Part shown: positions 1 to 64,000 of the stretch, in pieces | How the letters are laid out: the number at the start of each line of letters is the position of its first letter | Position numbering within the stretch: position 1 is the first letter of the stretch | Made by a program: the position numbers and the translations under genes | The notes under the pieces: generated by a model | What the model was told of the DNA's origin: nothing | What the model saw: only the letters and a program-made list of their open reading frames with translations | The model's database searches: none | Assembly: GCF_000166135.1 (NCBI RefSeq) | Contig: NC_014666.1 | Location: 2,914,001 to 2,978,000, forward strand | Direction of reading: 5' to 3' | Length of the DNA: 64,000 bases | From: Pseudofrankia inefficax | GTDB taxonomy: Bacteria > Actinomycetota > Actinomycetes > Frankiales > Frankiaceae

Positions 1-1
1 C

Positions 2-1168
2 ATCACCGGCTCCTCGGGCAAGACGACGACCAAGGACCTGCTCGCCGACCTGCTCGGGTCCCTCGGGCCGACGCTCGCCCCGCCGGGGAGCTTCAACAAC
101 GAGATCGGCCTGCCCCTGACGCTGCTGCGGCTGGAGCCGGACACCGAGTACGTGGCGCTGGAGATGGGCGCCCGGGGCATCGGCCACATCGCCGCGCTCT
201 GCCAGGTCGCCCGGCCCCAGGTGGGGGTCGTCATCAACGTCGGCAGCGCGCACGTCGGCGAGTACGCCGACGGCCGGGCCGGCATCGCCCAGGCCAAGGG
301 TGAGCTGGCCGAGGCCGCCACCGACGTCGTCGTGCTGAACGCCGACGACCCGCTGGTCGCGGCGATGCGCCCGCGCGCCGCCGGCCGGCGGGTTGTCACC
401 TTCGGCGTCGCCGCGGACGCGGACGTGCGGGCCGAGCGGATCGCGCTCGACGCGGCCGGCCGGGCGTCGTTCGACCTGGTCACCGACGCCGAGCGCCACC
501 GGGTGGCCCTCGCCCTGGTCGGCGAGCACCAGGTGGGCAACGCGCTGGCCGCCGCCGCGGCCGCCCTCGCGGTCGGGATGACGCCCACGGCCGCCGCCGC
601 CGCGCTGGCGGCGGCCCGGCCGCGCAGCCGCTGGCGGATGGAGGTCACGACCGCGCCGTCCGGGCTGGTCGTCGTCAACGACGCCTACAACGCCAACCCC
701 GAGTCGATGCGGGCCGCGCTGCGCGCCCTGGTCGGGCTCGGCGCCGACGGCGGTCCTGACCGGCGGCGGACCTGGGCGGTGCTGGGCCCGATGGGTGAGC
801 TCGGGACCGCGGCCGAGGCCGAGCACGCCGAGCTCGGCCGGTTCGCCGCCCGGCTGGGCGTCGACCGGACGGTGGTCATCGGCGAGGCGGCCCGGCCGCT
901 CGCGCAGGCGGCGGCGGGGGCCGGCGCGCGGGTGGACTGGGTCGCCGACGTCGACGCGGCCGCCGAGCTGCTCGCCACGGCGGCGCTCGGCGACGCCGAC
1001 GTCGTGCTCGTGAAGGCCAGCCGCGCGGCCGGCCTGGAGCGGGTCGCGGCGGCGCTCACGGCGACCGGCGCGGCCGGTCCCGGGGCCGCGAGAGGAAACG
1101 GAAGTACAGAGGCGGCCGAAAGTCCGGCGGCAGCGGGAAGTACAGAGGCGGCGGAACAGACGCCGTGA
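2..1168 (+). CDS. murF: UDP-N-acetylmuramoyl-tripeptide--D-alanyl-D-alanine ligase, 5' end missing
   Basis: Cytoplasmic Mur ligase that adds D-Ala-D-Ala to the UDP-MurNAc-tripeptide. The reading frame is already open at base 2 and begins within the ATP-binding loop (GSSGKTTTK), so the N-terminal substrate domain lies upstream of the window; 388 residues are visible. The central-domain sequence NDAYNANPESM is typical of MurF. The last 30 or so residues are a low-complexity tail carrying the heptad GSTEAAE twice, encoded by a short direct DNA repeat near 1097-1150; this tail is outside the ligase fold. mraY follows after 91 bp, the normal dcw order. Confidence 0.95.
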   Translation: MTGSSGKTTTKDLLADLLGSLGPTLAPPGSFNNEIGLPLTLLRLEPDTEYVALEMGARGIGHIAALCQVARPQVGVVINVGSAHVGEYADGRAGIAQAKGELAEAATDVVVLNADDPLVAAMRPRAAGRRVVTFGVAADADVRAERIALDAAGRASFDLVTDAERHRVALALVGEHQVGNALAAAAAALAVGMTPTAAAAALAAARPRSRWRMEVTTAPSGLVVVNDAYNANPESMRAALRALVGLGADGGPDRRRTWAVLGPMGELGTAAEAEHAELGRFAARLGVDRTVVIGEAARPLAQAAAGAGARVDWVADVDAAAELLATAALGDADVVLVKASRAAGLERVAAALTATGAAGPGAARGNGSTEAAESPAAAGSTEAAEQTP

Positions 1169-1259
1169 TCGAGGGGACGTGGGAAAGGGTGTTTAGCAGG
1201 GCCCGCGGGCCACAGCAGGCGCCGGCGGCCAGTGTGCCAGCCGACCGGGGCGGCCACGG

Positions 1260-2333
1260 GTGAGAGGTGTTCTCGTCGCGGCCTCGGTCGCGTTGTTGGT
1301 GTCGCTGCTCGGCACGCCGTGGGTCATCCGGCTGTTCCGCCGGCAGGGCTACGGCCAGGAGATCCGTGAGGACGGCCCGTCCAGCCACCTGAAGAAGCGC
1401 GGGACGCCGACCATGGGCGGCACCGCGATCGTCGCGGCCACCCTGATCGGCTACTTCGTCTCCCATCTGGCGACCGGCGCCGGGTTCACCGCGTCCGGCC
1501 TGCTGATCCTGATGGTGATGACGGGCCTTGGCGTCGTCGGCTTCCTGGACGACTACATCAAGATCCGCAAGCAGCGCAGCCTCGGCCTGACCGCGCGGAC
1601 GAAGTTCGCCGGCCAGGCGATCGTCGCGCTCGCGTTCGGCCTGCTCGCCGTGCGGTTCAAGAACGCCTCCGGGCTGCTGCCCGGGTCGACGTTCATCTCG
1701 ATCGTCCGTGACACCAACTTCTCGGTCGGGATCATCGGCTTCCCGCTGCTCGCCTGGATGATCATCGCGGCGACGTCCAACGCGGTGAACCTGACCGACG
1801 GCCTCGACGGCCTCGCGGCGGGCACCTCGGCGATGGTGTTCGGCGCCTACTGCGTGATCTCGTTCTGGCAGTTCGGCAACCTCTGCGAGCCGCACCACGC
1901 CGAGGCGGGCTGCTACTTCGTCCGTGACCCGCTGGACGTCGCGCTCGTCGCCGCGGCCGCGATGGGATCCTGTTTCGGGTTCCTGTGGTGGAACGCCAGC
2001 CCGGCGAAGATCTTCATGGGGGACACCGGCTCGCTGGCGCTCGGCGGGGCGTTCGCCAGCATCGCGATCTGCAGCCGGACCGAGCTGCTGCTGTTCGTGC
2101 TCGGCGGCCTGTTCGTCATCGAGACGGTCTCGGTGATCGTGCAGGTCGGCTTCTTCAAGCTGACCAAGCGCCGGGTCTTCAACATGGCCCCGATCCACCA
2201 CCACTTCGAGCTCGCCGACTGGCCGGAGACCACGGTCATCATCCGGTTCTGGATCGTGTCCGGCCTCGCGGTCGCGTTCGGCCTCGGCCTGTTCTACGCC
2301 GAGTTCCTCTCCCATGGGGGGAGCAACCTGTGA
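1260..2333 (+). CDS. mraY: Phospho-N-acetylmuramoyl-pentapeptide transferase
   Basis: Integral membrane enzyme that transfers phospho-MurNAc-pentapeptide to undecaprenyl phosphate, giving lipid I. The 357-aa protein has the expected length, about ten hydrophobic segments, and the family signatures: DDYIK after the first helices, [22 protein letters not shown] and the histidine run APIHHHFE. The GTG start at 1260 gives a standard N-terminus that enters the first helix directly. Its stop overlaps the murD GTG start (GTGA), implying translational coupling. Confidence 0.97.
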
Positions 2334-3838
2334 CCGGCCCGGGCGCCGGCGGCGTGGCCCGCCAGGCCCGCGGTGACGTGGCCGTCGACGAGCTGAAGGA
2401 CGCGCCGGTGACCGTCGTCGGCACCGGCGTGTCCGGCGCCGCCGCGGCCCGCGCGCTGCTGCGCCTCGGCGCCAGGGTGACCGTCGTCGATGCCGGCGAC
2501 GGCCCGCCCGCCCAGGCCGCCGCGGCCGAGCTGCGGGCCGCCGGGGCCGCCGTGCAGCTCGGCGGGCTGCCGACGGCCGTCGGCGCGGCCCGGTTGGTGG
2601 TCACCTCACCCGGCGTCCCGCCCGGCACCCCGCTGTTCGCCGCCGCGCGCGCCGCCGGCGTCCCGGTCTGGGGGGAGATCGAGCTGGGCTGGCGAATCCG
2701 GCCGGCCGCCCGCTGGCTCGCGATCACCGGCACGAACGGCAAGACGACGACGACGGAGATGCTCGGCGCGATCCTCACCGCCGCCGGCCGGCGGGCCGCG
2801 ACCGCCGGCAACATCGGCACCCCCGTCGTCACCGCCGCGCTGGCCGAGCCGCCCTACGACACCCTCGCCGTCGAGCTGTCCAGCTTTCAGCTGCACTACA
2901 CCGAGACGGCCGTGCCGGTCGCGGCCGCGATCCTCAACGTCGCCCCCGACCATCTCGACTGGCATGGCGGCCCGGACGGCTACGCGGCCGACAAGGCGCG
3001 GATCTGGATGCACCCGGCGACGATCGCGGTCGGCAACGCCGACGACCCCGGCAGCGCCGCCCTGCTCGCCGCGGCGCCGGGCCGGCGGGTCACCTTCGGC
3101 CTGGACCCGGCGACGGCCGAGGTCACCGTCGTCGACGGGTGGCTCGTCGACCGGGCGTTCGGCGGCGGCCCGCTCGTCGCCGTCGCCGACCTGCTCGCGG
3201 GGCCGCGTCCCGACGGCTCGGCCCAGGGCGGCTCGGCCCAGGGCGCGCCCGGCCCCGGGCGTCATCTGGTCGCGAACGCGCTGGCCGCCGCCGCGCTCGC
3301 CCGCGCGGACGGCGTCGAGCCGGCCGCGATCGCCTCGGCGCTCGCGGCCTACCGGCCGGGCGCGCACCGCAACGCCCTGGTCACCACCGTCGACGGTGTC
3401 CGCTACGTCGACGACAGCAAGGCGACCAACCCGCACGCGGCGGCCGCGTCGCTGACCGCCTACCCGTCGGTCGTGTGGATCGCCGGCGGGCTGAACAAGG
3501 GCCTGGCGTTCGACGAACTGGTCGAGCTCGCGGCCGGCCGGTTGCGCGCCGTGGTCCTGATCGGGCGCTGCGCGGACGAGATAGCCGCCGCGCTCGCCCG
3601 ACACGCCCCCGATGTCCCCATGGAACGGGCCGCTGGCATGGACGATGCGGTGGAGGCTGCGGCGCGGCTGGCCCGGGCGGGCGACACCGTCCTGCTCGCG
3701 CCCGCCGCTGCCTCGATGGACATGTTCCGTGACTACGCCGAGCGCGGCGACCTGTTCGCCGCGGCGGCCGGTCGGCGCGGGCAGGTCGGTGCGGCCCCGG
3801 GGGTCGTCCCGCCGGGCGGGCAGAGTCGAGGAGGCTAG
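2330..3838 (+). CDS. murD: UDP-N-acetylmuramoylalanine--D-glutamate ligase
   Basis: Cytoplasmic ligase adding D-Glu to UDP-MurNAc-L-Ala. The frame is open further upstream inside mraY, but the GTG at 2330 overlapping the mraY stop has a strong G-rich ribosome site (GGGGGGAG) and gives 502 aa, close to family size. A Rossmann-like motif (VVGTGVSG) lies at about residues 29-36, the ATP loop GTNGKTT at 134-140, and the C-terminal ligase domain contains [12 protein letters not shown]. About 20 extra residues precede the Rossmann domain. ftsW starts 7 bp downstream. Confidence 0.96.
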
Positions 3839-3845
3839 GGGCAGC

Positions 3846-6218
3846 GTGCGCGAGGCGCCGAGCTCCCGATCGGGTGTCGGATCCGGTGGCGCCGGATCCG
3901 GCGGTTCCGGTTCGGCGTCCGGGCAGCGGACCCGCCCCAGGGCGGCGGTCGCCCGTCCCGGGCGCGCCGCGCGCGCCGGAGCGGACGACGGGCGCCCGCC
4001 GACCGGCGACGACCGCCCGGCCAGGCGAGAGCGGCCGGCGGCCACCCCGCGCGACGCCGGCACGCTGCCGGCGCCCCGCGAGGACGAGAAGGCCTCGGGG
4101 CGTGACGGCGCGCGACCGGCGACGACCCGGGACGCGGCCCGGCCGGCGGGCTCGCGCGAGAGCCGCCGGCCCGCGACCCTGCGCGACGCGATGGCCCCGG
4201 CGGTGCGCCGCCCGAGGGTCCCGGCCGCGGCGGCGTCCGACCAGCAGGTCCGGGCCGGGAAGGCGGCCCGGCAGGCCAGCCAGGAGGCCGCCAGGCGGGC
4301 CGGGGGAGTGCTCTCGGTGCCGGGCCGAGGCGGCCAGCGGCGTTCCGTGCTGCGCCCGGTCCCGAGCCCGGACACCCCCGGCGCGGCCCTCGCCCGGCTG
4401 CCGCTGCTCGAACGGCCGCTCGCCTCGTACTACCTGCTCGGCTCGTCGGCGGGGCTGCTCCTGCTCCTGGGCCTCGTCATGGTCCTCTCGGCGTCCAACG
4501 TGCGGTCCTACGCGGCGTTCGGCTCGTCGTACACGGTCTTCGTCCGCCAGGCCACCTGGATGGGGATCGGCCTGCCGGTGCTGCTCGCGGCCAGCCGAGC
4601 GCCGAGCCAGTGGTTCCGCCGGGTCGCCTACCCGCTGATGGGCCTGACCCTGCTGCTGTTGCTGGCGGTGCTCTCACCGCTGGGGGTCTCCTCGAACGGC
4701 GCCCAGCGCTGGCTCGGGGTCGGCACGTTCAGCCTGCAGCCCAGCGAGCTGGCCAAGCTCGCGCTGGTGCTGTGGTCGGCGGATCTGCTGACCCGCAAGC
4801 GCCGGCTGCTCGGGGACTGGAAGCACCTGATCGTCCCCGTCGTCCCGGTGTCGGCGCTGATCGGCGGGCTGATCATGATGCAGCCCGACATGGGGACGAC
4901 GATCGTCGTGTTCGCGGTGCTGTTCGTGGTGCTCTGGGTGGTGGGCACGCCCGGCCGGGTCTATGCCGGCCTCGTCGGCGTGCTCGGGGCCGTCGGCGCG
5001 ATCCTGGCCGTGATCGAGCCGTACCGCCTGGAACGGCTGCTGTCCTACCGCGACCCGTTCCAGAACGCCCAGACCACAGGCTGGCAGGCCGTCCAGGGCA
5101 TCTACGCGCTCGCCGGTGGTGGCTGGTTCGGCGAGGGGCTGGGCGCCTCGAAGGAGAAGTGGCCCGACCTGCTGCCCGCGTCGTACACCGACTTCATCCT
5201 GGCGATCATCGGCGAGGAGCTGGGGCTGCTCGGCTGCCTGGTCGTGGTGATCCTTTTCGGCGTCTTCGGCTATGCGGGCCTGCGGGTCGCGCACCGCAGC
5301 GACAACCAGTTCGTCCGGCTGGCCGCGGCCGGCTCGACCGGCTGGATCCTCACCCAGGCGGTGGTGAACATGGGCGCGGTCGTCGGCCTGCTGCCCATCA
5401 CCGGCATTCCCCTGCCGCTGGTGTCGTTCGGCGGGTCGTCGCTGGTCCTGACCATGTTCTCGATCGGGATGCTGCTCGCGTTCGCCCGCTCCGAGCCGGC
5501 GGCGGCCCGGCTGCTGGCCGAACGGTCCCAGCGGCGACGCGAGGCGCGTCAGAAGCGCCGGCGTGGCCCCCGGGACCGGGCCCGTGACGGCGCGGCGGCC
5601 GGTGGCGCCGGGTCCGCCCCGACCCGCGCGGCCCGGTCCGCCGGCGCGGAGCGCGCTCAGACCGCCGTCCCGGCCAGGAGCAGGCCGGGACGGCGTGACC
5701 CAGACCTGAGCGGAACGCCGAAAACGCGCCGCACGAAGCCCGGCCGGGCCGGCATGGCCGGACCTGTCGCCACGACTGGCGGGCCTGGTGGGGCTGGGGA
5801 GTCCGGCGGGACTGGCAGATCCGGCCGGGCTGGCAGGCCGGGCGGCACTGGGGAGTCCGGTGGGTCTGGCCGGACTGGCAGGACCGGTGGGCCGGGCGGG
5901 TCCGGCGGGTCCGGCAGGGCGGGCAGGCCGGACGGGGCTGGCGGGTCCGGCCAGTCTGGCAGGGCCGGCGGAACGCGCAGGGGCGCCACGGCTCGCGGGG
6001 CCGACGGGGCCGGCAGGGGGAGCGGGGCTGGGAGGGGCGGCGCGACTGGCAGGGCTGGCACGACCGGCACCGCTGGTCGGGCCGGCAGGGCCGGTGATGG
6101 CCGGGAACGCACCGGAGACGCGACGGCGGACCGGCGGCGGCCCGAACCGGGACCGTACCGCCGCGGTGCCCGCGGGGACGGCGAGCCGGCCCCTGACGGC
6201 CCTCCGAGCGCCGGCTGA
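3846..6218 (+). CDS. ftsW: SEDS peptidoglycan polymerase FtsW with long N- and C-terminal extensions
   Basis: Divisome SEDS glycosyltransferase that polymerises septal lipid II with its class B PBP. The core of about ten membrane helices runs from SYYLLGSSAGLLLLLG (near residue 195) to about residue 555. It contains LQPSELAKLALVLW, the MMQPDMGTT region, and the late SEDS signature IPLPLVSFGGSS. The chosen GTG at 3846 follows GAGGAGG and gives 790 aa, far above the usual 400-550. About 190 residues of Arg/Ala/Pro-rich disordered sequence precede the core. About 230 residues of Gly/Ser/Thr/Arg repeats follow it (roughly 5700-6200). The next gene is murG. Confidence 0.93.
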   Translation: MREAPSSRSGVGSGGAGSGGSGSASGQRTRPRAAVARPGRAARAGADDGRPPTGDDRPARRERPAATPRDAGTLPAPREDEKASGRDGARPATTRDAARPAGSRESRRPATLRDAMAPAVRRPRVPAAAASDQQVRAGKAARQASQEAARRAGGVLSVPGRGGQRRSVLRPVPSPDTPGAALARLPLLERPLASYYLLGSSAGLLLLLGLVMVLSASNVRSYAAFGSSYTVFVRQATWMGIGLPVLLAASRAPSQWFRRVAYPLMGLTLLLLLAVLSPLGVSSNGAQRWLGVGTFSLQPSELAKLALVLWSADLLTRKRRLLGDWKHLIVPVVPVSALIGGLIMMQPDMGTTIVVFAVLFVVLWVVGTPGRVYAGLVGVLGAVGAILAVIEPYRLERLLSYRDPFQNAQTTGWQAVQGIYALAGGGWFGEGLGASKEKWPDLLPASYTDFILAIIGEELGLLGCLVVVILFGVFGYAGLRVAHRSDNQFVRLAAAGSTGWILTQAVVNMGAVVGLLPITGIPLPLVSFGGSSLVLTMFSIGMLLAFARSEPAAARLLAERSQRRREARQKRRRGPRDRARDGAAAGGAGSAPTRAARSAGAERAQTAVPARSRPGRRDPDLSGTPKTRRTKPGRAGMAGPVATTGGPGGAGESGGTGRSGRAGRPGGTGESGGSGRTGRTGGPGGSGGSGRAGRPDGAGGSGQSGRAGGTRRGATARGADGAGRGSGAGRGGATGRAGTTGTAGRAGRAGDGRERTGDATADRRRPEPGPYRRGARGDGEPAPDGPPSAG

Positions 6219-6295
6219 TGTCCGTCCGCCAGGATGACCGGCCCTGACGGGCCAGTCGCTCGCGGCGGCCGGCCGGTGTGCCATCGTCAGGGGCG

Positions 6296-7426
6296 ATGCT
6301 GAAGAGTGTGCTGCTCGCCGGCGGCGGTACGGCCGGCCATGTCGAACCCGCCCTCGCGGTCGCGGACGCGCTGCGCGCGGCCGACCCGCGCCTGCGCCTG
6401 ACCCTGCTCGGCACGAAGACCGGGCTGGAGGCCCGCCTGGTGCCGGCGCGCGGGTACGAGCTCGCCACCGTGGAGAAGGTGCCGCTGCCGCGGCGCCCCA
6501 GCGCCCAGCTGCTCACCGTCCCGGGCCGGCTGGCCGGCGCGGTGAGCACGGCCGCCCACGTGCTGGCCGAGACCCGCGCCGACGTCGTGGTCGGCTTCGG
6601 TGGCTACGTGTCGGTTCCCGCCTACCTGGCCGCCCGCCGCCGTGGCATCCCGATCGTGGTCCACGAGGCGAACCCGCTGCCCGGGGTGGCGAACCGCCTC
6701 GGCGCCCGGTTCACGCCCTACGTCGCCACGTCGTACCCCGGCACGCCGCTGCGGGGCGCTCGCCTGACCGGCATCCCGCTGCGCCCGGAGATCCTCACCC
6801 TGGACCGCTCCGCGGGGGCGCAGCGCACCGCCAGGGGCCGTTACGGCCTGGACTACCAGCGCCCCACCCTGCTGGTCGTCGGCGGCTCGCAGGGCGCCCG
6901 CTCGGTCAACACCGCGATGACGCAGGCCGCTCGCGCGCTGGCCCGCTCCGGGGTCCAGGTGCTGCACGCCGCCGGCCCCCGCAACATCGACGAGGTGACG
7001 GCGGCGCTGCCCACCGGCCTGCCGGCGCCGTACGTGCTGCTGCCCTACCTCGACCACATCCCGTCGGCCTACGCCGCGGCGGACATGGTGCTGTGCCGGT
7101 CCGGCGCGATGACCTGCGCGGAGCTCTCGGCCGTGGGCCTGCCGGCGGCCTACGTCCCGCTGCCGCACGGCAACGGCGAACAGCGCCGCAACGCGCTGCC
7201 GACCGTGGAGGCCGGCGGCGGCCTGATCGTCGACGACGCGGACCTGTCCGCCGCATGGATCATGAACAACGTCGTGCCGGTGCTCGTGTCGCCGGAGCGA
7301 CTGGCGAAGATGCAGGCGGCCATGGCCGGCGCCGGCCATCCGCAGGCGGCCCAGACGATCGTCTCGATGATCCACGAGGCCGAGGCCTCCCGCCGCCGCT
7401 CAGGCGGCCGCCACGCGGCCCACTGA
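6296..7426 (+). CDS. murG: UDP-GlcNAc:lipid I N-acetylglucosaminyltransferase
   Basis: Peripheral membrane GT-B glycosyltransferase that converts lipid I to lipid II. The N-terminal glycine loop [10 protein letters not shown] immediately follows the start, VVGFGGYVS and VHEANPLPG follow, and the C-terminal donor site has [10 protein letters not shown] and [11 protein letters not shown]. The ATG at 6296 gives the compact [11 protein letters not shown] start. A GTG at 6278 in the same frame would add six residues and neither has a convincing ribosome site. It is the last forward gene before the inverted murC. Confidence 0.95.
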
Positions 7427-7538
7427 GCCAGCCCGTCCCGTCCCGCCCGGCCCGGTCGGCCGGTCCAACCACGGAGACTCGGGTCATACGTGGTGGTTGC
7501 AGAAGATCGGGATTCGCAACCAAAGCGCATGATTCGCC

Positions 7539-7570
7539 GGTGGCCCGGTGGCCCGGTGGCCCGGTGGCCC
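7539..7570. repeat. Tandem repeat, 4 x GGTGGCCC
   Basis: Four contiguous identical octamers GGTGGCCC lie at 7539-7546, 7547-7554, 7555-7562 and 7563-7570, in non-coding DNA between convergent genes. Such a tract is prone to slippage and could vary in copy number between strains. No function is evident. Confidence 0.9.
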
Positions 7571-7609
7571 GGGGCGTATCGTGCCGCGACCGCCAAGATC
7601 GGCGCGCGA

Positions 7610-7688
7610 CATGATCGCCGCTTTAGCCCTCCCGTGGTCTCGAATCGGGCCTGGCTACGACCAGTCGAGGGCCGAACTCGCGATCATG
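7610..7688. repeat. Miniature palindromic repeat, copy A
   Basis: A 79-bp imperfect palindrome with perfect 9-bp ends: CATGATCGC at 7610-7618 and its complement GCGATCATG at 7680-7688. Internal arm matches include GCCCTC and TGGTC. The left arm (7613-7638) matches 40081-40106 at 23 of 26 positions, so the two belong to one dispersed family. It has no coding capacity and resembles a REP or MITE-like element. Confidence 0.7.
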
Positions 7689-7733
7689 GCCTTGGGGGCG
7701 AGGCGGGGCGAGGAAGGCTTCTGGGGGTTGGCA

Positions 7734-9281
7734 CTAGGTGTCGAGGTGCATCGCGAGCAGGCGGGGTCCGAGCTCGGTGATGGTGCCCGCCCCCAGGGTC
7801 AGCAGGAGGACGTCGTGGCCTGGCAGGTCGGCGGCGAGGCGGTCGGGCAGCTCGGCCCAGGCGACGTAGCTCGTCTCGGCCGGTACCCGGACCCGCTTGG
7901 CCAGGTCGCAGGCGTGTACCCCGAGGTCGTCGCGTTCCCGCGCGGCGTAGATGTCCGTGACGTAGAGCCGGTCGGCGTCGCCGAACGCCACGGCGAAGTC
8001 GGCCAGCAACGCGGCCAGGCGGCTGTAGGTGTGCGGCTGGAGCACCGCCCAGACCTGCCGGCCCGCCGCCTGCTGGCGCGCCGCGGCGAGCGTGGCGCGG
8101 ATCTCCGTCGGGTGGTGGGCGTAGTCGTCGACGATCTCGACCGCTCCGGTGCCGGGCAGTGCCCGGGCGCCGATCCGCTGGAACCGCCGCGCGGCGCCGG
8201 TGTAGCCGGCCAGCGCGGTGAGTGTCGTCTCGACCGGTACGCCCAGCTCGCTGGCGGTGGCGAGCACAGCCAGCGCGTTCAGGACGGTGTGCCGGCCGGG
8301 TAGCGCGAGGCGCAGTGTTCCGACCGGCTCCCCGTCGCGCAGCACGGTGGCCTCGGTCACCACCGGCGGCCCGGCGGCGGTCCGGTCGAGGCCGTCCGCG
8401 CCGCCGTCGGCGTCAGCGGAAGTGGCCGAGCCCGAGGCCGGACGGGCGCCGTCGGGCTGGCCGGTCGTGACGACGTCCACCGCGCGCCAGCCGAGCCCGT
8501 CCCCGAAGCCGTAGCGGACGACCCGCGGCCCGCCACCGGAGCCCTCGGCGAGCGTGCCGAGGACGGCCGCGACACCCGGGTCGTCGCCGCAGGCGACCAG
8601 CGTGCCGCCGGGACGAACCCGGGCGGCGAACGCGGCGAAGACCGCGCGCACGGCCGCCTCGTCGGGGAAGAGGTCCGGGTGCTCCCACTCGACGTTCGTC
8701 AGGATCGTGACCGCCGGGTCGAGCCCGCGGAACGCCCCGCCGTACTCGTCGGCCTCCAGCACGAAGATCTCGCCCCGGCCGACCACCGCTCCGCCGCCGA
8801 GCTGCGGTACCTCGCCGCCGATCACGGCGGTCGGGTCGGCGCCGGCGGCGCGCAGCGCGACCGTGAGCATCGCCGAGGTGGTGGTCTTGCCGTGCGAGCC
8901 GGCCACGGCGACCAGCCGGTAGCCGGCGGTCAGCTCCGGGAGCCAGTCCGAGCGCCGGCGCACGGGCAGGCCGGCCGCGCGGGCGGCGACGATCTCCGGA
9001 TGGTCGTCGGGCAGGGCGCTGGAGGCGACGACGACGTCCACGCCGGCCAGTTCGGCGGCCAGGGCGCCAGGATCGGGCGGCGCGCCGGTGCGGACCCGGG
9101 CGCCCAGCGCGCGCAGCGCCTGGACCCGGTCGGACGGCTCCTGGTCGCTGCCCGAGACGCTCGCGCCGCGCGCCAGGGCGATCCGGGCCAGCGGGGCGAG
9201 GCCGGAGCCGCCGATGCCGAGGAAGTGCACGCGCGCGTCGCCCGCGCTCCGGGTTGCCTGCTCGCTTGTTCCTGCGCTCAC
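7734..9281 (-). CDS. murC: UDP-N-acetylmuramate--L-alanine ligase, inverted relative to the dcw cluster
   Basis: Cytoplasmic ligase adding L-Ala to UDP-MurNAc. The Rossmann motif HFLGIGGSGLAP is at residues 19-30, the ATP loop GSHGKTT at 128-134, and EADEYGG and the late DDYAHHPTEI motif confirm MurC. The GTG at 9281 gives 515 aa and places the Rossmann motif where expected. The frame stays open further upstream but that part is low-quality Arg/Pro-rich sequence. The gene reads opposite to murG and ftsZ, although it normally sits between them in the same direction, so it must have its own promoter. Confidence 0.93.
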   Translation of the reverse strand: MSAGTSEQATRSAGDARVHFLGIGGSGLAPLARIALARGASVSGSDQEPSDRVQALRALGARVRTGAPPDPGALAAELAGVDVVVASSALPDDHPEIVAARAAGLPVRRRSDWLPELTAGYRLVAVAGSHGKTTTSAMLTVALRAAGADPTAVIGGEVPQLGGGAVVGRGEIFVLEADEYGGAFRGLDPAVTILTNVEWEHPDLFPDEAAVRAVFAAFAARVRPGGTLVACGDDPGVAAVLGTLAEGSGGGPRVVRYGFGDGLGWRAVDVVTTGQPDGARPASGSATSADADGGADGLDRTAAGPPVVTEATVLRDGEPVGTLRLALPGRHTVLNALAVLATASELGVPVETTLTALAGYTGAARRFQRIGARALPGTGAVEIVDDYAHHPTEIRATLAAARQQAAGRQVWAVLQPHTYSRLAALLADFAVAFGDADRLYVTDIYAARERDDLGVHACDLAKRVRVPAETSYVAWAELPDRLAADLPGHDVLLLTLGAGTITELGPRLLAMHLDT

Positions 9282-9712
9282 GGGAGTGAGTGAACACCAC
9301 CGGGGGCCGCGCCTATGCGCTGGCACGGCCGGGCGGGGTGGACGGGCCCGGGTGCGGGTCGGTCGCCAATGCGCCGAAACGCGGGGACCGGCTCGCCCGC
9401 GTGTCGTCGCTGGCGGGGGCCGGTACGGGGGCGACAGTGACGTGCCGGGAAGGAACGCTCGGCACTGTGACGAAGAGGACGGAGAATTCCATGGGTTGAC
9501 GCGCCGGGCGGTTCCTTGACCCATGCGGACGCCATGCCTACTGTCCAAACACAGTCGCAAGTTGACATAACTCTAACCGTCTAGTGGACGGTGAAGGTTG
9601 AGGCTCGGCGGCTACTTCTCCCGACTCGCTCCGGCGGCGCCGTTAAGACGGACGTACTGGCGCGGGCGGGTGTTGTCCGCCCCACCGACGCCGCTGGAGG
9701 ACCGACCCCGCA
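9282..9712. other. Intergenic region murC/ftsZ; ftsQ position is empty
   Basis: These 431 bp between divergent murC and ftsZ are where ftsQ normally lies in actinobacteria. No frame here encodes a POTRA/FtsQ-like membrane protein. The right half carries the AT-richer ftsZ promoter zone. ftsQ is therefore absent from this cluster; whether it lies elsewhere cannot be seen. Confidence 0.75.
9562..9592 (+). promoter_or_regulatory. Probable ftsZ promoter/operator zone
   Basis: A consensus-like -35 hexamer TTGACA (9562-9567) is followed by ATAACTCTAA, a motif resembling sequences that precede ftsZ in other actinobacteria as I recall them. An inverted repeat ACCGTC-TAGTG-GACGGT lies at 9576-9592. 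No clean -10 hexamer stands at ideal spacing, so the exact start is not assigned. It lies about 120 bp before the ftsZ start. Confidence 0.5.
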
Positions 9713-11101
9713 ATGGCAGCCCCGCAGAACTACCTAGCGGTCATCAAGGTTGTCGGCATTGGTGGCGGTGGCGTCAACGCTGTGAACCGAATGATCGAGG
9801 TCGGTCTCAAGGGCGTCGAGTTCATCGCGATCAACACCGACGCGCAGGCGCTGCTGATGAGCGACGCCGACGTGAAGCTCGACGTCGGCCGCGAGCTCAC
9901 CCGCGGCCTCGGCGCCGGCGCCGACCCCGAGGTCGGCCGGCAGGCCGCCGAGGACCACCGCGAGGAGATCGAGGAAGTCCTCAAGGGCGCCGACATGGTG
10001 TTCGTCACGGCCGGCGAGGGCGGTGGCACCGGCACCGGCGGCGCGCCCGTGGTGGCCAACGTGGCCCGCTCGCTGGGCGCCCTGACGATCGGTGTGGTCA
10101 CCCGCCCGTTCACGTTCGAGGGCCGCCGCCGGGCGAACCAGGCCGACACGGGCATCGACACGCTGCGCAACGAGGTCGACACCCTCATCGTCATCCCGAA
10201 CGACCGGCTGCTGGCGATGACGGACCGTGACATCAGCGTCCTCGACGCGTTCCGCAGCGCGGACCAGGTCCTGCTCTCCGGTGTCCAGGGCATCACCGAC
10301 CTGATCACGACCCCGGGCCTGATCAACCTCGACTTCGCCGACGTCAAGACCGTCATGTCGCACGCCGGCTCCGCCCTGATGGGCATCGGCCGGGCCCGCG
10401 GTGACGACCGGGCCACCGTCGCGGCCGAGCAGGCGATCGCGTCGCCACTGCTCGAGGCGAGCATGGACGGCGCCCAGGGCGTGCTGCTCAACATCTCCGG
10501 CGGCTCGGACCTCGGCCTGTTCGAGATCAACGCCGCCGCCGAGCTGGTCGCCGACGCCGCCCACCCCGAGGCGAACATCATCTTCGGCGCGGTGATCGAC
10601 GACGCGCTGGGTGACGAGGTGCGGGTGACTGTCATCGCCGCCGGCTTCGACACCGTGCCGGACCGGCGGGCCAAGGGAGCCGCGCAGCAGCGCTCCCGCC
10701 CGAGCCCGCCGCCGGCCGTCACCGCCGCCACGCCGGTCCCGGCCGGCGTGCTGCCGGCGATCCCGCCGGTCGTCACGCCGCCGCCCGCGTCGCAGCCGAC
10801 CCCCACCTACGCCCCGCCCCCGTTGGGCCCGCCGCCGGCCGCTCCGGCGCCGACGCCGGCCCAGTACGTTCCGGAGCCGCTCGACCCGCGGCCGGAGATG
10901 GACGAGCCGCCGCACCGCTACGTCGCCCAGCACGGGGAGGGCCACGGCTCCGCGACCGGTGGGTACGGGTCCGACGGCGGCTACGGGTCCGGCTCCGACC
11001 AGCGGTCCGGGGCGCGGCCGAGCTACCCGCCGCAGCGCCGGCCGGTCCGGCCGATCGCCGACGACGAGGACGAGCTGGACGTCCCGGACTTCCTCAAGTA
11101 A
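9713..11101 (+). CDS. ftsZ: Cell division GTPase FtsZ
   Basis: Tubulin-like GTPase that forms the Z ring. The tubulin signature GGGTGTG is at residues 103-109, with [15 protein letters not shown] near the start and the T7-loop sequence [21 protein letters not shown] Pro/Gly-rich linker (about residues 325-445) leads to the conserved tail [10 protein letters not shown], the docking peptide for SepF and other partners. The ATG at 9713 follows GGAGG by 12 nt. Length is 462 aa. pgeF starts 3 bp after the stop. Confidence 0.98.
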
Positions 11102-11104
11102 CCC

Positions 11105-11845
11105 GTGCCCTTCCTGTTCACCGACCGCTCCGGCGGCGTGTCCGCTGGCCCGTACGCCGCGCTGAACCTCGGCGCCCACGTCGGCGACGACCCCGCGGCG
11201 GTGGCGGCCAACCGGCGCGCTCTCGCCGAGATCACCGGGGCGTCGGCGTGCTTCATGCGCCAGGTCCACGGCGCGGAGGTGGTCACGCTCAGCGAGCGGA
11301 CCCGGGCGGACTGGTTTCGCGATGACGCCCTCGGCTCCGCGCCCGAGCGGGCGGCCGCGCGCGGCGCCGACTCGCGCGGGGAGGACGGCCTCGTCACCGA
11401 CGTTCCCGGTCTCGCGCTGACGGTGCTGGTCGCGGACTGCGTGCCGGTGGTGTTCACCGCCGCCGGCGCGGTCGGCGTCGCGCACGCCGGCCGGGCTGGG
11501 CTCGCCACCGGCGTGGTGCCCGCGACCGTCGCCGCGCTGGCCGACCTCGGCGCCGCGCCGCAGCACCTCCACGTCGAGGTCGGGCCGTCGGTGTGCGGCC
11601 GTTGCTACGAGGTGCCGGCGGCGATGCGGGACGAGGTCGAGGCCCTCGTCCCGGGCACGGCGACCGTCACCAGGGCCGGCAGCCCGGCGCTGGACCTGCG
11701 CGCCGGCGTCGCCGGACAGCTGCGGGACCTGGGCGTCACCGACATCACGGTCTCCGGTCGCTGCACCATGGAGGACCCCGCGCTGTTCTCGCACCGCCGC
11801 GACGCCGGGCGCACCGGCCGTTTCGCCGGCGTCGCGTGGCTGTGA
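11105..11845 (+). CDS. pgeF: PgeF/YfiH peptidoglycan-editing (polyphenol oxidase-fold) protein
   Basis: Cytoplasmic member of the DUF152/laccase-fold family, shown in E. coli to remove misincorporated L-Ser from peptidoglycan precursors. The GTG start at 11105 gives 246 aa. Family metal-site regions are visible: QVHGAEV, VADCVPVVF, GVAHAGRAGLATGVV and CGRCYEV. It sits between ftsZ and the YggS gene, the usual actinobacterial order. Its stop lies about 100 bp before the preferred YggS start. Confidence 0.9.
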   Translation: MPFLFTDRSGGVSAGPYAALNLGAHVGDDPAAVAANRRALAEITGASACFMRQVHGAEVVTLSERTRADWFRDDALGSAPERAAARGADSRGEDGLVTDVPGLALTVLVADCVPVVFTAAGAVGVAHAGRAGLATGVVPATVAALADLGAAPQHLHVEVGPSVCGRCYEVPAAMRDEVEALVPGTATVTRAGSPALDLRAGVAGQLRDLGVTDITVSGRCTMEDPALFSHRRDAGRTGRFAGVAWL

Positions 11846-11949
11846 GCGCGCGGCTCGCCGGTCGCCGGCCGCGGCCGGTCAAGGACCGGGGACCGAGGGC
11901 GTGGACCGGTCGACTTGACGGGAAAGGCCGGAGGACGGTCAGTAAGGAC

Positions 11950-12825
11950 ATGCACGGTGGCGACCTGACTGGCGTGGACACATCCGACGACGGACCGCGG
12001 GCCGACCTGCCCAGGCTGCGGGCGAACCTCGGCGACGTGCGGGAGCGGATCACCGCCGCGGCCCGCGCGGCCGGCCGTGACCCGGCCGAGCTGACCCTCG
12101 TCGCGGTGAGCAAGACCTGGCCCGCCGCCGATGTCGTGGTCCTGCGCGGCCTCGGGGTGACGCATTTCGCCGAGAACCGCGAGCAGGAGGCCGCCCGCAA
12201 GGTCGTCGAGGTCCACGCGCGGCTGGGCCTGCTCCCGGCCGGGGCGAACGGCGTCGCCGCCGGGTCCGGGCTGGCCGCGGATGCCGGTCGCGGAGGAGAT
12301 TCCTGTCACGCGGGGACAAGTGGGACAGACGGGACGATCTGGCATTACGTCGGGCAGCTGCAGCGGAACAAGGCGAACGCGGTGGCCCGGTGGGCAGACT
12401 GGGTCCAGTGCGTGGACCGGCCCGAGCTCGTCGCGAGCCTCGCCCGGGCGGCGGCGACGGCGGGCCGCGAGCTCACCGTGTGCCTGCAGGTGTCGCTCGA
12501 CACGTCCCCCGGCGGGCCCAACGGTGCCCCGACCGCCGGCCGGGGCGGCGCCGCACCCGCGGACGTTCCCGGTTTGGCTGATCTTGTCGCGGCGGCGGGC
12601 TGGCTGCGGCTAGCCGGTGTGATGGCGGTGGCTCCACGGGGACAACCGCCACGCCCCGCCTTCGCTCGGCTACGGGAGGTCGCCGAGAGACTGCGCCAAA
12701 TCCACCCCGACGCGTGCGTCATCAGCGCCGGAATGTCGGGGGATCTGGAAGCGGCGGTGGCCGAAGGCGCGACACACCTACGGATCGGGACCGCTTTGTT
12801 CGGTGAGCGGCTTCCTGTCCCTTAG
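11950..12825 (+). CDS. YggS/PLPBP-family pyridoxal phosphate homeostasis protein
   Basis: PLP-binding alanine-racemase-fold protein with a homeostatic rather than catalytic role. The PLP lysine lies in LVAVSKTWPAADV, followed by HFAENREQEA, WHYVGQLQRNK and the C-terminal SAGMSGDLEAAVAEGATHLRIGTALFG. The ATG at 11950 gives 291 aa; a GTG at 11842 overlapping the pgeF stop would add 36 Arg-rich residues and cannot be excluded. Compared with usual YggS, there are low-complexity inserts before WHYVGQ and after LQVSLDTSPGGPNG. It lies directly upstream of sepF. Confidence 0.9.
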   Translation: MHGGDLTGVDTSDDGPRADLPRLRANLGDVRERITAAARAAGRDPAELTLVAVSKTWPAADVVVLRGLGVTHFAENREQEAARKVVEVHARLGLLPAGANGVAAGSGLAADAGRGGDSCHAGTSGTDGTIWHYVGQLQRNKANAVARWADWVQCVDRPELVASLARAAATAGRELTVCLQVSLDTSPGGPNGAPTAGRGGAAPADVPGLADLVAAAGWLRLAGVMAVAPRGQPPRPAFARLREVAERLRQIHPDACVISAGMSGDLEAAVAEGATHLRIGTALFGERLPVP

Positions 12826-12834
12826 AGTCGCGCC

Positions 12835-13374
12835 ATGGGGCTCGGGCGCAGGGCGATGGTCTACCTCGGTCTGGCCGAGGAGGACGATGAAGACTACGAC
12901 TACCTCGACGACGAGGACGACGGTCAGGATGACCGACGGGACGTGCGTGAGCCCGTCCCGTTCGACCGAACGGTGCGGCGTATCGACGCGCGAGAGGAGC
13001 CGCCGCCAATGGCCAGACGTTCCTCATCCGTCGAGCCGCTGCGTCCCGCTGGAGCGGTTCCTATGCGACGGGTAGTTGCTGTGGAGGATGCGTCCCCCTA
13101 CCGGATCACCACGCTCCAGCCGCGGAGCTACAATGACGCCCGTCAGATCGGTGAGGAGTTCAGGGACGGCACCCCCGTCATCATGAACCTCACCGAGATG
13201 GACGACGTCGAGGCCAAGCGGTTGATCGACTTTGCCGCTGGACTGATCTTCGGCCTGCACGGGGACATCGAGAAGGTGACCAACAAGGTCTTCCTGCTCA
13301 CTCCCGCGAACGTCGACGTCACGGAAAGTGACAAGCGTCGGATGCGCGAGGGCGGCTTCTACAACCAGTCCTGA
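12835..13374 (+). CDS. sepF: Cell division protein SepF
   Basis: Membrane-associated FtsZ anchor that binds the FtsZ C-terminal peptide. The 179-aa protein has an N-terminal amphipathic segment (MGLGRRAMVYLGLAEED), an acidic linker, and the globular SepF domain from about residue 85, including DFAAGLIFGLHGDIEKV and FLLTPANVDV. It starts 9 bp after the YggS gene. The FtsZ tail in this window is the conserved type, so the partners match. Confidence 0.95.
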   Translation: MGLGRRAMVYLGLAEEDDEDYDYLDDEDDGQDDRRDVREPVPFDRTVRRIDAREEPPPMARRSSSVEPLRPAGAVPMRRVVAVEDASPYRITTLQPRSYNDARQIGEEFRDGTPVIMNLTEMDDVEAKRLIDFAAGLIFGLHGDIEKVTNKVFLLTPANVDVTESDKRRMREGGFYNQS

Positions 13375-13426
13375 CGGCTTGGCGTCTAACCCGCCAAGGA
13401 CGTCCCGCCAACAAGGAGAGGTAGTC

Positions 13427-13711
13427 ATCAGCACGCTGGGCGCTGTCATCTCATGGGTGCTGCTGGTGTACCTTCTGCTTCTGATTGCGCGGGCGGTCAT
13501 CGACCTGCTGCAGTCGGTGAGTCGGAACTTTCGACCCACCGGCCCGTGGGTCGTGATCTGCGAGGTCGTGTACACGGCAACTGACCCTCCGTTGCGACTG
13601 CTGCGACGCTTCATCCCGCCGCTGCGCGTCGGATCGGTGGCCTTCGACCTCGGTTTCCTGCTGTTGTTCATCGTGATCGTGGTGTTGCGGAGCTATGCGA
13701 CGAGGTTGTGA
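13427..13711 (+). CDS. YggT-family membrane protein, apparent ATC start
   Basis: YggT proteins are two-helix membrane proteins placed between sepF and divIVA in Gram-positive dcw clusters. Here 94 residues begin ISTLGAVISWVLLVYLLLL and continue through RNFRPTGPWVV and FDLGFLLLFIVIVVL. A strong ribosome site AAGGAG (13413-13418) lies 8 nt before ATC at 13427. The frame contains no ATG or GTG between there and a GTG at 13328 inside sepF; a TTG near 13379 lacks a ribosome site. The ATC start is therefore an inference from spacing and homology, and a base-call error is the alternative. Confidence 0.8.
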   Translation: MSTLGAVISWVLLVYLLLLIARAVIDLLQSVSRNFRPTGPWVVICEVVYTATDPPLRLLRRFIPPLRVGSVAFDLGFLLLFIVIVVLRSYATRL

Positions 13712-13804
13712 CGGGGTCGTGTGCACACCGCCGACACGGGCGCGGGAGACTGCCCGTAGACCGCCCTCTCTTCGGGGAGCGGCGATGCCGCATGAGGAGG
13801 CGAC

Positions 13805-14743
13805 GTGGCGCTGACACCACAGGATGTCCAGAACAAGGTCTTCAGCCCGACGAGGTTCCGGACCGGCTACAACGAGGATGAGGTTGACACCTTCCTCGAC
13901 GAGGTCGAGGCCGAGCTGACCCGGCTGCTGGACGAGAACGCCGACGTTCGCCGCCAGCTCGACGAGGCCCGTCGCGCCGGCGGCGGTGGCCCGGGCGTGC
14001 CGCCTCAGCTCATCGAGGAGAACCAGCAGCTGCGCCGCCAGGTGGAGGAGGCACGCCGTGCCGCCGCCCAGGCGCAGGCGGCCGCCCAGCAGGCCCAGGC
14101 GCAGGCGGCGGCCGCCGCGGCTCGTGGCCCGTCCACGTCCCCGGTCCCGATTCCCGGCGGCGCGACCCAGGTGATCCCGGCGGTCGGTGCCCGTGCGGCC
14201 GCGGCGCAGCAGCAGCAGGCCCCGTCGGGCAACGCGGCGATCGACACGGAGATCGAGCAGCGGGTCGCCCGTACCCTGGTGCTCGCCCAGCGGACCGCCG
14301 ACGAGGCTGTGCGGGAGGCGCGTGCCGAGTCCGAGCGTGCCCGCCGCGAGGCTCGTCAGGACGCGGACCGCATCCTCGCCGAGGCGCGGGCGCACGTCGC
14401 CGAGCAGCTCGGTGGCCTGGAGGACGACAAGCGTCGCCTCGAGGGCCAGGTCGAGCAGCTGCGCGCGTTCGAGCGTGAGTACCGGACCCGGCTGCGTGCC
14501 TACCTGGAGATGCAGCTGCGCGACCTCGACGGCATGCCGACCCAGCCGGCCGTCGGCGCGGGTGGCCCGCAGCGGCCAGGTCTCAACCCTGGCTCGCAGG
14601 GGGCCCAGCAGCAGCCACAGCCCGCGGGCGTCGGTGTGCCGGCCGGGGCCTACCAGCCCGGTCCCGGGCAGATGGGCGTCCAGAACGGCGTCGGTCGCCC
14701 CGACCACGACCCGCGCGCCAACAACGGCATGCAGGACTTCTGA
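13805..14743 (+). CDS. divIVA: DivIVA/Wag31 polar growth coiled-coil protein
   Basis: Cytoplasmic polar scaffold that recruits cell-wall synthesis and is essential for apical growth in mycelial actinobacteria. The N-terminal membrane-binding domain reads LTPQDVQNKVFSPTRFRTGYNEDEVDTFLDEVE. A coiled coil follows, a Gln/Ala-rich linker (about residues 80-150), then a second coiled coil (about 155-235) and a Pro/Gly/Gln tail. The GTG at 13805 follows GAGGAGG. Length is 312 aa. The long disordered tail is typical of mycelial species. Confidence 0.95.
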   Translation: MALTPQDVQNKVFSPTRFRTGYNEDEVDTFLDEVEAELTRLLDENADVRRQLDEARRAGGGGPGVPPQLIEENQQLRRQVEEARRAAAQAQAAAQQAQAQAAAAAARGPSTSPVPIPGGATQVIPAVGARAAAAQQQQAPSGNAAIDTEIEQRVARTLVLAQRTADEAVREARAESERARREARQDADRILAEARAHVAEQLGGLEDDKRRLEGQVEQLRAFEREYRTRLRAYLEMQLRDLDGMPTQPAVGAGGPQRPGLNPGSQGAQQQPQPAGVGVPAGAYQPGPGQMGVQNGVGRPDHDPRANNGMQDF

Positions 14744-14807
14744 CGCGAGGCTCACCGTCGAGGCGGAGCGTTCGCCCGACGGTGACCACGCCTGGTGGGA
14801 AGGCGTC

Positions 14808-14830
14808 GCCGGCACGGTACCCGTGCCGGC
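14808..14830 (+). terminator. Hairpin downstream of divIVA
   Basis: A perfect 10-bp stem (GCCGGCACGG / CCGTGCCGGC) with a 3-nt loop lies 65 bp after the divIVA stop. No T-run follows, as is common for GC-rich actinobacterial terminators. It may partly insulate the downstream 58-aa ORF. Confidence 0.55.
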
Positions 14831-14910
14831 TCGCAGTCGTCCGCCGGGCCGTCCCACCGTCGCGGAGAGGTCCGCGCCCAGGCCGCGGGTGACCGAGGGA
14901 AGGATGAACA

Positions 14911-15087
14911 GTGATCATCCTTAGTGGCGGGTTGCTCGCGGTCGCGGCCGTGCTGTGGATAGCGGGCGCCTTCGGACCGACCGCCTGTGTCTATGCGTCG
15001 CTGGCGCTGACGCTCTTCGCCGCGGGGATGCTGCCTCTCGGCGCCGCCCGCCGGGCCCGACGCGGTCCCGGCGGGTCCGTCGGCTGA
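14911..15087 (+). CDS. Small two-helix membrane protein, 58 aa
   Basis: The GTG at 14911 is preceded by GGGAAGGA at good spacing. The product is hydrophobic and begins VIILSGGLLAVAAVLWIAG. A second helix (VYASLALTLFAAGMLPLG) follows, then a positively charged tail ARRARRGPGGSVG, so both ends would be cytoplasmic. I recognise no named family. Position after divIVA, a good ribosome site and clean hydrophobic segmentation argue that it is real. Confidence 0.6.
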   Translation: MIILSGGLLAVAAVLWIAGAFGPTACVYASLALTLFAAGMLPLGAARRARRGPGGSVG

Positions 15088-15161
15088 CCATCGCTGGGGG
15101 CCCGCCCGGTCCTCATGCCCAGGACGCCGTCTCGACCCCGGGCGGCTGACCGGGCGCCGGC

Positions 15162-16244
15162 CTACTGCTGGTCGGGGGCGACCGGGATGAAGCGGACCGT
15201 GCTTTCCACCGTGCCGGGCGGGGCGGTGTCGATGACCCGGACGGCCGGGTTCGCCCGCAGCTCGATCAGCCGGACCGCCGGCGTCCGGATGACGGCGGCG
15301 AACGCACAGTCGCAGTGGGCGCGCAGCGCGGCCGCCTCCGACTGGTCTCGCTTGCGGGTGGCCTCGTCCGCGGTGGTCGCGGCCCGTCCGGCCGCGCCGG
15401 CGGCCTGGGCGTCGAACGCGGCCAGCACGTCCGCCACCGGGTCACGGACCGCCGCGTGGTAGACCGCGCCGCTGCCCCCGGGGACGGTGAAGAAGACCTG
15501 GGTCACGCGGTAGTCGCTGAGCAGGGCGTGCAGGGCCTGCGGGGACCGGAACCCGCTCAGGTCCACCACGGCGAGCAGCTCCGCCTCCGGGGCGGCCTGG
15601 GCCTGCTCGGTCAGCTCGCGGTCCGCGATCCCGATGTAGGCGGCGGTCGAGTCGCCCGGAAGCGGGCCGATGGTGACGCTCGGGGTGAAGGCCGGCGGTG
15701 GCGCCGCCGGCCGCCCACCGCCCGGCGGCGGGACCGAGGTGACCGGCTCGACGACCGGCTGGCCGCTGACCCCGGGCAGCAGCAGCGCGGCCGCCGTGCT
15801 CAGCACGATCATCGCGACCAGGCCGAGCACCGCGATCCGCGCGCCCCGCTCCAGCACCGCCCGACCGACCGGCGTGACCCCGGTCGGGCCGGAGCCCGCG
15901 GCAACCCCGCCGCCGGTGCCCAGCGTGGCGTAGGAGGTGCCGTCCGCCGGGCTGGGGGGCGACAGCAGCCGAACCCGGACGGCTAAGCGCAGCAGCCGGG
16001 TCGTCACGGCGCGGCTGGTCGCGGCGGCGCCGGCGGCGACCACCTCCAGGGCCTCGCCCGTGGCCGGCAGCAGGGTGTCGTCCAGCTGGTCGAGGCGCGG
16101 CCCCGCGTGGTCGGCCGCCCGCGCGAGCCGGGCGCCGCCGGCGGTGGCGACCTCGACCGCCGCCCGGATGCTGGCCTGGCGGGCCGCGCCCACAACCTCA
16201 CGCGCGGCCGCGCGCCCAGGGAAGCGGGGCGGCGACGGGCTCAC
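15162..16244 (-). CDS. Unrecognised single-pass membrane protein, coupled to rluD
   Basis: A 360-aa protein starting at a GTG that overlaps the rluD stop (GTGA), so it is probably translated with rluD. A cytoplasmic N-terminal part of about 135 residues contains an Ala-rich helical segment with [16 protein letters not shown]. One membrane helix ([22 protein letters not shown], near residue 150) follows, then a Pro-rich spacer and an extracytoplasmic domain ending FIPVAPDQQ. The C-terminal half includes [14 protein letters not shown] with two close cysteines. I do not recognise the family. Confidence 0.75.
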
Positions 16245-17218
16245 GACATCGCCCGGAGCCGCTCCAGCGCCTCGGCGAGATCGGGCGGGTCCGGGCTGGT
16301 GAAGGTGACCAGCCGGCCGTCCGCCGGATGCTCGAAGGACAGCTGGAAGGCATGCAGCCACTGGCGGCGCAGGCCGAGCTTCTCGGCCAGGGTCGGGTCG
16401 GCGCCGTAGGCCAGGTCCCCGACGCAGGGGTGGCGCAGCGCGGACATGTGCACCCGGATCTGGTGGGTGCGGCCGGTCTCCAGCCGGACCTCGAGCAGCG
16501 ACGCGGCGCGGAACGCCTCTTCGAGGTCGTAGTGGGTGACGCTGGGCTTCCCGTCGGCGACGACGGCGAACAGGCCCGGCTTGCGGGGATGCCGGTCGAT
16601 CGGGGCGTCCACGGTGCCGCGCAGCGGGTCGGGGTGGCCCTGGACGACCGCGCGGTAGCGCTTGTCGACCTCACGCTCGCGGAACGCCCGCTTGAGCGCC
16701 GCGTAGCCCAGCTCGCTCTTGGCGACCACCATGACCCCGGTGGTGCCGACGTCGAGCCGATGCACGACCCCCTGCCGCTCGGCCGCCCCGGAGGTGGAGA
16801 TCCGGTAGCCCGCGGCGGCGAGCGCACCGATCACGGTCGGCCCGGTGTAGCCAGGTGCCGGGTGCGCCGCGACCCCGACGGGCTTGTCGACGACGACGAG
16901 GTCGTCGTCCTCGTGCACGATCGTCAGGCCGTCGACGGGGGTCGCGATCACCTCGGTGACCGGGCGCGGCGAGGGCGGCAGCTCGACCTCCAGCCACGCG
17001 CCACCGCGCACGCGGTCGGAGCGGCCGGGCGCGGCTCCGTCCACGCTGACCTGGCCGTCGTCGACCAACGCGGCGGCGACGGTGCGGGACAGGCCGAACA
17101 TCCGCGCGATCGCGGCGTCGAGGCGCAGCCCGTCCAGGCCGTCGGGTACCGGCAGCGAGCGTTGCTCGCCCGGGCGGCGGGAGACGGGGGAGCCGGCCTC
17201 GGCCGGCACCGGCGTCAT
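16241..17218 (-). CDS. RluA/RluD-family ribosomal large-subunit pseudouridine synthase
   Basis: Converts uridine to pseudouridine in rRNA. An S4-like RNA-binding region (residues about 20-80, [27 protein letters not shown]) precedes the catalytic domain with [17 protein letters not shown], which carries the catalytic Asp. [23 protein letters not shown] marks the conserved C-terminal core. Length is 325 aa. The ATG start overlaps the lspA stop, and the pairing lspA-rluD is common in actinobacteria and Firmicutes. Which uridines are modified cannot be told from sequence. Confidence 0.93.
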
Positions 17219-17997
17219 CCCCGGCCGGCCGGGGGCTGCTCGACAGGCGGCCCCGGCGCGGCTGCCTGGTCCGCTCGGCTGTACCGGCCGCCGTCCAGGC
17301 CGATACCCAGCGCCGAGAGGATCACCGCGAGCACGGCGGCGATGACGATCGACGAGTCGGCCACGTTGAAGATCGGCCAGTGATGCAGGTAGATCCAGTC
17401 GACCACGTGGCCGCGCAGTGGACCAGGCGCGCGTACCAGCCGGTCGACGAGGTTCCCGACGGCGCCGCCGACGATCGCGCCGAGCACGACGGCCCAGGCG
17501 ACCGAGGCCAGCCGGCGGGCGGTGCGCGCGACGATGACGACCACGGCCACGGCGATCAGGCTGAACAGCACCGTGGCGCCGCCCCCGATGCTGAACGCGG
17601 CACCGGAGTTGCGGGTCAGCTCCAGCTGGAGCACCCCCGGGATCAGCGTCACCGGCGCGTGGTTGGAGAGCGTCGCCACAACGATGATCTTCGTGATGGC
17701 GTCGAGCAGGACGATTCCGACCGCGGTGGCGAGCAGAACCCGCACGGGCGTGCGCGCGACTGGTCGGGGTGCCCGAGGGGCGGACCCTCCGCCCCGGAGC
17801 TCTCCGTCTTCGTCGCCGGGCAGGGTGACCCCGCCGGACGCACCGTCGGCCCGCGTCGCCGCGGGCGGACCGGCGTGCGCGCCGGTGGCCTTCCCAGCCG
17901 TCGGTTCCGGCTCCTTGCCCCAGTCCAGATACGCGCGCGCGACGGACTCGTCGCCCGGCTCGCGCACGCCACCCTCGCTGGTCGGTGCCTCTCCCAC
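17215..17997 (-). CDS. lspA: Lipoprotein signal peptidase II with long N-terminal extension
   Basis: Aspartyl protease that cleaves prolipoprotein signal peptides at the membrane. Four helices begin near residue 84 ([20 protein letters not shown]). Conserved blocks are [20 protein letters not shown] (first catalytic Asp) and [12 protein letters not shown] (second catalytic Asp). About 80 charged, Gly/Pro-rich cytoplasmic residues precede the core, giving 260 aa against the usual 160-200. The start is GTG at 17997; an internal start would shorten the extension. A GH25 lipoprotein in this window is a plausible substrate. Confidence 0.94.
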
Positions 17998-18100
17998 GCC
18001 GTCAACTCTACGGGCGTCGGCGACCGGACTCGTCGCCGCCCGCCGGATGGCCCGTGGGCTGGGCTTTCGTCCGCGCGCCGCCGCCGCCGGCCGGGTCAGG

Positions 18101-19285
18101 TCAGGCCGGCAGCTCGGCGACGTCGCCGGTGCCGAGCCGCTCCAGCACGACCCGGTAGGCCTGCAGCTGGCCGGTCACGAACCCGGCCGTCGAGCCCCAC
18201 AGGAACGCGCGGAACTTCAGGTACAGCTCGGCCCCCCAGCGTTCGGTGACCTGCTCGCGGGCCGCGTCGAGGCGCAGCGCCCAGGCCCGGCAGGTCAGCA
18301 GGTAGTTGCGGGTGTCCTCGATCACCGTCCGGACCCGGAACTGCGGCGAGCGGGCGACGCAGGCCAGGTACTCGTGCAGCACCATCGGCGTGGAGCGCCC
18401 GGGGTAGATGTGCCGGCTCATGAAGCTCGACAGGTGATGCTTGCGGCGCATCGCGACGGCGTCCAGGTAGACCAGGCCGCCAGGGCGGACCAGCGCGGCG
18501 TACTTGCGCAGCGTGGCCGCGTAGTCGGGCAGGTGCTCGGTGACGCCCATGTTCACCAGCGCGTCGTAGGGCTCGGCGCTCTCGTAGGCGAACAGGTGCT
18601 GGCGCACGACCGCCGCGTCGTCGAACCCGCGGTCCTTGGCGAGCTCGTTCATGAACATCTCGGATGCCCGGGACAGGGTCAGGGACGTCACCTGGGCGCC
18701 CTGCTCGGAGCCGTACTGGAGGAACGCGCCCCACCCGCCGCCGACCTCCAGCACCCGGGCGCCGGGGGACAGCTCCAGGGCGTCATAGGCGTAGCGCATC
18801 TTGTTCGCCATCGCGTCCTCGAGCGGCTCGGCGTCCGACGTGAAGACGCCGTGTGTGTAGCACCGGTATTCCGAGTCGAGGAACGTGGTGAAGAAGTCCG
18901 CGTCCTCGTCGTAGTGGGCGGCGATCGCCTCGTCGTCGGCCTTGCGCTGCGCGCGGCCGCCGACCGCCAGCGGAGCGAACCGCCGGGCCCAGACGAGTGG
19001 GTGGAAGTCCGAGAACACCTTCCGGGAGGCGAGCGCCGCGACCACGTCGCCCTCGACCTCGACCGTGCCGCCGATGAACGCGTCGCCGACCTGGAACAGG
19101 TCCATGGAGGTCAGCGCCTGGTCACCGGCCGCCGACCGGCTGACCATCGAGAACCGAGGCTGGTCGTCGCCGACCTGGAATGTGAAGCCATCCGACATCT
19201 GGACGGTGAACGTCGTCCGCAACGACCTCTTCGCGTAGGCCCGCCGGAGCCGGCGCTCGAAGCGGTCCCAGGTAGCCGTGCTCAT
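18101..19285 (-). CDS. CFA-synthase-type SAM-dependent methyltransferase
   Basis: Class I methyltransferase resembling cyclopropane/methyl-branched fatty acyl phospholipid synthases. The SAM-binding loop reads VLEVGGGWGAFLQYGSEQGAQVT, with the upstream HYDEDADFFTTFLDSEYRCYTHGVF characteristic of CFA-type enzymes. The ATG at 19285 gives 394 aa; a GTG six bases upstream is equally possible. The downstream part has HLSSFMSRHIYPG, which replaces the usual FIEKYIFPGG of true CFA synthases, so the reaction may differ. It is divergent from the T-box/ileS unit. Confidence 0.8.
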   Translation of the reverse strand: MSTATWDRFERRLRRAYAKRSLRTTFTVQMSDGFTFQVGDDQPRFSMVSRSAAGDQALTSMDLFQVGDAFIGGTVEVEGDVVAALASRKVFSDFHPLVWARRFAPLAVGGRAQRKADDEAIAAHYDEDADFFTTFLDSEYRCYTHGVFTSDAEPLEDAMANKMRYAYDALELSPGARVLEVGGGWGAFLQYGSEQGAQVTSLTLSRASEMFMNELAKDRGFDDAAVVRQHLFAYESAEPYDALVNMGVTEHLPDYAATLRKYAALVRPGGLVYLDAVAMRRKHHLSSFMSRHIYPGRSTPMVLHEYLACVARSPQFRVRTVIEDTRNYLLTCRAWALRLDAAREQVTERWGAELYLKFRAFLWGSTAGFVTGQLQAYRVVLERLGTGDVAELPA

Positions 19286-19595
19286 CCTCACCCAACCCGA
19301 GGTGTCCGCCGGGTTGCGCTCCCGGGGACCCCGGTGCCCATGGGGGTCCCGCTGATCCGCATACGGACCAAGTAGGGGATCGCTTGCCCGGGCCATTTGT
19401 GTTCATTGCTCCCTGGCGATTATGGCCACTTGGGACCCACTATGTGGAAACGTGGAGGGAACGGCTGTGCGAACCGGGGCAGGCCATTGAGCGGTGGGGC
19501 GTCCGTTCGGCATGGCGTCCCGGCCGGCCGGGAGCGGCCGGGTAAACCGGGTTGCGCCGCTCCGCTACGCTGGGAAACAGCCAGCGGCAAGACGT
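19286..19595. other. Intergenic region upstream of the ileS leader
   Basis: About 310 bp between the divergent methyltransferase and the ileS T-box leader. No supported gene is seen. It must contain promoters in both directions, but no hexamer pair stands out clearly. Confidence 0.5.
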
Positions 19596-19866
19596 CGACG
19601 GGACGAGTAGCGGCGGGCGCGGCCAGAACGAGGACCTCAGCGAGCCGGGGTTGGTGGAAGCCCGGTGGCTAGCGCGTCGTGAAGATCACCCCTGAGTCGT
19701 CGGGAGAACACGCTCGTCCTGGGCGTCAGTAGATCCGGCAGCCGCGGTGGAACGAGGGGTGCGCCCGCGGCCGGCAGGCCGGGTCGGCGCGCAAGGAGGG
19801 TGGTACCGCGGTGTCGCCGCGCCGCCGGGTCTGGGCCCGGGGGAGCGCAGCGGCGTCGTCCCTCCG
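19596..19866 (+). promoter_or_regulatory. T-box riboswitch controlling ileS
   Basis: The RNA leader senses uncharged tRNA-Ile. Visible elements, in order, are GGACGAGTAG (about 19600), the conserved stem block AGCGAGCCGGGGTTGG (19639-19654), a specifier region GAAGATCACCCCTGAG with ATC at 19685-19687, and the T-box sequence GGAGGGTGGTACCGCG (19795-19810). CCCTCC at 19860-19865 can pair with GGAGGG at 19795-19800. No T-tract terminator is present, so regulation is probably translational, as described for actinobacterial ileS T-boxes. The boundaries are approximate. Confidence 0.9.
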
Positions 19867-19906
19867 GCGGCACAGCCATGTCGACGGAGACCGGGACCCC
19901 ACCACG

Positions 19907-22900
19907 ATGACCAGCCCCACGGATACGCCCACCACCGCTGCCGGCGCCGACCATCCGCCGGCGTTCGCCCCGCTGCCGGCGAAGGTCGACCTGCCCGCCT
20001 TCGAACAGGAGACGCTCGACCGCTGGCGTGACACCCAGGTCTTCGAGCGCTCGCTGGCCGCGACCGCCGACGCGCCGTTGTGGGTGTTCTTCGAGGGCCC
20101 GCCGACCGCCAACGGCAAGCCGGGCGCCCACCACGTCGAGGCGCGGGTGTTCAAGGACGTCTTCCCGCGCTACCGGACGATGAAGGGCTACCACGTCCCC
20201 CGCCGCGCGGGCTGGGACTGCCACGGCCTTCCCGTCGAGCTCGCGGTCGAGAAGGAGCTGGGCTTCACCAGCAAGTCGGACATCGAGAAGTACGGCATCG
20301 CAGAGTTCAACGCCCGCTGCCGCGAGTCGGTGCTGCGCCACGTCGCCGACTTCTCCGCGATGACCGAGCGGATGGGCTACTGGGTCGACCTCGACGGCGC
20401 CTACCGGACGATGGACACGTCCTACATCGAGTCCGTCTGGTGGTCGCTGCGGCAGATCTTCGACAAGGGCCTGCTGGTCGAGGACTTCCGGGTCACCCCG
20501 TACTGCCCGCGCGACGAGACCCCGCTGTCCGACCACGAGGTCTCCCAGGGCTACAAGGACGTCGCCGACCCGTCGGTCTACGTCCGGTTCCCGGTCGTGC
20601 CCGGCACCGGCCCGGAGGGCTTCTTCACCGCGGAACGCGACGCGAGGCTGCTCGTCTGGACGACGACCCCGTGGACGCTGGTCTCCAACACGGCCGTCGC
20701 GGCCCATCCGGACGTCGCCTACGTCCTCGTGCGCACCGCCGCGGGGGAGCACCTCGTGGTCGCCGAGCCACTCGTCGCCACGGCCCTCGGCGACGCGGCC
20801 GAGGGAGCCACGGTCGTCGACCGGCTGACCGGCGCCCAGCTCGCCGGCACGCGCTACCGGCGGCCGTTCGAGCTGCTCGACGCCGCCCGGTTCGAGCCCG
20901 GCGCCGACGGCGTCACCGGCCGGCTCGCCGCCGGCCGTGCCCCTGCGGCCCCGCACTCGGTGCTGCTCGCCGACTACGTCACCACCACCGACGGCACCGG
21001 CCTGGTCCATCAGGCGCCGGCGTTCGGCGCCGAGGACCTCGGGGTCTGCCGCGGCGCCGGCCTGCCGGTCGTCAACCCGATCGGCACCGACGGACACTTC
21101 CTCGCCGACGTCCCGCTCGTCGGCGGACAGTTCTTCAAGGACGCCGACGCCGCGCTGACCGCGGACCTCGACGCCCGCGGGCTGCTGTGGCGCGGCACCA
21201 GCTACGTGCACAGCTACCCGCACTGCTGGCGCTGCCACACGCCGTTGATCTACTACCCGCTGCCCAGCTGGTACATCCGCACGACGGCGATCCGCGACCG
21301 GCTGGTCGAGGAGAACGCGAAGACCGACTGGCACCCGGACCGGATCAGGACCGGCCGCTACGGCGAGTGGCTGCGTAACAACGTCGACTGGGCGCTGTCG
21401 CGCAACCGCTACTGGGGCACGCCGCTGCCGATCTGGCGCTGCGCGGACGACCCGACCCACCTCACCTGCGTCGAGTCGCTGGCCGAGCTCTCGACGCTCA
21501 CCGGCCGCGACCTGTCCGCCCTCGACCCGCACCGGCCGTTCGTCGACGACGTCACCCTGCCCTGCCCGCGGGAGGGCTGCGGCGGCATCGCCAGCCGGGT
21601 GCCCGAGGTGATCGACGTCTGGTACGACAGCGGCGCGATGCCGTTCGCCCAGTGGGGCGCCCCGCACCGCAACCAGGCCGAGTTCGAACGGCACTACCCG
21701 GCGCAGTACATCTGCGAGGCGATCGACCAGACCCGCGGCTGGTTCTACACGATGATGGCCGTCGGCACGCTGGTCTTCGACCAGTCGAGCTACGAGACCG
21801 TGCTCTGCCTCGGCCTGCTGCTGGACGCCGACGGACGCAAGATGTCCAAGCACATCGGCAACGTCCTGGACCCCTTCGCGCTGTTCGAGCAGCACGGCGC
21901 GGACGCGGTCCGCTGGCTGATGCTCGCCGGCGGCTCGCCGTGGTCGGACCGCCGGGTCGGCCACGAGGCGATCGAGGACATCGTCCGCAAGGTCCTGCTG
22001 ACCTACTGGAACACCGCGTCCTTCTTCTCCCTCTACGCCTCGGCCTCGGGTTGGGACCCGGCCACGGCCCCCGGCGCGGCGCCCGCCGACCGCCCGGTCC
22101 TGGACCGCTGGGCTCTCTCGGAGCTGGCCGCGACCGTCCGCGAGGTCGACGAGGCGCTGGAGAAGTTCGACACGCTGCGCGCCGGTCGACGCATCTCCCA
22201 GTTCGTCGACGACCTGTCGAACTGGTACGTCCGCCGGTCGCGGCGGCGGTTCTGGGCCGGCGACCCGGACGCCCTGGACACCCTCTACCGCTGCCTCGAC
22301 GGCGTCACCCGGGCGATGGCGCCGTTCGCGCCGTTCCTGACCGACTGGCTGTGGGCCCGGCTGTTCGCCCACACCCCGGGCTCGCCGGACTCGGTGCACC
22401 TGGCCTCCTGGCCCGAGCCGCCGGCCTCCTGGGTCGACGAGGCGCTGTCCGAGCAGATGACGCTGGTCCGCCGGATCGTGGAGCTGGGCCGGGCCGCCAG
22501 GGCCGGCAGCGCGGTGCGGACCCGCCAGCCGCTGCCCCGTGCCGTCGTCGGCGGGGCCGCCTTCGAGGGGCTTCCCGCCGAGCTGCGGGCCCAGATCGCC
22601 GACGAGCTCAACGTCACGACCGTCGAGGGCGCGACCGCGGACGTCGTGGACGTCTCGGTCAAACCGAACTTCCGGGCGTTGGGCCGCCGGTTCGGCAAGC
22701 GGACGCCGGTCGTGGCTGCCGCCGTCGCCACGGCGGGGCTGCCCGTGGACGGCACGCTCACCGTCGTGGTCGAGGGCGAGTCGATCGAGCTGTCCGGCGA
22801 CGAACTGATCGTCACCGAGACGCCGCGCCAGGGCTGGGCGGTCACCTCCGAGTCCGGCCTGTCGGTCGCCCTCGACCTGGAGATCACCCCGGAGCTGGCC

Positions 22901-23167
22901 CAGGCCGGCCTCGCCCGCGACGTCGTCCGTGTCCTGCAGGACGCCCGCAAGAGCTCCGGCCTGGAGATCACCGACCGGGTCGACGTCTGGTGGTCGGCCT
23001 CCAAGTCCGCGACCGCGCTAGCGCTGCGCGAGCACGCGGCCACGGTCGCCGAGGAGGTCCTGGCCGTCAGCTTCGTCGAGGGAGATCTGCCGGCCGGCAC
23101 CCACCACACCTCGGACGAGCTGGGCCTCACGTTCGCCCTGGGCAAGGCGGAGCCAGCGGCCAGGTAA
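19907..23167 (+). CDS. ileS: Isoleucyl-tRNA synthetase
   Basis: Charges tRNA-Ile with isoleucine and edits valine. The 1086-aa length and motif types are those of the eukaryote-like IleS class: the HIGH-equivalent PPTANGKPGAHH is at residues 65-76 and KMSKH at 645-649. The CP1 editing domain lies between them (WTTTPWTLVSNTAVA), and the anticodon-binding domain includes NWYVRRSRRRFW. The ATG at 19907 is the first good start after the T-box leader, which controls it. Confidence 0.97.
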   Translation: MTSPTDTPTTAAGADHPPAFAPLPAKVDLPAFEQETLDRWRDTQVFERSLAATADAPLWVFFEGPPTANGKPGAHHVEARVFKDVFPRYRTMKGYHVPRRAGWDCHGLPVELAVEKELGFTSKSDIEKYGIAEFNARCRESVLRHVADFSAMTERMGYWVDLDGAYRTMDTSYIESVWWSLRQIFDKGLLVEDFRVTPYCPRDETPLSDHEVSQGYKDVADPSVYVRFPVVPGTGPEGFFTAERDARLLVWTTTPWTLVSNTAVAAHPDVAYVLVRTAAGEHLVVAEPLVATALGDAAEGATVVDRLTGAQLAGTRYRRPFELLDAARFEPGADGVTGRLAAGRAPAAPHSVLLADYVTTTDGTGLVHQAPAFGAEDLGVCRGAGLPVVNPIGTDGHFLADVPLVGGQFFKDADAALTADLDARGLLWRGTSYVHSYPHCWRCHTPLIYYPLPSWYIRTTAIRDRLVEENAKTDWHPDRIRTGRYGEWLRNNVDWALSRNRYWGTPLPIWRCADDPTHLTCVESLAELSTLTGRDLSALDPHRPFVDDVTLPCPREGCGGIASRVPEVIDVWYDSGAMPFAQWGAPHRNQAEFERHYPAQYICEAIDQTRGWFYTMMAVGTLVFDQSSYETVLCLGLLLDADGRKMSKHIGNVLDPFALFEQHGADAVRWLMLAGGSPWSDRRVGHEAIEDIVRKVLLTYWNTASFFSLYASASGWDPATAPGAAPADRPVLDRWALSELAATVREVDEALEKFDTLRAGRRISQFVDDLSNWYVRRSRRRFWAGDPDALDTLYRCLDGVTRAMAPFAPFLTDWLWARLFAHTPGSPDSVHLASWPEPPASWVDEALSEQMTLVRRIVELGRAARAGSAVRTRQPLPRAVVGGAAFEGLPAELRAQIADELNVTTVEGATADVVDVSVKPNFRALGRRFGKRTPVVAAAVATAGLPVDGTLTVVVEGESIELSGDELIVTETPRQGWAVTSESGLSVALDLEITPELAQAGLARDVVRVLQDARKSSGLEITDRVDVWWSASKSATALALREHAATVAEEVLAVSFVEGDLPAGTHHTSDELGLTFALGKAEPAAR

Positions 23168-23187
23168 CGGTGTTCAGCTACGCCAAC

Positions 23188-23226
23188 GAGGCCGGTGCCC
23201 GTTCTGCTCAAACGGACACCGGCCTC
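23188..23226. terminator. Bidirectional hairpin between ileS and the vapC-like gene
   Basis: A stem of about 17 bp with one mismatch (GAGGCCGGTG...CACCGGCCTC, inner CCGTT/AACGG) and a 6-nt loop lies 20 bp after the ileS stop and 39 bp from the convergent PIN gene stop. Its position suits termination from both sides. Confidence 0.75.
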
Positions 23227-23264
23227 CGCCGAACGCGACTGACTGTAGGCCAAGGCTCGGGTGC

Positions 23265-23642
23265 CTAGACGGTGATCAGTGTGAGCCCGGGGTCCAGAAC
23301 GTGGATGTCTTTCGGGTCCGAGGTGACCACCGGCGCGCCGAGGTCGCGCGCCAGCAATGCGACGTGGCCGTCGACGACGTCGCTCGTTCCCGTGACGGCC
23401 AGAAGACGCCCGACCTTCATCGCGACGCTTTCAGTAAGTGGTTCGACTCGGACGGTGTCACTCCGAACGAGCCCGATGACCGCATGCTGGCGAGCCGAGC
23501 CACGCCAAACCTGTGCGAGCACCCCGGCCGGGATGTGCGCAAAGAAACCCTTGATGGCCAGCTCGTCGATGATCGTCAGTACTCGGTGGGCCCGACGTTC
23601 CAAAGCGATCAAGGCTCCGGAGTCGAGCACGACCGTGGTCAC
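23265..23642 (-). CDS. PIN-domain ribonuclease toxin (VapC-like)
   Basis: A 125-aa PIN-fold protein, predicted Mg-dependent RNase. The first acidic residue is in VVLDSGALIALER near the start. The remaining PIN acidic residues are in TGTSDVVDGHVALLARDLGAPVVTSDPKDI. The GTG at 23642 overlaps the antitoxin stop (GTGA), the tight coupling usual for toxin-antitoxin operons. It ends convergently with ileS. The RNA target cannot be inferred. Confidence 0.87.
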   Translation of the reverse strand: MTTVVLDSGALIALERRAHRVLTIIDELAIKGFFAHIPAGVLAQVWRGSARQHAVIGLVRSDTVRVEPLTESVAMKVGRLLAVTGTSDVVDGHVALLARDLGAPVVTSDPKDIHVLDPGLTLITV

Positions 23643-23980
23643 CGCGCGTCCTCGGTCGCATCGTCGTCGTCACTGATGCCGAGCGCCGAACGGGCCCACG
23701 AACGCGTCTCGTCGTCGATGCCACCGGCCTCGGCGATCATCTCGTCGATGATCTCGCGGGAGCGAGCCCAGTCGGGCTCTCGGGCGGCCAGCTTGACGAA
23801 GTACGCCGAGATCGAGGTGACGTCGCCTGCCTCGACGGCGCGCCGCGCCTTCGCGAGGACCTCTTCCGGAACGCGGATCGTGACGCGCTTCAGGGCCATA
23901 GCCCGAGCGTAGGTTGTTCGCGGTGCATCTTCCGTCGCCTCAGGGTGAGCCGGTGGACTGGCCGTGGCTACCGCGGACAT
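23639..23980 (-). CDS. Ribbon-helix-helix-like antitoxin partner of the PIN toxin
   Basis: A 113-aa protein. The motif MALKRVTIRVPEEVLAKARRAVEAGDVTSISAYFVKLA (residues about 28-65) looks like a ribbon-helix-helix DNA-binding unit. An acidic tail (ISDDDDATEDAR) could cover the toxin. The ATG at 23980 is chosen over an internal ATG at 23899 because it alone has an excellent ribosome site, AAGGAGG, six bases upstream. A 17-bp palindrome 80 bp upstream is a candidate autoregulatory operator. Confidence 0.82.
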   Translation of the reverse strand: MSAVATASPPAHPEATEDAPRTTYARAMALKRVTIRVPEEVLAKARRAVEAGDVTSISAYFVKLAAREPDWARSREIIDEMIAEAGGIDDETRSWARSALGISDDDDATEDAR

Positions 23981-24059
23981 GGGCAACCTCCTTCTCTGAC
24001 GTCCGCCGTCCGCGCCTTCCGGCGGACGAGGCGTGACAAGTGTGGGCCACTGGTGATGA

Positions 24060-24109
24060 CTACGACACTGTCGTAGGCGACAGTAGTCGACCTGCACACA
24101 TTCGCGCAA
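24060..24109 (-). promoter_or_regulatory. Promoter and palindromic operator of the toxin-antitoxin operon
   Basis: CTACGACA-C-TGTCGTAG (24060-24076) is a perfect palindrome with a single central base. On the minus strand a -35-like TTGCGC (24109-24104) and a -10-like TACTGT (24085-24080) are spaced 18 bp, placing the palindrome at the likely transcription start. This fits repression by the ribbon-helix-helix antitoxin. Further into the leader, GTCCGCC (24001-24007) and GGCGGAC (24021-24027) form a small hairpin. Confidence 0.65.
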
Positions 24110-24447
24110 ATCGTTCGCCCCACCCTCGGGCGCCGGCGTGCGACCGTGACGAGCAGGAGCGAGAGCGGCCAAGGGGCGCGGATCCGCCCCTAACGGGCGT
24201 CGGGTTCGCGGTGGGGCAACCGGTGCTTCCGGTCGGGGTCCGGGCAGGAGATTATCTTCAGCGGGTACCTGGGCGATCAGTGACGATCGCGACGGGTGGT
24301 CACAGAGCGCCACGATCGGCCGTACTGTTTGGGGGACACCGGCGCGCCCGCGCGCCCGGCTCGCCGTGCCCCCGGGCGCGGCCGGGACGACCGAGACCGC
24401 GGTGTGCCCTGGGACGGGCGCCAGACGCGAGGAATGAGGAACTTTCG
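24110..24447. other. Intergenic region before the 214-aa unknown gene
   Basis: About 340 bp of mixed GC-rich sequence between the toxin-antitoxin promoter and the gene at 24448. It should contain the promoter of the downstream gene, but no hexamers stand out and no short gene is supported. Confidence 0.5.
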
Positions 24448-25092
24448 GTGAAGCTGGCGATGGGCACCCGGGAGGTCTTCGACGCGGAGAGCCTGCTCGA
24501 GGAATACCTGGGGCCGCGCAAGCGCGGGCTGCGTTACGCCTACCCGTACTACGACGGCCTGGTCACGAACGGTGACCCCGATCTGCTCTGCACCGGCGAC
24601 CTGCTCGCCCCCGCCCTGCTCGGCGTCGGGGTGGACGTCGACCGGCTGCACACCCTCACCGCGCTGATGCCGCTGCTGCAGCGGGCGCTGGACAAGCTCC
24701 CGCCCGGCATCGAGCTGATCGAGGCCGACGACGTCACCCTCGACCTGGTCGCCGCCCTCTACGACCCGCTGGACGACCCCGACGTCTCCGACCGCGACGT
24801 CAAGGGATCGCTCATCGCCAAGGTCCTGCACCGCAAGCGCCCGGCGCTCGTCCCCCTGTTCGACTCGAAGGTCCGGATCTTCTACCAGCACGAGAACTGC
24901 GTGCCGGCGGCGCCGAAGGACGGCCGGTCGTGGCGGCAGTACATGGAGCTGCTGGTCCGTGCGATGCAGTTCGACCTGCGCGAGAACGCCGAGGAGTTCC
25001 GACGGCTGGCGAACCTGGTCCCGACCGTCGGCCCGGGGGTCAGCTCGCTGCGGATGCTCGACATCGTCGTGTGGATGAGCAGCGCGGTCTGA
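24448..25092 (+). CDS. Conserved-looking protein of unknown function (DUF6308-like)
   Basis: The GTG at 24448 follows GAGGAA at good spacing and gives a soluble 214-aa protein. Notable parts are an N-terminal LLEEYLGPRKRGLRYAYPYYDG, a central DLLAPALLGVGVDVDRL, KGSLIAKVLHRKRPALVPLFDSKVR, and an aromatic C-terminus ending LDIVVWMSSAV. The KVLHRKRPALVPLFDS block resembles actinobacterial proteins I associate with DUF6308; this naming is from memory. No catalytic motif is evident. It precedes an ABC exporter operon by 87 bp. Confidence 0.7.
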   Translation: MKLAMGTREVFDAESLLEEYLGPRKRGLRYAYPYYDGLVTNGDPDLLCTGDLLAPALLGVGVDVDRLHTLTALMPLLQRALDKLPPGIELIEADDVTLDLVAALYDPLDDPDVSDRDVKGSLIAKVLHRKRPALVPLFDSKVRIFYQHENCVPAAPKDGRSWRQYMELLVRAMQFDLRENAEEFRRLANLVPTVGPGVSSLRMLDIVVWMSSAV

Positions 25093-25179
25093 GCGCAGCG
25101 CAGCCCCGGCCGGCCTCGCGTGACTATCCGGACGCCGCCGCCCGTACGAAGTGGTCCGGGCGTCAGGGAGAATGGTCCG

Positions 25180-26133
25180 GTGCGTAGTTTCGCCGTTCGG
25201 GGTCTGACCCGCCGGCACCGGTCCGGGGACACGGTCGTGCTCGCCAACGACCACATCGATCTCGATGTCCCGGCCGGTGAGGTGTTCGGCATCCTGGGCC
25301 CGAACGGCGCTGGTAAGACGACGCTGGTACGCCAGCTGATGGGCCTGCTGCGGCCCGACGAGGGCAGCATCGAGCTCTTCGGGCACGACGTCGTCGCCCG
25401 GCCGGACCTGCCGGCCCGGCTGGTCGCCTATCTTGGCCAGAGCGACCTCGCCCTGGCCGAGCTGCCGGTCGCGACGGCGGTGGAGACCACCGGGCGGATG
25501 CGTGGCCTGTCGAAGACCGCCGCCCGGGCCGAGCGGGACGCGGTGCTCGACGAGCTGGAACTGGTCGGCGTCGCCGGCCGTCCCCTCGGCCGGCTTTCCG
25601 GCGGCCAGCGCCGGCTGGCGTGCGTGGCGACGGCGCTCGTCGGCTCCCGGCCCGTGCTGGTGCTCGACGAGCCGACGACCGGTCTCGACACCCGCAGCCG
25701 GCGGGCGGTCTGGGCGGCGCTGCGGCGCCGGTGCGACGACGCGGGTGTGACGGTGGTCCTGATCACCCACAACGTGCTGGAGGCGGAGACGGTGCTCGAC
25801 CGGGTGGCGGTGCTCGACGCCGGTCGGGTGATCGCCTGCGACACCCCGGGCCGGCTGAAGGCGCTCGTCGACGCGGATGTCCGCCTCGAGCTCGCCTGGC
25901 GCGAGGAGCCGCCCGCCGCCGACCCGACGGTGTGCTGGCTGGGCGAGGGCGCGACCCGCTCCGGCCGTCGCTGGACCGTCCGGATGTCACCGGAGCGGGC
26001 CCGCGAGGCACTCGCCCTGCTCACCACCGGCCCCGCGTTCGCGGCCCTTGACGACTTCAGCCTGGCGACGCCGTCCCTGGAGGACGTCTACCTGTCGCTC
26101 GGCGGAACCTCCCGTGACCTGGAGCGGATGTGA
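25180..26133 (+). CDS. ABC exporter ATP-binding protein
   Basis: Nucleotide-binding subunit of an ABC-2 type exporter. Walker A (GPNGAGKTT) is near residues 40-48, the ABC signature LSGGQ near 140, and Walker B VLVLDEPTTGLD follows, with the switch His in LITHN. A C-terminal region of about 90 residues ending EDVYLSLGG is typical of DrrA-like and multidrug/antibiotic exporter ATPases. The GTG at 25180 follows GGGAGA; length is 317 aa. The permease starts 37 bp downstream. The substrate is unknown. Confidence 0.9.
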   Translation: MRSFAVRGLTRRHRSGDTVVLANDHIDLDVPAGEVFGILGPNGAGKTTLVRQLMGLLRPDEGSIELFGHDVVARPDLPARLVAYLGQSDLALAELPVATAVETTGRMRGLSKTAARAERDAVLDELELVGVAGRPLGRLSGGQRRLACVATALVGSRPVLVLDEPTTGLDTRSRRAVWAALRRRCDDAGVTVVLITHNVLEAETVLDRVAVLDAGRVIACDTPGRLKALVDADVRLELAWREEPPAADPTVCWLGEGATRSGRRWTVRMSPERAREALALLTTGPAFAALDDFSLATPSLEDVYLSLGGTSRDLERM

Positions 26134-26170
26134 CCCAGACCTGTCCCGACGGGCCCGGACGGCCGGTCCG

Positions 26171-27031
26171 GTGACGATCGCCCCCGTCGCCGCCGACGGC
26201 ACGCCCCCGCCACCGACCACCCCGGCCGCCGCCGTGCCCGCGGCCCCGGCACAGGTCGGCCACACCGTCGTCCCCGCGGTGCCCGGACGTACCTCGTTCC
26301 CGGTCGCGTTCGTCGCCGTCTATCGCGGCCAGCTGTCGCGCGGCAAGGTCGCCCGGATGCCGCTGATGTTCGTCGCCGCGTTGCAGTCGGTCGGCATCCT
26401 GCTGTTGCTGCGCGGTGTCGTCGACATCGCCGACGTGGCCGTCGCCGCGCAGGCCGTCGCGGGCTGCACGGTGCTCGTCGTCGCCTTCGTCGCGCTCAAC
26501 CTGCTCGCCCAGCGGTTCGGCGCCCTGCGGGCCGCCGGAGCGCTCGACTACTACCTGACGCTGCCCGTCCCGGGCACGGCCGTCGTGCTCGGTACCGCGG
26601 CCTCCTACGCCACGTTCGCCGTTCCCGGCGTCGTCGTCACCGCCGTCACCGGCGCGCTGCTGTTCGACCTGCCGCTCGGCGGCCTGTGGGTGCTCGCCCC
26701 GGTCGCGCTGCTCGCCGGCGCGAGTCTCGCCGGGATCGGTGCCGCCGCCGGGCTGCTCGCGCCCCGCCCCGAGCTCGCGACGATCGCCGGCCAGCTTGGC
26801 ATGAGCATCGTGCTGTTCCTCGGCATCATCCCGTCGAAGCACCTGCCCGGCGTCGGCTGGCTGGTGCGTGACCTGCTGCCGAGCAGCTACGCCGTCGACG
26901 CGCTCACCGAGACCTTCCTGCCGTCGGTGCGCTGGGGCGTCGTCGCGCTCGACCTCGGCGTGTGCGCCCTGGTCGCCGTCGTCACCCTGGTCGCCGCGGC
27001 GGGGGCCCTGCGCCGGGCCGGCACGGCGTGA
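26171..27031 (+). CDS. ABC-2 type exporter permease
   Basis: A membrane subunit of 286 aa with about six helices from MPLMFVAALQSVGILLLL to LVAVVTLVAAAGALRRAG. The segment LDYYLTLPVPGTAVVLG and the late LLPSSYAVDALTETFLPS (just before the last helix) are typical of ABC-2 permeases. A Pro/Ala-rich N-terminus of about 45 residues is cytoplasmic. It works with the preceding ATPase, and the next gene starts inside its stop (GTGA). Confidence 0.88.
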   Translation: MTIAPVAADGTPPPPTTPAAAVPAAPAQVGHTVVPAVPGRTSFPVAFVAVYRGQLSRGKVARMPLMFVAALQSVGILLLLRGVVDIADVAVAAQAVAGCTVLVVAFVALNLLAQRFGALRAAGALDYYLTLPVPGTAVVLGTAASYATFAVPGVVVTAVTGALLFDLPLGGLWVLAPVALLAGASLAGIGAAAGLLAPRPELATIAGQLGMSIVLFLGIIPSKHLPGVGWLVRDLLPSSYAVDALTETFLPSVRWGVVALDLGVCALVAVVTLVAAAGALRRAGTA

Positions 27032-27861
27032 GCCGCCGGCACGAGCCCGCCCCGGTCTCCGACGCGGGCGGGGGTACGGGCAGCGGCGGGGCCCCAGACA
27101 GCGGGCCTGGCCCGTCGGGCGGGGAGGCCGGCCCCCGGCATGCCGCGCCGGGCCGTTTCCGGGCCCGGTTCCTCCCGGTCGAGCTGCCTGGCGGCGACCT
27201 GCGCGCGGGCCTCGTCTTCCTGCTGGGGCTGACGGCCGCCGGGCCCCTGCTCGGGCTGCTGTGGGCCGCCGTGGCGCCCCGGCTGGACGTGGCCGCCGGG
27301 ATCAGCGGGAGCGAGACGGCGTTCACGGCGCAGGCCGACATCGACGCGACGTTCGGGTTCATCTGCCTGGGCGCCGGCGTCGTCGCCGGCGTCCTGGCCC
27401 GCTGGCGGGCCGCGGACGGCGGCTGGCCGGTGCCGGCCGCCCTCGCCGGCGGCGGGTTCGCCGGGTCGCTGCTCGCCGGCTGGATCGGCCACCTCGTCCG
27501 CTCGCCCGGCGTGCTGCGCAAGCTGCCGCCGCATGCCCCCGCGTATGTCGCCGGCCTGGTGGACTTCAAGGTTCGCGCGACCGGGCTGTACCTGGTGCTG
27601 CCGGTGACGGCGCTGCTGGTCCTGGCGTTCGCCCTCTGGCTGCCGACCGCCCTCGTCCGGCGCGCGAACGTTCCGCCCCCCGGACCCGACGAGCAGCCGG
27701 CCCCGGACGAGGCGTTCGCCGCCGCGTCGGCGTTCCGGCCGGCCGCGCTGCCGCCCGCCGAGCTGCCCGGCGACGAGCGGGCCGCCGCCGGGCCGCCGCG
27801 GATCGATGCCACGGCGCCGCCCAGCCAGCCGGCCGGCCCGGCATCAGGCGAGCCGGAGTAG
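27028..27861 (+). CDS. Unknown four-helix membrane protein (DUF2567-like)
   Basis: The GTG at 27028 overlaps the permease stop and gives 277 aa. About 60 disordered residues precede four hydrophobic segments. These include GLVFLLGLTAAGPLLGLLWA, FICLGAGVVAGVLARW and LYLVLPVTALLVLAFALWLP. A Pro/Ala-rich tail follows. An extracytoplasmic loop between helices 1 and 2 contains LDVAAGISGSETAFTAQADIDATFG. It resembles actinobacterial DUF2567 proteins in layout; this is a tentative match. Co-transcription suggests an accessory role to the exporter. Confidence 0.65.
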   Translation: MSRRHEPAPVSDAGGGTGSGGAPDSGPGPSGGEAGPRHAAPGRFRARFLPVELPGGDLRAGLVFLLGLTAAGPLLGLLWAAVAPRLDVAAGISGSETAFTAQADIDATFGFICLGAGVVAGVLARWRAADGGWPVPAALAGGGFAGSLLAGWIGHLVRSPGVLRKLPPHAPAYVAGLVDFKVRATGLYLVLPVTALLVLAFALWLPTALVRRANVPPPGPDEQPAPDEAFAAASAFRPAALPPAELPGDERAAAGPPRIDATAPPSQPAGPASGEPE

Positions 27862-28226
27862 GCCGCCGTTCGCTACGGACCGTGTCGACGATCCGCGGCC
27901 CGTGATTGCCATCCGTAGCCGGCTGCGTGCCTCCGGTGGGTGTTGAGCGCTGAGTCGGGTCCGGCGTGGTCGCGCTGCGCGGCCGGGCGTCCCGGTGTCC
28001 GCCGAGCGACAGCGTCGTGGTCCGAGGTGCGGAAGGCTGACTGGACGCGGACTGTAAGGTTCCACTCAGTCCGGTTCACATCGGATGCCGACGGGTGGGA
28101 AATCCAGCGGATTCCCGACCCGGCGCGGACGTCCGAACCACCCGGCGGCTGCGACACCGGCGCCCGGGCCCAGGCCCGTGACCCGGTCGCGGCCAGGCAG
28201 ACGAGGGCGCGGCGGGGAGGATCAGC
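27862..28226. other. Intergenic region before the TerD/AIM24 operon
   Basis: These 365 bp contain no supported gene. The part from about 28030 is locally less GC-rich and probably contains the operon promoter, but no clear hexamer pair was found. The last 15 bp include a strong GGGGAGG ribosome site. Confidence 0.55.
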
Positions 28227-29672
28227 GTGGTCACGCAGTTCGGTCGAGGGCAGAAGAGCCAGCTGTCCGCGATCACGCAGGGCACCGACCTTGTCATCGG
28301 CATCCAGCTCAACGCCCCGGGCACCAGCTGGGACATCTCCTGCTTCGGCCTGGACGGCAACGACCGGCTCTCCGACGACCGGTACTTCATCTTCTTCAAC
28401 CAGCCGAAGTCGCCGGAAGGCTCGATCGAGCTGCTCGGCGCCCAGCAGGGCGACACCGCCGCGTTCCGGGTGAACCTGGGCGCCGTGCCGTCCTCGGTCG
28501 ACAAGCTGTCGTTCTGCGCGGCGATCGACGGGGCCGGCAGCGCCCGGCAGATCGTCTCCGGCTACTTCCGGATCGTCGTCGGTGGCCAGGAGGTGCTGCG
28601 CTACCCCTTCAGCGGCGCGGACTTCACCACCGAACGAGCCGTCATGATCGGCGACGTCTACCGCAAGGGCGTCTGGCGGGTCGCCGCCAACGGGCAGGGC
28701 TTCGCCGGCGGCCTCGCCGAGCTGATTCGCTCCTACGGCGGCGAGGTCGAGGACGAGGCCCCCGCCGCCCCGCCGCCGGTCGCCGCGCCGGCCCCGGCCG
28801 GCGGGTTCGCGCCGCCACCCCCGGCTCCCGGCGGCTACGCCCCGCCGCCCCCTGCTCCCGGTGGCTACGCTCCGCCGCCCGGCCCCGCGGCCCCACCGCC
28901 GATCCCGCAGCCGGCGCCTCCCGCGGCCCCGATGGCCCCCGCGGCCACCGGCCCGGCCGCGGCCGTGATCAGCCTGTACAAGGAACCGCCGCCGTCGCTG
29001 GCGCAGCCGGTCCCGCCGGGCGCGATGGCGAGCCTCACCCCGTACGCCGAGAACCAGGCGGCCGGCCGGTGGGTGCTGCAGAACCCCAGGCTGGTCAAGG
29101 TCCGGCTCGGCGAGGACGCGCTGGCGCTGCGCGGCGCGATGGTCGCGTACCAGGGCAACATCGAGTTCGACTACAAGGGCCGCGGCCTGCGGGGCATGCT
29201 CGAGGACAAGCTCACCGGCCAGGGCCTGAAGTTGATGACCTGCAAGGGCCAGGGTGAGGTCTTCCTCGCCCAGGACGCGGCCGACCTGCACATCGTCGAG
29301 CTCGGCCAGGGCCAGCAACTCTGCGTCAACACCAAGAACGTGCTGGCCATGGACGCGACGATCCGCAGCGAGGTCAAGCGGATCGAGAGCGCCGGCATCC
29401 CCGGCGGCGGCGTCTTCCACTTCGAGATGGCCGGCCCCGGCACGGTCGTCGTGATGACCAAGGGCACCCCGCTGACGCTGCCCGTCCAGGGGCCGACCTT
29501 CGCGGACATCAACGCGCTCGTCTGCTGGACGGTCGGCCAACGGGTCAGCGTCTCGTCCCACGTCGGGATCTCGCGCCAGATCTATCACACGGAGAGCGGC
29601 GAGACGTTCAACATGCAGTTCCAGGCCATGGGCGGTGGCCATTTCATCGTCGTCCAGCCGTACGAGGTCTGA
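28227..29672 (+). CDS. TerD-AIM24 fusion protein
   Basis: The GTG at 28227 follows GGGGAGG and gives 481 aa with two domains. Residues 1-175 are a TerD/CABP-type stress domain: LVIGIQLNAPGTSWDISCFGLDGNDRL, DDRYFIFFNQPKSPEGSIELLG and FRIVVGGQEVLRYPFSGADFTTERAVMIGDVYRKGVWR. A linker of about 90 residues with repeated PPPAPGGYAPP units follows. Residues from about 270 to 480 form an AIM24 (DUF124) beta domain with GGGHFIVVQPYEV at the end. TerD proteins are linked to tellurite, phage and stress resistance; AIM24's biochemical role is unknown. It heads a three-gene AIM24 operon. Confidence 0.85.
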   Translation: MVTQFGRGQKSQLSAITQGTDLVIGIQLNAPGTSWDISCFGLDGNDRLSDDRYFIFFNQPKSPEGSIELLGAQQGDTAAFRVNLGAVPSSVDKLSFCAAIDGAGSARQIVSGYFRIVVGGQEVLRYPFSGADFTTERAVMIGDVYRKGVWRVAANGQGFAGGLAELIRSYGGEVEDEAPAAPPPVAAPAPAGGFAPPPPAPGGYAPPPPAPGGYAPPPGPAAPPPIPQPAPPAAPMAPAATGPAAAVISLYKEPPPSLAQPVPPGAMASLTPYAENQAAGRWVLQNPRLVKVRLGEDALALRGAMVAYQGNIEFDYKGRGLRGMLEDKLTGQGLKLMTCKGQGEVFLAQDAADLHIVELGQGQQLCVNTKNVLAMDATIRSEVKRIESAGIPGGGVFHFEMAGPGTVVVMTKGTPLTLPVQGPTFADINALVCWTVGQRVSVSSHVGISRQIYHTESGETFNMQFQAMGGGHFIVVQPYEV

Positions 29673-29684
29673 CGGGAGCCGGTC

Positions 29685-30377
29685 GTGCAGGGACAACTGA
29701 TCGATCACTACGGCCAGACCCCGGTCATGGACCGGATGAGCAAGCACGGGTCCAAGATCGCCAAGGTGGTGATGTGGCCCGGGTTCGACCTGTTCGCCCG
29801 GTCCGGCTCGATGATCGGCTACGAGGGCCTCATCGAGTTCGACCCGCAGCCGCCGCAGGTCCGCAACATCGCCAAGAGCTGGGCGACCGGCGAGGGCGTG
29901 CCGCTGATGACGGCCAGGGGCCAGGGGCTGCTCTACCTCGCCGACTACGGCAAGGACGTCATCGTCCTGCAGCTCACCCCGAACGAGGCCGTTTCGGTCA
30001 ACGGCAAGAACATCCTGGCCTTCGACGCCCACCTGCAGTGGGGCATCGAGCGGGTCAAGGGCGTGTCGATGTTGTCCGGCATGGGCATGTTCAACGTGAT
30101 GATCCGCAACAACACGCCCAACCCCGGCTGGGTCGCGATGACCTCCAAGGGCACCCCGATCATGCTGGACACCCGCGAGGCGCCGACGTTCGTCGACACC
30201 GACGCGCTTGTCGGCTACACCGAGGGACTGCACATCGAGAAGCGGCGCACCGCCGGGATCGGCGGCATGCTCGGCCGCGGTTCGGGCGAGGCCTTCCAGC
30301 TGGGCTTCTCCGGCCAGGGCTTCGTCGTCGTCCAGCCCAGCGAGGACGCCCGCCCGCACTTCTCGCCACGCGGATGA
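29685..30377 (+). CDS. AIM24-family protein
   Basis: A stand-alone AIM24/DUF124 protein of 230 aa, 12 bp behind the TerD-AIM24 gene with ribosome site GGGAG before GTG 29685. The domain shares GQGLLYLADYGKDVIVLQL, SVNGKNILAFDAHLQWGIERVKG and the closing GFVVVQPSED with its two neighbours, so the three are paralogues. No signal peptide or membrane helix is present. Function unknown; membrane or stress association is only inferred from the TerD fusion upstream. Confidence 0.85.
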   Translation: MQGQLIDHYGQTPVMDRMSKHGSKIAKVVMWPGFDLFARSGSMIGYEGLIEFDPQPPQVRNIAKSWATGEGVPLMTARGQGLLYLADYGKDVIVLQLTPNEAVSVNGKNILAFDAHLQWGIERVKGVSMLSGMGMFNVMIRNNTPNPGWVAMTSKGTPIMLDTREAPTFVDTDALVGYTEGLHIEKRRTAGIGGMLGRGSGEAFQLGFSGQGFVVVQPSEDARPHFSPRG

Positions 30378-30477
30378 TCATGTCTCCGCCGGCTCTCCGC
30401 GGGTCGCGGCCCGCCGCCGATCCCGTCGTTGTGCTCCCGCGCCGGCCGTGCCCGGCCGCCGCTGGAAGGACGTCGTC

Positions 30478-31605
30478 ATGAGCTACCCGCCGCCTCCGCC
30501 AGGCCACGGCTACCCGCCTCCGCCCGGTCAGGGCTTCCCGCCGCCCCCCGGCGGCTTTCCGCCGCCTCCCGGCGGTGGCTACCCGCAGGCCCCTGGCGGC
30601 TATCCGCCCCCCGGCCCCGGCGGCTACCCGCCGCCGCCCGGAGCCCCCGGTGGCTTCCCGCCCGGTGGCCCGGGTGCCTTCCCGCCGGGAATGCCGCCCC
30701 CGCCCCCTGGCATGGGCCCGGGCGGCGGTGGCAACGCGAGCGGCGGCATCCGCAGCTCGCTGCTCGACAACCCCGAGGTCAGCTCTGCCGAGCGGTTCAC
30801 CCTGCAGAACGGCAAGATGCTCAAGGCCAACCTCGGCGCCCAGGGCATGCGGGAGTTCTTCGCCCGCGCCGGCGCGATGGTCGCCTACAAGGGCGGCGTC
30901 CACTTCGACGGCCAGTGGGAGGGCTGGGCCGGCCAGTGGAGCCACCTGTTCGGCGACGGCGAGACCCTGCACCTGATGAAGGTCCACGGCGCCGGCTCCG
31001 TCTTCCTGGCCAACCAGGCGCAGGACGTCTACCTCGTCGACCTCGACGGCCGGGACGGTTTCACGATCGACGGGCGCAACGTCCTCGCCTTCGACACCAG
31101 CCTGAGCTGGGAGGTCGTCAAGATCCAGTCCCATGTCGGGATCGCGGGGGTCGGCGGCTACCAGATCGAGCTGACCGGCAGCGGCAAGCTCGCGATCTGC
31201 GTGACGGGCGCGCCGCTGGTCATGCGCGTCACCACGCAGAACTACTACTTCGCCGACGCGGACGCGGTCGTCGGCTGGTCGTCCGGCCTGCAGGTCTCGA
31301 TGGAGGCGGCGGTGACGTCGAGCTCGGCGTGGAAGCCGCGCGGCAACACCGGCGAGGGCTGGCAGATGCAGTTCACCGGCGACGGCTTCGTCGTGATCCA
31401 GCCGAGCGAGCTCATGCCGCCGTACAACGCGCTCGCCGGCCGGGGTCCCGGCGCCCAGCTGTTCGGCATGGGCCAGAGCGGCTTCGCCGGCAACCGGCTC
31501 GGCGGCCAGGGCAACCCGCACGGGAGCGGACAGCCCGGTCACGTGCAGGGCCCGCCCGGCCTCGGTGGCCTGTTCGGCCAGATGGGCCGCGGCTTCCTGC
31601 AGTAG
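30478..31605 (+). CDS. AIM24-family protein with Pro/Gly-rich N-terminus
   Basis: The ATG at 30478 follows GGAAGGA by 7 nt and gives 375 aa. About 85 residues of PPPPGGGYPQAPGGYPPP-type repeats come first, a disordered tail seen on many actinobacterial membrane-associated proteins. The AIM24 domain follows, from about residue 95 to 320, with GGVHFDGQWEGWAGQW, IDGRNVLAFDTSLSWEVVKI and GFVVIQPSELMPPY. A Gly-rich tail ends LGGLFGQMGRGFLQ. It is the third and last AIM24 paralogue of the operon. Confidence 0.85.
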   Translation: MSYPPPPPGHGYPPPPGQGFPPPPGGFPPPPGGGYPQAPGGYPPPGPGGYPPPPGAPGGFPPGGPGAFPPGMPPPPPGMGPGGGGNASGGIRSSLLDNPEVSSAERFTLQNGKMLKANLGAQGMREFFARAGAMVAYKGGVHFDGQWEGWAGQWSHLFGDGETLHLMKVHGAGSVFLANQAQDVYLVDLDGRDGFTIDGRNVLAFDTSLSWEVVKIQSHVGIAGVGGYQIELTGSGKLAICVTGAPLVMRVTTQNYYFADADAVVGWSSGLQVSMEAAVTSSSAWKPRGNTGEGWQMQFTGDGFVVIQPSELMPPYNALAGRGPGAQLFGMGQSGFAGNRLGGQGNPHGSGQPGHVQGPPGLGGLFGQMGRGFLQ

Positions 31606-31691
31606 CGGCCGAAGGCGGTGACCGGCCCGCCATCCCGTGATGTGCGCGAAACAGCACGTCGGCCGGGGTGCGGGCCAGTTACCGTCGGGCC

Positions 31692-32018
31692 ATGTTTGCC
31701 GCGCTCCAGCTCGCGCTGGCCATCGTGCTGGAGATCGTGGCGACGACGGCGCTTCGGCAGTCCAACGGGTTCACCCGCCTGTGGCCGACGCTCCTGGTCG
31801 TCGTCTGCTACCCGGTGTGCTTCTACCTGCTGTCTCGGGCGCTGCGGACGATCTCGCTGGCCGTCGCCTACGCGATCTGGTCCGGCGCCGGCACGGCGGT
31901 CGTCGCGGCGATCGGCGTGTTCGCGTTCAAGGAACAGATGAACACCCTGAAGGCCGCCGGCCTCGCTCTCATCATCCTGGGCGTCATCGGCCTCCAACTC
32001 GGCGGCACCAGCCGCTGA
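31692..32018 (+). CDS. Small multidrug resistance (SMR) family transporter
   Basis: A four-helix membrane protein of 108 aa. The essential membrane glutamate sits in AIVLEIVATTALRQSNGF near residue 14, as in EmrE-type proton-coupled cation exporters. SLAVAYAIWSGAGTAVVAAIG and FKEQMNTLKAAGLALIILGVIGL match the family. The ATG at 31692 is preferred over an upstream start because it opens directly into helix 1. Single-gene SMR pumps usually act as homodimers. Substrate unknown. Confidence 0.9.
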   Translation: MFAALQLALAIVLEIVATTALRQSNGFTRLWPTLLVVVCYPVCFYLLSRALRTISLAVAYAIWSGAGTAVVAAIGVFAFKEQMNTLKAAGLALIILGVIGLQLGGTSR

Positions 32019-32172
32019 CCAGCAACTGTCCGGGGACCGGACCGGCGATCGCCGCGGACCGGGGACGGCGCCCTTCGCCGGAACGCGCCGGGCAACCCCC
32101 GGCGGCACGTAGGCGTCGAACCAGGTGCGTGTTGCCTGTTCAGGCCGCGAACCGGCAACACGCCCCTTCCTG

Positions 32173-32865
32173 CTACGAGCCGGCCCGCCCGGCGCCCGGG
32201 GTGATCAGGCCCGTCTCGTAGGCGACGATGACGGCCTGGGCGCGGTCGCGGACCTGGAGCTTGGCCAGGATGCGGGCGACGTGGGTCTTCACGGTCGCCT
32301 CGCTCAGCTGGAACCGCGCGGCGAGCTCGGCGTTGCTCAGCCCCTGGGCCAGGAACTCGAGGACCTCCAGCTCACGGGGGGTGAGCGCGGACAGGTCCCG
32401 GTGCAGCCTGGCGGCGCCGCTGTCCCGCGAGGCGAAGCGCTCGACCAGGCGCCGGGTGATGGCGGGCGCGAGCAGCGCGTCACCCATCCGGACCAGGCGG
32501 ACCGCCGCGACCAGGTGCTCGGGGCTGACGTCCTTGAGCAGGAAGCCGCTGGCGCCGGCGGTCAGCGCCGCGTAGACGTAGCGGTCGAGGTCGAACGTGG
32601 TGAGGATGATGACGCGCGGGGCGGCGGCGGCGTCGATCGGCCGGCCGCCGAGGATCCGCCGGGTGGCCTCCAGGCCGTCCATCTCGGGCATCCGGATGTC
32701 CATCAACACGACGTCCGGGCAGGTCCGGCGGACCGCGTCGACGGCCTGCCCGCCGTCCGCTGCCTCCGCGACGACGTCGATCCCGTCGGCGGCGAGGATC
32801 ATGCGGAAGCCGGAGCGGACCAGCGCCTGGTCGTCCACGATGACCACCCGCGGTGGCGAGGTCAT
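32173..32865 (-). CDS. LuxR/NarL-family response regulator
   Basis: Response regulator of 230 aa. The receiver domain has the phospho-acceptor Asp in VVLMDIRMPEMDGLEATRR (about residue 56) and a conserved Lys in SGFLLKDVSPEHLV. The C-terminal LuxR helix-turn-helix is LTPRELEVLEFLAQGLSNAELA. The ATG start overlaps the histidine kinase stop (ATGA), so both are made together. Its likely target is the divergent ABC transporter at 34.6-37.7 kb; that link is inferred from position. Confidence 0.95.
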   Translation of the reverse strand: MTSPPRVVIVDDQALVRSGFRMILAADGIDVVAEAADGGQAVDAVRRTCPDVVLMDIRMPEMDGLEATRRILGGRPIDAAAAPRVIILTTFDLDRYVYAALTAGASGFLLKDVSPEHLVAAVRLVRMGDALLAPAITRRLVERFASRDSGAARLHRDLSALTPRELEVLEFLAQGLSNAELAARFQLSEATVKTHVARILAKLQVRDRAQAVIVAYETGLITPGAGRAGS

Positions 32866-34232
32866 GCCGGTCCCAGCGGGATCACGGCGCGCACCTGGTA
32901 GCCGCCTGTGTCGGCCTTCTCGGCCCGCAGCGTTCCTCCGTAGACGGCGAGCCGCTCGCGCAGCCCGATCAGGCCGCGCCCGCTGCCGGCGTCGGCCGGC
33001 GCCGTGGCCAGCCCGCCGGTGTCGGTGACCTCGACGCTCACGGCGTCGTCCGTGTAGCCGATGGTGATCGCGACGCTGGCCCCCGCGGCGTGCTTGACCG
33101 TGTTGGTCAGCGCCTCCTGCACCACCCGGTAGGCGGCCAGGTCGACACCGGGCGGCAGCGGCCGCGGCTGCCCGGCCAGGGTCAGCCGGACCGGCACCCC
33201 GGTGTCGCGGACGCGGCCCGCCAGCGCCTCGACCTGGCCGAGGCCCGGCTGAGGGGCGAGGTCGCCACCGCCCGCGGCGTCCGGGCCGTCGGTGGCCATC
33301 CCGTCGGTCGCCATCCCGTCGGTGGCCAGGGTGAGCAGGCCCATCACGTGGCGCAGCTCGGCCATCGCGGCCCGCCCGCCGGCCTCGACCGCGAGCAGCG
33401 CCTCCCTGGCGGCGTCGGGCGCCACGTCGATCACCTTGCGGGCCGCGCCGGCCTGAACGACCATCACGCTGACATTGTGGGTGACCACGTCGTGGAGCTC
33501 ACGCGCGATCCTGGAGCGCTCCCGCTCGACCGCGAGCCGGGTGGTCGCCTCCTGCCCGGCCTCCAGTCCCAGCGCCCGCTGTTTCCAGGTGTGGATCGCG
33601 TTGGCCGCCAGGCCGAGCGGAACCAGCACGAGAAAGGGCACGTAGACGCCCTTGATCGTCAGGATCCCCCGGAACGTGACCGGCGCGATGAGGAGCGCGC
33701 CCACGACCACCGCCGTGAGGGCGCCCGTCCGGTAGGGGCTGTAGCGCGCGGCGCTGTAGCCGGCGATCAGGCAGGTCAGCGACAGCGCCTCGGCGGCGAC
33801 CGGGCTGTCGGCGCACAGGTGGAAGACCAGGATCGCCACGACCACGGAGCAGAATGCCGCCAGCGGGTAGCGGCGGCGGACCAGCAGCGGCGCCGCGGTC
33901 AACGCGGCACCGACCGCCAGCGCCCAGTGGGTGCCGGCGTCCATCTGGGTCACGATGTCGACCGGAAGCTTGACCCCGGGAAGCGGCACGGGCGTCGCGA
34001 AGGGGGCGAAAGGCGCGTCGGGCGCCGTCGGCGCGTGGGGCAGGACCATCACGGCCGCGTCCTCGCCGACGCGGTCTCGCCATGCGTAGAGGCCCGTCCC
34101 CACGGCCAGGACCGCGGCGAGGGTCAGGTCGGCGAGCAGGGCCCAGGACGAGAGGTCGGGCCGGTCGCGGGTCGCCCGCGGCAGGTTGGTGGCCCAGGCG
34201 CGTACGCGCTCCGTGACCGCCTCCCGGGTCAC
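32862..34232 (-). CDS. NarL-type sensor histidine kinase
   Basis: Membrane sensor kinase. Several helices in the first 240 residues are followed by the HisKA_3 box ERSRIARELHDVVTHNVSVM, with the phosphorylated His in ELHD. An ATPase domain ends GRGLIGLRERLAVYGG. Residues around 305-318 hold a threefold TDGMA-like repeat from a 15-bp tandem DNA repeat (33288-33330). The GTG at 34232 gives 456 aa; GTG 34358 and ATG 34409 are possible alternatives and no ribosome site is decisive. Confidence 0.9.
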   Translation of the reverse strand: MTREAVTERVRAWATNLPRATRDRPDLSSWALLADLTLAAVLAVGTGLYAWRDRVGEDAAVMVLPHAPTAPDAPFAPFATPVPLPGVKLPVDIVTQMDAGTHWALAVGAALTAAPLLVRRRYPLAAFCSVVVAILVFHLCADSPVAAEALSLTCLIAGYSAARYSPYRTGALTAVVVGALLIAPVTFRGILTIKGVYVPFLVLVPLGLAANAIHTWKQRALGLEAGQEATTRLAVERERSRIARELHDVVTHNVSVMVVQAGAARKVIDVAPDAAREALLAVEAGGRAAMAELRHVMGLLTLATDGMATDGMATDGPDAAGGGDLAPQPGLGQVEALAGRVRDTGVPVRLTLAGQPRPLPPGVDLAAYRVVQEALTNTVKHAAGASVAITIGYTDDAVSVEVTDTGGLATAPADAGSGRGLIGLRERLAVYGGTLRAEKADTGGYQVRAVIPLGPA

Positions 34233-34571
34233 CGGTCCGCCAGGGGCCAACACCTCGGCCAACCAGGGCCGCCGCGGCAGCGCCGACCGTGCGTCGGTCG
34301 TGTGGCGTCGACTCGCTACGCCGTCCCGCGGACGGTCTCCGATGGCTTCCCGGTGCACCGGTCCAGTGTGGCAACGCCAGGGACCTGGGACATCCACCTG
34401 GCGGTGCATCGCCGTACATCGCTCGCCTACCTCGCGGGGATGACACGCGGTTCGGATCATCCTGGCGCGGTAGCCGACTTCGCCATCGCGGGCGACGTAG
34501 CGGACCCGGTCGCCCACCTAGCGTCGCCGTCGACCTTTCCGACCGGACCGTGGGGACGCGTGGGCGAAACG
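34233..34571. other. Divergent promoter region between kinase and ABC genes
   Basis: About 340 bp between divergent units, less GC-biased than the flanking genes. It should contain both promoters and the binding site of the response regulator. No clear palindrome or hexamer pair was found, and alternative kinase starts extend into it. Confidence 0.5.
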
Positions 34572-35249
34572 ATGATCGAGATCCATGAGGTGAGCAAGCG
34601 GTACGACGCCGGGCCGCCGGCCCTGGTCGACCTGTCGCTGAATGTGCGGGCCGGGGAGACGCTGGCCGTGCTCGGCCCGTCCGGCAGCGGCAAGTCGACG
34701 CTGCTGAACATCATCGCGGGGCTCGACCGCCCCAGCGCCGGCAGCGTCGTCGTCGACGGAGTCCGGGTCGACTCCTTGGGCGAGGCCGCCTCGGCGCGGT
34801 ACCGGCGAGCCAAGATCGGCCTGGTCTTCCAGTTCTTCAACCTGCTCGACGACCTGACCGTCGTCGACAACGTCCTGCTGCCGGCCCAGCTCGCCGGGAT
34901 GCCGCGGGCGAAGGCGCGCGCCCGGGCGGGCGAGCTGCTCGACCATCTCGGCATCGGCCGGCTGGCCCGGGCCTATCCCGGCCGGCTCTCCGGTGGAGAG
35001 CGGCAGCGGGTCGCGGTCGCCCGGGCGCTGGTGAACCGGCCGGCCCTGCTGCTGGCCGACGAGCCGACCGGCGCGCTGGACAGCGCCTCGGGCGCGCAGG
35101 TCAGGGAGCTGCTGGTCCGGCTGCGCGAGGATGGCCAGACGATCCTGCTGGTCACCCACGACGTGGCGCTCGCCGAGGCCTGCGCGAGCCGGACCATCGA
35201 GCTGGTGGACGGCGCGATCACCCGGGATGCCACGGCGGTGGCCCGATGA
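34572..35249 (+). CDS. MacB/LolD-type ABC transporter ATPase
   Basis: ATPase of 225 aa. Walker A GPSGSGKST is near residue 36, the Q-loop is in IGLVFQFFNLLDDLTVVDNV, the signature LSGGERQR and Walker B ALLLADEPTGALDS follow, with the switch His in LVTHD. The FQFFNLLDDLTV and DEPTGALD variants are those of MacB/LolD/antimicrobial-peptide type transporters. The stop overlaps the permease start (ATGA). Divergent from a two-component system, an arrangement common for drug or peptide-sensing modules. Confidence 0.93.
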   Translation: MIEIHEVSKRYDAGPPALVDLSLNVRAGETLAVLGPSGSGKSTLLNIIAGLDRPSAGSVVVDGVRVDSLGEAASARYRRAKIGLVFQFFNLLDDLTVVDNVLLPAQLAGMPRAKARARAGELLDHLGIGRLARAYPGRLSGGERQRVAVARALVNRPALLLADEPTGALDSASGAQVRELLVRLREDGQTILLVTHDVALAEACASRTIELVDGAITRDATAVAR

Positions 35250-37651
35250 GGGCTCGGCGCGGAGCACTGGGCGCGGTGGTGCGGGCCGGGGTCGGCCGGC
35301 ACCGGGTGCGGACCATCGTGCTGACCCTGACCGTGCTTCTGGCCGTGGCCGCGTCCGTCCTCGCCACCGGGCTGCTCGTCGCGTCGAACGCGCCGTTCGA
35401 CCATGCCTTCGCCGGCCAGCACGGCGCGCACCTGACCGCCCAGTTCGACGGGACGAAGGTCACCGCCGCGCGGCTCGCCGCCACCGCGCGGGCGCCGGGG
35501 GTGACTGCCGCGGCCGGCCCCTTCCCGACCACGTCGGCCCGGCCGCGCACCACCGCAGGGAGCGTCGGCATTCCCGCGGGAATCGACCTGCAGCCGCTGA
35601 CCATCGTCGGTCGAGCGGACCGTGGTGGGCCGGTTGACGACGTGACGCTGCTGCAGGGGCGATGGGCCACCGGCAGCGGGGAGATCGTGCTGGCCTCCGA
35701 CGCGGGAGGTGCTCCGGTGGGGCTCGGCGACACGCTGCTGTTCCCGGGACGGACCGGCAGCCAGACGCTGACGGTCGTCGGCATCGCCCGCTCGGTGAGC
35801 CATACCGCCGACGCCTGGGTCGTCCCCGCGCAGCTGCCGGCCCTGACCGCCACCGGCACGACGGCCGGCTTCGAGATGCTCTACCGGTTCCACGCCGCCG
35901 GTACTGACGCCGAGGTGGCGGCCGGCCGGGCCACGATCGCGGCCGCGGTGCCCGCCGGGTCGATGACCGGCACCCAGTCCTACCTCGCGGTCAGGCAACG
36001 CGCGAACTCCAACACCGCGGCCTTCGTGCCGTTCGTCGCCGCCTTCGGCATCCTCGGGCTCGTGATGTCGGCCCTGATCATCGGCATCGTCGTCAGTGGC
36101 GCCGTCGGCGCGGCCATCGGGCGGATCGGCGTCCTGAAGGCGCTTGGCTTCACCCCGGCGCAGGTCGTGCGCGCCTATCTCGGGCAGGCGCTGATCCCCG
36201 CGTCGGTGGGCGTCGTGCTCGGCGCCCTCGGCGGGAACCTGCTGGCGGTGCCAGTGCTGCGCGAGCAGGCGAACGCCTACGGCGGCATCGCCCCGTCGAT
36301 CCCGCTCTGGGTCGACGTCGCCGTGGCGGCGACGGCCCTCGCGGTCGTCGGCGCCGCCGCCCTGGCGCCCGCGCTGCGGGCCGGCCGGCTGCGGGCCGTC
36401 GAGGCGATCAGCGTCGGCCGGGCCGTCCGCACCACCCGCGGGCGCCTGGCGCAGCGGCTGGTCGGCCGGTCGCGGCTGCCGCGCGCGGTGGCGCTCGGCC
36501 TGGCCCAGCCCTTCTCGCGTCCGGCCCGGTCGTCGGTGCTGGTCGCCGCGATCGGCTTCGGCGCGATCGGCGTGACGTTCGCGGTCGGGCTCGGGCTCTC
36601 GCTGAACGACATCCAGGCGGCGCGCAACCGCGACTCACCCGGCGCCGTCGTCGTCTACGCGGCCGGTCCGGCGCGGGGCCCCGGGGCGGGGAAGGTTCCG
36701 CAGCCGTTGAGCGCGCAGACCCCGGTCCAGCCCGATTCGGGCGCGGTCGCCGCCGCGATCAGGGCCCAGTCGGGAACTCGCCGCTTCTACGGCGTCAGCC
36801 AGACGGAGGTAAGCGTCTCCGGTCTCACCGGGGCGACCACGGCCGTCGCCTATCAGGGCGACTCCTCCTGGGCGGCCTACCAGATGATCTCGGGACGCTG
36901 GTTCAGCCGGCCGGGGGAGGTCGTCGTCGGCACCCGGTTCCTCCATGCCGCGGGCGTGAAGGTCGGCGACAGCGTCACGGTTCTCGACCAGGGCCACAGC
37001 GTCAGCCTCCGGATCGTCGGCGAGGCCCTCGACCTCCATCACGACGGAATGACCCTGCTGACCGAAGGCGACTCGCTGGCCGGGCTTGGCGAGGACCTTT
37101 CGCCCACGGAGTTCCACGTCGACCTCAAGCCCGGTACCAACCTGGCCGGGTATCTCGGCGTCTTGGGCCCCGCGCTCAGGGCCAGCGGTGGCGACGCCGA
37201 GGCCAACCTCACCGACACCTCTTCGGTGATCGCGACGATGGAGACGCTGATCGGCACGCTCACCCTGGCCCTCACGGTCGTCGCGGCGCTGGGCGTGCTC
37301 AACACCGTCGTCCTCGACACCAGGGAGCGCGTCCACGACCTCGGCGTGTTCAAGGCGTTGGGCATGACGCCCCGCCAGACCGTGGGCATGGTGATCGCGT
37401 CTGTCTCGGGCCTTGGGCTGGTCGCGGGCCTGGTCGGCGTGCCCGCGGGAATCGCGCTGCACCACATGATCGTCCCGTTGATGGGCCACTCGGTCGGCAC
37501 CGGGATTCCGCACGCGGATGTCGCGGTCTTCGGCGGGCCGGTGCTGGTGCCGCTGGCCCTGGGCGGGCTGGTCATCGCGGTGGCCGGCGCCATGCTCCCC
37601 GCGGTCTGGGCGGCGCGGACCCGGGCCGTGACAGCGCTGCGCTCCGAGTAG
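35246..37651 (+). CDS. FtsX/MacB-like ABC transporter permease
   Basis: A membrane protein of 801 aa with two FtsX-type repeats. Helix 1 is TIVLTLTVLLAVAASVLATGLL, then an extracytoplasmic domain, three helices from AAFGILGLVMSALIIGIVVSG to about residue 385, and a second unit starting near residue 430. The last three helices begin at TLIGTLTLALTVVAALGVLNTVV. GVLKALGFTPAQVV and GVFKALGMTPRQTV are the paired coupling motifs. It acts with the preceding ATPase; by family it moves lipids or peptides, or couples ATP use to an envelope process, rather than importing nutrients. Confidence 0.92.
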   Translation: MRARRGALGAVVRAGVGRHRVRTIVLTLTVLLAVAASVLATGLLVASNAPFDHAFAGQHGAHLTAQFDGTKVTAARLAATARAPGVTAAAGPFPTTSARPRTTAGSVGIPAGIDLQPLTIVGRADRGGPVDDVTLLQGRWATGSGEIVLASDAGGAPVGLGDTLLFPGRTGSQTLTVVGIARSVSHTADAWVVPAQLPALTATGTTAGFEMLYRFHAAGTDAEVAAGRATIAAAVPAGSMTGTQSYLAVRQRANSNTAAFVPFVAAFGILGLVMSALIIGIVVSGAVGAAIGRIGVLKALGFTPAQVVRAYLGQALIPASVGVVLGALGGNLLAVPVLREQANAYGGIAPSIPLWVDVAVAATALAVVGAAALAPALRAGRLRAVEAISVGRAVRTTRGRLAQRLVGRSRLPRAVALGLAQPFSRPARSSVLVAAIGFGAIGVTFAVGLGLSLNDIQAARNRDSPGAVVVYAAGPARGPGAGKVPQPLSAQTPVQPDSGAVAAAIRAQSGTRRFYGVSQTEVSVSGLTGATTAVAYQGDSSWAAYQMISGRWFSRPGEVVVGTRFLHAAGVKVGDSVTVLDQGHSVSLRIVGEALDLHHDGMTLLTEGDSLAGLGEDLSPTEFHVDLKPGTNLAGYLGVLGPALRASGGDAEANLTDTSSVIATMETLIGTLTLALTVVAALGVLNTVVLDTRERVHDLGVFKALGMTPRQTVGMVIASVSGLGLVAGLVGVPAGIALHHMIVPLMGHSVGTGIPHADVAVFGGPVLVPLALGGLVIAVAGAMLPAVWAARTRAVTALRSE

Positions 37652-37664
37652 CCCGGCCGGTCCT

Positions 37665-37693
37665 GGGGATCCGGTCTGGTGGACCGGATCCCC
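37665..37693 (+). terminator. Strong hairpin after the ABC permease
   Basis: A perfect 12-bp stem, GGGGATCCGGTC / GACCGGATCCCC, with a 5-nt loop lies 13 bp after the permease stop. Only a short TTGG follows rather than a T-run. It is well placed to end the ABC operon. Confidence 0.8.
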
Positions 37694-37733
37694 TTGGCCT
37701 GGGGTCTGAGGTCCCGGCCGTAGGGTGCGGACC

Positions 37734-38141
37734 ATGTCTGACGGTGCGCTGTCCGTGCGCGAGTTCGTGGCCGTGACGTCGAGGGCGTACCCGGTCCTGA
37801 CCATGGACGCCGACCAGTGGCACGAGGTCGGCTGTTTCTTCGACCCGATCGAGAACGTCTACGGCTACTACGAGATCGACCGCAAGGACCAGCAGGATTC
37901 GGTCGAACGCTTCTCCAGCGCGGAGGCGCTGCTCGCCGCGCGTGGCGCGGACGAGGGGGTCGCCGCCTGGGTCGCCTCATTCCGGCTCTGTCTGGAGTTC
38001 GGCGAGCGCTTCGTCTACTTTCCCGCGACCCGAACGGTGCGGCGATTCCCGGTGGCGGCGTCGACCGAGATGACCGCGCGGGAGGGACTGGCGGAACTCG
38101 ACGGCCGGCCGCTTTCATGGCTGCGCGAACAGCTGGCCTGA
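37734..38141 (+). CDS. Hypothetical protein, 135 aa
   Basis: A soluble, acidic, aromatic-rich protein starting at ATG 37734. Segments include SVREFVAVTSRAYPVL, EVGCFFDPIENVYGYYEIDR, LCLEFGERFVYFPATRTVRRF and a C-terminal GRPLSWLREQLA. Codon use and GC pattern match neighbouring genes, which argues for a real gene. I recognise no family. It stands alone between a terminator and a convergent kinase gene. Confidence 0.6.
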   Translation: MSDGALSVREFVAVTSRAYPVLTMDADQWHEVGCFFDPIENVYGYYEIDRKDQQDSVERFSSAEALLAARGADEGVAAWVASFRLCLEFGERFVYFPATRTVRRFPVAASTEMTAREGLAELDGRPLSWLREQLA

Positions 38142-38194
38142 CCTTTCGCGGGGTCGTCTCAGCTCGTGCGGTCGGCACCCGACACGGGGTCGTG

Positions 38195-39949
38195 TCATCG
38201 CCTGACCGGAGTCCTGCCGTTCATGCCGAAGTGAGGTGAGCACACCTCGGTGGTCGACTGAAGATCCGCGTGCCATACGCAGATCCACATGGTGGAGCCC
38301 CCGACCGGAATGAAGTTTGTCTTCGTGGCGCCCCACGACGCGGAGAAGGTGTAGGCCAGGGCATCGCCGCGGAACAGCTCGGCGACGCAGGACTGGGTGA
38401 GCGAGGTGTTGAGCACTCCCGCGAGCGCGCCGGAGCCGTTGTCGTCCAGCCACGCCGAACAGGTCGCGTCGTTGCCCACCCAGTAGGTGTCCGCCTCGGA
38501 GCCCGGGACCTGGGCCGGGTCGTCGCCGCCGTTGATTCCACTGATCGAGTAGGCGGTCGGGCTGACGCCGGCTTTCGGCGTCGCGCCACTCGACGTGCCG
38601 ATCGTGCCGGAACCGCTGGGCGGGATGGTCGCGTCGACGGAGCCGCCCGTCGTCACCGACGGCGGCCGCGGTTTCCCGGCCACCGGCCCGGGGTCGGGCA
38701 TCACGGTGGCGGACTTGTGCGCCTCGGGAGACCGAGGAGAGGTTCCGGGGGACATGGACGGCGCGAGGATTGCCGCCGTGGCCACCAGGATGAGCACGAC
38801 GCCGCCGACGATCCAGGCGCCGCGCTCACGCCTCCGCCGTCGCCGCCGTCGGGCCCGCGCACCGGTGGGCTGATCCGCGGGCGGCTGGGAGCCCTCCCAG
38901 GATTCCTGCGACGGTAGTTGGGGCCCTGTCGCGAAAGGCGGATCGACGAGCCTGGCCAGCGGTGGCTCCAGCGTCGCCGATCCGGCACTCGTGATGGCCG
39001 GTGGGCGAGATGCGAGAGCCTCCGGGGCAGCGGCTTGCGGCCGCCCGACCAGGGCGACGGCCGCACGGTCGGGAAGCTGGTCGGTGGCGGCCCGGATCAC
39101 GTCATCGAGATGCAGCGGCATCGGCCCGCGCGCGGCCCATCCGACGCCGAACACCGTGGTGGCCGCCGTCGCCAGTTCGAGCGCGAACGTGGCGGCGTCC
39201 GAGGGGCGGTCCGTGGGGGACTTGGCCAGCAGGCGCGACACCACCTCGACAAGCGGAGCGGCGACGCCGTCCATCGGCGGTGGCTGCCTGGTCAGCTGGT
39301 GGCTCAGCAACGCGAGCAGCGGAAGCTTCGGGTCGAACGGCAGCCGACCGGTGAACAGCCTGTACAGGACGATCCCCAGCGCGTACAGGTCGGTCCACGG
39401 CCCGAGCTGGCCGCCCTCGATCTGTTCCGGCGCCATGTAGGCCGGCGTGCCGGCGACGCCGCTCGAGGTCGTCCCCGAGCCCTCCATCAGCTTGGCCACG
39501 CCGAAGTCGGTGACCTTGAGCGTGCCGTCACTGGCGAACATGACGTTCTCGGCCTTGATATCGCGGTGCAGCACCTTGTGACGGTGCGCATGTTCAAGCG
39601 CCGCCGCGATCGCCAATGCCACCGCGCAGACCTGCTCGGGGCTCAGCACCGCCCGTTGGCCGGTCAGGGTGCCACCGGCCAGCAGTTCCATCACGACCAG
39701 GCTGAGGCCGTGGTCCTCGACGTAGTCGTAGACCCGCACGATATGCGGATGGTCCAGCCTGGCCAGCACCCGAGCCTCGGCCGCGAAACTCGCCGCGGTG
39801 CTCGTGGTCTCCATCACCTTGATAGCCACCGGCCGGCCCAGCTGACGATGCGTCCCCGCCAACACCAGTCCGAATGCCCCGGACCCAAGCTTCTCGCCCA
39901 GCACATAGCCAGGCAGCGCCTGCGTCACCCGCCCCCGGTCGACGATCAC
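38195..39949 (-). CDS. Transmembrane Ser/Thr protein kinase (PknB-like) with secreted Cys domain
   Basis: Hanks-type kinase. The glycine loop GSGAFG is near residues 22-27, catalytic Lys in VAIKVME (about 44), HRDIKAEN near 128-135, DFG near 148-150 and APEQ near 173. After about 120 Pro/Ala-rich residues, a poly-Arg stretch precedes one membrane helix (AWIVGGVVLILVATAAILAP). An extracytoplasmic domain of about 180 residues carries four cysteines (contexts ATCSAW, QSCVAE, WICVWH, EVCSPH), which could form two disulfides. It has no PASTA repeats. GTG 39949 with GGGA upstream is preferred over the TTG just before it. Length is 584 aa. Confidence 0.93.
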   Translation of the reverse strand: MIVDRGRVTQALPGYVLGEKLGSGAFGLVLAGTHRQLGRPVAIKVMETTSTAASFAAEARVLARLDHPHIVRVYDYVEDHGLSLVVMELLAGGTLTGQRAVLSPEQVCAVALAIAAALEHAHRHKVLHRDIKAENVMFASDGTLKVTDFGVAKLMEGSGTTSSGVAGTPAYMAPEQIEGGQLGPWTDLYALGIVLYRLFTGRLPFDPKLPLLALLSHQLTRQPPPMDGVAAPLVEVVSRLLAKSPTDRPSDAATFALELATAATTVFGVGWAARGPMPLHLDDVIRAATDQLPDRAAVALVGRPQAAAPEALASRPPAITSAGSATLEPPLARLVDPPFATGPQLPSQESWEGSQPPADQPTGARARRRRRRRRERGAWIVGGVVLILVATAAILAPSMSPGTSPRSPEAHKSATVMPDPGPVAGKPRPPSVTTGGSVDATIPPSGSGTIGTSSGATPKAGVSPTAYSISGINGGDDPAQVPGSEADTYWVGNDATCSAWLDDNGSGALAGVLNTSLTQSCVAELFRGDALAYTFSASWGATKTNFIPVGGSTMWICVWHADLQSTTEVCSPHFGMNGRTPVRR

Positions 39950-40080
39950 CAATCGTCCCGCAAGCTCTGTCGCCTCACATCGTCTCCACTGGGCACGATC
40001 GGGTTCGAGTCTAGTGGGCCGTCCTGAGAACCCCGCCCCGTAAAAGCGATGGCGGTCGCGGAATGCGCCGAGACCAGCAA

Positions 40081-40152
40081 GATCGCCGTTTCAGCCCTCA
40101 CGTGGTGGTAATCGCGGCGGTTTCGCGACCGTGCGAAGCCAGAACGGCGATC
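40081..40152. repeat. Miniature palindromic repeat, copy B
   Basis: A 72-bp imperfect palindrome with perfect 10-bp ends: GATCGCCGTT (40081-40090) and AACGGCGATC (40143-40152). The left arm matches 7613-7638 at 23 of 26 positions. The right end overlaps the last codon of the adjacent NERD-helicase pseudogene, so it lies at or within that gene's 3' end. See copy A at 7610-7688. Confidence 0.7.
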
Positions 40153-41596
40153 AAGCCAGCGGGCCGACCTCGCCAGCCCCGGTGTTGCCGGGCGCGGGCT
40201 CCGCTCGAATGCCTGCCCACAGGCTGTCGCGCGCCCGCGTGATGGCCACATACAGCGCCCGGCGCTCCAGCTGGGTGCGCTCGTTGTACGCCTCGGTGGA
40301 CTCGGTGACGCGGCGTGGCTCTGGAAAGCGATTGCGGTCCGGGACGCACACGTGGCCGAAGTCGAGGCTCTTGGCCCGGTGGTAGGTGCCGATCTTGACC
40401 GCCTCGCTGCCAGGTCCCACACCGCCCGGCGATGCCCGGCGAGCAGCGGGGTGCGGCGGCCGATCCGCGCCAGCTTGGCGTACTGGTCGAACGTGGTGAG
40501 CCCGCGGCCCTTGATGACGGTGCCGATCTCGTCCTTCCAGTCCGGGCCGGCCCGGAGAACCTGCGGCCCGGCAGCCGGGCCTGCGTCGGGTGCAGCCAGG
40601 TCATCCAGGACTCGATCGGCTCCCGGGCGGCGGCGTCGAGCAGCTCCTGCCAGAGCTCCTCCCGGGTCATCAACGGCTGCTGCGCCGGCTGCCCTCGGCC
40701 CTGCGCGGGCGCGACCTCGACCTCGACCTCGATCGACGGCGTCCAGCCCGCCGGGGTGGCCGTCGTGGGCTCTGGTTCCGGCCTCGGCGTGGTGCGCCTC
40801 GCCTCGACCCGACCCGGGTGGACCGTCGGCGTCACCGGCCGCGGCGTGGCCGCCGTCCGAGGCCGAACGGGCTGGGTCGCCACGGCCTGCGCGCGCGGCA
40901 TCGGCTGGCAGCCCTGCTCCAGGCGGCCAGCAGGCGCTCCACGATCTCCGGCTCCAGGCGGGCGCCACGGGGGACGACCTCGCGAACCAGGTCGTCCTCG
41001 CCGATCACGAGCACCCGGTCGAGGGCCGCCCTGATGTTGCGCCGACCGGCGAGAACGAGCAGTGGAATCACCTCGGTCGGTGGCAGGCCCGCCTCGGCCA
41101 GCACCTCCTCCACGGCGACCGTCTGCCTGACCAGCTTGCCCAGCTCGTCGTCGGCGTCAGCGTCGCCCCGCCACAGCCGTCCGTCGCGGACGCTCGCCTC
41201 CCGCCAGTTCTTCACGTCGATGACGAAGACCCCGCCGGGCCCGACCAGAATCACGTCGATGTTCGCGCGGCGGCTTCCGGGCCACTGCCGGTCCGGGAGT
41301 ACATGCCAGCCCGCGTCGTCCATCCCGACCAGCACGCGTGTCACGTTCTGCTCGCCCCGCCCGCCGGCCGTCCAGTTCCCGTGATGACGACGGAGCTGCT
41401 TCAGGAGGTCGTTGAGCTGCAGAATCTGGCGCTGAATTCCGTCGATCTCGTCGGCGAGCTGGGCGGCCCTGGCCAGGGCCGATGGTTGCGGTAGGTAATC
41501 GCCGCTTTCCGCCGCCGGAATTGCCGACCTGTGGCCACTCGACTCGGCGGAGCGACCGACACGCGATCCGGTCGCGGCCACGTCACCCCCTCGCAT
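40151..41596 (-). pseudogene. Remnant of a NERD-domain superfamily 1 (UvrD/Rep-like) helicase
   Basis: The 5' part (41596 to about 40910) encodes an intact NERD nuclease-related domain: GRGEQNVTRVLVGM, RRANIDVILVGPGGVFVIDVKNW. The frame then shifts. A second frame gives a Pro-rich linker and WMTWLHPTQARLPGRRFSGPAR, the segment just before Walker A in such helicases. Walker A itself is missing. A third frame gives DWKDEIGTVIKGRGLTTFDQYAKLARIGRRTPL. A fourth segment (40420-40151) gives the helicase C-terminus: VKIGTYHRAKSLDFGHVCVP and RRALYVAITRARDSLWAG. At least three frame changes and two internal deletions make it non-functional as a helicase. The NERD part alone could still be translated. 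Confidence 0.85.
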
Positions 41597-41844
41597 CGAG
41601 CCATCAGAATCATAGGGCGATGCCGTTGGGCGAATCCCGGTTTCTGCTCACCAGGCCAGATTCAACGTGCTAGGCGGACGGAAGTGTCAGTAAGTCAGCC
41701 GGGGCCTCTTCCGCGAATATCGACTCCACATTCGTTCGTATGTTCGAATTCGGGATGGTGGCAGCAGGCGCTCGACCTTGGTCGTCATCCGTGGCGCGGC
41801 GAAAGCAGAGGCCGCCTGGCTCTCCCATCTGCGAGGATTGGGCC

Positions 41845-42237
41845 ATGGACGAGACGCGCGCCGCGACGGCGACACGCGAGGCCGTCGACGCGCTCCGCCA
41901 GGCAGGCGCCCGGTTCGCCTACCTGCACGGCAGCTATGCCGTCGGGCGCCAGCAGTCGGACTCTGACATCGACATCGCCGCCTACTTCGGCGGACCGGTG
42001 CCTCCGAACTCGTTCGACATCCTCCTGCCGACCGGAGTCGACCTCCTCGTCCTCGACAAGGCACCGCTCGAACTGGCCGGCCGGGTCGCGGCCGGTGGGC
42101 GGCTCCTCTTCGAGGAGGACCGGGCCGCCCGGGTCCACTGGGAGGCGATGACGAGAAAGATCTACTTCGACGAACTCCCGCGGATCACGCGCGCGCACCG
42201 CGAGTTCGTCGCTGCCCTGCTGAGCAGGAGCGCCTAG
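41845..42237 (+). CDS. mntA: MntA-type nucleotidyltransferase antitoxin
   Basis: A 130-aa minimal nucleotidyltransferase. The catalytic motif GSX10DXD is exact: GSYAVGRQQSDSDID, near residues 34-48. In characterised MntA-HepT systems this enzyme adenylylates a tyrosine of the HepT RNase toxin to silence it. The ATG at 41845 follows GAGG. The frame is open further upstream, but that part lacks homology-like sequence. The adjacent HepT gene begins 3 bp downstream but is disrupted, so this antitoxin may now be an orphan. Confidence 0.85.
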   Translation: MDETRAATATREAVDALRQAGARFAYLHGSYAVGRQQSDSDIDIAAYFGGPVPPNSFDILLPTGVDLLVLDKAPLELAGRVAAGGRLLFEEDRAARVHWEAMTRKIYFDELPRITRAHREFVAALLSRSA

Positions 42238-42240
42238 CCG

Positions 42241-42499
42241 ATGGTCGACGAGGCCCGGGTGCAACGCCTGCTCCGCGCGATCACCGATGACCTGTCGGTT
42301 CTCGGCCGAGAGTCGGACGCCGATGACGGCCGCCGGGCAGACCCGATCTGGCTACGAGGCAGTCGGCTTCAGAAATGTCCTCGTCCACGACTACATCCAG
42401 GTCGACGACGACATCGTCACTGGCCGCCTGAAAGACCTCGGCGACCTAGAGGACTTCGTTCGGTCAATTGCGCGCTACCTGGCCGGCGCGGAGGCATGA
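42241..42499 (+). pseudogene. HepT toxin remnant with internal deletion and frameshift
   Basis: The N-terminus reads MVDEARVQRLLRAITDDLSVL in frame 1. After about residue 25 the frame fails, and the C-terminal HepT signature continues in another frame: GFRNVLVHDYIQVDDDIV and DLEDFVRSIARYL. RNVLVHDY is the RX4HXY motif with catalytic Arg/His and the modified Tyr. The total of 259 bp is about 150 bp short of a full HepT gene of roughly 130-140 codons. The toxin is therefore very probably inactive. Confidence 0.82.
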
Positions 42500-42536
42500 C
42501 CCTTCTCGGGTAGAGGATTTCGCATTCGGCCAAACC

Positions 42537-43880
42537 TCAGCAGTCGCGTAGGAGCCGGTCGAGAACGCGGGTGCCGAACACGAGGGCGTCGACCGGCACG
42601 CGTTCGTTCACGCCGTGGAAAAGGGCGGTGAAGTCGAGTTCCGGTGGGAGCCGCAGCGGGGCGAAGCCGAAGTGGCGGATGCCGAGCCGGGCGAAGGACT
42701 TCGCGTCGGTGCCGGCGGAGAGCATGTAGGGCAGCAGCCGAGCCCCCGGGTCCTCGCCGGCGATCGCCCGGGCCATCGCGTCGACCAACGCTCCGTCGAA
42801 GCTGGTGTGTACGGCGGGCAGCGTGTCCCAGACGGCCTCGATGTCGGGGCCGAGGACGTCGACCAGCTCGCGCGCCAGCGCCGCCTCCCGGCCGGGCAGG
42901 AAACGGGCGTCGACGGTCGCTTCCGCCACCGACGGCACCACGTTCGACCGATAACCGGCATGGAACAGGGTGACGTTGGCGGTGTCGCGCAGTGCGGCAC
43001 CGATCAGCCTGGACAGGTTCCCGAGCCGGTCGACCGCGGCCTGTGGATCGCCCTCGTCGAAGGGGACGCCGGTGAGGTCCGCCACGCCCTCGAGGAACTC
43101 TCGGACGGGATCGGTCAGGATCAGTGGGAAGCGGTGCGCGTCCAGCCGGGCGACGGCCGCGGCCAGCTTCGCGATGGCGTTGTCGTCATGCAGCATCGCG
43201 CCGTGCCCGGCCGTGCCGCGGGCGGCCAGCCGCAGCCACATCGAGCCCTTTTCCGCGGTCTCGACCAGGTAGGCCCGGACGGGGTCGGCCGGCCCGCCGC
43301 CGGCCCGGTCACCGGGGAGGGTGACGGAGAACCCGCCGACCTCGCCGATCGCCTCGGTCACGCCCTCGAACAGGTCCGGGCGATGCTCCACGAGCCAACG
43401 GGCCCCTAGGATGCCGCCGGCCTCCTCGTCCGCGAGGAACGCGAAGACCAGGTCTCGGGGCGGGACGACACCCTCACGGCGGAACCGACGGGCCACGGCG
43501 AGCGTCATCGCGACCATGCCCTTCATGTCGACGGCGCCACGCCCCCAGACGTACCCGTCCGTCACCTCGCCGGAGAACGGATGAACCGTCCACTCTCCCG
43601 CGTCGGCCGGGACAACGTCCAGGTGGCCGTGCACCAGCAGCGCGCCGCGCGCCGGGTCCGCGCCCGGCAGGCGGGCGATCACGTTGCCGCGGCCACGGGC
43701 GCCCGACTCCACGAGGATCGGCTCGTATCCGGCCTCCACCAGCTTCTCGGCGACGTACTCCGCCGCCCCCCGCTCGGTCCCGGGCAGGTCCGGGTCGCCG
43801 AGGTTGGTGGTGTCGATGGCGATCAGCTCGCTGGCCAGCGTCACCACCTCGACGCATGGGTCGATGACCGGATCGGTCAA
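42537..43880 (-). CDS. M20-family metallopeptidase
   Basis: Dinuclear zinc amidohydrolase/peptidase of 447 aa. Metal ligands are visible in LVHGHLDVVP (84-90) and GRGAVDMKG (D118), with the general-base pair in LADEEAGG (151-153). A dimerisation domain follows, and a C-terminal His lies in ALFHGVNERVP. The start is TTG at 43880, overlapping the stop of the upstream aminotransferase-like gene (TTGA), a coupled arrangement. The substrate is unknown; M20 enzymes range from dipeptidases to deacylases. Confidence 0.9.
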   Translation of the reverse strand: MTDPVIDPCVEVVTLASELIAIDTTNLGDPDLPGTERGAAEYVAEKLVEAGYEPILVESGARGRGNVIARLPGADPARGALLVHGHLDVVPADAGEWTVHPFSGEVTDGYVWGRGAVDMKGMVAMTLAVARRFRREGVVPPRDLVFAFLADEEAGGILGARWLVEHRPDLFEGVTEAIGEVGGFSVTLPGDRAGGGPADPVRAYLVETAEKGSMWLRLAARGTAGHGAMLHDDNAIAKLAAAVARLDAHRFPLILTDPVREFLEGVADLTGVPFDEGDPQAAVDRLGNLSRLIGAALRDTANVTLFHAGYRSNVVPSVAEATVDARFLPGREAALARELVDVLGPDIEAVWDTLPAVHTSFDGALVDAMARAIAGEDPGARLLPYMLSAGTDAKSFARLGIRHFGFAPLRLPPELDFTALFHGVNERVPVDALVFGTRVLDRLLRDC

Positions 43881-45142
43881 CGTTCGGCCCGGGCACGGGC
43901 GCCGTCGAAGTAGTCCCGCAGCGCCGAGAGCAGCCGGTCGACGTCGCCGTCATCGTTGTACGGAGCGAGCCCGAGCCGCAGGCCGCCGGTGTCGCCGAGT
44001 CCGAGCCGACGGGAGGCCTCGTAGGCGTAGAAGGAGCCTGCTGGGGCGTTGACCCCACGTTTGCCGAGGAAGGCCCGGATGTCCTGTGGATCCTGGCCCT
44101 CGAAGGTCGCCAGGAGAGTGGGCGTCCGGCGGGCCGCTCTGGACCAGAGCCTGGTCCCAGGCAGCCCGGACAACCCTTCCTCGATCCGCCGGCGCAGACC
44201 GTCCTCGTGGGCCTCCAGCGCCGCCATCGAGGCACGGAGCCTCGCGCGGCGGTCCGCCCCCGGTCCGGCCGCGGCGGGGGCCAGGTCGGCGAGGAAGTCG
44301 ACAGCCGCTGTCGTACCCGCCATCAGCTCGTAGGGGAGGGTTCCCAGCTCGAATCGCTCGGGGACGGCGTCGGTCGCCGGCAGCAGCTTGTCGGGGTCGA
44401 GCTGTTCGAGAATCTCCGGCCTGCCGTAGGTGACGCCGCAGTGGGGGCCGAGGAACTTGTAGGGCGAGCAGGCGTAGAAGTCCGCGCCGAGCGCCGGGAC
44501 GTCCACCGCGCGATGCGCCGAGTAGTGCACGCCGTCGACGTGCAGCCACGCTCCGACCGCGTGGACGACCTGCCTGATCGCGGCGATGTCGGGCGTGGTG
44601 CCGATCAGGTTGGAGGCCGCCGTGACGGCGACCAGCCGGGTGGCGGGGGAGAGGACCCGCTCGATGTGATCCGGCGTGAGTTCGCCCGCCTCGGGGTCGA
44701 AGTCGGCGAAACGGACTGTCGCCCCGACCGCCCGCGCTGCGAGCACCCAGGGCCGGACGTTGCCGTCGTGGTCGAGCCGGGTGACGACCACCTCGTCGCC
44801 CGGCCCCCACCGCTTCGCGAGCGTGCGAGCGAGGTCCATCGTGTTCTGGGTCATGCTGCGGCCGAAGATCACGCCGTTCGGCTCGACCTGGAGGAAGTCG
44901 GCGAGAGCGGCCCGGCAGGCGACGACGGCATCCTCGGCGTTCCGCTCGGCGAGCGTCGCCGTGCCACGGTTGGCCAGCGGATGGGTCAACGTGTCGTAGA
45001 CCGTCCGCGCCACGACCTCGGGGGTCTGCGAGCCACCCGGACCGTCGAAGTGGGCTGCGCCGGCGGCCAGCGCCGGGAACCGGGCGCGGACCGCCGCGAC
45101 GTCGTAGCCGGCGGCGGTCTGAGTGCTCTTGGGCTCAGTCAT
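43877..45142 (-). CDS. Class V aminotransferase, cysteine desulfurase-like
   Basis: PLP enzyme of 421 aa. The PLP lysine is K229 in CSPYKFLGPHCG, and D203/H206 in HVDGVHYSAH are the cofactor contacts. NRGTATLAERNAED near the start is typical of the TIGR01976-type cysteine desulfurase-like group. No scaffold protein or Fe-S genes are nearby, so a role in Fe-S assembly is unproven. It shares an operon with the M20 peptidase, which suggests turnover of a small sulfur- or amino-acid conjugate; that is inference. Confidence 0.87.
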   Translation of the reverse strand: MTEPKSTQTAAGYDVAAVRARFPALAAGAAHFDGPGGSQTPEVVARTVYDTLTHPLANRGTATLAERNAEDAVVACRAALADFLQVEPNGVIFGRSMTQNTMDLARTLAKRWGPGDEVVVTRLDHDGNVRPWVLAARAVGATVRFADFDPEAGELTPDHIERVLSPATRLVAVTAASNLIGTTPDIAAIRQVVHAVGAWLHVDGVHYSAHRAVDVPALGADFYACSPYKFLGPHCGVTYGRPEILEQLDPDKLLPATDAVPERFELGTLPYELMAGTTAAVDFLADLAPAAAGPGADRRARLRASMAALEAHEDGLRRRIEEGLSGLPGTRLWSRAARRTPTLLATFEGQDPQDIRAFLGKRGVNAPAGSFYAYEASRRLGLGDTGGLRLGLAPYNDDGDVDRLLSALRDYFDGARARAER

Positions 45143-45429
45143 CCCCGCAAGCCTGCCAGCGGCGCGCCGCGAGCGCTCTGAGCGCCCCGAGCGACCGCGG
45201 CCCGGACCTCGTGGGAAAGCCCACCAATGCCGTCGACATTATTGAGTGCTGTAATCCGCGCGTGCGAGCTGGGATGGATTCCAGGCGACGTGTCTTTCGG
45301 GGCTGTTGCCGGCCGGCGCCCGTGATTACCGCGTGCTTCAGTCCGGGCGGCACGAAGGCGGTGGCATCCAGGATGCCACCGCCCCGAACGTGCTCTGTAC
45401 GCGCCCTGTTCGTGCTCGGTGCAGGTCCG
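45143..45429. other. Intergenic region, aminotransferase/copper protein
   Basis: This 287-bp gap holds the promoter of the minus-strand aminotransferase-peptidase operon and the 3' end region of the Cys-rich gene. No supported gene or clear promoter is seen. Confidence 0.5.
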
Positions 45430-45783
45430 TTACTTCGCCGCCGCCAGCTTCCGGCACGCGGCCGCGGCCCTGCGGCACGCCTCCGCGCAGGCCTTCATCT
45501 GGCTGTCAGCGGGCATCTTGGCGCACATGTCGGCGCACTGGGCGCACATGTCCGCGCACATGCGGCACATCTCCCGCATGCTGTCCGAGTCCCGCATGAT
45601 CATGTCGGCGCACATGCCGCAGGTGTCGCTGCAGTCCAGGAGCATTCGTATCAGGGCGGCGTCCATCATCTTCCCACCCTGGCGCATACAGTAATCCATG
45701 GTGCTGCGACAGGTCGAGCGGGCGTCGATGCAGGAGTCAATGCAATCCTGCATCTCGGCGGTACGCACAGAAAGAGTGGTCAC
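45430..45783 (-). CDS. Cys-rich four-helix-bundle copper-storage-like protein
   Basis: The GTG at 45783 follows GAGGAG by 7 nt and gives a 117-aa protein with 15 cysteines and many methionines, all in helical spacing (CX3C and CX2C, for example MQDCIDSCIDARSTC, MCRMCADMCAQCADMC). This is the pattern of DUF326/Csp proteins, which load Cu(I) into a four-helix core. No signal peptide is present, so it would be the cytosolic type. No histidines are present. A role in copper buffering is inferred from family. Confidence 0.88.
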   Translation of the reverse strand: MTTLSVRTAEMQDCIDSCIDARSTCRSTMDYCMRQGGKMMDAALIRMLLDCSDTCGMCADMIMRDSDSMREMCRMCADMCAQCADMCAKMPADSQMKACAEACRRAAAACRKLAAAK

Positions 45784-46182
45784 TGCGGCTCTCCTCGCGG
45801 GAAGAATGCTCGTCAAAACAGCCAGAGCGCGACCGGCGGTGCGTCTTTCCGATCCCCAGATGATCTTCGCGTGCGGCAAATCAACCGTAGCACCGCGTGA
45901 TAGTGCGGGCAACGGGCGGTAAAGTGATCAGGATTGGTCGTCGTCAATTGACGATCCGAGCTGCCGGATCATGATCGAGACCTGCTCGTCATAGGCCCGT
46001 ACGCCGGCAGCAGCGGTTAAACGCGAATTCTTCCAGTTTCTTCGAGCCTGCCCGAGATGGGCCGGGTCGCCCGTCAGTGGCCCTCGGAAAGAGATAACCA
46101 GGGGGAGTGGCGGCCGGGGAGAGCATCCGGTGCCGCGCGGTCGGCTGGGTGCGGCGACGCGAGCGTTGGCAGGGCCAATAAC
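45784..46182. other. Divergent regulatory region with palindromes
   Basis: About 400 bp between divergent genes, noticeably AT-richer. It contains a perfect 14-bp palindrome (listed separately), plus GATCATGATC near 45965-45974. No short gene is supported. Confidence 0.6.
45941..45954. promoter_or_regulatory. Perfect 14-bp palindrome, candidate operator
   Basis: TCGTCAATTGACGA is self-complementary across all 14 bases. It lies in the divergent space between the copper-storage-like gene (158 bp away) and the flavodoxin-like gene (229 bp away). A regulator binding site is plausible; neither its regulator nor its target is known. Confidence 0.5.
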
Positions 46183-46647
46183 ATGGTGTCGATGCCGACG
46201 CTTCTGATCGTCCACCACACGCCGTCGCCGTCCATGCAGGCGATGTTGGAAGCAGTGCTCGCCGGCGCCAGGGACGACGCGATCGAGGGTGTGGAGGTCG
46301 TCGTCCGCCCGGCCCTGGCAGCCACCGCGGTCGATGTGCTGGCGGCCGACGGCTACCTCCTCGGGACCCCGGCGAACATCGGCTACATGTCGGGCGCCTT
46401 GAAGCACTTTTTCGACACGATTTACTATCCGTGTCTCGACGCTACTGTGGGTCGTCCTTATGCCCTCTACGTCCATGGCAACAGCGACACGACCGGAGCG
46501 GTCCGCGGCGTCGAGACGATCGCCACCGGTCTGAGGTGGAAGCGCCTGCGCGATCCGCTCTCCGTGACAGGTCAACTGGACGCCGCCGACCGCGAAGCGT
46601 GCTGGGAACTTGGCGCTGTCGTCTCCGCGAGTTTGGCAGACGGCTGA
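46183..46647 (+). CDS. Flavodoxin-like/NADPH-dependent reductase-fold protein
   Basis: A 154-aa protein with a flavodoxin fold: a first strand TLLIVHHTPSPSMQAMLEAVLAGA with the phosphate-binding loop, and the FMN loop region GYLLGTPANIGYMSGALKHFFDTIYYP. The ATG at 46183 follows AGGG by 8 nt; an ATG at 46192 is the alternative. It probably reduces a small substrate or acts as a redox partner. A truncated copy of its middle part lies at 47.7 kb. Confidence 0.82.
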   Translation: MVSMPTLLIVHHTPSPSMQAMLEAVLAGARDDAIEGVEVVVRPALAATAVDVLAADGYLLGTPANIGYMSGALKHFFDTIYYPCLDATVGRPYALYVHGNSDTTGAVRGVETIATGLRWKRLRDPLSVTGQLDAADREACWELGAVVSASLADG

Positions 46648-46668
46648 GCGCCGGGGCGCAGGGCGACC

Positions 46669-47619
46669 TCAGGCCCGTGTGACGACGAGACCGCGCAGGT
46701 CGGCCAGGGTGCCGAAGAACGTGTCGCGATCGGTCGTGGCCGTGACGCCCGGGACCTGGCCCGTCGAGTGCTGCCAGAATGTCAGCCTGGGCCAGCCGGC
46801 GAATGGCTGCGGTGAGAGGGTGCGCGGCTGCGCGGCCCACAACCGGGTCGTCCGGGTGAAGGCCGCGGTGTTCTGCAGGCAGGTTCGCCAGAAGTTGGCC
46901 GCAGTGTAGATCATCGGTGTCACGCCGGTGCGGGCCGTGACGCGGGCCAGGAATGCCCGGATGTAGCTGGTCCAGGCAGCCGGGCCAATTCCGTCGCAGG
47001 CGGCGAGCTTGGGGTGACGTTCCACGTCGAGGACCGGCCAGAGGGTCGTTCCGTCGTTTAGGCGGCCGGTCATGGCCAGGAACCGGTCGGCGTCGGCCGT
47101 TCCGGTGGCGGTGGCCGGGTTGGCGAAGAAGTAGGCGCCCCGGTACAGGCCGGCGGCCGCGGCGCCGTCGTACTGGGTGCGGAAGCTCGGGTTCTCTCCG
47201 TAGCTGCCGACCGCGCCCACGTACGCGAACTGGTATCCCGCCTTGCGCACCTGACGCCAGTCGATGGACGGCTGCCACTTGGACACGTCGATCCCGGCGA
47301 TGACCGCTGCCGGCGTTGGTGCCATTGCTGAGGCGGGCCCGGGGGCGGGAGCCGCGACCGTCGGGGGCACGGCCCCGCCGCCGTCTCCCGGCGCCGGAAC
47401 AGCCCCGGGGGAGGGCGTCCCGGAAGCCGACGGGACCGGAGGGTGTGCAGCGAGCGGAGCCGCCTGAGTGGACGGCGTCTGGGCGCGGGGGCTGGGTGGC
47501 GTCGGCGTGGAGTGGGCCGGTGTCCGCCCGCAGGCCGCCACGAGCAGCAGGCTGACAAGCGCGGCCTGGGATGTCCGCCTGGCCGCGACCGATTTCCGGG
47601 CGTGGGGAGGAGATCTCAT
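46669..47619 (-). CDS. GH25 lysozyme-type lipoprotein
   Basis: Predicted muramidase exported as a lipoprotein. From ATG 47619, an Arg-rich n-region and SQAALVSLLLVAAC end in a lipobox (LVAAC), giving a lipidated Cys near residue 30. About 75 Pro/Ala/Ser-rich residues follow, then the GH25 domain (residues about 108-316). It starts GIDVSKWQPSIDWRQV and contains LWPVLDVERHPK with the catalytic Asp/Glu region. Length is 316 aa. LspA, encoded in this window, would process it. It sits between the flavodoxin-like gene and its broken copy. Confidence 0.9.
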   Translation of the reverse strand: MRSPPHARKSVAARRTSQAALVSLLLVAACGRTPAHSTPTPPSPRAQTPSTQAAPLAAHPPVPSASGTPSPGAVPAPGDGGGAVPPTVAAPAPGPASAMAPTPAAVIAGIDVSKWQPSIDWRQVRKAGYQFAYVGAVGSYGENPSFRTQYDGAAAAGLYRGAYFFANPATATGTADADRFLAMTGRLNDGTTLWPVLDVERHPKLAACDGIGPAAWTSYIRAFLARVTARTGVTPMIYTAANFWRTCLQNTAAFTRTTRLWAAQPRTLSPQPFAGWPRLTFWQHSTGQVPGVTATTDRDTFFGTLADLRGLVVTRA

Positions 47620-47712
47620 CCCAGCCACGATCGCAGGCGGCCGAGACTGACCGACTGTCAGGTGCCGGACCGCGTGACCTGAACAGATACATCGCCGCAA
47701 GATCTACCAGCA

Positions 47713-47855
47713 CACGTTGTTGACGACGCCTGTCCAGGCTTGGTGGCCACCGCGGTGGATGTGCTGCCAACCCATGACTCCCTGCTCGGCTCGCCGGCCA
47801 ACATCGGTTACATGTCAGGGGCTTTGAAGCACTTCTTCGAGCAGATCTTGGGTAC
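47713..47855 (+). pseudogene. Truncated copy of the flavodoxin-like gene
   Basis: Translation gives VATAVDVLPTHDSLLGSP and continues NIGYMSGALKHFFEQI. This is nearly identical to the middle of the intact gene at about 46300-46425, with substitutions throughout. Both the 5' third and the 3' end are missing. The fragment stops within 20 bp of the last gene of the Wadjet operon, so it may mark a junction where that locus was inserted. Confidence 0.8.
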
Positions 47856-47873
47856 GCCGCGCGCAGAAGTTGA

Positions 47874-49199
47874 TCAGAGGGCGAGGTCCGCCAGAAGATC
47901 GTCAAGCAGAGACTCCTCGTGGACAGCCACGCCCGCTCGGATCATCGCGGCCGCGAGATCCGGATCCCACGCGGTGGCCTCGGGCGTGCCCGTGAGCGGG
48001 AGGCCGACGTCGGCGGCAAGCCCCGCCACCGCCCTCCGGTAGTCGGCCGCTGACATCCTCCAGGGCGTCGCGCCCACCGCGAGAAGACGGGCCGCGATCG
48101 CGATTCCCGGCCAGTCGAAGTCACCGTGGTAGCGGACCGGAGCGCCGTCACCGACCAGTGTTCGCACCAGACGTGTGCCGACCTCGGCCGGGCTGCCGGA
48201 GAGGCAGACCAACGGCGCCGAGACCTCCGCTCGGGCAGCGGCCTGGAGGACCTGCGGGTTCTCGCAGAGCGACACCACCTGGCCGCCCGGACGCAGCCGC
48301 ACCTTCCCAGCACGTTCGAGCTCGTGCAGCGTGAGGTGGGTGACGAGGCCGAGGTCCGCTCGCAGGCGCATCATCTCGGACCACGGGTCGCAGCCCGGTG
48401 GGCGAAGCGACCAGACGAGGACGGTCCCGGACACGCTGTCGGTCGCGACGCCGACCATCCGCCACAGCGCGCGCCTGTCGGCCGACGATGCCGGAGCGGG
48501 GAGTCCGCAAGCGATCGCGACGGCACGAAGAACGGCCGCGCTCGTCAGACGCGCATCGTCCAGTCCATGCGAGTCGCCCGTTGTCGCCGTTGCGAGGGCG
48601 CCGATCTGTAACTGGGTGGACGCTTCGCCGGGAAACGGTTCGTCCGGGGCGGTACAGAGGCCAGGCGCCGACGTGCGGCCTAGCTGCCCAAGGGCGTGGG
48701 CGGCGTCGGTGACGGCTCGGCGCGCGATATCGGCGCCGGCGCGGGTGAGTATCCCGGTGCGCCTCAGGTCGGCTACCCAGATTCCCACCCAAGGGGCCGT
48801 GCCGAGGCCTTCGTCATGCAGCGTTTCGTCAAGAGCGCGCCATACTCGCGCCCATTGTTCGTCACTGATGCGCTGGTCGGCCTTCCGGTCGCGCAGGGTC
48901 TCGCCCGAGAGACTCTCCAGTACGGACACGAGGCCGCGGCCGGCCTTGGATGCGCGCAGCGCGACGTCGAGATCGGCGAGTCGGATCGCGCGGCCCGCTC
49001 CCGCCGGGACGGCGACGCCGAGCAGCCCGGACAGCTGCGCCGCGGCGGCCTCGTCCAGATCCATCCTGAGCGTGCCGGTCGGCTTGAGCTCGTTGCGCTC
49101 CAGCCGTGCCCGCGCCGCCGCCCACACTGGCGCGAGAACCGGAGCCTCAAGATAGGCCCGCGTCGCGGCCGGCAGCGGGGTGGGCGACGGGGACATCAT
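47874..49199 (-). CDS. jetD: Wadjet nuclease subunit JetD (TIGR02679/DUF2399 type)
   Basis: Predicted Toprim-fold nuclease that cuts plasmid DNA captured by the JetABC condensin-like complex. The protein has 441 aa. The Toprim acidic pair is in YHGDFDWPGI (residues about 357-366). A conserved Glu lies in SLCENPQVLQAA, and the end carries HEESLLDDLLADL. The start ATG at 49199 overlaps the jetC stop. Order and overlaps match the four-gene set TIGR02677-02678-02680-02679. Family assignment is by my recognition of motifs and order. Confidence 0.9.
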   Translation of the reverse strand: MMSPSPTPLPAATRAYLEAPVLAPVWAAARARLERNELKPTGTLRMDLDEAAAAQLSGLLGVAVPAGAGRAIRLADLDVALRASKAGRGLVSVLESLSGETLRDRKADQRISDEQWARVWRALDETLHDEGLGTAPWVGIWVADLRRTGILTRAGADIARRAVTDAAHALGQLGRTSAPGLCTAPDEPFPGEASTQLQIGALATATTGDSHGLDDARLTSAAVLRAVAIACGLPAPASSADRRALWRMVGVATDSVSGTVLVWSLRPPGCDPWSEMMRLRADLGLVTHLTLHELERAGKVRLRPGGQVVSLCENPQVLQAAARAEVSAPLVCLSGSPAEVGTRLVRTLVGDGAPVRYHGDFDWPGIAIAARLLAVGATPWRMSAADYRRAVAGLAADVGLPLTGTPEATAWDPDLAAAMIRAGVAVHEESLLDDLLADLAL

Positions 49200-52100
49200 G
49201 CGGACCGAAGGAAATGCCGGTTTCGGCCGTCCCAGCGCACGTGCACCGTCGCGGCCGGCCCGCCGCCGTCCTGGCGACAGATCTCGTAGATGTCGAGGGC
49301 TGGTACCTGCGGGACACATCCCCACAGGGCGTGGCCCGTCATCGCGAAGTCCACGTCGAGGCGCACGAGCAGACCAAGCAGTTCCGCGATCGTGGGCTCG
49401 TCGACCTTGGCGAAGGCGTCGTCGAGGAGAATGAGCCGCAGCGCGGTGGCGGTGTCGTCGAGGCCCGACAGATACGCGTCGACAGCGGCGAACAGCGTGA
49501 CGTACGAGACGAACCGGGTCTCGCCCTGGGACAGCTTGGCGCGCCGGCTGATCTTGCGTTCCTGGCCCGGCTCAGGACCGGTGATGATGACCTCGACCGT
49601 GTGCCAGGCGCGATAGTCCAGAGCGCGGCGCAGGTAAAGGGCGTATCCACCGTTCGGTTCGGCGATCGCCGCGGCGGCGACTCTGTCCCGCAGCAGGCTC
49701 AGCAGTTCGGCGTCCTGTGCCTGGCTGCGTACCGAGGCCGCGGTGGCGGCCAGCTGTTTGATCCTGCCGGCGGCCGCGTCTCCCTCCGTGTCGAGCTTCC
49801 ACGTGAGCCGGACCCCGATCCCGTGGCTGGTCTGGATGGACCGCAGGCTTCTGTTCATCGCCTTGACGAGGTTGTCTGCCTGGAGCAGGCGATTCCGGAG
49901 CTCTTCGCCGACCTCGCCGAGGATGAACTCGGTGAACACGTGCTGCTCGCGTTCGGTGAGCGCCGCGCGGCCTCGTTCGCGCTTGGCCGCAAGCTCACCG
50001 GCCGCCTGGACGAGCGGCCGCCGGCCGTCGGCGTCGGTCAGTTCGTAGAGGAGGATGTCGCTTTCCCGGGTGACGGTCACCTCGTAGCTCGCGGAGATCT
50101 CACGTTCGAATCCCTGTTGCGCGCGGATCAGTGCGTTCTCGTCGATCCGAGCCTTGCGAAGCCCGGCGAGCAGGATGGTTACGTCCGCGTCCACGCCGGC
50201 CGTCGACGAGTCGGTGAACGGCTCCGCGGGCTTTGTCGTGAATGCCGTGTCGACGACACCGGGCTCGCCTAGCTGGATACGGACGGCCGTGACCTGTTCG
50301 GTGAGACCGGCCCGCGCCTCCACGGCCCGCTGGCTCGCCGCCCGTGCGTCGGCGACGGCCGTCGCGGCACTGCCGCGAAGCCGGTTGACTATTCTCTCCG
50401 TGTCCTCCCGCTCACGTTCGGCCTTCAGCTGGCGCTTCTCGAGGGCTCGAAGCTCCTCCAGCACCTGGGCCGGGTCGGCTCCGAGAGCGTTCCGGAGTGC
50501 CTGGAGCCTGGTCTCCCCGGCATGCCACTTGTCCCAGGCTCGTGCGGCGTCGTCCTCGGCCCGGGCGCGTGGAGCCGCCTCGTCGTCGAGAGTGGCGACG
50601 GCGCGCTGGTGCCGGGCCATCGCCGCGTCGAGGGCGTTGATCTGCCCGATCGCGCGGTCACACGTGTCCGCCGCCGCGTTGGCGCCGCGAACCAGGCCGG
50701 TCAGCTCGTCGACGTCGGCGGGCAGCCCGAACTCGGCGCAGGCCGCGCGGTGCGCCCGCTCGTCGGCGGCCAGTGCGACGGTCCGGTGGTCGGCCTCGGC
50801 CCGCAGCCCGGCGGCCTTCGCCGCGGCCTCGCCGGCGAGACGCGCCTCGAGCGCGGCCCGCAGGCGGGCCTCCCCGAGCGGATTCGACCGCGGGACCGAC
50901 CACAGGTGATCTCGGATCGCCTTCTTGCGCGCGCCGATCCGCTCTCGCTGTTCCTCGCGTTCCCGCAACGTTTCCGTGAGTACGGCGAGCTCGCTGTCGA
51001 TCTCGCCGAGACGACGGATCCGGCGGGCTTCCCGAGCGGCGGCACCGATGTGCTGGGCCGCCGCGACGGTGTGCCGGCCCCGCACCGGGCCGTTCGCCCA
51101 GCTGCCGTCGGCCGACACCCAGGTGGGGACGGACCGGTCGGCAAGCCCGATCCGGCCGAGCAGAGCGACGACCACCTCAGGGGCCGCCGGGCCAGCCGAG
51201 TCGGGCACAAGCCGGTCGGCGAGGGAGACGGCGGCCCGCGGGCCGGTCGGCGACACGAGCAGCTGACCGCTGGCCGCCGTCAGGCCACCCGTGGACTCGA
51301 CGGCGGCTGTCAGGAGGCCGGAGGCCAGGAGCGCCGCTTCGAGCCCGGCTTTCTCGTCCTCGGGAGTGTCGGCGGCGAAATCGACGCACCGCCACAGCGG
51401 CGCGTCACTCGTGGCGGTGACCCAGACCGGCGCTGACGGCGGGGCGTCCCGAAGGTTCAGGAGATCCTTCCGCTCCTCCTGAAGCACCAGGACCGCGCCG
51501 CGGTCCCGCGTGTCGAGGGCCGCGAGCCGCTGCAGCTCGGTCGTCAGCAGGTCTCGCGCACTGTCGGCCGCGTCGATGGGCGCGCGGTCGAGGTCCGCGA
51601 GATCGACCGAACTGTCCGTGCCACAGAGCGCCAGCTGGTCGCGAAGCAGCGGGCCGAGGGCAGCGGACGCCGACCAGTCCACGTCGCCCAGGAGGCCGGC
51701 GGTCGCGGGTGCAGCCAGCCACGCGCGCCACCGCTCGACGAGGCTGACGGCTTCGTCGTCCCGACGCTCGGCCTGCTGCTCGGCCCGGTCCGCCGCGGCG
51801 CGCGCCCCGTCGTCCGCCTCGTCGGCCCGCTCGACGGTCCGCCTGACCTCGTCTCGCTCGGTGGCGATCCGGCGAGCGTCGGCCGCCCTTGTGGTCGCGT
51901 GCGAGGCCCGCAGCCGCACGGCATCCCGCACGCGGATGGTCGCGCCACGCAACTCGGCGAGGTCAGCGGGAACCACGCGCACCTCGTCAGCCACGGGGCG
52001 CGCGAGTGGGCCAGGGGCGGCTTCCCGGCGCAGCCGGACTATCTCGGTTCGCTGGCCGCGCGGCGTCCGCAGCAGGCCGACCGAGGCGGGCAACTCGTGG

Positions 52101-53386
52101 GTGGCGAGCCCCGCGGCGGTCAACTGGCCGCGAGCCTGGCCGATCGTCGTGGACAGGCCGTCGACGCTGGCTGTCAGCTCGTCGGCCAGGCCGTTGGCGG
52201 TGGCCGCCTTGTCCGCTTCGCCGTCGCGCCGCAGCTGGGCCGTTTCCAGCCGGGCCTCGGCGGTCGTGGCGAGTGAGCCGACGGTTGCGGCCAGGTCGGT
52301 GAGCTCCTGCGCGCCTCGGTAGCGGTCCGACTCCTTCAACGCCTCCAACGCGGCTCGTAGCGTCGCCATCTCCTGGTCGCGCAGCGCGCGGTCTTGCTCC
52401 GCGAGGGAAAGCTCGCGGGCGAGCCCGTCCGCCGTCAGACGGAGACGTTCCGCCCCGACCTCGGCCCCGGCGCAGGCCGCCGCGTGCTGCCGCAGCCGCG
52501 TGAGCGACTGGGTCAGCACCCCCGTCACGTAACGACGATAGGTGTCGAGGAACGACACGACCTGGTCGTGGGCGGCCTCAAGCCGCTGCTGCTCCTCCCG
52601 GGTGCTGGTCAGGCCGTCGAGCTGCTGGCCGGCGTCCGTCAGTGCCTCCTCGGACAGGGAGGGCAGTGCGTCGGCGACGATCAGTGGCAGCTTCCCCTCC
52701 TCGATCCTGTTGCCCACGTCGGGGGAGCGCAGTGTGTGCAACAGCCGCATCAGGCCGGCGAAACGTTCCTTGCTGGCCTCACCGCCGGTGAGGCCGAACA
52801 CCTCGGCCCGCACCCGTTCGCGATGCCGTTCCGGCCCATCGCTGATCCGGTCCTCCCCGATGGCCTCGCCCAGTTCGCGCCGCGAGAGTGGCGCCCGGTC
52901 CGAGGTCATGAGCATGAGCTCGTGGCCGACTCGAAGCGGCGTCGTGAAGTACCAGACCTTGGCCGCTTTCGTACTCGCGGAGAACTGAACCAGCGCGCCG
53001 AGCGTCAGGAACTGCCCGGTCGGGTCCTCGTCGGGCTCTGTCTGACGACGAAGCTCAAGCCACAGATAGCCGAGCCGGTTTGTCTGGCCTGCGGCGCCCG
53101 CGGACATCAGGTCCTCCATGCGCACCGCCGAGCCTGTTCCCATGTTCCGTCGATCGGCGTCGAGGAGGAACGGCAGCAACATCTCCAGGGCGCGGGATTT
53201 CCCCGACCCGTTGGTGCCCCGGAGAATCAGGCGGCCACCGGAGAGGTCGAAGACGTTGTCGTAGTAGTGCCACACGTTGACGAAACCGGCGCGCGACATC
53301 CGCCAGCGGTGGGGGTGGTGCCTGGCCAGCATCGGGCCGAACGTGTCCTGGGCGGGATCACCGAGTGCGAGAGCCTGCTGCATCAC
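49196..53386 (-). CDS. jetC: Wadjet SMC-like ATPase JetC (TIGR02680 type)
   Basis: Condensin-like motor of 1396 aa. Walker A is LRGTNGSGKS (residues 55-64). Two long coiled-coil zones surround a hinge-like middle region. The ABC signature LSQGETRFVSY (about 1285) and Walker B LRLILLDDAFAKVDEP (about 1318-1330) close the head. It lacks the hook zinc motif of Rad50. The GTG at 53386 overlaps the jetB stop. In studied Wadjet systems the homologue extrudes DNA loops and selects small circular DNA. Confidence 0.93.
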   Translation of the reverse strand: MMQQALALGDPAQDTFGPMLARHHPHRWRMSRAGFVNVWHYYDNVFDLSGGRLILRGTNGSGKSRALEMLLPFLLDADRRNMGTGSAVRMEDLMSAGAAGQTNRLGYLWLELRRQTEPDEDPTGQFLTLGALVQFSASTKAAKVWYFTTPLRVGHELMLMTSDRAPLSRRELGEAIGEDRISDGPERHRERVRAEVFGLTGGEASKERFAGLMRLLHTLRSPDVGNRIEEGKLPLIVADALPSLSEEALTDAGQQLDGLTSTREEQQRLEAAHDQVVSFLDTYRRYVTGVLTQSLTRLRQHAAACAGAEVGAERLRLTADGLARELSLAEQDRALRDQEMATLRAALEALKESDRYRGAQELTDLAATVGSLATTAEARLETAQLRRDGEADKAATANGLADELTASVDGLSTTIGQARGQLTAAGLATHELPASVGLLRTPRGQRTEIVRLRREAAPGPLARPVADEVRVVPADLAELRGATIRVRDAVRLRASHATTRAADARRIATERDEVRRTVERADEADDGARAAADRAEQQAERRDDEAVSLVERWRAWLAAPATAGLLGDVDWSASAALGPLLRDQLALCGTDSSVDLADLDRAPIDAADSARDLLTTELQRLAALDTRDRGAVLVLQEERKDLLNLRDAPPSAPVWVTATSDAPLWRCVDFAADTPEDEKAGLEAALLASGLLTAAVESTGGLTAASGQLLVSPTGPRAAVSLADRLVPDSAGPAAPEVVVALLGRIGLADRSVPTWVSADGSWANGPVRGRHTVAAAQHIGAAAREARRIRRLGEIDSELAVLTETLREREEQRERIGARKKAIRDHLWSVPRSNPLGEARLRAALEARLAGEAAAKAAGLRAEADHRTVALAADERAHRAACAEFGLPADVDELTGLVRGANAAADTCDRAIGQINALDAAMARHQRAVATLDDEAAPRARAEDDAARAWDKWHAGETRLQALRNALGADPAQVLEELRALEKRQLKAEREREDTERIVNRLRGSAATAVADARAASQRAVEARAGLTEQVTAVRIQLGEPGVVDTAFTTKPAEPFTDSSTAGVDADVTILLAGLRKARIDENALIRAQQGFEREISASYEVTVTRESDILLYELTDADGRRPLVQAAGELAAKRERGRAALTEREQHVFTEFILGEVGEELRNRLLQADNLVKAMNRSLRSIQTSHGIGVRLTWKLDTEGDAAAGRIKQLAATAASVRSQAQDAELLSLLRDRVAAAAIAEPNGGYALYLRRALDYRAWHTVEVIITGPEPGQERKISRRAKLSQGETRFVSYVTLFAAVDAYLSGLDDTATALRLILLDDAFAKVDEPTIAELLGLLVRLDVDFAMTGHALWGCVPQVPALDIYEICRQDGGGPAATVHVRWDGRNRHFLRSA

Positions 53387-54624
53387 AGCTCCGGTTCCGG
53401 CTGGAACGAGGCGGCGCGGTATCCCAGGCGACGAGCCGCCCGTGTCGGTACCTCGCTGGCCGGCAGTGGGCGGTATCGGGCGGCGGCGGGATGGATCACG
53501 AGGCCGCCTGGGAGGACAGAAACCAAACCGACCTCGGCGAGTGTCGTCGCGACCAGGTCCCGCAGTTTGCGCAGGTCCTCCAAGGCAGCCGAACTCCATG
53601 CCTTCGCGTGTTCCTGGGCCAGCCGAGTGAGCACCGAGTCGACCTCGGACCAGCCGGCCGCCAACCCGGCCACGGCGCGCCCGTCGCGCAGCACGGCCGT
53701 GTCGCCCGGCTGCGGCTCCCGCCTGGCAATCAACGCGTCGACCAGGAGCAGCGCTGCCTGCCTGACCGTGCCGGTACCGGGAAACGGGCTGTCGGTCAGC
53801 GATCCCGTCGCGTCGTAGGCGAGAGCGCCCTCCGCTCGTACCTCGAGGGTGAGGCCGAAACTGTCCGCGAGCACCCGAGTCAGCTCGGACCGTTCGCGCG
53901 AGAGAACATCGCGCTCGGCCTCTGTGAGATCCTCGCGCCGGACAAGGGGGTTCTCCACCAGCCGGCGGCGTAGCGACCGCCGCGGTTGATCGGCGGTCGC
54001 TGGATCGCACGCGAGGAGATCGTCCGCGGTGGTCATGCCGGACAGCGGACGGGCGAGCAGGTGTGGAAGCTGGTGACGATTGATGTGAAGCAACGCCTCG
54101 TCAATCTGCCGCTCTCCCCAGGCCGCCGCGGTTCCGTCGGCCTCGACGAGAACTCCCCAGCGCACGAGGAGGTCGACGGCTGTTACCAGCGCCCGGCGTT
54201 CCGGCAGGGTGTCGCCAATCGGTACCCCGATCGTCGCCGCGTCCGCCCGGACCTGGTCGATCAACGCCGAGATGAGAATCATCTCGCCCGTGCCCGGCGC
54301 CAGCAGCGCCGCGCAGAGGAGGGCCAGATGCGTGTAGGCGATGGGAGTGAACGGGCCGCCGTCGCCCCGCCGGGCGGGCCGCGCGGGGGTGTCCGCCGTC
54401 AACGGCGCCTTGAACAGCCGGGCGAACTGCGCCTCGATGACGAGGACGTAACCGAGTTGCTTCTTGAAGGTGCTGCGCAATGCCTGCGCGTGCAGGCGAA
54501 CCAGCGCCAGCTCATCGGGATGCGCCGCGGCCGTCAGCACGGGGTTGGCCAACAGCGCGCGGGCCGCGTCGACCCTCTCCTGCGCCGCTCGGGCCGCTGT
54601 GCCCGCGACGGGGGCGAAGCTCAC
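53383..54624 (-). CDS. jetB: Wadjet subunit JetB (TIGR02678/DUF2398 type)
   Basis: A 413-aa protein, predicted winged-helix (KITE-like) partner of the kleisin and SMC subunits. Notable segments are LVRLHAQALRSTFKKQLGYVLVIE, AYTHLALLCAALLAPGTGEMILIS and ALVTAVDLLVRWGVLVEADGTAAAWG. The ATG overlaps the jetA stop and its own stop overlaps the jetC start, so subunit amounts are probably coupled. The identity rests on order and family-like motifs rather than a catalytic signature. Confidence 0.88.
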   Translation of the reverse strand: MSFAPVAGTAARAAQERVDAARALLANPVLTAAAHPDELALVRLHAQALRSTFKKQLGYVLVIEAQFARLFKAPLTADTPARPARRGDGGPFTPIAYTHLALLCAALLAPGTGEMILISALIDQVRADAATIGVPIGDTLPERRALVTAVDLLVRWGVLVEADGTAAAWGERQIDEALLHINRHQLPHLLARPLSGMTTADDLLACDPATADQPRRSLRRRLVENPLVRREDLTEAERDVLSRERSELTRVLADSFGLTLEVRAEGALAYDATGSLTDSPFPGTGTVRQAALLLVDALIARREPQPGDTAVLRDGRAVAGLAAGWSEVDSVLTRLAQEHAKAWSSAALEDLRKLRDLVATTLAEVGLVSVLPGGLVIHPAAARYRPLPASEVPTRAARRLGYRAASFQPEPEL

Positions 54625-56180
54625 GAGTTCACCGCCTTCCGCGCCCGCTCGAAGTCCTCGCCCAGCGGCAGGGCCCAGAGCAGCAGGCCTTCGATGGTCA
54701 GGACGCCGTCGTCCCCGTTGATGACGGTCTGACTGCCTGGGTCAGGCGCTCCCCACAGCGTCAACCCGAGGTCGGATACCGGGTGGTCTGCCTCTTCGTG
54801 GCCGCCAGCCGCCGTGGTGAACAGCGCGGGGACCAGCTCGAGAAGCAGGTCCCGAGCGGCTCGGCTGAGGTGGCTGCCGTGGAGCCCGCCGGCGGCGAGA
54901 AGCTCGGCCGCGGCCATCTCACGAGCCCTCGTCCGCTCCTGCGCCTGTGCCTCCAGACGCTCGGTCTGAGCCTTTGCGTCGGGCACGCGTGACGCTCGTC
55001 CCCGCGCGGTGCGATCACCTCGTTCCCGCAGCGAAACCGGCACGTCGACGGGCGCCGCCACCCACCATGAGGTACTCGGCCCGGCCCGCAGGTCCTGCTC
55101 CTCGGGCCCGAGGAGCAGATGCCGGGCCGGGAACGCGCCGAACGCGGCATCGAACATGCGATGCGCGGTCTCGCCGTCCGCGCCGTGGAACCAGCCCGCG
55201 AGCCTGAGGAGATCGGCCCGGCGCGAGACCCCGGTCCCGGACGCGGTCAGCATGCGCTTGGCGTTCGCGATCAGCTGGCCGAGCGCCTGGCGGGCGGCCA
55301 CGCGCAGCTGCTCGGGCCCAGATCGTTGGTCGGACGCCCCGTACCAGGCGGCGAGCTGTTCCCAGTCCGCGAGTGTCCGTCCCGGCAGTCGCTCGACCAC
55401 GATGAGGCGATCGCCCGCGGTGGGCGGCGCGGGCAGGTTGGCGAGCAACGTGTCGATCAGCGGGGGAGTGAGCAGGGTCTTCAGCCGGTTCAGAATCTCG
55501 GGCGCGTTCCGGGCGACGTCGGCCCCAATCAGGTCCACATAGTCGAGAAGCAGGTCTTTGAACTGGGCGTACTCCTCGCCCGCGAGGTCGTACCGGGTCA
55601 GGACGCCAGCCAGGTAGGCATAGAAGTCGGTCACGGACTCCTGGAACAGCCGGTGGTCGTTGAAGACCCCGGTGACCTGACCGGCTAACGACTCCGCGTC
55701 GACCGGCACCCTGTCGTACGAGACCTGAAGGAGGATGATCCTGAGGGTGTCGGAAATCCGCGCGAGCAGTTCCCGGGCGACCTCCCGCGCGCCGTCGACG
55801 GTCCGCAGGATCTCTTCGGCCTCGCGATGGAGCCGGCCGCCCAGCTTCGAGACCTGATAGCGGGACCGGGACCGGTGGTAGGCGGCGACGGTGCGCACCC
55901 GCGTCTCCCTGACCGACCGCACCAGGTTGCCCCAGACGACTAGTTGCGCGCAGCGGCTTTCGACAGCGTCGGTGTCGAGGTCAAGGCCCCGCTCGGCGAG
56001 CCGCGACGCGACCTCGGCTGCGGAGAGGTCCGCCAACAGGGTCTCGGTGAACAGCCGCATGACGGCCATGTACTCGTCGGCGGCCTCGACAGTGAGATAG
56101 GTGAAAAGCGAGCGCCTGGCCGCCATCTCGCGCGCGGCGGACGCCAGGTCCGGCTCGCCGTCGCCGTGGTCGTGCGCCAT
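54621..56180 (-). CDS. jetA: Wadjet subunit JetA (TIGR02677/DUF2397 type)
   Basis: First gene of the Wadjet operon; a 519-aa protein acting as the kleisin-like bridge. The N-terminus reads LFTYLTVEAADEYMAVMRLF, followed by winged-helix-like VASRLAERGLDLDTDAVESRCAQLVVWGNLV and HRSRSRYQVSKLG. A helical middle (YLAGVLTRYDLAGEEYAQFKDLL) and a C-terminal domain follow, ending GLLLWALPLGEDFERARKAVNS. A G-rich ribosome site (GGAGGGGGG) precedes ATG 56180. The stop overlaps jetB. Confidence 0.9.
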   Translation of the reverse strand: MAHDHGDGEPDLASAAREMAARRSLFTYLTVEAADEYMAVMRLFTETLLADLSAAEVASRLAERGLDLDTDAVESRCAQLVVWGNLVRSVRETRVRTVAAYHRSRSRYQVSKLGGRLHREAEEILRTVDGAREVARELLARISDTLRIILLQVSYDRVPVDAESLAGQVTGVFNDHRLFQESVTDFYAYLAGVLTRYDLAGEEYAQFKDLLLDYVDLIGADVARNAPEILNRLKTLLTPPLIDTLLANLPAPPTAGDRLIVVERLPGRTLADWEQLAAWYGASDQRSGPEQLRVAARQALGQLIANAKRMLTASGTGVSRRADLLRLAGWFHGADGETAHRMFDAAFGAFPARHLLLGPEEQDLRAGPSTSWWVAAPVDVPVSLRERGDRTARGRASRVPDAKAQTERLEAQAQERTRAREMAAAELLAAGGLHGSHLSRAARDLLLELVPALFTTAAGGHEEADHPVSDLGLTLWGAPDPGSQTVINGDDGVLTIEGLLLWALPLGEDFERARKAVNS

Positions 56181-56280
56181 CCTGGTGGGCCCCCCTCCGC
56201 ACTACGGAAGGACGCTAGACCCTGGGTGTGACAGTTCCGCGCCAGCCCGCCGTACGATCTGCGCCACAACTGCGCGCTTT

Positions 56281-57375
56281 TCAGTCCCGCGAATAGAGGT
56301 CGACTGGCAGGAAGGTGCGGACGGGTACGGGCTCTGCCCGCATCATTCGCTCCATGAGGTCGACGGCGTGTTCGGCGAGTCTGGCGTGGTCCTGTACGAC
56401 CGTCGCGCAGAGCGGGCTCACACCCGAGTCGACGAGCGCGACGACCTCGGACGTCCCGTCCACGCCGATCACCTGAGCAGCCGCTCCGCCGCCGGAGGCG
56501 AACATCTGCACGGCGTCGACGGCGCCGAGCGCCATCTCGTCGCTTGTGCAGAAGATCATGTCGACCGATCTTCCTTGCTGGCCGAGGGAGGTCAGCTTGC
56601 GACGAGCGATGTCCCTAGCGCGCCTGCGAACGAATCCGCCTTCCTCGTCGAGGACGATCTCGGCCTGAGGGCACCGGTCGCGCATCACTTCGACGAATCG
56701 CCGCTGCCGGCCGGTCTGGCCTCTACCCGCGATCACCAGCACGACCGGGTTCGCTCGACCCTCGCGACGCAGCTGGTCGGCGACGAAGTCGGCGGCCCGT
56801 TCGCCGATTTGTTCCGGGCGGTATCCGACGAACGCGGCGTTGGGCGGGTAGTCGCTTTCGTTGCGGAAGGGATCCACGTCCGCGAACACCACCGGAACCG
56901 AGGCGTTACGACAGAACTCCGCCAGGTCCTCGTACGTGTTCTCCGGGTCGGCCGGGATGACAAGGCCCGCGGAGTACCGGGCGCTCTTGGTGATGGTCTG
57001 TCGGAGGCGGTAGTTCTGCGCGGCGCCGAGGTAGTCCCGGTCGGGAATCTTGAGGACGAGGTCGAAGCCCCGGCGGTCCAGGGACTGGTCGACCGCCCGC
57101 AGCAGGTCGGCGAGCCAGTGCTTCTGGCCCCAGGCGGACATCACGACGAAGACATTGCGCTGCGGTCCAGTCCGCCACCACTTTCTCGAACTCAGCACAA
57201 GAAGGAGGAGAAGGAAAGCGACCGTGCCGAGGAAGATTCCGATGGGAACCCTGGCGCCCGCCAGCGGACTGTTCCTCAGTTTTCCGAGCGCGCTCGTCGC
57301 GGCGATGACACCGAGCCCGCCGAGCACCGAGGTGACGATCGCGAACAGCACCGGTCGCCGCACCGGGTCAAGCAT
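56281..57375 (-). CDS. Membrane-anchored periplasmic-binding-fold (sugar-binding type) protein
   Basis: A 364-aa protein with two N-terminal helices (about residues 8-30 and 46-66), then a type 1 periplasmic-binding domain. That domain runs from NVFVVMSAWGQKHWLADLLRAVDQ through FCTSDEMALGAVDAVQMF to IGVDGTSEVVALVDSGVSPLCATVVQ. It has no signal peptidase site, no lipobox and no helix-turn-helix. Positive residues flank the helices at MLDPVRRP, GKLRNS and RKWWRTGPQR, which places the binding domain in the cytoplasm by the positive-inside rule. It lies 100 bp upstream of jetA on the same strand. Its ligand and role are unknown. Confidence 0.8.
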   Translation of the reverse strand: MLDPVRRPVLFAIVTSVLGGLGVIAATSALGKLRNSPLAGARVPIGIFLGTVAFLLLLLVLSSRKWWRTGPQRNVFVVMSAWGQKHWLADLLRAVDQSLDRRGFDLVLKIPDRDYLGAAQNYRLRQTITKSARYSAGLVIPADPENTYEDLAEFCRNASVPVVFADVDPFRNESDYPPNAAFVGYRPEQIGERAADFVADQLRREGRANPVVLVIAGRGQTGRQRRFVEVMRDRCPQAEIVLDEEGGFVRRRARDIARRKLTSLGQQGRSVDMIFCTSDEMALGAVDAVQMFASGGGAAAQVIGVDGTSEVVALVDSGVSPLCATVVQDHARLAEHAVDLMERMMRAEPVPVRTFLPVDLYSRD

Positions 57376-57730
57376 GCGAACGCCCTGCCTCCATCCGCCC
57401 TCCTCGTTCCTGTGAGCAGGCGTGAAAGGTCCGTGACGATTCTTCGGGCTTCCGCGAGAGCGTCAGGCGAGATGACTCCGACAGGCGCCGACCAAGACCT
57501 GAGGGATCAGCCGGTGAGCCTACCGGGAACGCGACCGACGGGACCGATGATTCCAATACCCTCATCCTCGGGTCGACGAGGGGCCTCGACCGGTGATGAC
57601 GGAGCACCAGACGACGGAGCACCAGCGGCGACGACGGAGGATCGTAGCCGCGGCTCGGAACAGGCGGCGGAGTCAACGGGAAGCGTCGCGGAGTCAAGTC
57701 CGCACGCCGGCGGTGCGGCAGGTTGGACCC
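57376..57730. other. Divergent intergenic region, binding protein/MFS
   Basis: These 355 bp carry promoters for both directions. A short direct repeat GACGGAGCACCAG occurs at 57598-57610 and 57613-57625. No gene is supported; the open frame upstream of the MFS start has no ribosome site or family-like sequence. Confidence 0.55.
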
Positions 57731-58903
57731 ATGAGCAACCAGACCTCCGCGCCCGCGCCGACCGGCGAGGCCACCGTCCGGGCGACGGCCTGGGCGCCCG
57801 TGGCCGCGCTCGCGTCGGGGACGACCGTGCTCGTGACGAGCGAGTTCCTGCCGGCCGGCGTGCTGCCGACGATGGCCGCGGACATCGGTGTCAGCGAGGG
57901 CGTCGCGGGTCTCGCGGTCGCGGCCACGGCGATCGCGGGCGCCTTCACGGCCCCCACGATCGCGCTGCTGCTGCCGCGGACCGACCGTCGCACGGTGCTC
58001 ATCGTGCTGCTGACCGCCGGCGTGGTCGCCAACCTCGCCGTGACGGTCGCGCCGAACTTCGCCGTGCTGCTGCTGGGGCGACTCCTGCTCGGCATCGCGA
58101 TCGCCGGATTCTGGTCGTTCGCCTTTGGCGCGGGCCTGACCGCGATGCCCGGCCGGCCGAGCGCCGTGTCGACCGCGCTCGCGTTCGGCGTGAGCCTCGC
58201 GACGGTGCTGGGTGTGCCGCTGGCCGCGCTCGTCGGCAACGACGTCGGCTGGCGGGCCGCGTTCGCCGGCGCCGCGGCCGTCTGCGCCGCCGCGGCGGCC
58301 TGGCTGGCGGTCAGCCTGCCAGCGGTGCCGGCGCATCCGTCCGCCGGTCTGCCGATGCTGCGGGCGGCCCTCGCGCGGCGACGGCTCATGGCGGGGATCG
58401 GATGCGTCGCGCTCGCCGCGTTCGGGAACTTCGCCAGCTACCCGTACATCAGGGTCGCGATCGAGCGGGTGAGCGCCGACACGACGTGGCTGCTCGTAGC
58501 CTGGGGCGTCGGAGGCATGGCGGGCAACTTCCTAGCCGGCGCGCTCGCCGCGAGGCTGCGGCAGCTGGCGGCCGGGGCGCCGGTCCTGCTCGCCGCCGGA
58601 CTGCTGATCACCGCCACGGCGCACTCCGTCGTGCCGCTCGCCGCCGGGATCGTGCTGTGGGGGTTCGCGTTCAACATGCTGCCGGTCGCGACCCAGCTGT
58701 GGGTGACCAGAGTCGAGCCGGACCGCGCGGAGGCCGCGGTGTCGCTGCAGGTCACGGCGTTCCAGGTCGCGATCACACTGGGCGCCTCGGTGGGCGGTGC
58801 GCTGCTCGACGCCCACGGCGTGCGGGTGCCGCTGGTCGTCGGGGCCGCCTCGGCGCTCGCCGCCGGCCTCGGCTTCGGGCTACTGCGGGTGCCCCGCGGC
58901 TGA
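57731..58903 (+). CDS. MFS transporter (DHA1-like, sugar/drug efflux)
   Basis: A 390-aa protein with twelve hydrophobic segments. The N-terminal TSEFLPAGVLPTMAADIGVSEGVAGLAVAATAIAGAF and GRLLLGIAIAGFWSFAFG are typical of the DHA1/AraJ-like efflux group. GFAFNMLPVATQLWVTRVEPDRAEAAVSLQ marks the second half. The ATG at 57731 opens shortly before helix 1. Its 3' end overlaps the convergent AraC-type regulator by 24 bp. Substrate unknown. Confidence 0.9.
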   Translation: MSNQTSAPAPTGEATVRATAWAPVAALASGTTVLVTSEFLPAGVLPTMAADIGVSEGVAGLAVAATAIAGAFTAPTIALLLPRTDRRTVLIVLLTAGVVANLAVTVAPNFAVLLLGRLLLGIAIAGFWSFAFGAGLTAMPGRPSAVSTALAFGVSLATVLGVPLAALVGNDVGWRAAFAGAAAVCAAAAAWLAVSLPAVPAHPSAGLPMLRAALARRRLMAGIGCVALAAFGNFASYPYIRVAIERVSADTTWLLVAWGVGGMAGNFLAGALAARLRQLAAGAPVLLAAGLLITATAHSVVPLAAGIVLWGFAFNMLPVATQLWVTRVEPDRAEAAVSLQVTAFQVAITLGASVGGALLDAHGVRVPLVVGAASALAAGLGFGLLRVPRG

Positions 58904-59707
58904 CGACGACGTCGCCGCGCGCCACGCCTGCGGCGCCGCGCCGTGGTGGGCGGCGAACGCCCTGCTGAACGCCGCGACCGAGCGGTAGCCCACCGCGGAC
59001 GCGACCCGTCCCACCGGCTGGGAGCCGTCGGTCAGCAGCGTGCGCGCGTGGTGCATCCGCAGCTCGCGCAGTATCTCCATCGGGGACCGCCCGGTCGCGC
59101 GCCGGAACCGCGCCGTCAACGCGGATCGCGACAGGTGGGCCAACCGCGCCATCCGCTCGGGCGTCCAGTCCTCGCCCGGATCCGACGCGAGCGCGGCGAG
59201 CACGTCCGCGACGGCCTCGTCCTGCCGCGGCCGCTCGTCGGGTTCGCGCGTCTCCAGCCAGGAGGTCACCAGCGCGGCGCCGAGCAGGCTCGCGTAGCCG
59301 AACGCGAACAGTGGCGTGAGACACCGGCCTTCGAGCGGGCACGTTCCGATGAGGCGCGTCACGGCGGGATGGCGACCGCTGAACCCTCGCACGACGAACG
59401 GGCTCGGCAGCCGGTAGGACGACGCCACCACCGGCCGCAGGTCGGCGGCCGCGAGCAGCAGGTCCTCGCCGGCGACGAGCCGGTGGGCGGTGCGCGCCGC
59501 GACGAGCGCCGCGTCTCCCGTGTCGAGACCATGGCGACCGGCCGCGGTCTGGAGCTCCGCGGAACCGTCCAGAACGAGCATCCACAACGGACCCCGCGCG
59601 GGCGGGAGGGCCGAGCCGGCCGGAACGCGCTCGTGCTCGAGCCGTGACATCTCCCAGACGTTCCCGTGCGTCGAGAGCCGCCCGGCGTCGGACCTCGGCT
59701 CGTTCAC
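58880..59707 (-). CDS. AraC-family transcriptional regulator (cupin type)
   Basis: An N-terminal cupin-like sensor region (WMLVLDGSAELQTAAGRHGLDTGDAALVAART) is followed by the two AraC helix-turn-helix units near the C-terminus. These are ERMARLAHLSRSALTARFRRATGRSPMEI and VGRVASAVGYRSVAAFSRAFAAHHGAAP. GTG 59707 is chosen (275 aa); GTG 59719, GTG 59761 and ATG 59650 are alternatives without better ribosome sites. Convergent with and overlapping the MFS gene, it is a plausible regulator of that exporter. Confidence 0.88.
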   Translation of the reverse strand: MNEPRSDAGRLSTHGNVWEMSRLEHERVPAGSALPPARGPLWMLVLDGSAELQTAAGRHGLDTGDAALVAARTAHRLVAGEDLLLAAADLRPVVASSYRLPSPFVVRGFSGRHPAVTRLIGTCPLEGRCLTPLFAFGYASLLGAALVTSWLETREPDERPRQDEAVADVLAALASDPGEDWTPERMARLAHLSRSALTARFRRATGRSPMEILRELRMHHARTLLTDGSQPVGRVASAVGYRSVAAFSRAFAAHHGAAPQAWRAATSSSAAGHPQ

Positions 59708-59819
59708 AGTCGCGGCCACACCGACAGAGCGCTGTGCCGGGCACGGCGTATTCCGGACCACGGGCCGGTGGGCGGTCTACGTTCCTGCATGAAGTTGGGC
59801 GTCGACGGCGAGATGTCGG

Positions 59820-60794
59820 CTATCCCTGGGTACCCCCGGCGGCCGGCGGGTCGCCGGTGACGGGTTCCAGGACGAGGACCGGGATCTGGCGGTCGATCTG
59901 GCGCTGGTAGTCGGCGTAGTCCGCAAACGCGTCCACCGCGCGGCGCCACCAGAGGGCCTTCTCGTCCCCGAACACCTCGCGGGCCCGGTACTGGCGCGTC
60001 ACCGCGCGGTCCTGGAGCTCGATGACAGGCGCGGCGAGCAGGCTCGCGTACCACTGCGGGTTGGCCGGTTGGGCGCCGTTGGACGCGACAGCCGCATAGC
60101 TGCCCTCGTGCTCGACCCGCATCACCGGTGTCTTGCGAACCTTGCCGCTCCTGGCGCCCAGGTAGGTCATCAGCACCATGGGCCGGCCTTTCATCGTGAC
60201 GCCGTCCGTCGTGCCGGTGCGCATGATCTGCTCGACGTGGTCGCGCACGAAACCCAACGCGCTTGGTTCGTAGTCGCCCGTCCTCGGCCCGCGCCGATCG
60301 GGGCGCCCGGCCCGTCGCGAGTCCGCGACCGGAGCGGGCCGGCGGCCAGATGGCTGGTCGGGGCGCCTGGTGTCCACGTTGCGGGTCAGGGTGTTGAGGA
60401 TGCCGGGTAGTTCCGTCACCGTCTCGGCGGGCAGGCCGGCCACGGTCTCCTGCGCGAGAGTTCGCCACAGGTCCTTGACCTGGTCGGCCACCGCCTGGCC
60501 GCGGTCGGTGAGTGCGACGACGCTGGCGCGCCTGTCGGACGGGTCCGCCGTGCGGCGGAGGTGGCCGGAGGCTTCGAGCTTGCGGGTCATGAGCGTGACG
60601 CTGGGTGGCTCGCACCCGAGGGCCTCGCTGAGCTGGGCCTGGATCCTCGGGCCGGTCCTGGCGAGTTCGAGCAGGAGCGCCTCCTGCCCGGGGTACAGGC
60701 CGAGCGGGGTCAGCAGGGCCGCGGCCCTGGCCCGGTGGCGCAGGCTCAGGAGCCGGATGGCCTGGTTGATGGCGTCGGCGTGCTCGAACTCCAC
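59820..60794 (-). CDS. MarR regulator fused to an F420-type (DDN) nitroreductase domain
   Basis: A 324-aa single frame with two domains. Residues 1-140 are a MarR winged helix: QAIRLLSLRHRARAAALLTP, AQLSEALGCEPPSVTLMTRKLEASGHLRR with the wing DPSDRRASVVALTDRG. After an Arg/Pro-rich linker of about 40 residues, residues 190-320 match the deazaflavin-dependent nitroreductase family. Segments include KGRPMVLMTYLGARSGKVRKTPVMRVEHEGSYAAVASNGA and WYASLLAAPVIELQD. GTG 60794 is chosen because GGGGAGGGG lies just before it. A 28-bp palindrome lies 22 bp upstream. Confidence 0.87.
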   Translation of the reverse strand: MEFEHADAINQAIRLLSLRHRARAAALLTPLGLYPGQEALLLELARTGPRIQAQLSEALGCEPPSVTLMTRKLEASGHLRRTADPSDRRASVVALTDRGQAVADQVKDLWRTLAQETVAGLPAETVTELPGILNTLTRNVDTRRPDQPSGRRPAPVADSRRAGRPDRRGPRTGDYEPSALGFVRDHVEQIMRTGTTDGVTMKGRPMVLMTYLGARSGKVRKTPVMRVEHEGSYAAVASNGAQPANPQWYASLLAAPVIELQDRAVTRQYRAREVFGDEKALWWRRAVDAFADYADYQRQIDRQIPVLVLEPVTGDPPAAGGTQG

Positions 60795-60815
60795 GGCCCC
60801 TCCCCGACGAGACAA

Positions 60816-60843
60816 GTTATGCGCATAACGTTATGCGCATAAC
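60816..60843. promoter_or_regulatory. 28-bp perfect palindromic operator of the MarR fusion gene
   Basis: Two adjoining copies of the self-complementary 14-mer GTTATGCGCATAAC (60816-60829 and 60830-60843) form one 28-bp perfect palindrome. It lies 22 bp upstream of the MarR-fusion start and about 170 bp before the divergent secreted protein. MarR dimers bind such palindromes, so two dimers could sit side by side. It is a near-certain regulatory site in an otherwise GC-rich context. Confidence 0.85.
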
Positions 60844-61014
60844 TAACTGGGCGTCAAGCTGAGGTGGTCAAGCGTGACGCCGCACCCGTTCGGCCGGGCG
60901 TCGGGCGGGAGTGTCGTGAAGCCGACCTTCGTCATCCACCTCGACCCCTCGGGCGAACTCTCCGTGACGCCAGCGCGCCTCTCCGTCCAAGGCTGGCGTC
61001 GGAAGGAGAAGACT

Positions 61015-61506
61015 GTGACCATCCTGCGTTCAGGTGCTCGCCGCCTCGTGCTCGGAGCCGCGGCCGCCGTCCTTGTCACGTCGGCGGCGGTCGTCGGTGG
61101 CGCCGCCACGCCGGCGTTGGCGGCCGGCACGTGCGTCGACCAGTTCACGGGAGCCGCGCTCCCGGTGACGCTGAGCGGAACGAACGGCAACGACGTCCTG
61201 ACCGTCACCAGTAGCAACGCGGTGGTCGATGCCCTCGGCGGCAACGACACCGTGAAGGTCGGTCCCAACCTGTCCGGCGTGGTGATCTGCCTGGGCGACG
61301 GCGACGACACGGTCACCGGCAACGGCGGGGCGCCGAACCGCGCCCTGTCGGTGATGGGCGGCCCGGGCAACGACGCGATCACCTCCGGCAGCGGGGGCGA
61401 CGTGCTCAACGGCGGCACGGGCTTCGACTTCATCGACGGCGGCGCCGGCAGCGACATCTGCAAGAACGTCGAGACCGCCGCGAGCTGCGAGCTCGTCCAG
61501 AACTGA
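61015..61506 (+). CDS. Secreted RTX-like repeat protein
   Basis: GTG 61015 follows GGAAGGAG by 6 nt. A signal peptide (RRLVLGAAAAVLVTSAAVVGGAATPALAA) probably ends near residue 36 at ALAA. The mature part of about 127 residues has hemolysin-type calcium-binding nonapeptides: LGGNDTVKV, LGDGDDTVTGNGG, GGPGNDAIT, GGTGFDFIDGGAGSD. Three cysteines are present (GTCVDQF, VICLG and the pair DICKNVETAASCELV contribute). Being divergent from the MarR-fusion gene across the palindrome, it may share its regulation. Length is 163 aa. Confidence 0.85.
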   Translation: MTILRSGARRLVLGAAAAVLVTSAAVVGGAATPALAAGTCVDQFTGAALPVTLSGTNGNDVLTVTSSNAVVDALGGNDTVKVGPNLSGVVICLGDGDDTVTGNGGAPNRALSVMGGPGNDAITSGSGGDVLNGGTGFDFIDGGAGSDICKNVETAASCELVQN

Positions 61507-61517
61507 CGCGACCCACC

Positions 61518-61559
61518 GGTCACCCGCGCCCGCGGCCCTGGCCCCGGGCGCGGGTGACC
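61518..61559 (+). terminator. Long perfect hairpin after the RTX-like gene
   Basis: A perfect 15-bp stem (GGTCACCCGCGCCCG and its complement) with a 12-nt loop begins 11 bp after the stop codon. No T-run follows. Good candidate for a factor-aided or hairpin-only terminator. Confidence 0.8.
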
Positions 61560-61686
61560 GCCGAAGACAACAGGGTCGTCGGCAGGGAGACCGAGGCGGA
61601 GCGCGCAGCCGGCACGTTGGCTGACGTCGCCTGGAGTCAGATCGCCATCGCGTGGGCGGTGGATCCTGACCGGTCCTGGCCCAGCA

Positions 61687-62337
61687 TCAGAGCCATTCGT
61701 CCAGTTGTTCCCAGGTCGCGGTGACCTCGATGGGGTCGATGGCGTCGATGGCGAGGATGTCCTTCTTCCGGAAGGTGACCTGCTCCATCGCGTAGGCGCC
61801 GTCCGACGTCAGGCGCAGCCGTTCGACGGAGACCGCCGGGCCGTCGTTCTGAGCGAGCCGGATGATCCAGTAGAAGCCGATTCCGGCCCTGGCGTAGCGG
61901 ACTCGCTTGACGAGCAGGTCATCCGAGACCGAACCAGGTGACACGATCTCGATGACGATCAACGTGTCGGCCGCGGTGGGCTTGCCCTGCCACCGTCCCC
62001 GGCGCGGGTCGTCGAGGCACCGGAAGAGGGTCAGGTCCGGGCGGCGGAAATGAAACGGCACCTCGGTGAGCAGGACGTCGATGTCAGCGCGGACCCGATG
62101 ACAGGTCCCCGTGCGCTGGTCGTGCTTGCGAGCGGCCTCTGCGAGCGCGTTGAGCAGGGCGTGCTGGACTGCCAGGTGCTTGTCGCTGGGCGAATGGCAG
62201 ATGACAACCGATCCGTCCGAGACCTCGATCCGGCCGGCTAGATCCTCGGGAAGCTCTTCGTAAAGATCGAGAGTCATCTCGGGCGCCTGGGCCGCGGCAC
62301 GTAGCCATGACCAGTCGGGGGCCTCTGGCGTCGCCAT
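61687..62337 (-). CDS. Uma2-family endonuclease-fold protein
   Basis: A 216-aa protein of the Uma2/DUF820 family, a PD-(D/E)XK nuclease-like fold common in Frankia, Streptomyces and cyanobacteria. The N-terminal block is MTLDLYEELPEDLAGRIEVSDGSVVICHSPS. The acidic core is in FRRPDLTLFRC and TLIVIEIVSPGSVSDDLLVKRVRYARAGI, ending with GFYWIIRL. ATG 62337 is chosen; longer starts have no ribosome site. The biological role of the family is not established. Confidence 0.88.
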   Translation of the reverse strand: MATPEAPDWSWLRAAAQAPEMTLDLYEELPEDLAGRIEVSDGSVVICHSPSDKHLAVQHALLNALAEAARKHDQRTGTCHRVRADIDVLLTEVPFHFRRPDLTLFRCLDDPRRGRWQGKPTAADTLIVIEIVSPGSVSDDLLVKRVRYARAGIGFYWIIRLAQNDGPAVSVERLRLTSDGAYAMEQVTFRKKDILAIDAIDPIEVTATWEQLDEWL

Positions 62338-62761
62338 GGGCGTCAGGTTACCCGCCACCCGTGACACGCCACCGCCGGTCGAATCAGGCCCTCGCGTGAG
62401 GATCAAGGGACTGGCGCTGGCCTGATGGCCGGGCGTGGCCGTATTCCGATTACGGAAGCAGGTTGGTGCGCGACGCGCCGTGATGCTCGCTGGGGCGTTG
62501 GCGGCGCCTACGCCGCTAGCCTCTTGGGCCGATCGACCACCTCGTCGACGCGGCTGGCGGGCTCGGCGGCTGGCGGGGGCGTTCGGCCCGGCCCGGTGAG
62601 GCCGGCGCGGCCCTCGCCTGTGGCGGGCTGTTTCCGCAGGTCACGGGCGGCCGGTGGGCCGTGGCCGCAAGATCCGCCTGACAGCCGGCGCCAAGGTTAA
62701 CGGGATAGATGTGTGCAAAGAGCCAGGAGGTGGGCAGCCCGGAGATCTGAGGGGAGTGCGG
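62338..62761. other. Intergenic region before the acyltransferase gene
   Basis: About 420 bp with no supported gene. A short inverted repeat TTCCG-ATTA-CGGAA is at 62444-62457. The stretch near 62695-62720 is AT-richer (GTTAACGGGATAGATGTG) and is the likeliest promoter location for the downstream gene. Confidence 0.5.
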
Positions 62762-64000
62762 ATGACGGGACAGGGAGACGACTCGGCGGGAGCGCCGCGC
62801 GGCGCGATCGTGGTGGCGCAGGCACGCCGAACGGCCGCGGGTGAACGGCCGGGTACCTCGGCGACCTGGCCCCCACCCCCGCGCAAACCCGGCCAGACCC
62901 GGCAGAACGTCCAGCTCACTGGTCGCCACGGCCAGACCGTGGCCCGCCCGGCTGCCGGTACCGCGGCCCGCCCGGCGGCGGAGGCGCCGGAACGGGGTGG
63001 GGTCCGGCCTGGGGGCTACAACCCCGCGCTGGACGGCGTCCGGGCGCTCGCGGTCCTCGCCGTGCTCGTGTTCCACATGGACTCGCTTCGCGGCGGCTAC
63101 CTGGGCGTCGACGTGTTCTTCGTGCTCAGCGGCTTCCTGATCACCGGGCAGCTGCTGGCCGAGTGGGACCGGACCGGTGCCGTGTCCCTGACCCGGTTCT
63201 ATCTGCGCCGCGCCTACCGCCTGCTGCCCGCGTTCTGGCTGTTGGCCCTCGTCGGGTTCGCGTCGGTCGTGGTGCTGGGCATGGGCACGGACGGCGAGCG
63301 GTCCGAGTTCCTGGACAGCCTGGCCTCGTCGATGCTCTACCTGAACAACTACTTCCAGGTCGCGCGGCAGAGCACGGGCGCCGGCTGGCTGGGGCACACC
63401 TGGTCGCTGTCGCTGGAGGAGCAGTTCTACCTGCTCTGGCCGCTGCTCCTGATCGCCCTGTGCCGCCGGCCGTGGTTCGCCCGCAGGCTGCCCCTGGTCC
63501 TGCTGGGTGGGGTGGCCGCGGTCCTGGTGTGGCGCAACGTCCTGATCGCGTTCGGGGCGTCGGGCACGCGGGCCTACTTCGCCCTGGACACCCGCGCGGA
63601 CGCCCTGTTGGTCGGCTGCGCGCTGGCCGCCTGGCTGCGGGCGGCGCGCGGCGGGGTGGACGGCGGGGGCCGCGCCGCGCTGACCTGGCGACGGCGCCTG
63701 GCCCGGGTGCGGGCCGTCCTGCCGGTCGTCGGTCCCGTGGCGCTCGCGTTGCTGGCGGTGGCGGCCCTGACCGCGCCGAGTGGGTGGGGCCCGCGGCCGA
63801 CCTCGCTGTCGCGCGGCGGTTTCACCGTCGTCGCGCTGCTCGCCGGGGTGGTCGTCCTCGCGCTGGAGCAGGGGCTGACGACGAGCTGGCTGTTCCGCGC
63901 CCTCGCCGCCCGGCCGCTCGCCTGGCTTGGCAAGATCTCGTACGGCTTCTACCTGTGGCACTTCCCGGTGGTCGCGCACTGGGGTGACAACCTGACCGGC
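62762..64000 (+). CDS. Acyltransferase-3 family membrane protein, 3' end missing
   Basis: The ATG at 62762 follows GGGGAG by 6 nt, and the frame stays open to the window end (413 codons). About 85 disordered Arg/Pro/Ala-rich residues precede the membrane domain, which starts NPALDGVRALAVLAVLVFHM. Family signatures follow: RGGYLGVDVFFVLSGFLIT, FYLRRAYRLLPAFW and WSLSLEEQFYLLWPLLL. OafA/YrhL-type enzymes O-acetylate cell-surface sugars or lipids using membrane-delivered acyl groups. The last visible helix (YGFYLWHFPVVAHWG) suggests a C-terminal extracytoplasmic SGNH-type part may follow outside the window. Confidence 0.93.
   Translation, partial: MTGQGDDSAGAPRGAIVVAQARRTAAGERPGTSATWPPPPRKPGQTRQNVQLTGRHGQTVARPAAGTAARPAAEAPERGGVRPGGYNPALDGVRALAVLAVLVFHMDSLRGGYLGVDVFFVLSGFLITGQLLAEWDRTGAVSLTRFYLRRAYRLLPAFWLLALVGFASVVVLGMGTDGERSEFLDSLASSMLYLNNYFQVARQSTGAGWLGHTWSLSLEEQFYLLWPLLLIALCRRPWFARRLPLVLLGGVAAVLVWRNVLIAFGASGTRAYFALDTRADALLVGCALAAWLRAARGGVDGGGRAALTWRRRLARVRAVLPVVGPVALALLAVAALTAPSGWGPRPTSLSRGGFTVVALLAGVVVLALEQGLTTSWLFRALAARPLAWLGKISYGFYLWHFPVVAHWGDNLTG

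Follow-up and report, generated by a model that had tools for sequence, protein, structure and literature searches.

What role do three adjacent AIM24 genes play in a soil actinobacterium, and why does the first of them begin with a TerD domain? These questions are raised by positions 28227-31605 of the window (i.e., the whole 64,000-nt stretch of NC_014666.1 that was analyzed), where the three genes lie on a single strand with short gaps between them (12 nt between p1 and p2, and 100 nt between p2 and p3; Table 1). According to a 2019 paper, the physiological function of no bacterial AIM24 protein was known (PMC6677890), and a 2018 paper similarly described the mechanism of ter-encoded proteins as still to be elucidated (PMC5822837).

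Table 1. Features of the TerD-AIM24 locus (positions are those of the window)
Feature	Position	Strand	Description	Evidence
p1 (F1)	28227..29672	+	TerD, Pro/Ala/Gly-rich linker, AIM24; 481 aa	Pfam PF02342 and PF01987; ortholog alignment
TerD domain of p1	28227..28745	+	TerA type, without acidic GDNxxGxG loop	Alignment, TerD tree, PDB matches 3ibz and 2kxt
p1 linker, Pro/Ala/Gly-rich	28743..29066	+		Composition
AIM24 domain of p1 (position F1)	29067..29666	+		Pfam, own profile, F1 clade SH-aLRT 100
p2 (F2)	29685..30377	+	AIM24 without extra parts; 230 aa	Pfam, F2 clade SH-aLRT 98
p3 (F3)	30478..31605	+	Pro/Gly-rich N-tail, AIM24, Gly-rich C-tail; 375 aa	Pfam, F3 clade SH-aLRT 99, domain distances, tail composition

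All domain matches exceeded the curated Pfam cut-offs (25.7 bits for PF01987 and 25.3 bits for PF02342). TerD spans residues 1-170 of p1 (E = 1.1e-36, 126.5 bits), while AIM24 spans residues 288-477 of p1 (E = 5e-25, 88.8 bits), 22-218 of p2 (E = 1.6e-31, 110 bits), and 113-309 of p3 (E = 4.5e-31, 108.6 bits). NCBIfam yielded no match for p1, and p2 and p3 match TIGR00266 below its cut-off. The p1 linker of ~110 residues contains a PPAPGGYAPP repeat, and ~90 Pro/Gly-rich residues precede the AIM24 domain of p3. Pfam and composition therefore confirm what the sequence-only reading described, namely three adjacent AIM24 genes headed by a TerD domain plus linker, by nothing, and by a Pro/Gly-rich tail, respectively. 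The differing N-terminal parts hold for the window, but the p3 tail is not general, as the F2-to-F3 domain distance is 209-534 nt in Frankiaceae and only 92-101 nt in the other groups.

A purine-rich motif lies 5' of every start codon in the triad. The open reading frame list begins p3 at 30208; its likely ATG is at 30478, 6 nt 3' of a GGAAGGAC motif. Since the interval 27700-32150 yielded no sigma-70 consensus promoter and its single terminator-like site is on the minus strand, it is spacing, strand, and conservation that support the label "operon". The complete 8.8-Mb Frankiaceae genome contains 11 TerD matches and three AIM24 matches, all three of the latter within the triad.

The TerD domain of p1 matches the PDB entries 3ibz (E = 6.6e-21) and 2kxt (E = 3.7e-20). 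In classical TerD, the acidic GDNxxGxG loop and the DLDAS motif have a role in calcium binding. Our alignment shows the loop in none of the 17 fused rows versus 15 of the 27 unfused ones, and all 17 fused rows carry D-I/V-S/A-C-F rather than DLDAS, so that by the combination of loop and motif the fused TerD falls outside the classical type. Loss of the loop is weakened as a mark of the fusion itself, as 12 of the 27 unfused rows are also without it (a contig end truncates one of these). In the TerD tree, the fused domains share one clade (SH-aLRT 100, with long branches) with the protein encoded at L135:14625-15830, which we call TerA on the basis of a 35.5% match to Enterobacter cloacae TerA. 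Like p1, the TerA of ter operons has an N-terminal TerD domain of this clade followed by a Pro-rich linker; unlike p1, which ends in AIM24, TerA ends in a second part of its own.

The fused triad (TerD-AIM24, AIM24, AIM24, in the same order) occurs at 64 distinct loci from Frankiaceae, Micromonosporaceae, and Streptomyces-type genomes, and this conservation of the architecture over several families points to more than chance. The search for recurrent fusions that had been proposed thus found them across many genera, also in Deinococcus and Nocardia, and the possibility that the fusion is confined to one strain is ruled out. The p1-type linker varies from 87 to 235 aa over the 64 intact loci. 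This count leaves out 16 TerD-only loci among the 78 examined, as well as loci with three AIM24 genes whose fused frame is not intact: L032 lies at a contig start, L056 and L064 have a break in the linker frame, and L078 contains a run of N. We rejected the TerD-only loci as unfused ancestors because they are mostly contig ends: in 13 of the 16 the contig stops no more than ~210 nt from the TerD domain, the linker of L040 contains a poly-C collapse, and in L065 and L073 the linker runs on into unrelated sequence. A fused gene unaccompanied by other AIM24 genes in the stretch examined was seen at L017, L055, L151 (Deinococcus), and L152 (Nocardia). Regarding the wider neighborhood, no window ORF outside the triad was matched (E 1e-10) in at least 6 of 50 other loci; the flanks of the fused triad are common to 34-35 Streptomyces-type loci and are not shared across families.

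In a tree of AIM24 domains built from 16 rows per position, F1, F2, and F3 are each set apart by a single branch (SH-aLRT 100, 98, and 99, respectively). As each position has its own clade, the three are old paralogues, and these separate old clades rule out a recent duplication.

AIM24 triads go with Ter enzymes in genome presence and, in several lineages, in position. In a draw of 393 genomes of the class, StiP is present in 85 of the 86 with at least three AIM24 matches versus 6 of the 307 others (statistics that ignore phylogeny). The exceptions are G493, which has a triad and is absent from the StiP matches, and six genomes that have StiP with fewer than three AIM24. By genus, the counts for three or more AIM24 versus StiP are 16/1/2/118 of 137; within genus g186, both genomes with at least four AIM24 have StiP, and none of the nine listed genomes that hold one or two AIM24 has it. 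In terms of position, three Dactylosporangium loci carry PRTase/TRSP, StiP/PELOTA, TerD-TerD, and TerD genes upstream of the fused triad, which ends this same-strand run; at two of them (L015 and L043) the run also includes a C-C lyase. Unfused AIM24 triads occur in 17 genomes, 7 of which have StiP no more than 15 kb away from the triad, although the set in G130 comprises four AIM24 genes. In Tsukamurella, three AIM24 genes come after a TerA-like gene, and this set runs divergently from the genes for TerD, TerD, DUF475, lyase, PRTase, and StiP. Neither kind of triad needs the other, since G430 has only the fused triad and G551 only the unfused one. No Ter enzymes were found in the 64-kb window, and within the stretch examined they accompany the fused gene at 3 of 71 loci; in the window's own genome, StiP (C1:1222852), with lyase and PRTase/TRSP adjoining, belongs to a cluster 1.7 Mb from the triad. 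The earlier suggestion that the fusion ties AIM24 to TerD-type stress proteins is upheld, and genome co-occurrence and, in some lineages, gene neighborhood associate AIM24 triads with Ter.

The AIM24-Ter link itself is already in print and is not new. An AIM24 gene beside TerD-family genes, with a suggested interaction, was described by Anantharaman, Iyer & Aravind (2012), as cited in PMC5822837. A literature search for "AIM24" with "TerD" returned one paper, and "AIM24 family protein" returned none. The novelty is therefore lower than the sequence-only reading had assumed. The window resembles those neighborhoods, as far as the citing paper conveys them, in that an AIM24 gene adjoins TerD-family genes, and differs in that the first AIM24 carries a fused TerD, two more paralogues follow, and the triad can be located at a great distance from the ter enzymes.

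For the fold, we compared a model from a Streptomyces relative (L029) with known structures. The three AIM24 domains joined as one chain gave a pTM of 0.66 and a mean pLDDT of 68 from an unusual input (three genes as a single chain, 27 alignment rows), with 143 residues below a pLDDT of 50 and two of five models below a mean pLDDT of 50. The F2 part of this chain matches 1yox (Z 17.3, model residues 226-433), the match to 1pg6 has a Z score of 17.0, and the AIM24 part, as modeled, has the fold of PA3696 (1YOX) and SPyM3_0169 (1PG6), with Z scores of 17. Those are single proteins, whereas the window encodes three paralogues, one with TerD. Foldseek and VIA-align revealed no convincing fold other than 1PG6/1YOX. 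Modeled alone, p1 has a pTM of 0.43, with TerD well predicted and the AIM24 domain poorly so; given its different query and alignment, this model is no clean control for the joined chain.

Eukaryotic relatives offer a further comparison, although they act in an organelle context. Like the triad, yeast Aim24 and plant PAWH1/2 have an AIM24 domain and a predicted TRAP-like fold, and large or trimeric assemblies have been reported or proposed for them (PMC3975624 and PMC6677890); the plant proteins were modeled on 1YOX/1PG6 as possible homotrimers (PMC6677890). A C-terminal membrane helix is predicted for PAWH, whereas the sequences of p1, p2, and p3 contain no transmembrane-like stretch. Yeast Aim24 is itself tightly attached to the inner membrane although no transmembrane segment is predicted for it (PMC3975624), and the putative membrane attachment of p1-p3 put forward in the sequence-only reading derives from this yeast protein.

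We postulate, on balance with somewhat better than even confidence, that the operon specifies a branch of the Ter system (tellurite, phage, stress) with three subunits, i.e., a hetero-trimeric ring docked via TerD that serves as scaffold or sensor. Here p1, p2, and p3 would assemble as one hetero-trimer with nine TRAP-like blades, three per subunit; TerD, on its flexible linker, would let the ring dock onto TerD-family proteins on the inner side of the membrane; and the ring would take the place of the C-terminal half of TerA in classical ter operons, serving the Ter apparatus as a scaffold or as a sensor of membrane or chemical stress. The idea of a hetero-oligomer gains support from the ordered, old paralogues, the trimer-modeled fold, and the joined-model pTM. 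TRAP binds tryptophan between its subunits. By analogy, the three unlike interfaces of an asymmetric nine-blade ring might be ligand pockets, making the ring a receptor for a small molecule produced by the C-C lyase, PRTase, and StiP enzymes, whose bound state TerD would relay to a membrane Ter complex; we regard this elaboration as improbable.

The three AIM24 proteins could instead form separate homotrimers within the Ter system, with partly different partners or ligands, the operon serving only to co-regulate them. The plant homotrimer models, built on single-protein templates (PMC6677890), and the four loci where a fused gene stands without F2 and F3 in the stretch examined would fit such an arrangement. 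It accords less well with the three positions occurring together and in order at 64 loci, with the unfused kind likewise numbering three in 17 genomes (four in G130 notwithstanding), or with the joined-chain pTM of 0.66, and we judge it unlikely, though the most plausible of the alternatives.

Two further explanations loosen the tie to Ter. Yeast Aim24 is part of a ~400 kDa complex and has effects on cardiolipin modification and on MICOS (PMC3975624), and, given also its inner-membrane binding, the triad might be a comparable membrane or lipid organizer largely apart from Ter chemistry, TerD being just a stress-responsive adaptor. The distance of the triad from the ter enzymes in its own genome agrees with this, but genomes with at least three AIM24 nearly always have StiP while others rarely do, and the triad ends a ter-gene run in Dactylosporangium, so that we find this reading rather doubtful. 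The least probable reading, in our estimation, treats the Ter link as a side effect of common descent or genome size within a few large actinobacterial clades, without any function in common. Most of the 86 genomes with at least three AIM24 do come from Frankiaceae (31 genomes) and genus g3, and the co-occurrence tests take no account of phylogeny; the association nevertheless appears by genus and inside genus g186, and physical linkage recurs in several families.

Through the Ter association, a role for bacterial AIM24 proteins can be put to the test. Should AIM24 triads prove to be a fixed part of Ter, AIM24 function and the Ter mechanism alike would become testable in one three-gene operon in tractable Streptomyces, and the AIM24-Ter link may also bear on why AIM24 domains act at mitochondrial and plant ER membranes.

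Pfam analysis of the window operon upheld most of what the sequence-only reading had described, namely three adjacent AIM24 genes, the first with a TerD domain and a linker (p1), followed by a plain gene (p2) and a tailed one (p3); the corresponding AIM24 positions are termed F1, F2, and F3. The TerD fusion and the p1 linker proved to be general, and the part that did not hold beyond Frankiaceae was the long p3 tail. By composition, the p1 linker is Pro/Gly/Ala-rich and the p3 N-terminal tail Pro/Gly-rich; across the intact loci the linker spans 87-235 residues, with a P+G+A content of 58-66% (group medians) and of 73% in the window.

AIM24 genes of the window operon (window coordinates; all Pfam matches above curated cut-offs)
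Gene	Position	Strand	Pfam domains (residues)
p1	28227-29672	+	TerD 1-170, AIM24 288-477
p2	29685-30377	+	AIM24 22-218
p3	30478-31605	+	AIM24 113-309

The p1/p2 and p2/p3 gaps are 12 and 100 nt. Neither a consensus promoter nor a coding-strand terminator was found in 27700-32150, a result that is weakly informative in such G+C-rich DNA. The complete genome (8,815,781 bases) has three AIM24 matches, all at p1-p3, and 11 TerD matches. Directly past the triad lies an SMR-type small multidrug transporter gene (31668-32018), which is also found in the Pseudofrankia locus L012. Positions 32173-37651 encode a LuxR-type response regulator, a histidine kinase, an ABC ATPase (by eye), and an FtsX-like permease, a layout common for envelope-stress transporter sets. 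A PIN-domain gene (23265-23642, minus strand, E 1.9e-6) adjoins a small gene that has no Pfam match, and one might guess that the two form a VapBC-type toxin-antitoxin pair.

The sequence-only reading had proposed a search for recurrent TerD-AIM24 fusions, and these indeed occur in many genera, including Deinococcus and Nocardia. The fused triad (TerD-AIM24, AIM24, AIM24 in a row) is conserved. A p1 scan of one genome per species kept 78 loci out of 250 relatives. Profiles built from the window proteins, run in all six frames over these and further loci, found the intact set in 56 of the 78 (22 lacked it). Adding the window and seven genomes out of 198 drawn from the phylum brings the intact fused triads to 64, no two loci having identical AIM24 triplets. 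Their genera are Frankia, Pseudofrankia, Parafrankia, Dactylosporangium, Streptomyces, Wenjunlia, and Embleya; the seven phylum-draw genomes all belong to one genus (g3), termed Streptomyces-type by resemblance. Within the window's family, three AIM24 matches fall inside 3 kb of one contig in 29 of 35 genomes, a count made by eye in which the fusion was not checked genome by genome. The other six comprise one with an unfused triad, i.e., three neighbouring AIM24 genes none of which is fused to TerD (G211), one with two adjacent AIM24 genes plus one (G201), three with a single AIM24 (G203, G208, and G231), and one, 63% complete, with none (G213). The fused genes of Deinococcus taeanensis (Pfam) and Nocardia farcinica (own profiles) have no second AIM24 within stretches of 13-15 kb, and at two Dactylosporangium loci (L017 and L055) the fused gene is followed by TerD. 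Between families, fused-triad loci have nothing in common beyond the three genes. The Pro-rich p1 linker seems to break draft assemblies (L040 near 8540, L056, L064, L065, L073, and L078), the faults being poly-C collapse, frame breaks, N runs, and joins to unrelated sequence.

The three paralogues are old. For 66 AIM24 domains, a maximum-likelihood tree built by quick search with SH-aLRT support only places the 16 F1, 16 F2, and 16 F3 domains each on one side of a branch (SH-aLRT 100, 98, and 99). Given these separate clades, F1, F2, and F3 split before the families diverged and kept their order. Frankiaceae and Dactylosporangium cluster within each (SH-aLRT 93, 99, and 85), and Streptomycetaceae form a single group in F1 and F3; in F2, Embleya stands apart.

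An unfused triad whose third gene is strongly diverged occurs in many Actinomycetes genomes. Unfused triads were seen, partly near Ter enzymes, at L121, L123, L125, L127, L129, L131, L133, L134, L140-L144, L146-L148, and L150. The seven g3 genomes of the phylum draw have both kinds of triad; in G430 the fused triad occurs alone, in G551 the unfused one, and G130 has four AIM24 genes in a row without fused TerD.

Both kinds of triad can adjoin genes of the Ter (tellurite/phage/stress) system. At three Dactylosporangium loci (L015, L037, and L043), the C-C lyase, PRTase_2/TRSP (PRTase), StiP/PELOTA (StiP), TerD-TerD, and TerD genes precede the fused triad on the same strand (by Pfam for L015, and by a scan; the L037 lyase lies beyond the stretch examined). 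They represent 3 of 71 fused-gene loci, a count that includes own-genome copies and short stretches. The same enzymes adjoin unfused triads in L134, L140-L144, and L146, and L135 has a four-gene AIM24 set beside StiP-like, PRTase, HAD, TerA, TerD, and TerC genes. Since most of L140-L146 were picked after the closeness of triad and StiP had been noticed, the fair linkage count is 7 of 17: among the 17 genomes with an unfused triad, 7 have StiP no more than 15 kb away on that contig. The 17 come from 21 genomes themselves picked out of the class draw. The stretches scanned at L121, L129, L147, L148, and L150 showed no Ter enzyme. In Tsukamurella (L154), a TerA-like gene, whose product is 31% identical to G130 TerA over its length, precedes three AIM24 genes; this set, at 7001-10435, is possibly an unfused counterpart of the window operon. 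Divergently oriented from it are two TerD genes, DUF475, a hypothetical gene, and the lyase, PRTase, and StiP genes. An Aneurinibacillus plasmid has the order TerD, TerD, AIM24, hypothetical gene, DUF475. In the window genome, StiP, PRTase/TRSP, and lyase lie ~1.7 Mb from the triad.

A draw of 393 class genomes (AIM24 and StiP counts taken as one draw, with handles agreeing) revealed 196 with AIM24 and 91 with StiP above the cut-off. StiP is present in 85 of 86 genomes with at least three AIM24 (the exception is G493) and in 6 of the remaining 307 (G203, G208, G231, G287, G290, and G326); G328 has a match below the cut-off. The association has p 9e-78 by genome, uncorrected for phylogeny, and by genus (16/1/2/118 of 137) a Fisher p of 9e-18 with kinship ignored. 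In genus g186, StiP occurs in the two genomes with at least four AIM24 and is absent from the nine listed with one or two. AIM24 triads are, with high probability, associated with Ter.

The TerD of p1 is of TerA type. The acidic loop of TerD, which binds calcium, is present in 0 of 17 fused TerD domains aligned and in 15 of 27 unfused rows; because the other 12, one of them cut by a contig end, also lack it, absence of the loop does not set the fusion apart. At the position of the classical TerD DLDAS, all 17 fused domains have D-I/V-S/A-C-F. Fused TerD clusters with a single further TerD domain (SH-aLRT 100, long branches), which forms the N-terminal part of the L135 protein at 14625-15830. 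For that protein, the match to E. cloacae TerA is 35.5% over residues 9-386. Therefore, judging from sequence, p1 looks like a TerA whose second half has been replaced by AIM24. A TerD with 49% identity to the p1 one is present in Pseudomonas aeruginosa plasmid proteins whose annotation reads VWA domain-containing; going by this annotation, p1-type TerD may be an adaptor ahead of several modules.

By sequence, p2 matched 1yox alone in the PDB, non-significantly (E 0.79), and p3 had no credible match. The three AIM24 genes of L029 share a frame and were read as one 668-residue chain, aligned with 26 further rows. AlphaFold2 gave this chain a mean pLDDT of 68 and a pTM of 0.66, with two of five models poor. 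The joined model had seven significant matches, 1pg6 (Z 17.0) and six 1yox chains (Z 17.3), and the 1yox alignment spans its F2 part. Since a pTM near a third is expected for three domains without a fixed arrangement (our own estimate, not computed), the model hints at a preferred arrangement. Modelled alone, p1 reached a pTM of 0.43, its TerD part being good and its AIM24 part poor.

Plant AIM24 proteins have been modelled on 1YOX/1PG6 as three TRAP-like beta-sandwich repeats with a possible homotrimer (excerpt of PMC6677890). If the fold closes as a trimer, this would be in keeping with a need for three unlike subunits. Yeast Aim24 binds the inner membrane firmly, without a predicted transmembrane segment, in a ~400 kDa complex (excerpt of PMC3975624). 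The AIM24-Ter link was known before (excerpt of PMC5822837, citing Anantharaman et al. 2012); neither the fused triad nor its tie to StiP was described in the literature searched, in which Anantharaman et al. 2012 was represented by that citing paper. Our confidence, slightly lowered because loop loss is not fusion-specific and because of the two poor models among the five, leans modestly toward the whole proposal: the conserved, Ter-linked triad would form one hetero-trimeric ring that would dock through TerD and may act at the inner membrane face.

What the first reader, a model, noticed from the sequence alone, without database searches (positions are those of the whole stretch)
47874..56180. 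Complete Wadjet-type anti-plasmid operon of the DUF2397/2398/2399 class
Four minus-strand genes overlap stop-to-start throughout: JetA-like, JetB-like, a 1396-aa SMC-like ATPase with Walker A, LSQGE signature and Walker B, and a Toprim protein with GDFDWPGI. The order matches the TIGR02677-02678-02680-02679 set. All key motifs appear intact, so this is probably active. As far as I recall this is the type III Wadjet layout, which is far less studied than type I.
Basis: partly seen in the sequence, partly recalled or inferred. Interest (0 to 1): 0.8.

Follow-up and report, generated by a model that had tools for sequence, protein, structure and literature searches.

The report
Type II Wadjet anti-plasmid operon
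This is a complete four-gene Wadjet operon of type II (not type III), a known bacterial defence that probably reels in small circular plasmids and cuts them; it is ordinary for this bacterial family except for an uncommon, lineage-specific change in its motor's ATP-burning site.

Summary
Four overlapping minus-strand genes (47874-56180) encode JetA (DUF2397), JetB (DUF2398), a 1395/1396-aa SMC-like JetC (TIGR02680, 695 bits) and JetD (DUF3323+DUF2399). PADLOC's type II models (JetA2/B2/C2/D2) match all four. The nearest solved structure is the Neobacillus vireti Wadjet-II JetABC complex (9qe0). Predicted folds fit: JetD resembles Topo VI-A, MksG and JetD; the JetC hinge matches the Wadjet-II hinge best.

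Toprim residues are intact. The JetC ATPase site is not quite canonical: Walker B reads LILLDDAF, with Asp where SMC ATPases usually carry the catalytic Glu, coupled to an LS[QE]GE signature. Ten of 32 aligned JetC2 proteins share this pair; the other 22 have DE, as does N. vireti JetC. RecF of the same genome also has DD, so this is a lineage trait rather than decay, but its effect is untested.

The operon fills 8.5 kb where a same-genus genome has 111 bp between orthologous flanks, so it is a variable-site element. JetC2 genes occur in 26 of 35 sampled family genomes against 16 of 246 from the phylum. Verdict: new member of a known kind; low-to-moderate interest.

The parts
54621..56180 (-). 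jetA2, DUF2397 kleisin-type subunit, 519 aa, ATG start
   Evidence: PF09660 410.6 bits; PADLOC JetA2 PDLC00541 662.6 bits; TIGR02677 147.6 bits, below its cut-off 165.85; PDB 9qe0_E JetA 7e-15
53383..54624 (-). jetB2, DUF2398 (KITE-type) subunit, 413 aa, GTG start, 4-nt overlap with jetA
   Evidence: PF09661 313.6 bits; TIGR02678 over cut-off; JetB2 367.6 bits; PDB 9qe0_D JetB 6e-4
49196..53386 (-). jetC2, SMC-like ATPase, 1396 aa from GTG (1395 from ATG 53383); Walker A GTNGSGKS, signature LSQGE, Walker B LILLDDAF
   Evidence: TIGR02680 695.5 bits over full length; JetC2 1108 bits; PDB 9qe0_A JetC 8e-60; motifs
50834..51616 (-). hinge of JetC with adjoining coiled coil (residues 590-850)
   Evidence: AlphaFold2 pLDDT 88.6; best match 9qe0 Wadjet-II, Foldseek TMq 0.62-0.65 against 0.33 or less for other SMC hinges, VIA Z 15.5 against 10.5
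47874..49199 (-). jetD2, nuclease subunit, 441 aa from ATG 49199 (ATGA overlap with jetC); Toprim E313, D360, D362
   Evidence: PF11796 + PF09664; TIGR02679 212.6 bits; JetD2 404 bits; Toprim residues invariant in 14 aligned sequences; fold matches Topo VI-A, MksG, JetD, Spo11
47731..56273 (.). segment that stands where a same-genus genome (G002) has 111 bp between orthologous flanks
   Evidence: blastn of window against L041: 42536-47730 at 92.3% and 56274-59788 at 93.4%, adjacent in G002
47741..47848 (+). fragment of an FMN-reductase-like gene at the downstream edge of the inserted segment
   Evidence: 85% identical over 108 bp to a copy in G002, 81% over 95 bp to the window's own copy at 46321-46415

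Best explanation
This is a complete type II Wadjet (JetABCD) operon. By homology, JetC dimers with the kleisin JetA and KITE JetB form an SMC motor that extrudes DNA loops using ATP; when a small circular DNA has been fully reeled in, the motor activates the Topo VI-A-like nuclease JetD, which cuts it, so circular plasmids are lost. Shown here: the four genes, their order and overlaps, family membership, intact Toprim residues, a Wadjet-II-type hinge, and a non-standard Asp in Walker B shared by a set of relatives. Inferred from published work on other Wadjets: loop extrusion, sensing of circularity, cleavage. Further inference: with a Wadjet-II-type hinge it should be unable to bypass tethered obstacles, as reported for N. 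vireti Wadjet-II.
For: All four proteins match Pfam, NCBIfam and PADLOC type II models. JetC, JetA and JetB match the solved Wadjet-II complex by sequence. The JetD model matches Topo VI-A (1d3y, Z 15.1), C. glutamicum nuclease (8b7f, 13.8) and P. aeruginosa JetD (7til, 11.8), with E313/D360/D362 invariant. The hinge model matches Wadjet-II 9qe0 best. Same gene order in unrelated annotated records. Overlapping reading frames without stops, and 70% JetC identity to an intact operon in Parafrankia sp. EUN1f. Literature: Wadjet types and mechanism PMC10586767; nvJET cleaves circular DNA and has a channel-less hinge, PMC12647877.
Against: No expression or activity data. JetA is below the curated TIGR02677 cut-off. 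Walker B carries Asp instead of the usual Glu, which could slow hydrolysis. No type II JetD sequence matched in the PDB, so the type II nuclease was compared only with more distant structures.
Confidence: 0.9

Rival explanations
1. The operon is a type III Wadjet.
For: Wadjet-III is also reported to lack a hinge channel (PMC12647877), so the hinge alone does not exclude it.
Against: All four proteins hit PADLOC models named JetA2, JetB2, JetC2 and JetD2 and no type III model at E <= 0.001. The nearest solved structure is a Wadjet-II complex.
Confidence: 0.03
2. The operon is intact in sequence but works slowly or as a DNA-binding complex with little extrusion, because Walker B has Asp in place of the catalytic Glu.
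For: LLDDAF with LS[QE]GE in the window and nine other JetC2 rows against DE in 22 rows. Review PMC10586767 notes that a Glu-to-Gln Walker B change in Lamassu LmuB suggests low hydrolysis.
Against: The Asp is conserved in full-length JetC proteins of several families and on plasmids, so it is maintained. RecF of the same genome also has LLLDD, and RecF is a working ATPase by general knowledge. Asp can still act as a base, unlike Gln.
Confidence: 0.2
3. The operon is mainly an anti-phage or chromosome-maintenance (MksB-like) SMC complex rather than an anti-plasmid system.
For: SMC-like MukBEF/MksBEF relatives act on chromosomes (general knowledge).
Against: It carries the nuclease JetD, and the operon lies in a variable site absent from a close relative, as expected for an accessory system.
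Confidence: 0.06

Closest known systems
Wadjet type II (nvJET) of Neobacillus vireti, PDB 9qe0/9qe1
   Same: Same subunit families; JetA, JetB and JetC homologous in sequence; same type of hinge
   Different: Low sequence identity; nvJetC has SGGE plus DE in its head, the window's JetC has LSQGE plus DD
Type II Wadjet operon of Parafrankia sp. EUN1f (L021)
   Same: Same order A-B-C-D, JetC 70%, JetD 68%, JetA 79% identity; same LSQGE/DD head
   Different: No flanking genes shared with the window
Wadjet type I / MksBEFG / EptABCD
   Same: SMC, kleisin, KITE and Toprim nuclease; JetD fold shared
   Different: Different protein families; JetC1 models match only the Walker B region, weakly

Membership tests
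Wadjet type II (JetABCD) | JetA with DUF2397 (JetA2) | tested here: met
   PF09660 410.6 bits, JetA2 662.6 bits; TIGR02677 itself below cut-off
Wadjet type II (JetABCD) | JetB with DUF2398 (JetB2) | tested here: met
   PF09661 313.6 bits, TIGR02678 over cut-off, JetB2 367.6 bits
Wadjet type II (JetABCD) | JetC2 SMC-like ATPase of TIGR02680 type | tested here: met
   695.5 bits over 1-1356/1356; JetC2 1108 bits
Wadjet type II (JetABCD) | JetD2 with DUF2399 Toprim nuclease | tested here: met
   PF11796, PF09664, TIGR02679 over cut-off; fold and E/DxD residues
Wadjet type II (JetABCD) | Four genes together in one operon | tested here: met
   Overlapping ORFs on one strand; transcription as one unit is inferred, not shown
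Wadjet type II (JetABCD) | Channel-less hinge as in nvJET | tested here: inconclusive
   Monomer hinge model matches 9qe0 best, but the dimer and its channel were not modelled
   Asp instead, shared with nine other JetC2 rows
Wadjet type II (JetABCD) | Restriction of circular plasmids | not testable with these tools
   Needs a plasmid maintenance or cleavage assay
Wadjet type III | Match to type III Jet models | tested here: not met
   PADLOC scan lists only JetA2/B2/C2/D2 and weak JetC1 matches

The most novel reading that the evidence does not exclude
A distinct set of type II Wadjets, including this one, uses a RecF-like ATPase site (LS[QE]GE with Walker B DD) and differs from the studied DE type in ATPase rate or in how extrusion is coupled to JetD cleavage.
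Probability: 0.25. Interest if true: 0.5.

Novelty: new member of a known kind. Interest (0 to 1): 0.27.

Why it matters
It adds an intact type II operon from an actinobacterial family in which such operons are unusually common, and it points to a natural Glu-to-Asp variant of the SMC catalytic site that can be tested against the solved N. vireti system. Wadjet could also be one unrecognised barrier to plasmid transformation in Frankia-type bacteria; published work names type IV restriction as the likely barrier (PMC6769113) and no held paper mentions Frankia and Wadjet together.

Tried and rejected
Type III assignment rejected. A second Wadjet in the genome was sought: TIGR02680 gives one locus, and one JetC1 model (PDLC00519) finds only this JetC. 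tRNA genes: none in the window; no base-composition break at the insertion; no useful promoter or terminator signal. The genome-contig scan gave a single relative, Parafrankia. A phylum search with the JetC protein failed on the server and was replaced by a TIGR02680 search. A JetC tree does not make the DD rows one group: at least two changes are needed because long-branch L071 (DE) joins two DD rows with weak support (88/76); apart from L071 the 21 DE rows form one side of a 100/100 branch, but whether DD or DE came first is not settled. The N. vireti structure paper and the original Wadjet paper are not held. The direction of change at the insertion site stayed open: G002 keeps what looks like the C-terminal end of an FMN-reductase-like gene (KRLREPLSIVGEV; score 48 against a shuffle 95% level of 36 and a maximum of 50 in 500), the window a middle part, so G002 may also have had a deletion.

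Full report
What is there. The window is bases 2914001-2978000 of an 8,815,781-base single-contig genome. On the minus strand, four overlapping ORFs run JetA 56180-54621, JetB 54624-53383, JetC 53386-49196 and JetD 49199-47874. Every junction overlaps by 1-4 bases, which suggests one transcript with coupled translation.

Family membership. NCBIfam: JetB, JetC and JetD exceed the cut-offs of TIGR02678, TIGR02680 and TIGR02679; JetA reaches 147.6 bits against a cut-off of 165.85 for TIGR02677. Pfam: DUF2397, DUF2398, SbcC_Walker_B, DUF3323 plus DUF2399, all over the gathering score. PADLOC: JetA2, JetB2, JetC2 and JetD2, that is type II. In the PDB, JetC, JetA and JetB match chains of 9qe0, titled 'Neobacillus vireti Wadjet-II JetABC dimer'.

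Mechanism. Published work describes JetA/B/C as kleisin, KITE and SMC, with JetD a Toprim nuclease, and three operon types of which type I is best studied (PMC10586767). nvJET cleaves naked circular DNA, has a channel-less hinge and cannot bypass tethered obstacles (PMC12647877). The window's JetD model (pLDDT 85.8) matches Topo VI-A, the C. glutamicum nuclease, JetD and Spo11, with E313, D360 and D362 invariant in 14 aligned sequences. The hinge model (pLDDT 88.6) matches 9qe0 well above other SMC hinges. I infer loop extrusion, sensing of circularity and cleavage by JetD; none of this was measured.

ATPase site. Walker A and the signature are present, but Walker B is LILLDDAF, with Asp in the place of the usual catalytic Glu. 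In a MAFFT alignment of 35 JetC2 rows (three are partial), ten rows have DD, all with LSQGE or LSEGE; the others that can be read have DE, nearly all with SGGE. Among the 32 rows used in the tree, 10 have DD and 22 DE. A Fisher test of that split gives 1.6e-8, but the rows are related by descent, so this is descriptive only. Two plasmid-borne Streptomyces JetC proteins also have LSQGE/DD, while Alicyclobacillus and Cupriavidus copies have DE. PADLOC does not separate the two: one model, PDLC00553, is best for both. RecF of the same genome reads LLLDDVFAELD. The tree needs at least two changes for the DD label; the 21 DE rows other than L071 sit on one side of a 100/100 branch. So the Asp is a lineage trait, not decay of this copy. 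A search for Wadjet, Walker B and RecF together found one review, whose passages do not describe this variant.

Genomic setting. In G002 (same genus) the orthologous flanks, 92-93% identical in DNA, are separated by 111 bp where the window has 8,543 bp. Pieces of an FMN-reductase-like gene lie at both versions of the site, so a second copy of that gene probably stood there. The other same-genus JetC2 proteins are only distant relatives, and the nearest are in another genus, so horizontal gain is likelier than loss, but this is not proven.

Distribution. TIGR02680 matches over the cut-off occur in 26 of 35 family genomes (own genome included, counted), against 16 of 246 in a phylum sample (own genome included there too). 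A Fisher test with the own genome removed from the phylum sample gives p = 8e-19; sampling by species and relatedness make this indicative only. A published survey reports Wadjet in 42% of Actinobacteria and 7% of other bacteria (PMC10482375).

Verdict. A real, complete, ordinary type II Wadjet operon, with a lineage-specific ATPase-site variant worth a biochemical test.

Noticed in passing
L024 126-8201 and L025 7646-15808: Type II operons in two relatives (G007, G030) have the order C-A-B-D instead of A-B-C-D, and their JetC heads read LSEGE with LLDDAFAKVS.
   Followed up: partly
window 47741-47848 and 46057-46647: A 108-bp fragment resembling an FMN-reductase-like gene sits beside jetD; a longer paralogue lies about 1.4 kb away, and G002 keeps what looks like the other end of the fragmentary copy.
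   Followed up: partly
G000-G034 (family sample): JetC2 over the TIGR02680 cut-off in 26 of 35 family genomes against 16 of 246 across the phylum sample.
   Followed up: partly
G012 C1:4545346-4545953: Only JetC2 fragments were found in this relative (query 1192-1353 and 583-626), suggesting a decayed operon.
   Followed up: no
L080 and L083 (plasmid records): Type II operons lie on linear Streptomyces plasmids, which a circle-sensing system would be expected to spare; in L083 the DUF2397 gene is annotated as two pieces.
   Followed up: no
L081 514-12853: A type II operon on a circular 149-kb Alicyclobacillus dauci plasmid sits near a Cas12b annotated as two adjacent pieces.
   Followed up: no
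window 56281-57375: Gene upstream of jetA: a periplasmic-binding-protein-like domain (Peripla_BP_4) with an N-terminal hydrophobic stretch, found at 97% identity in one same-genus genome, with at most a weak match in the others.
   Followed up: partly
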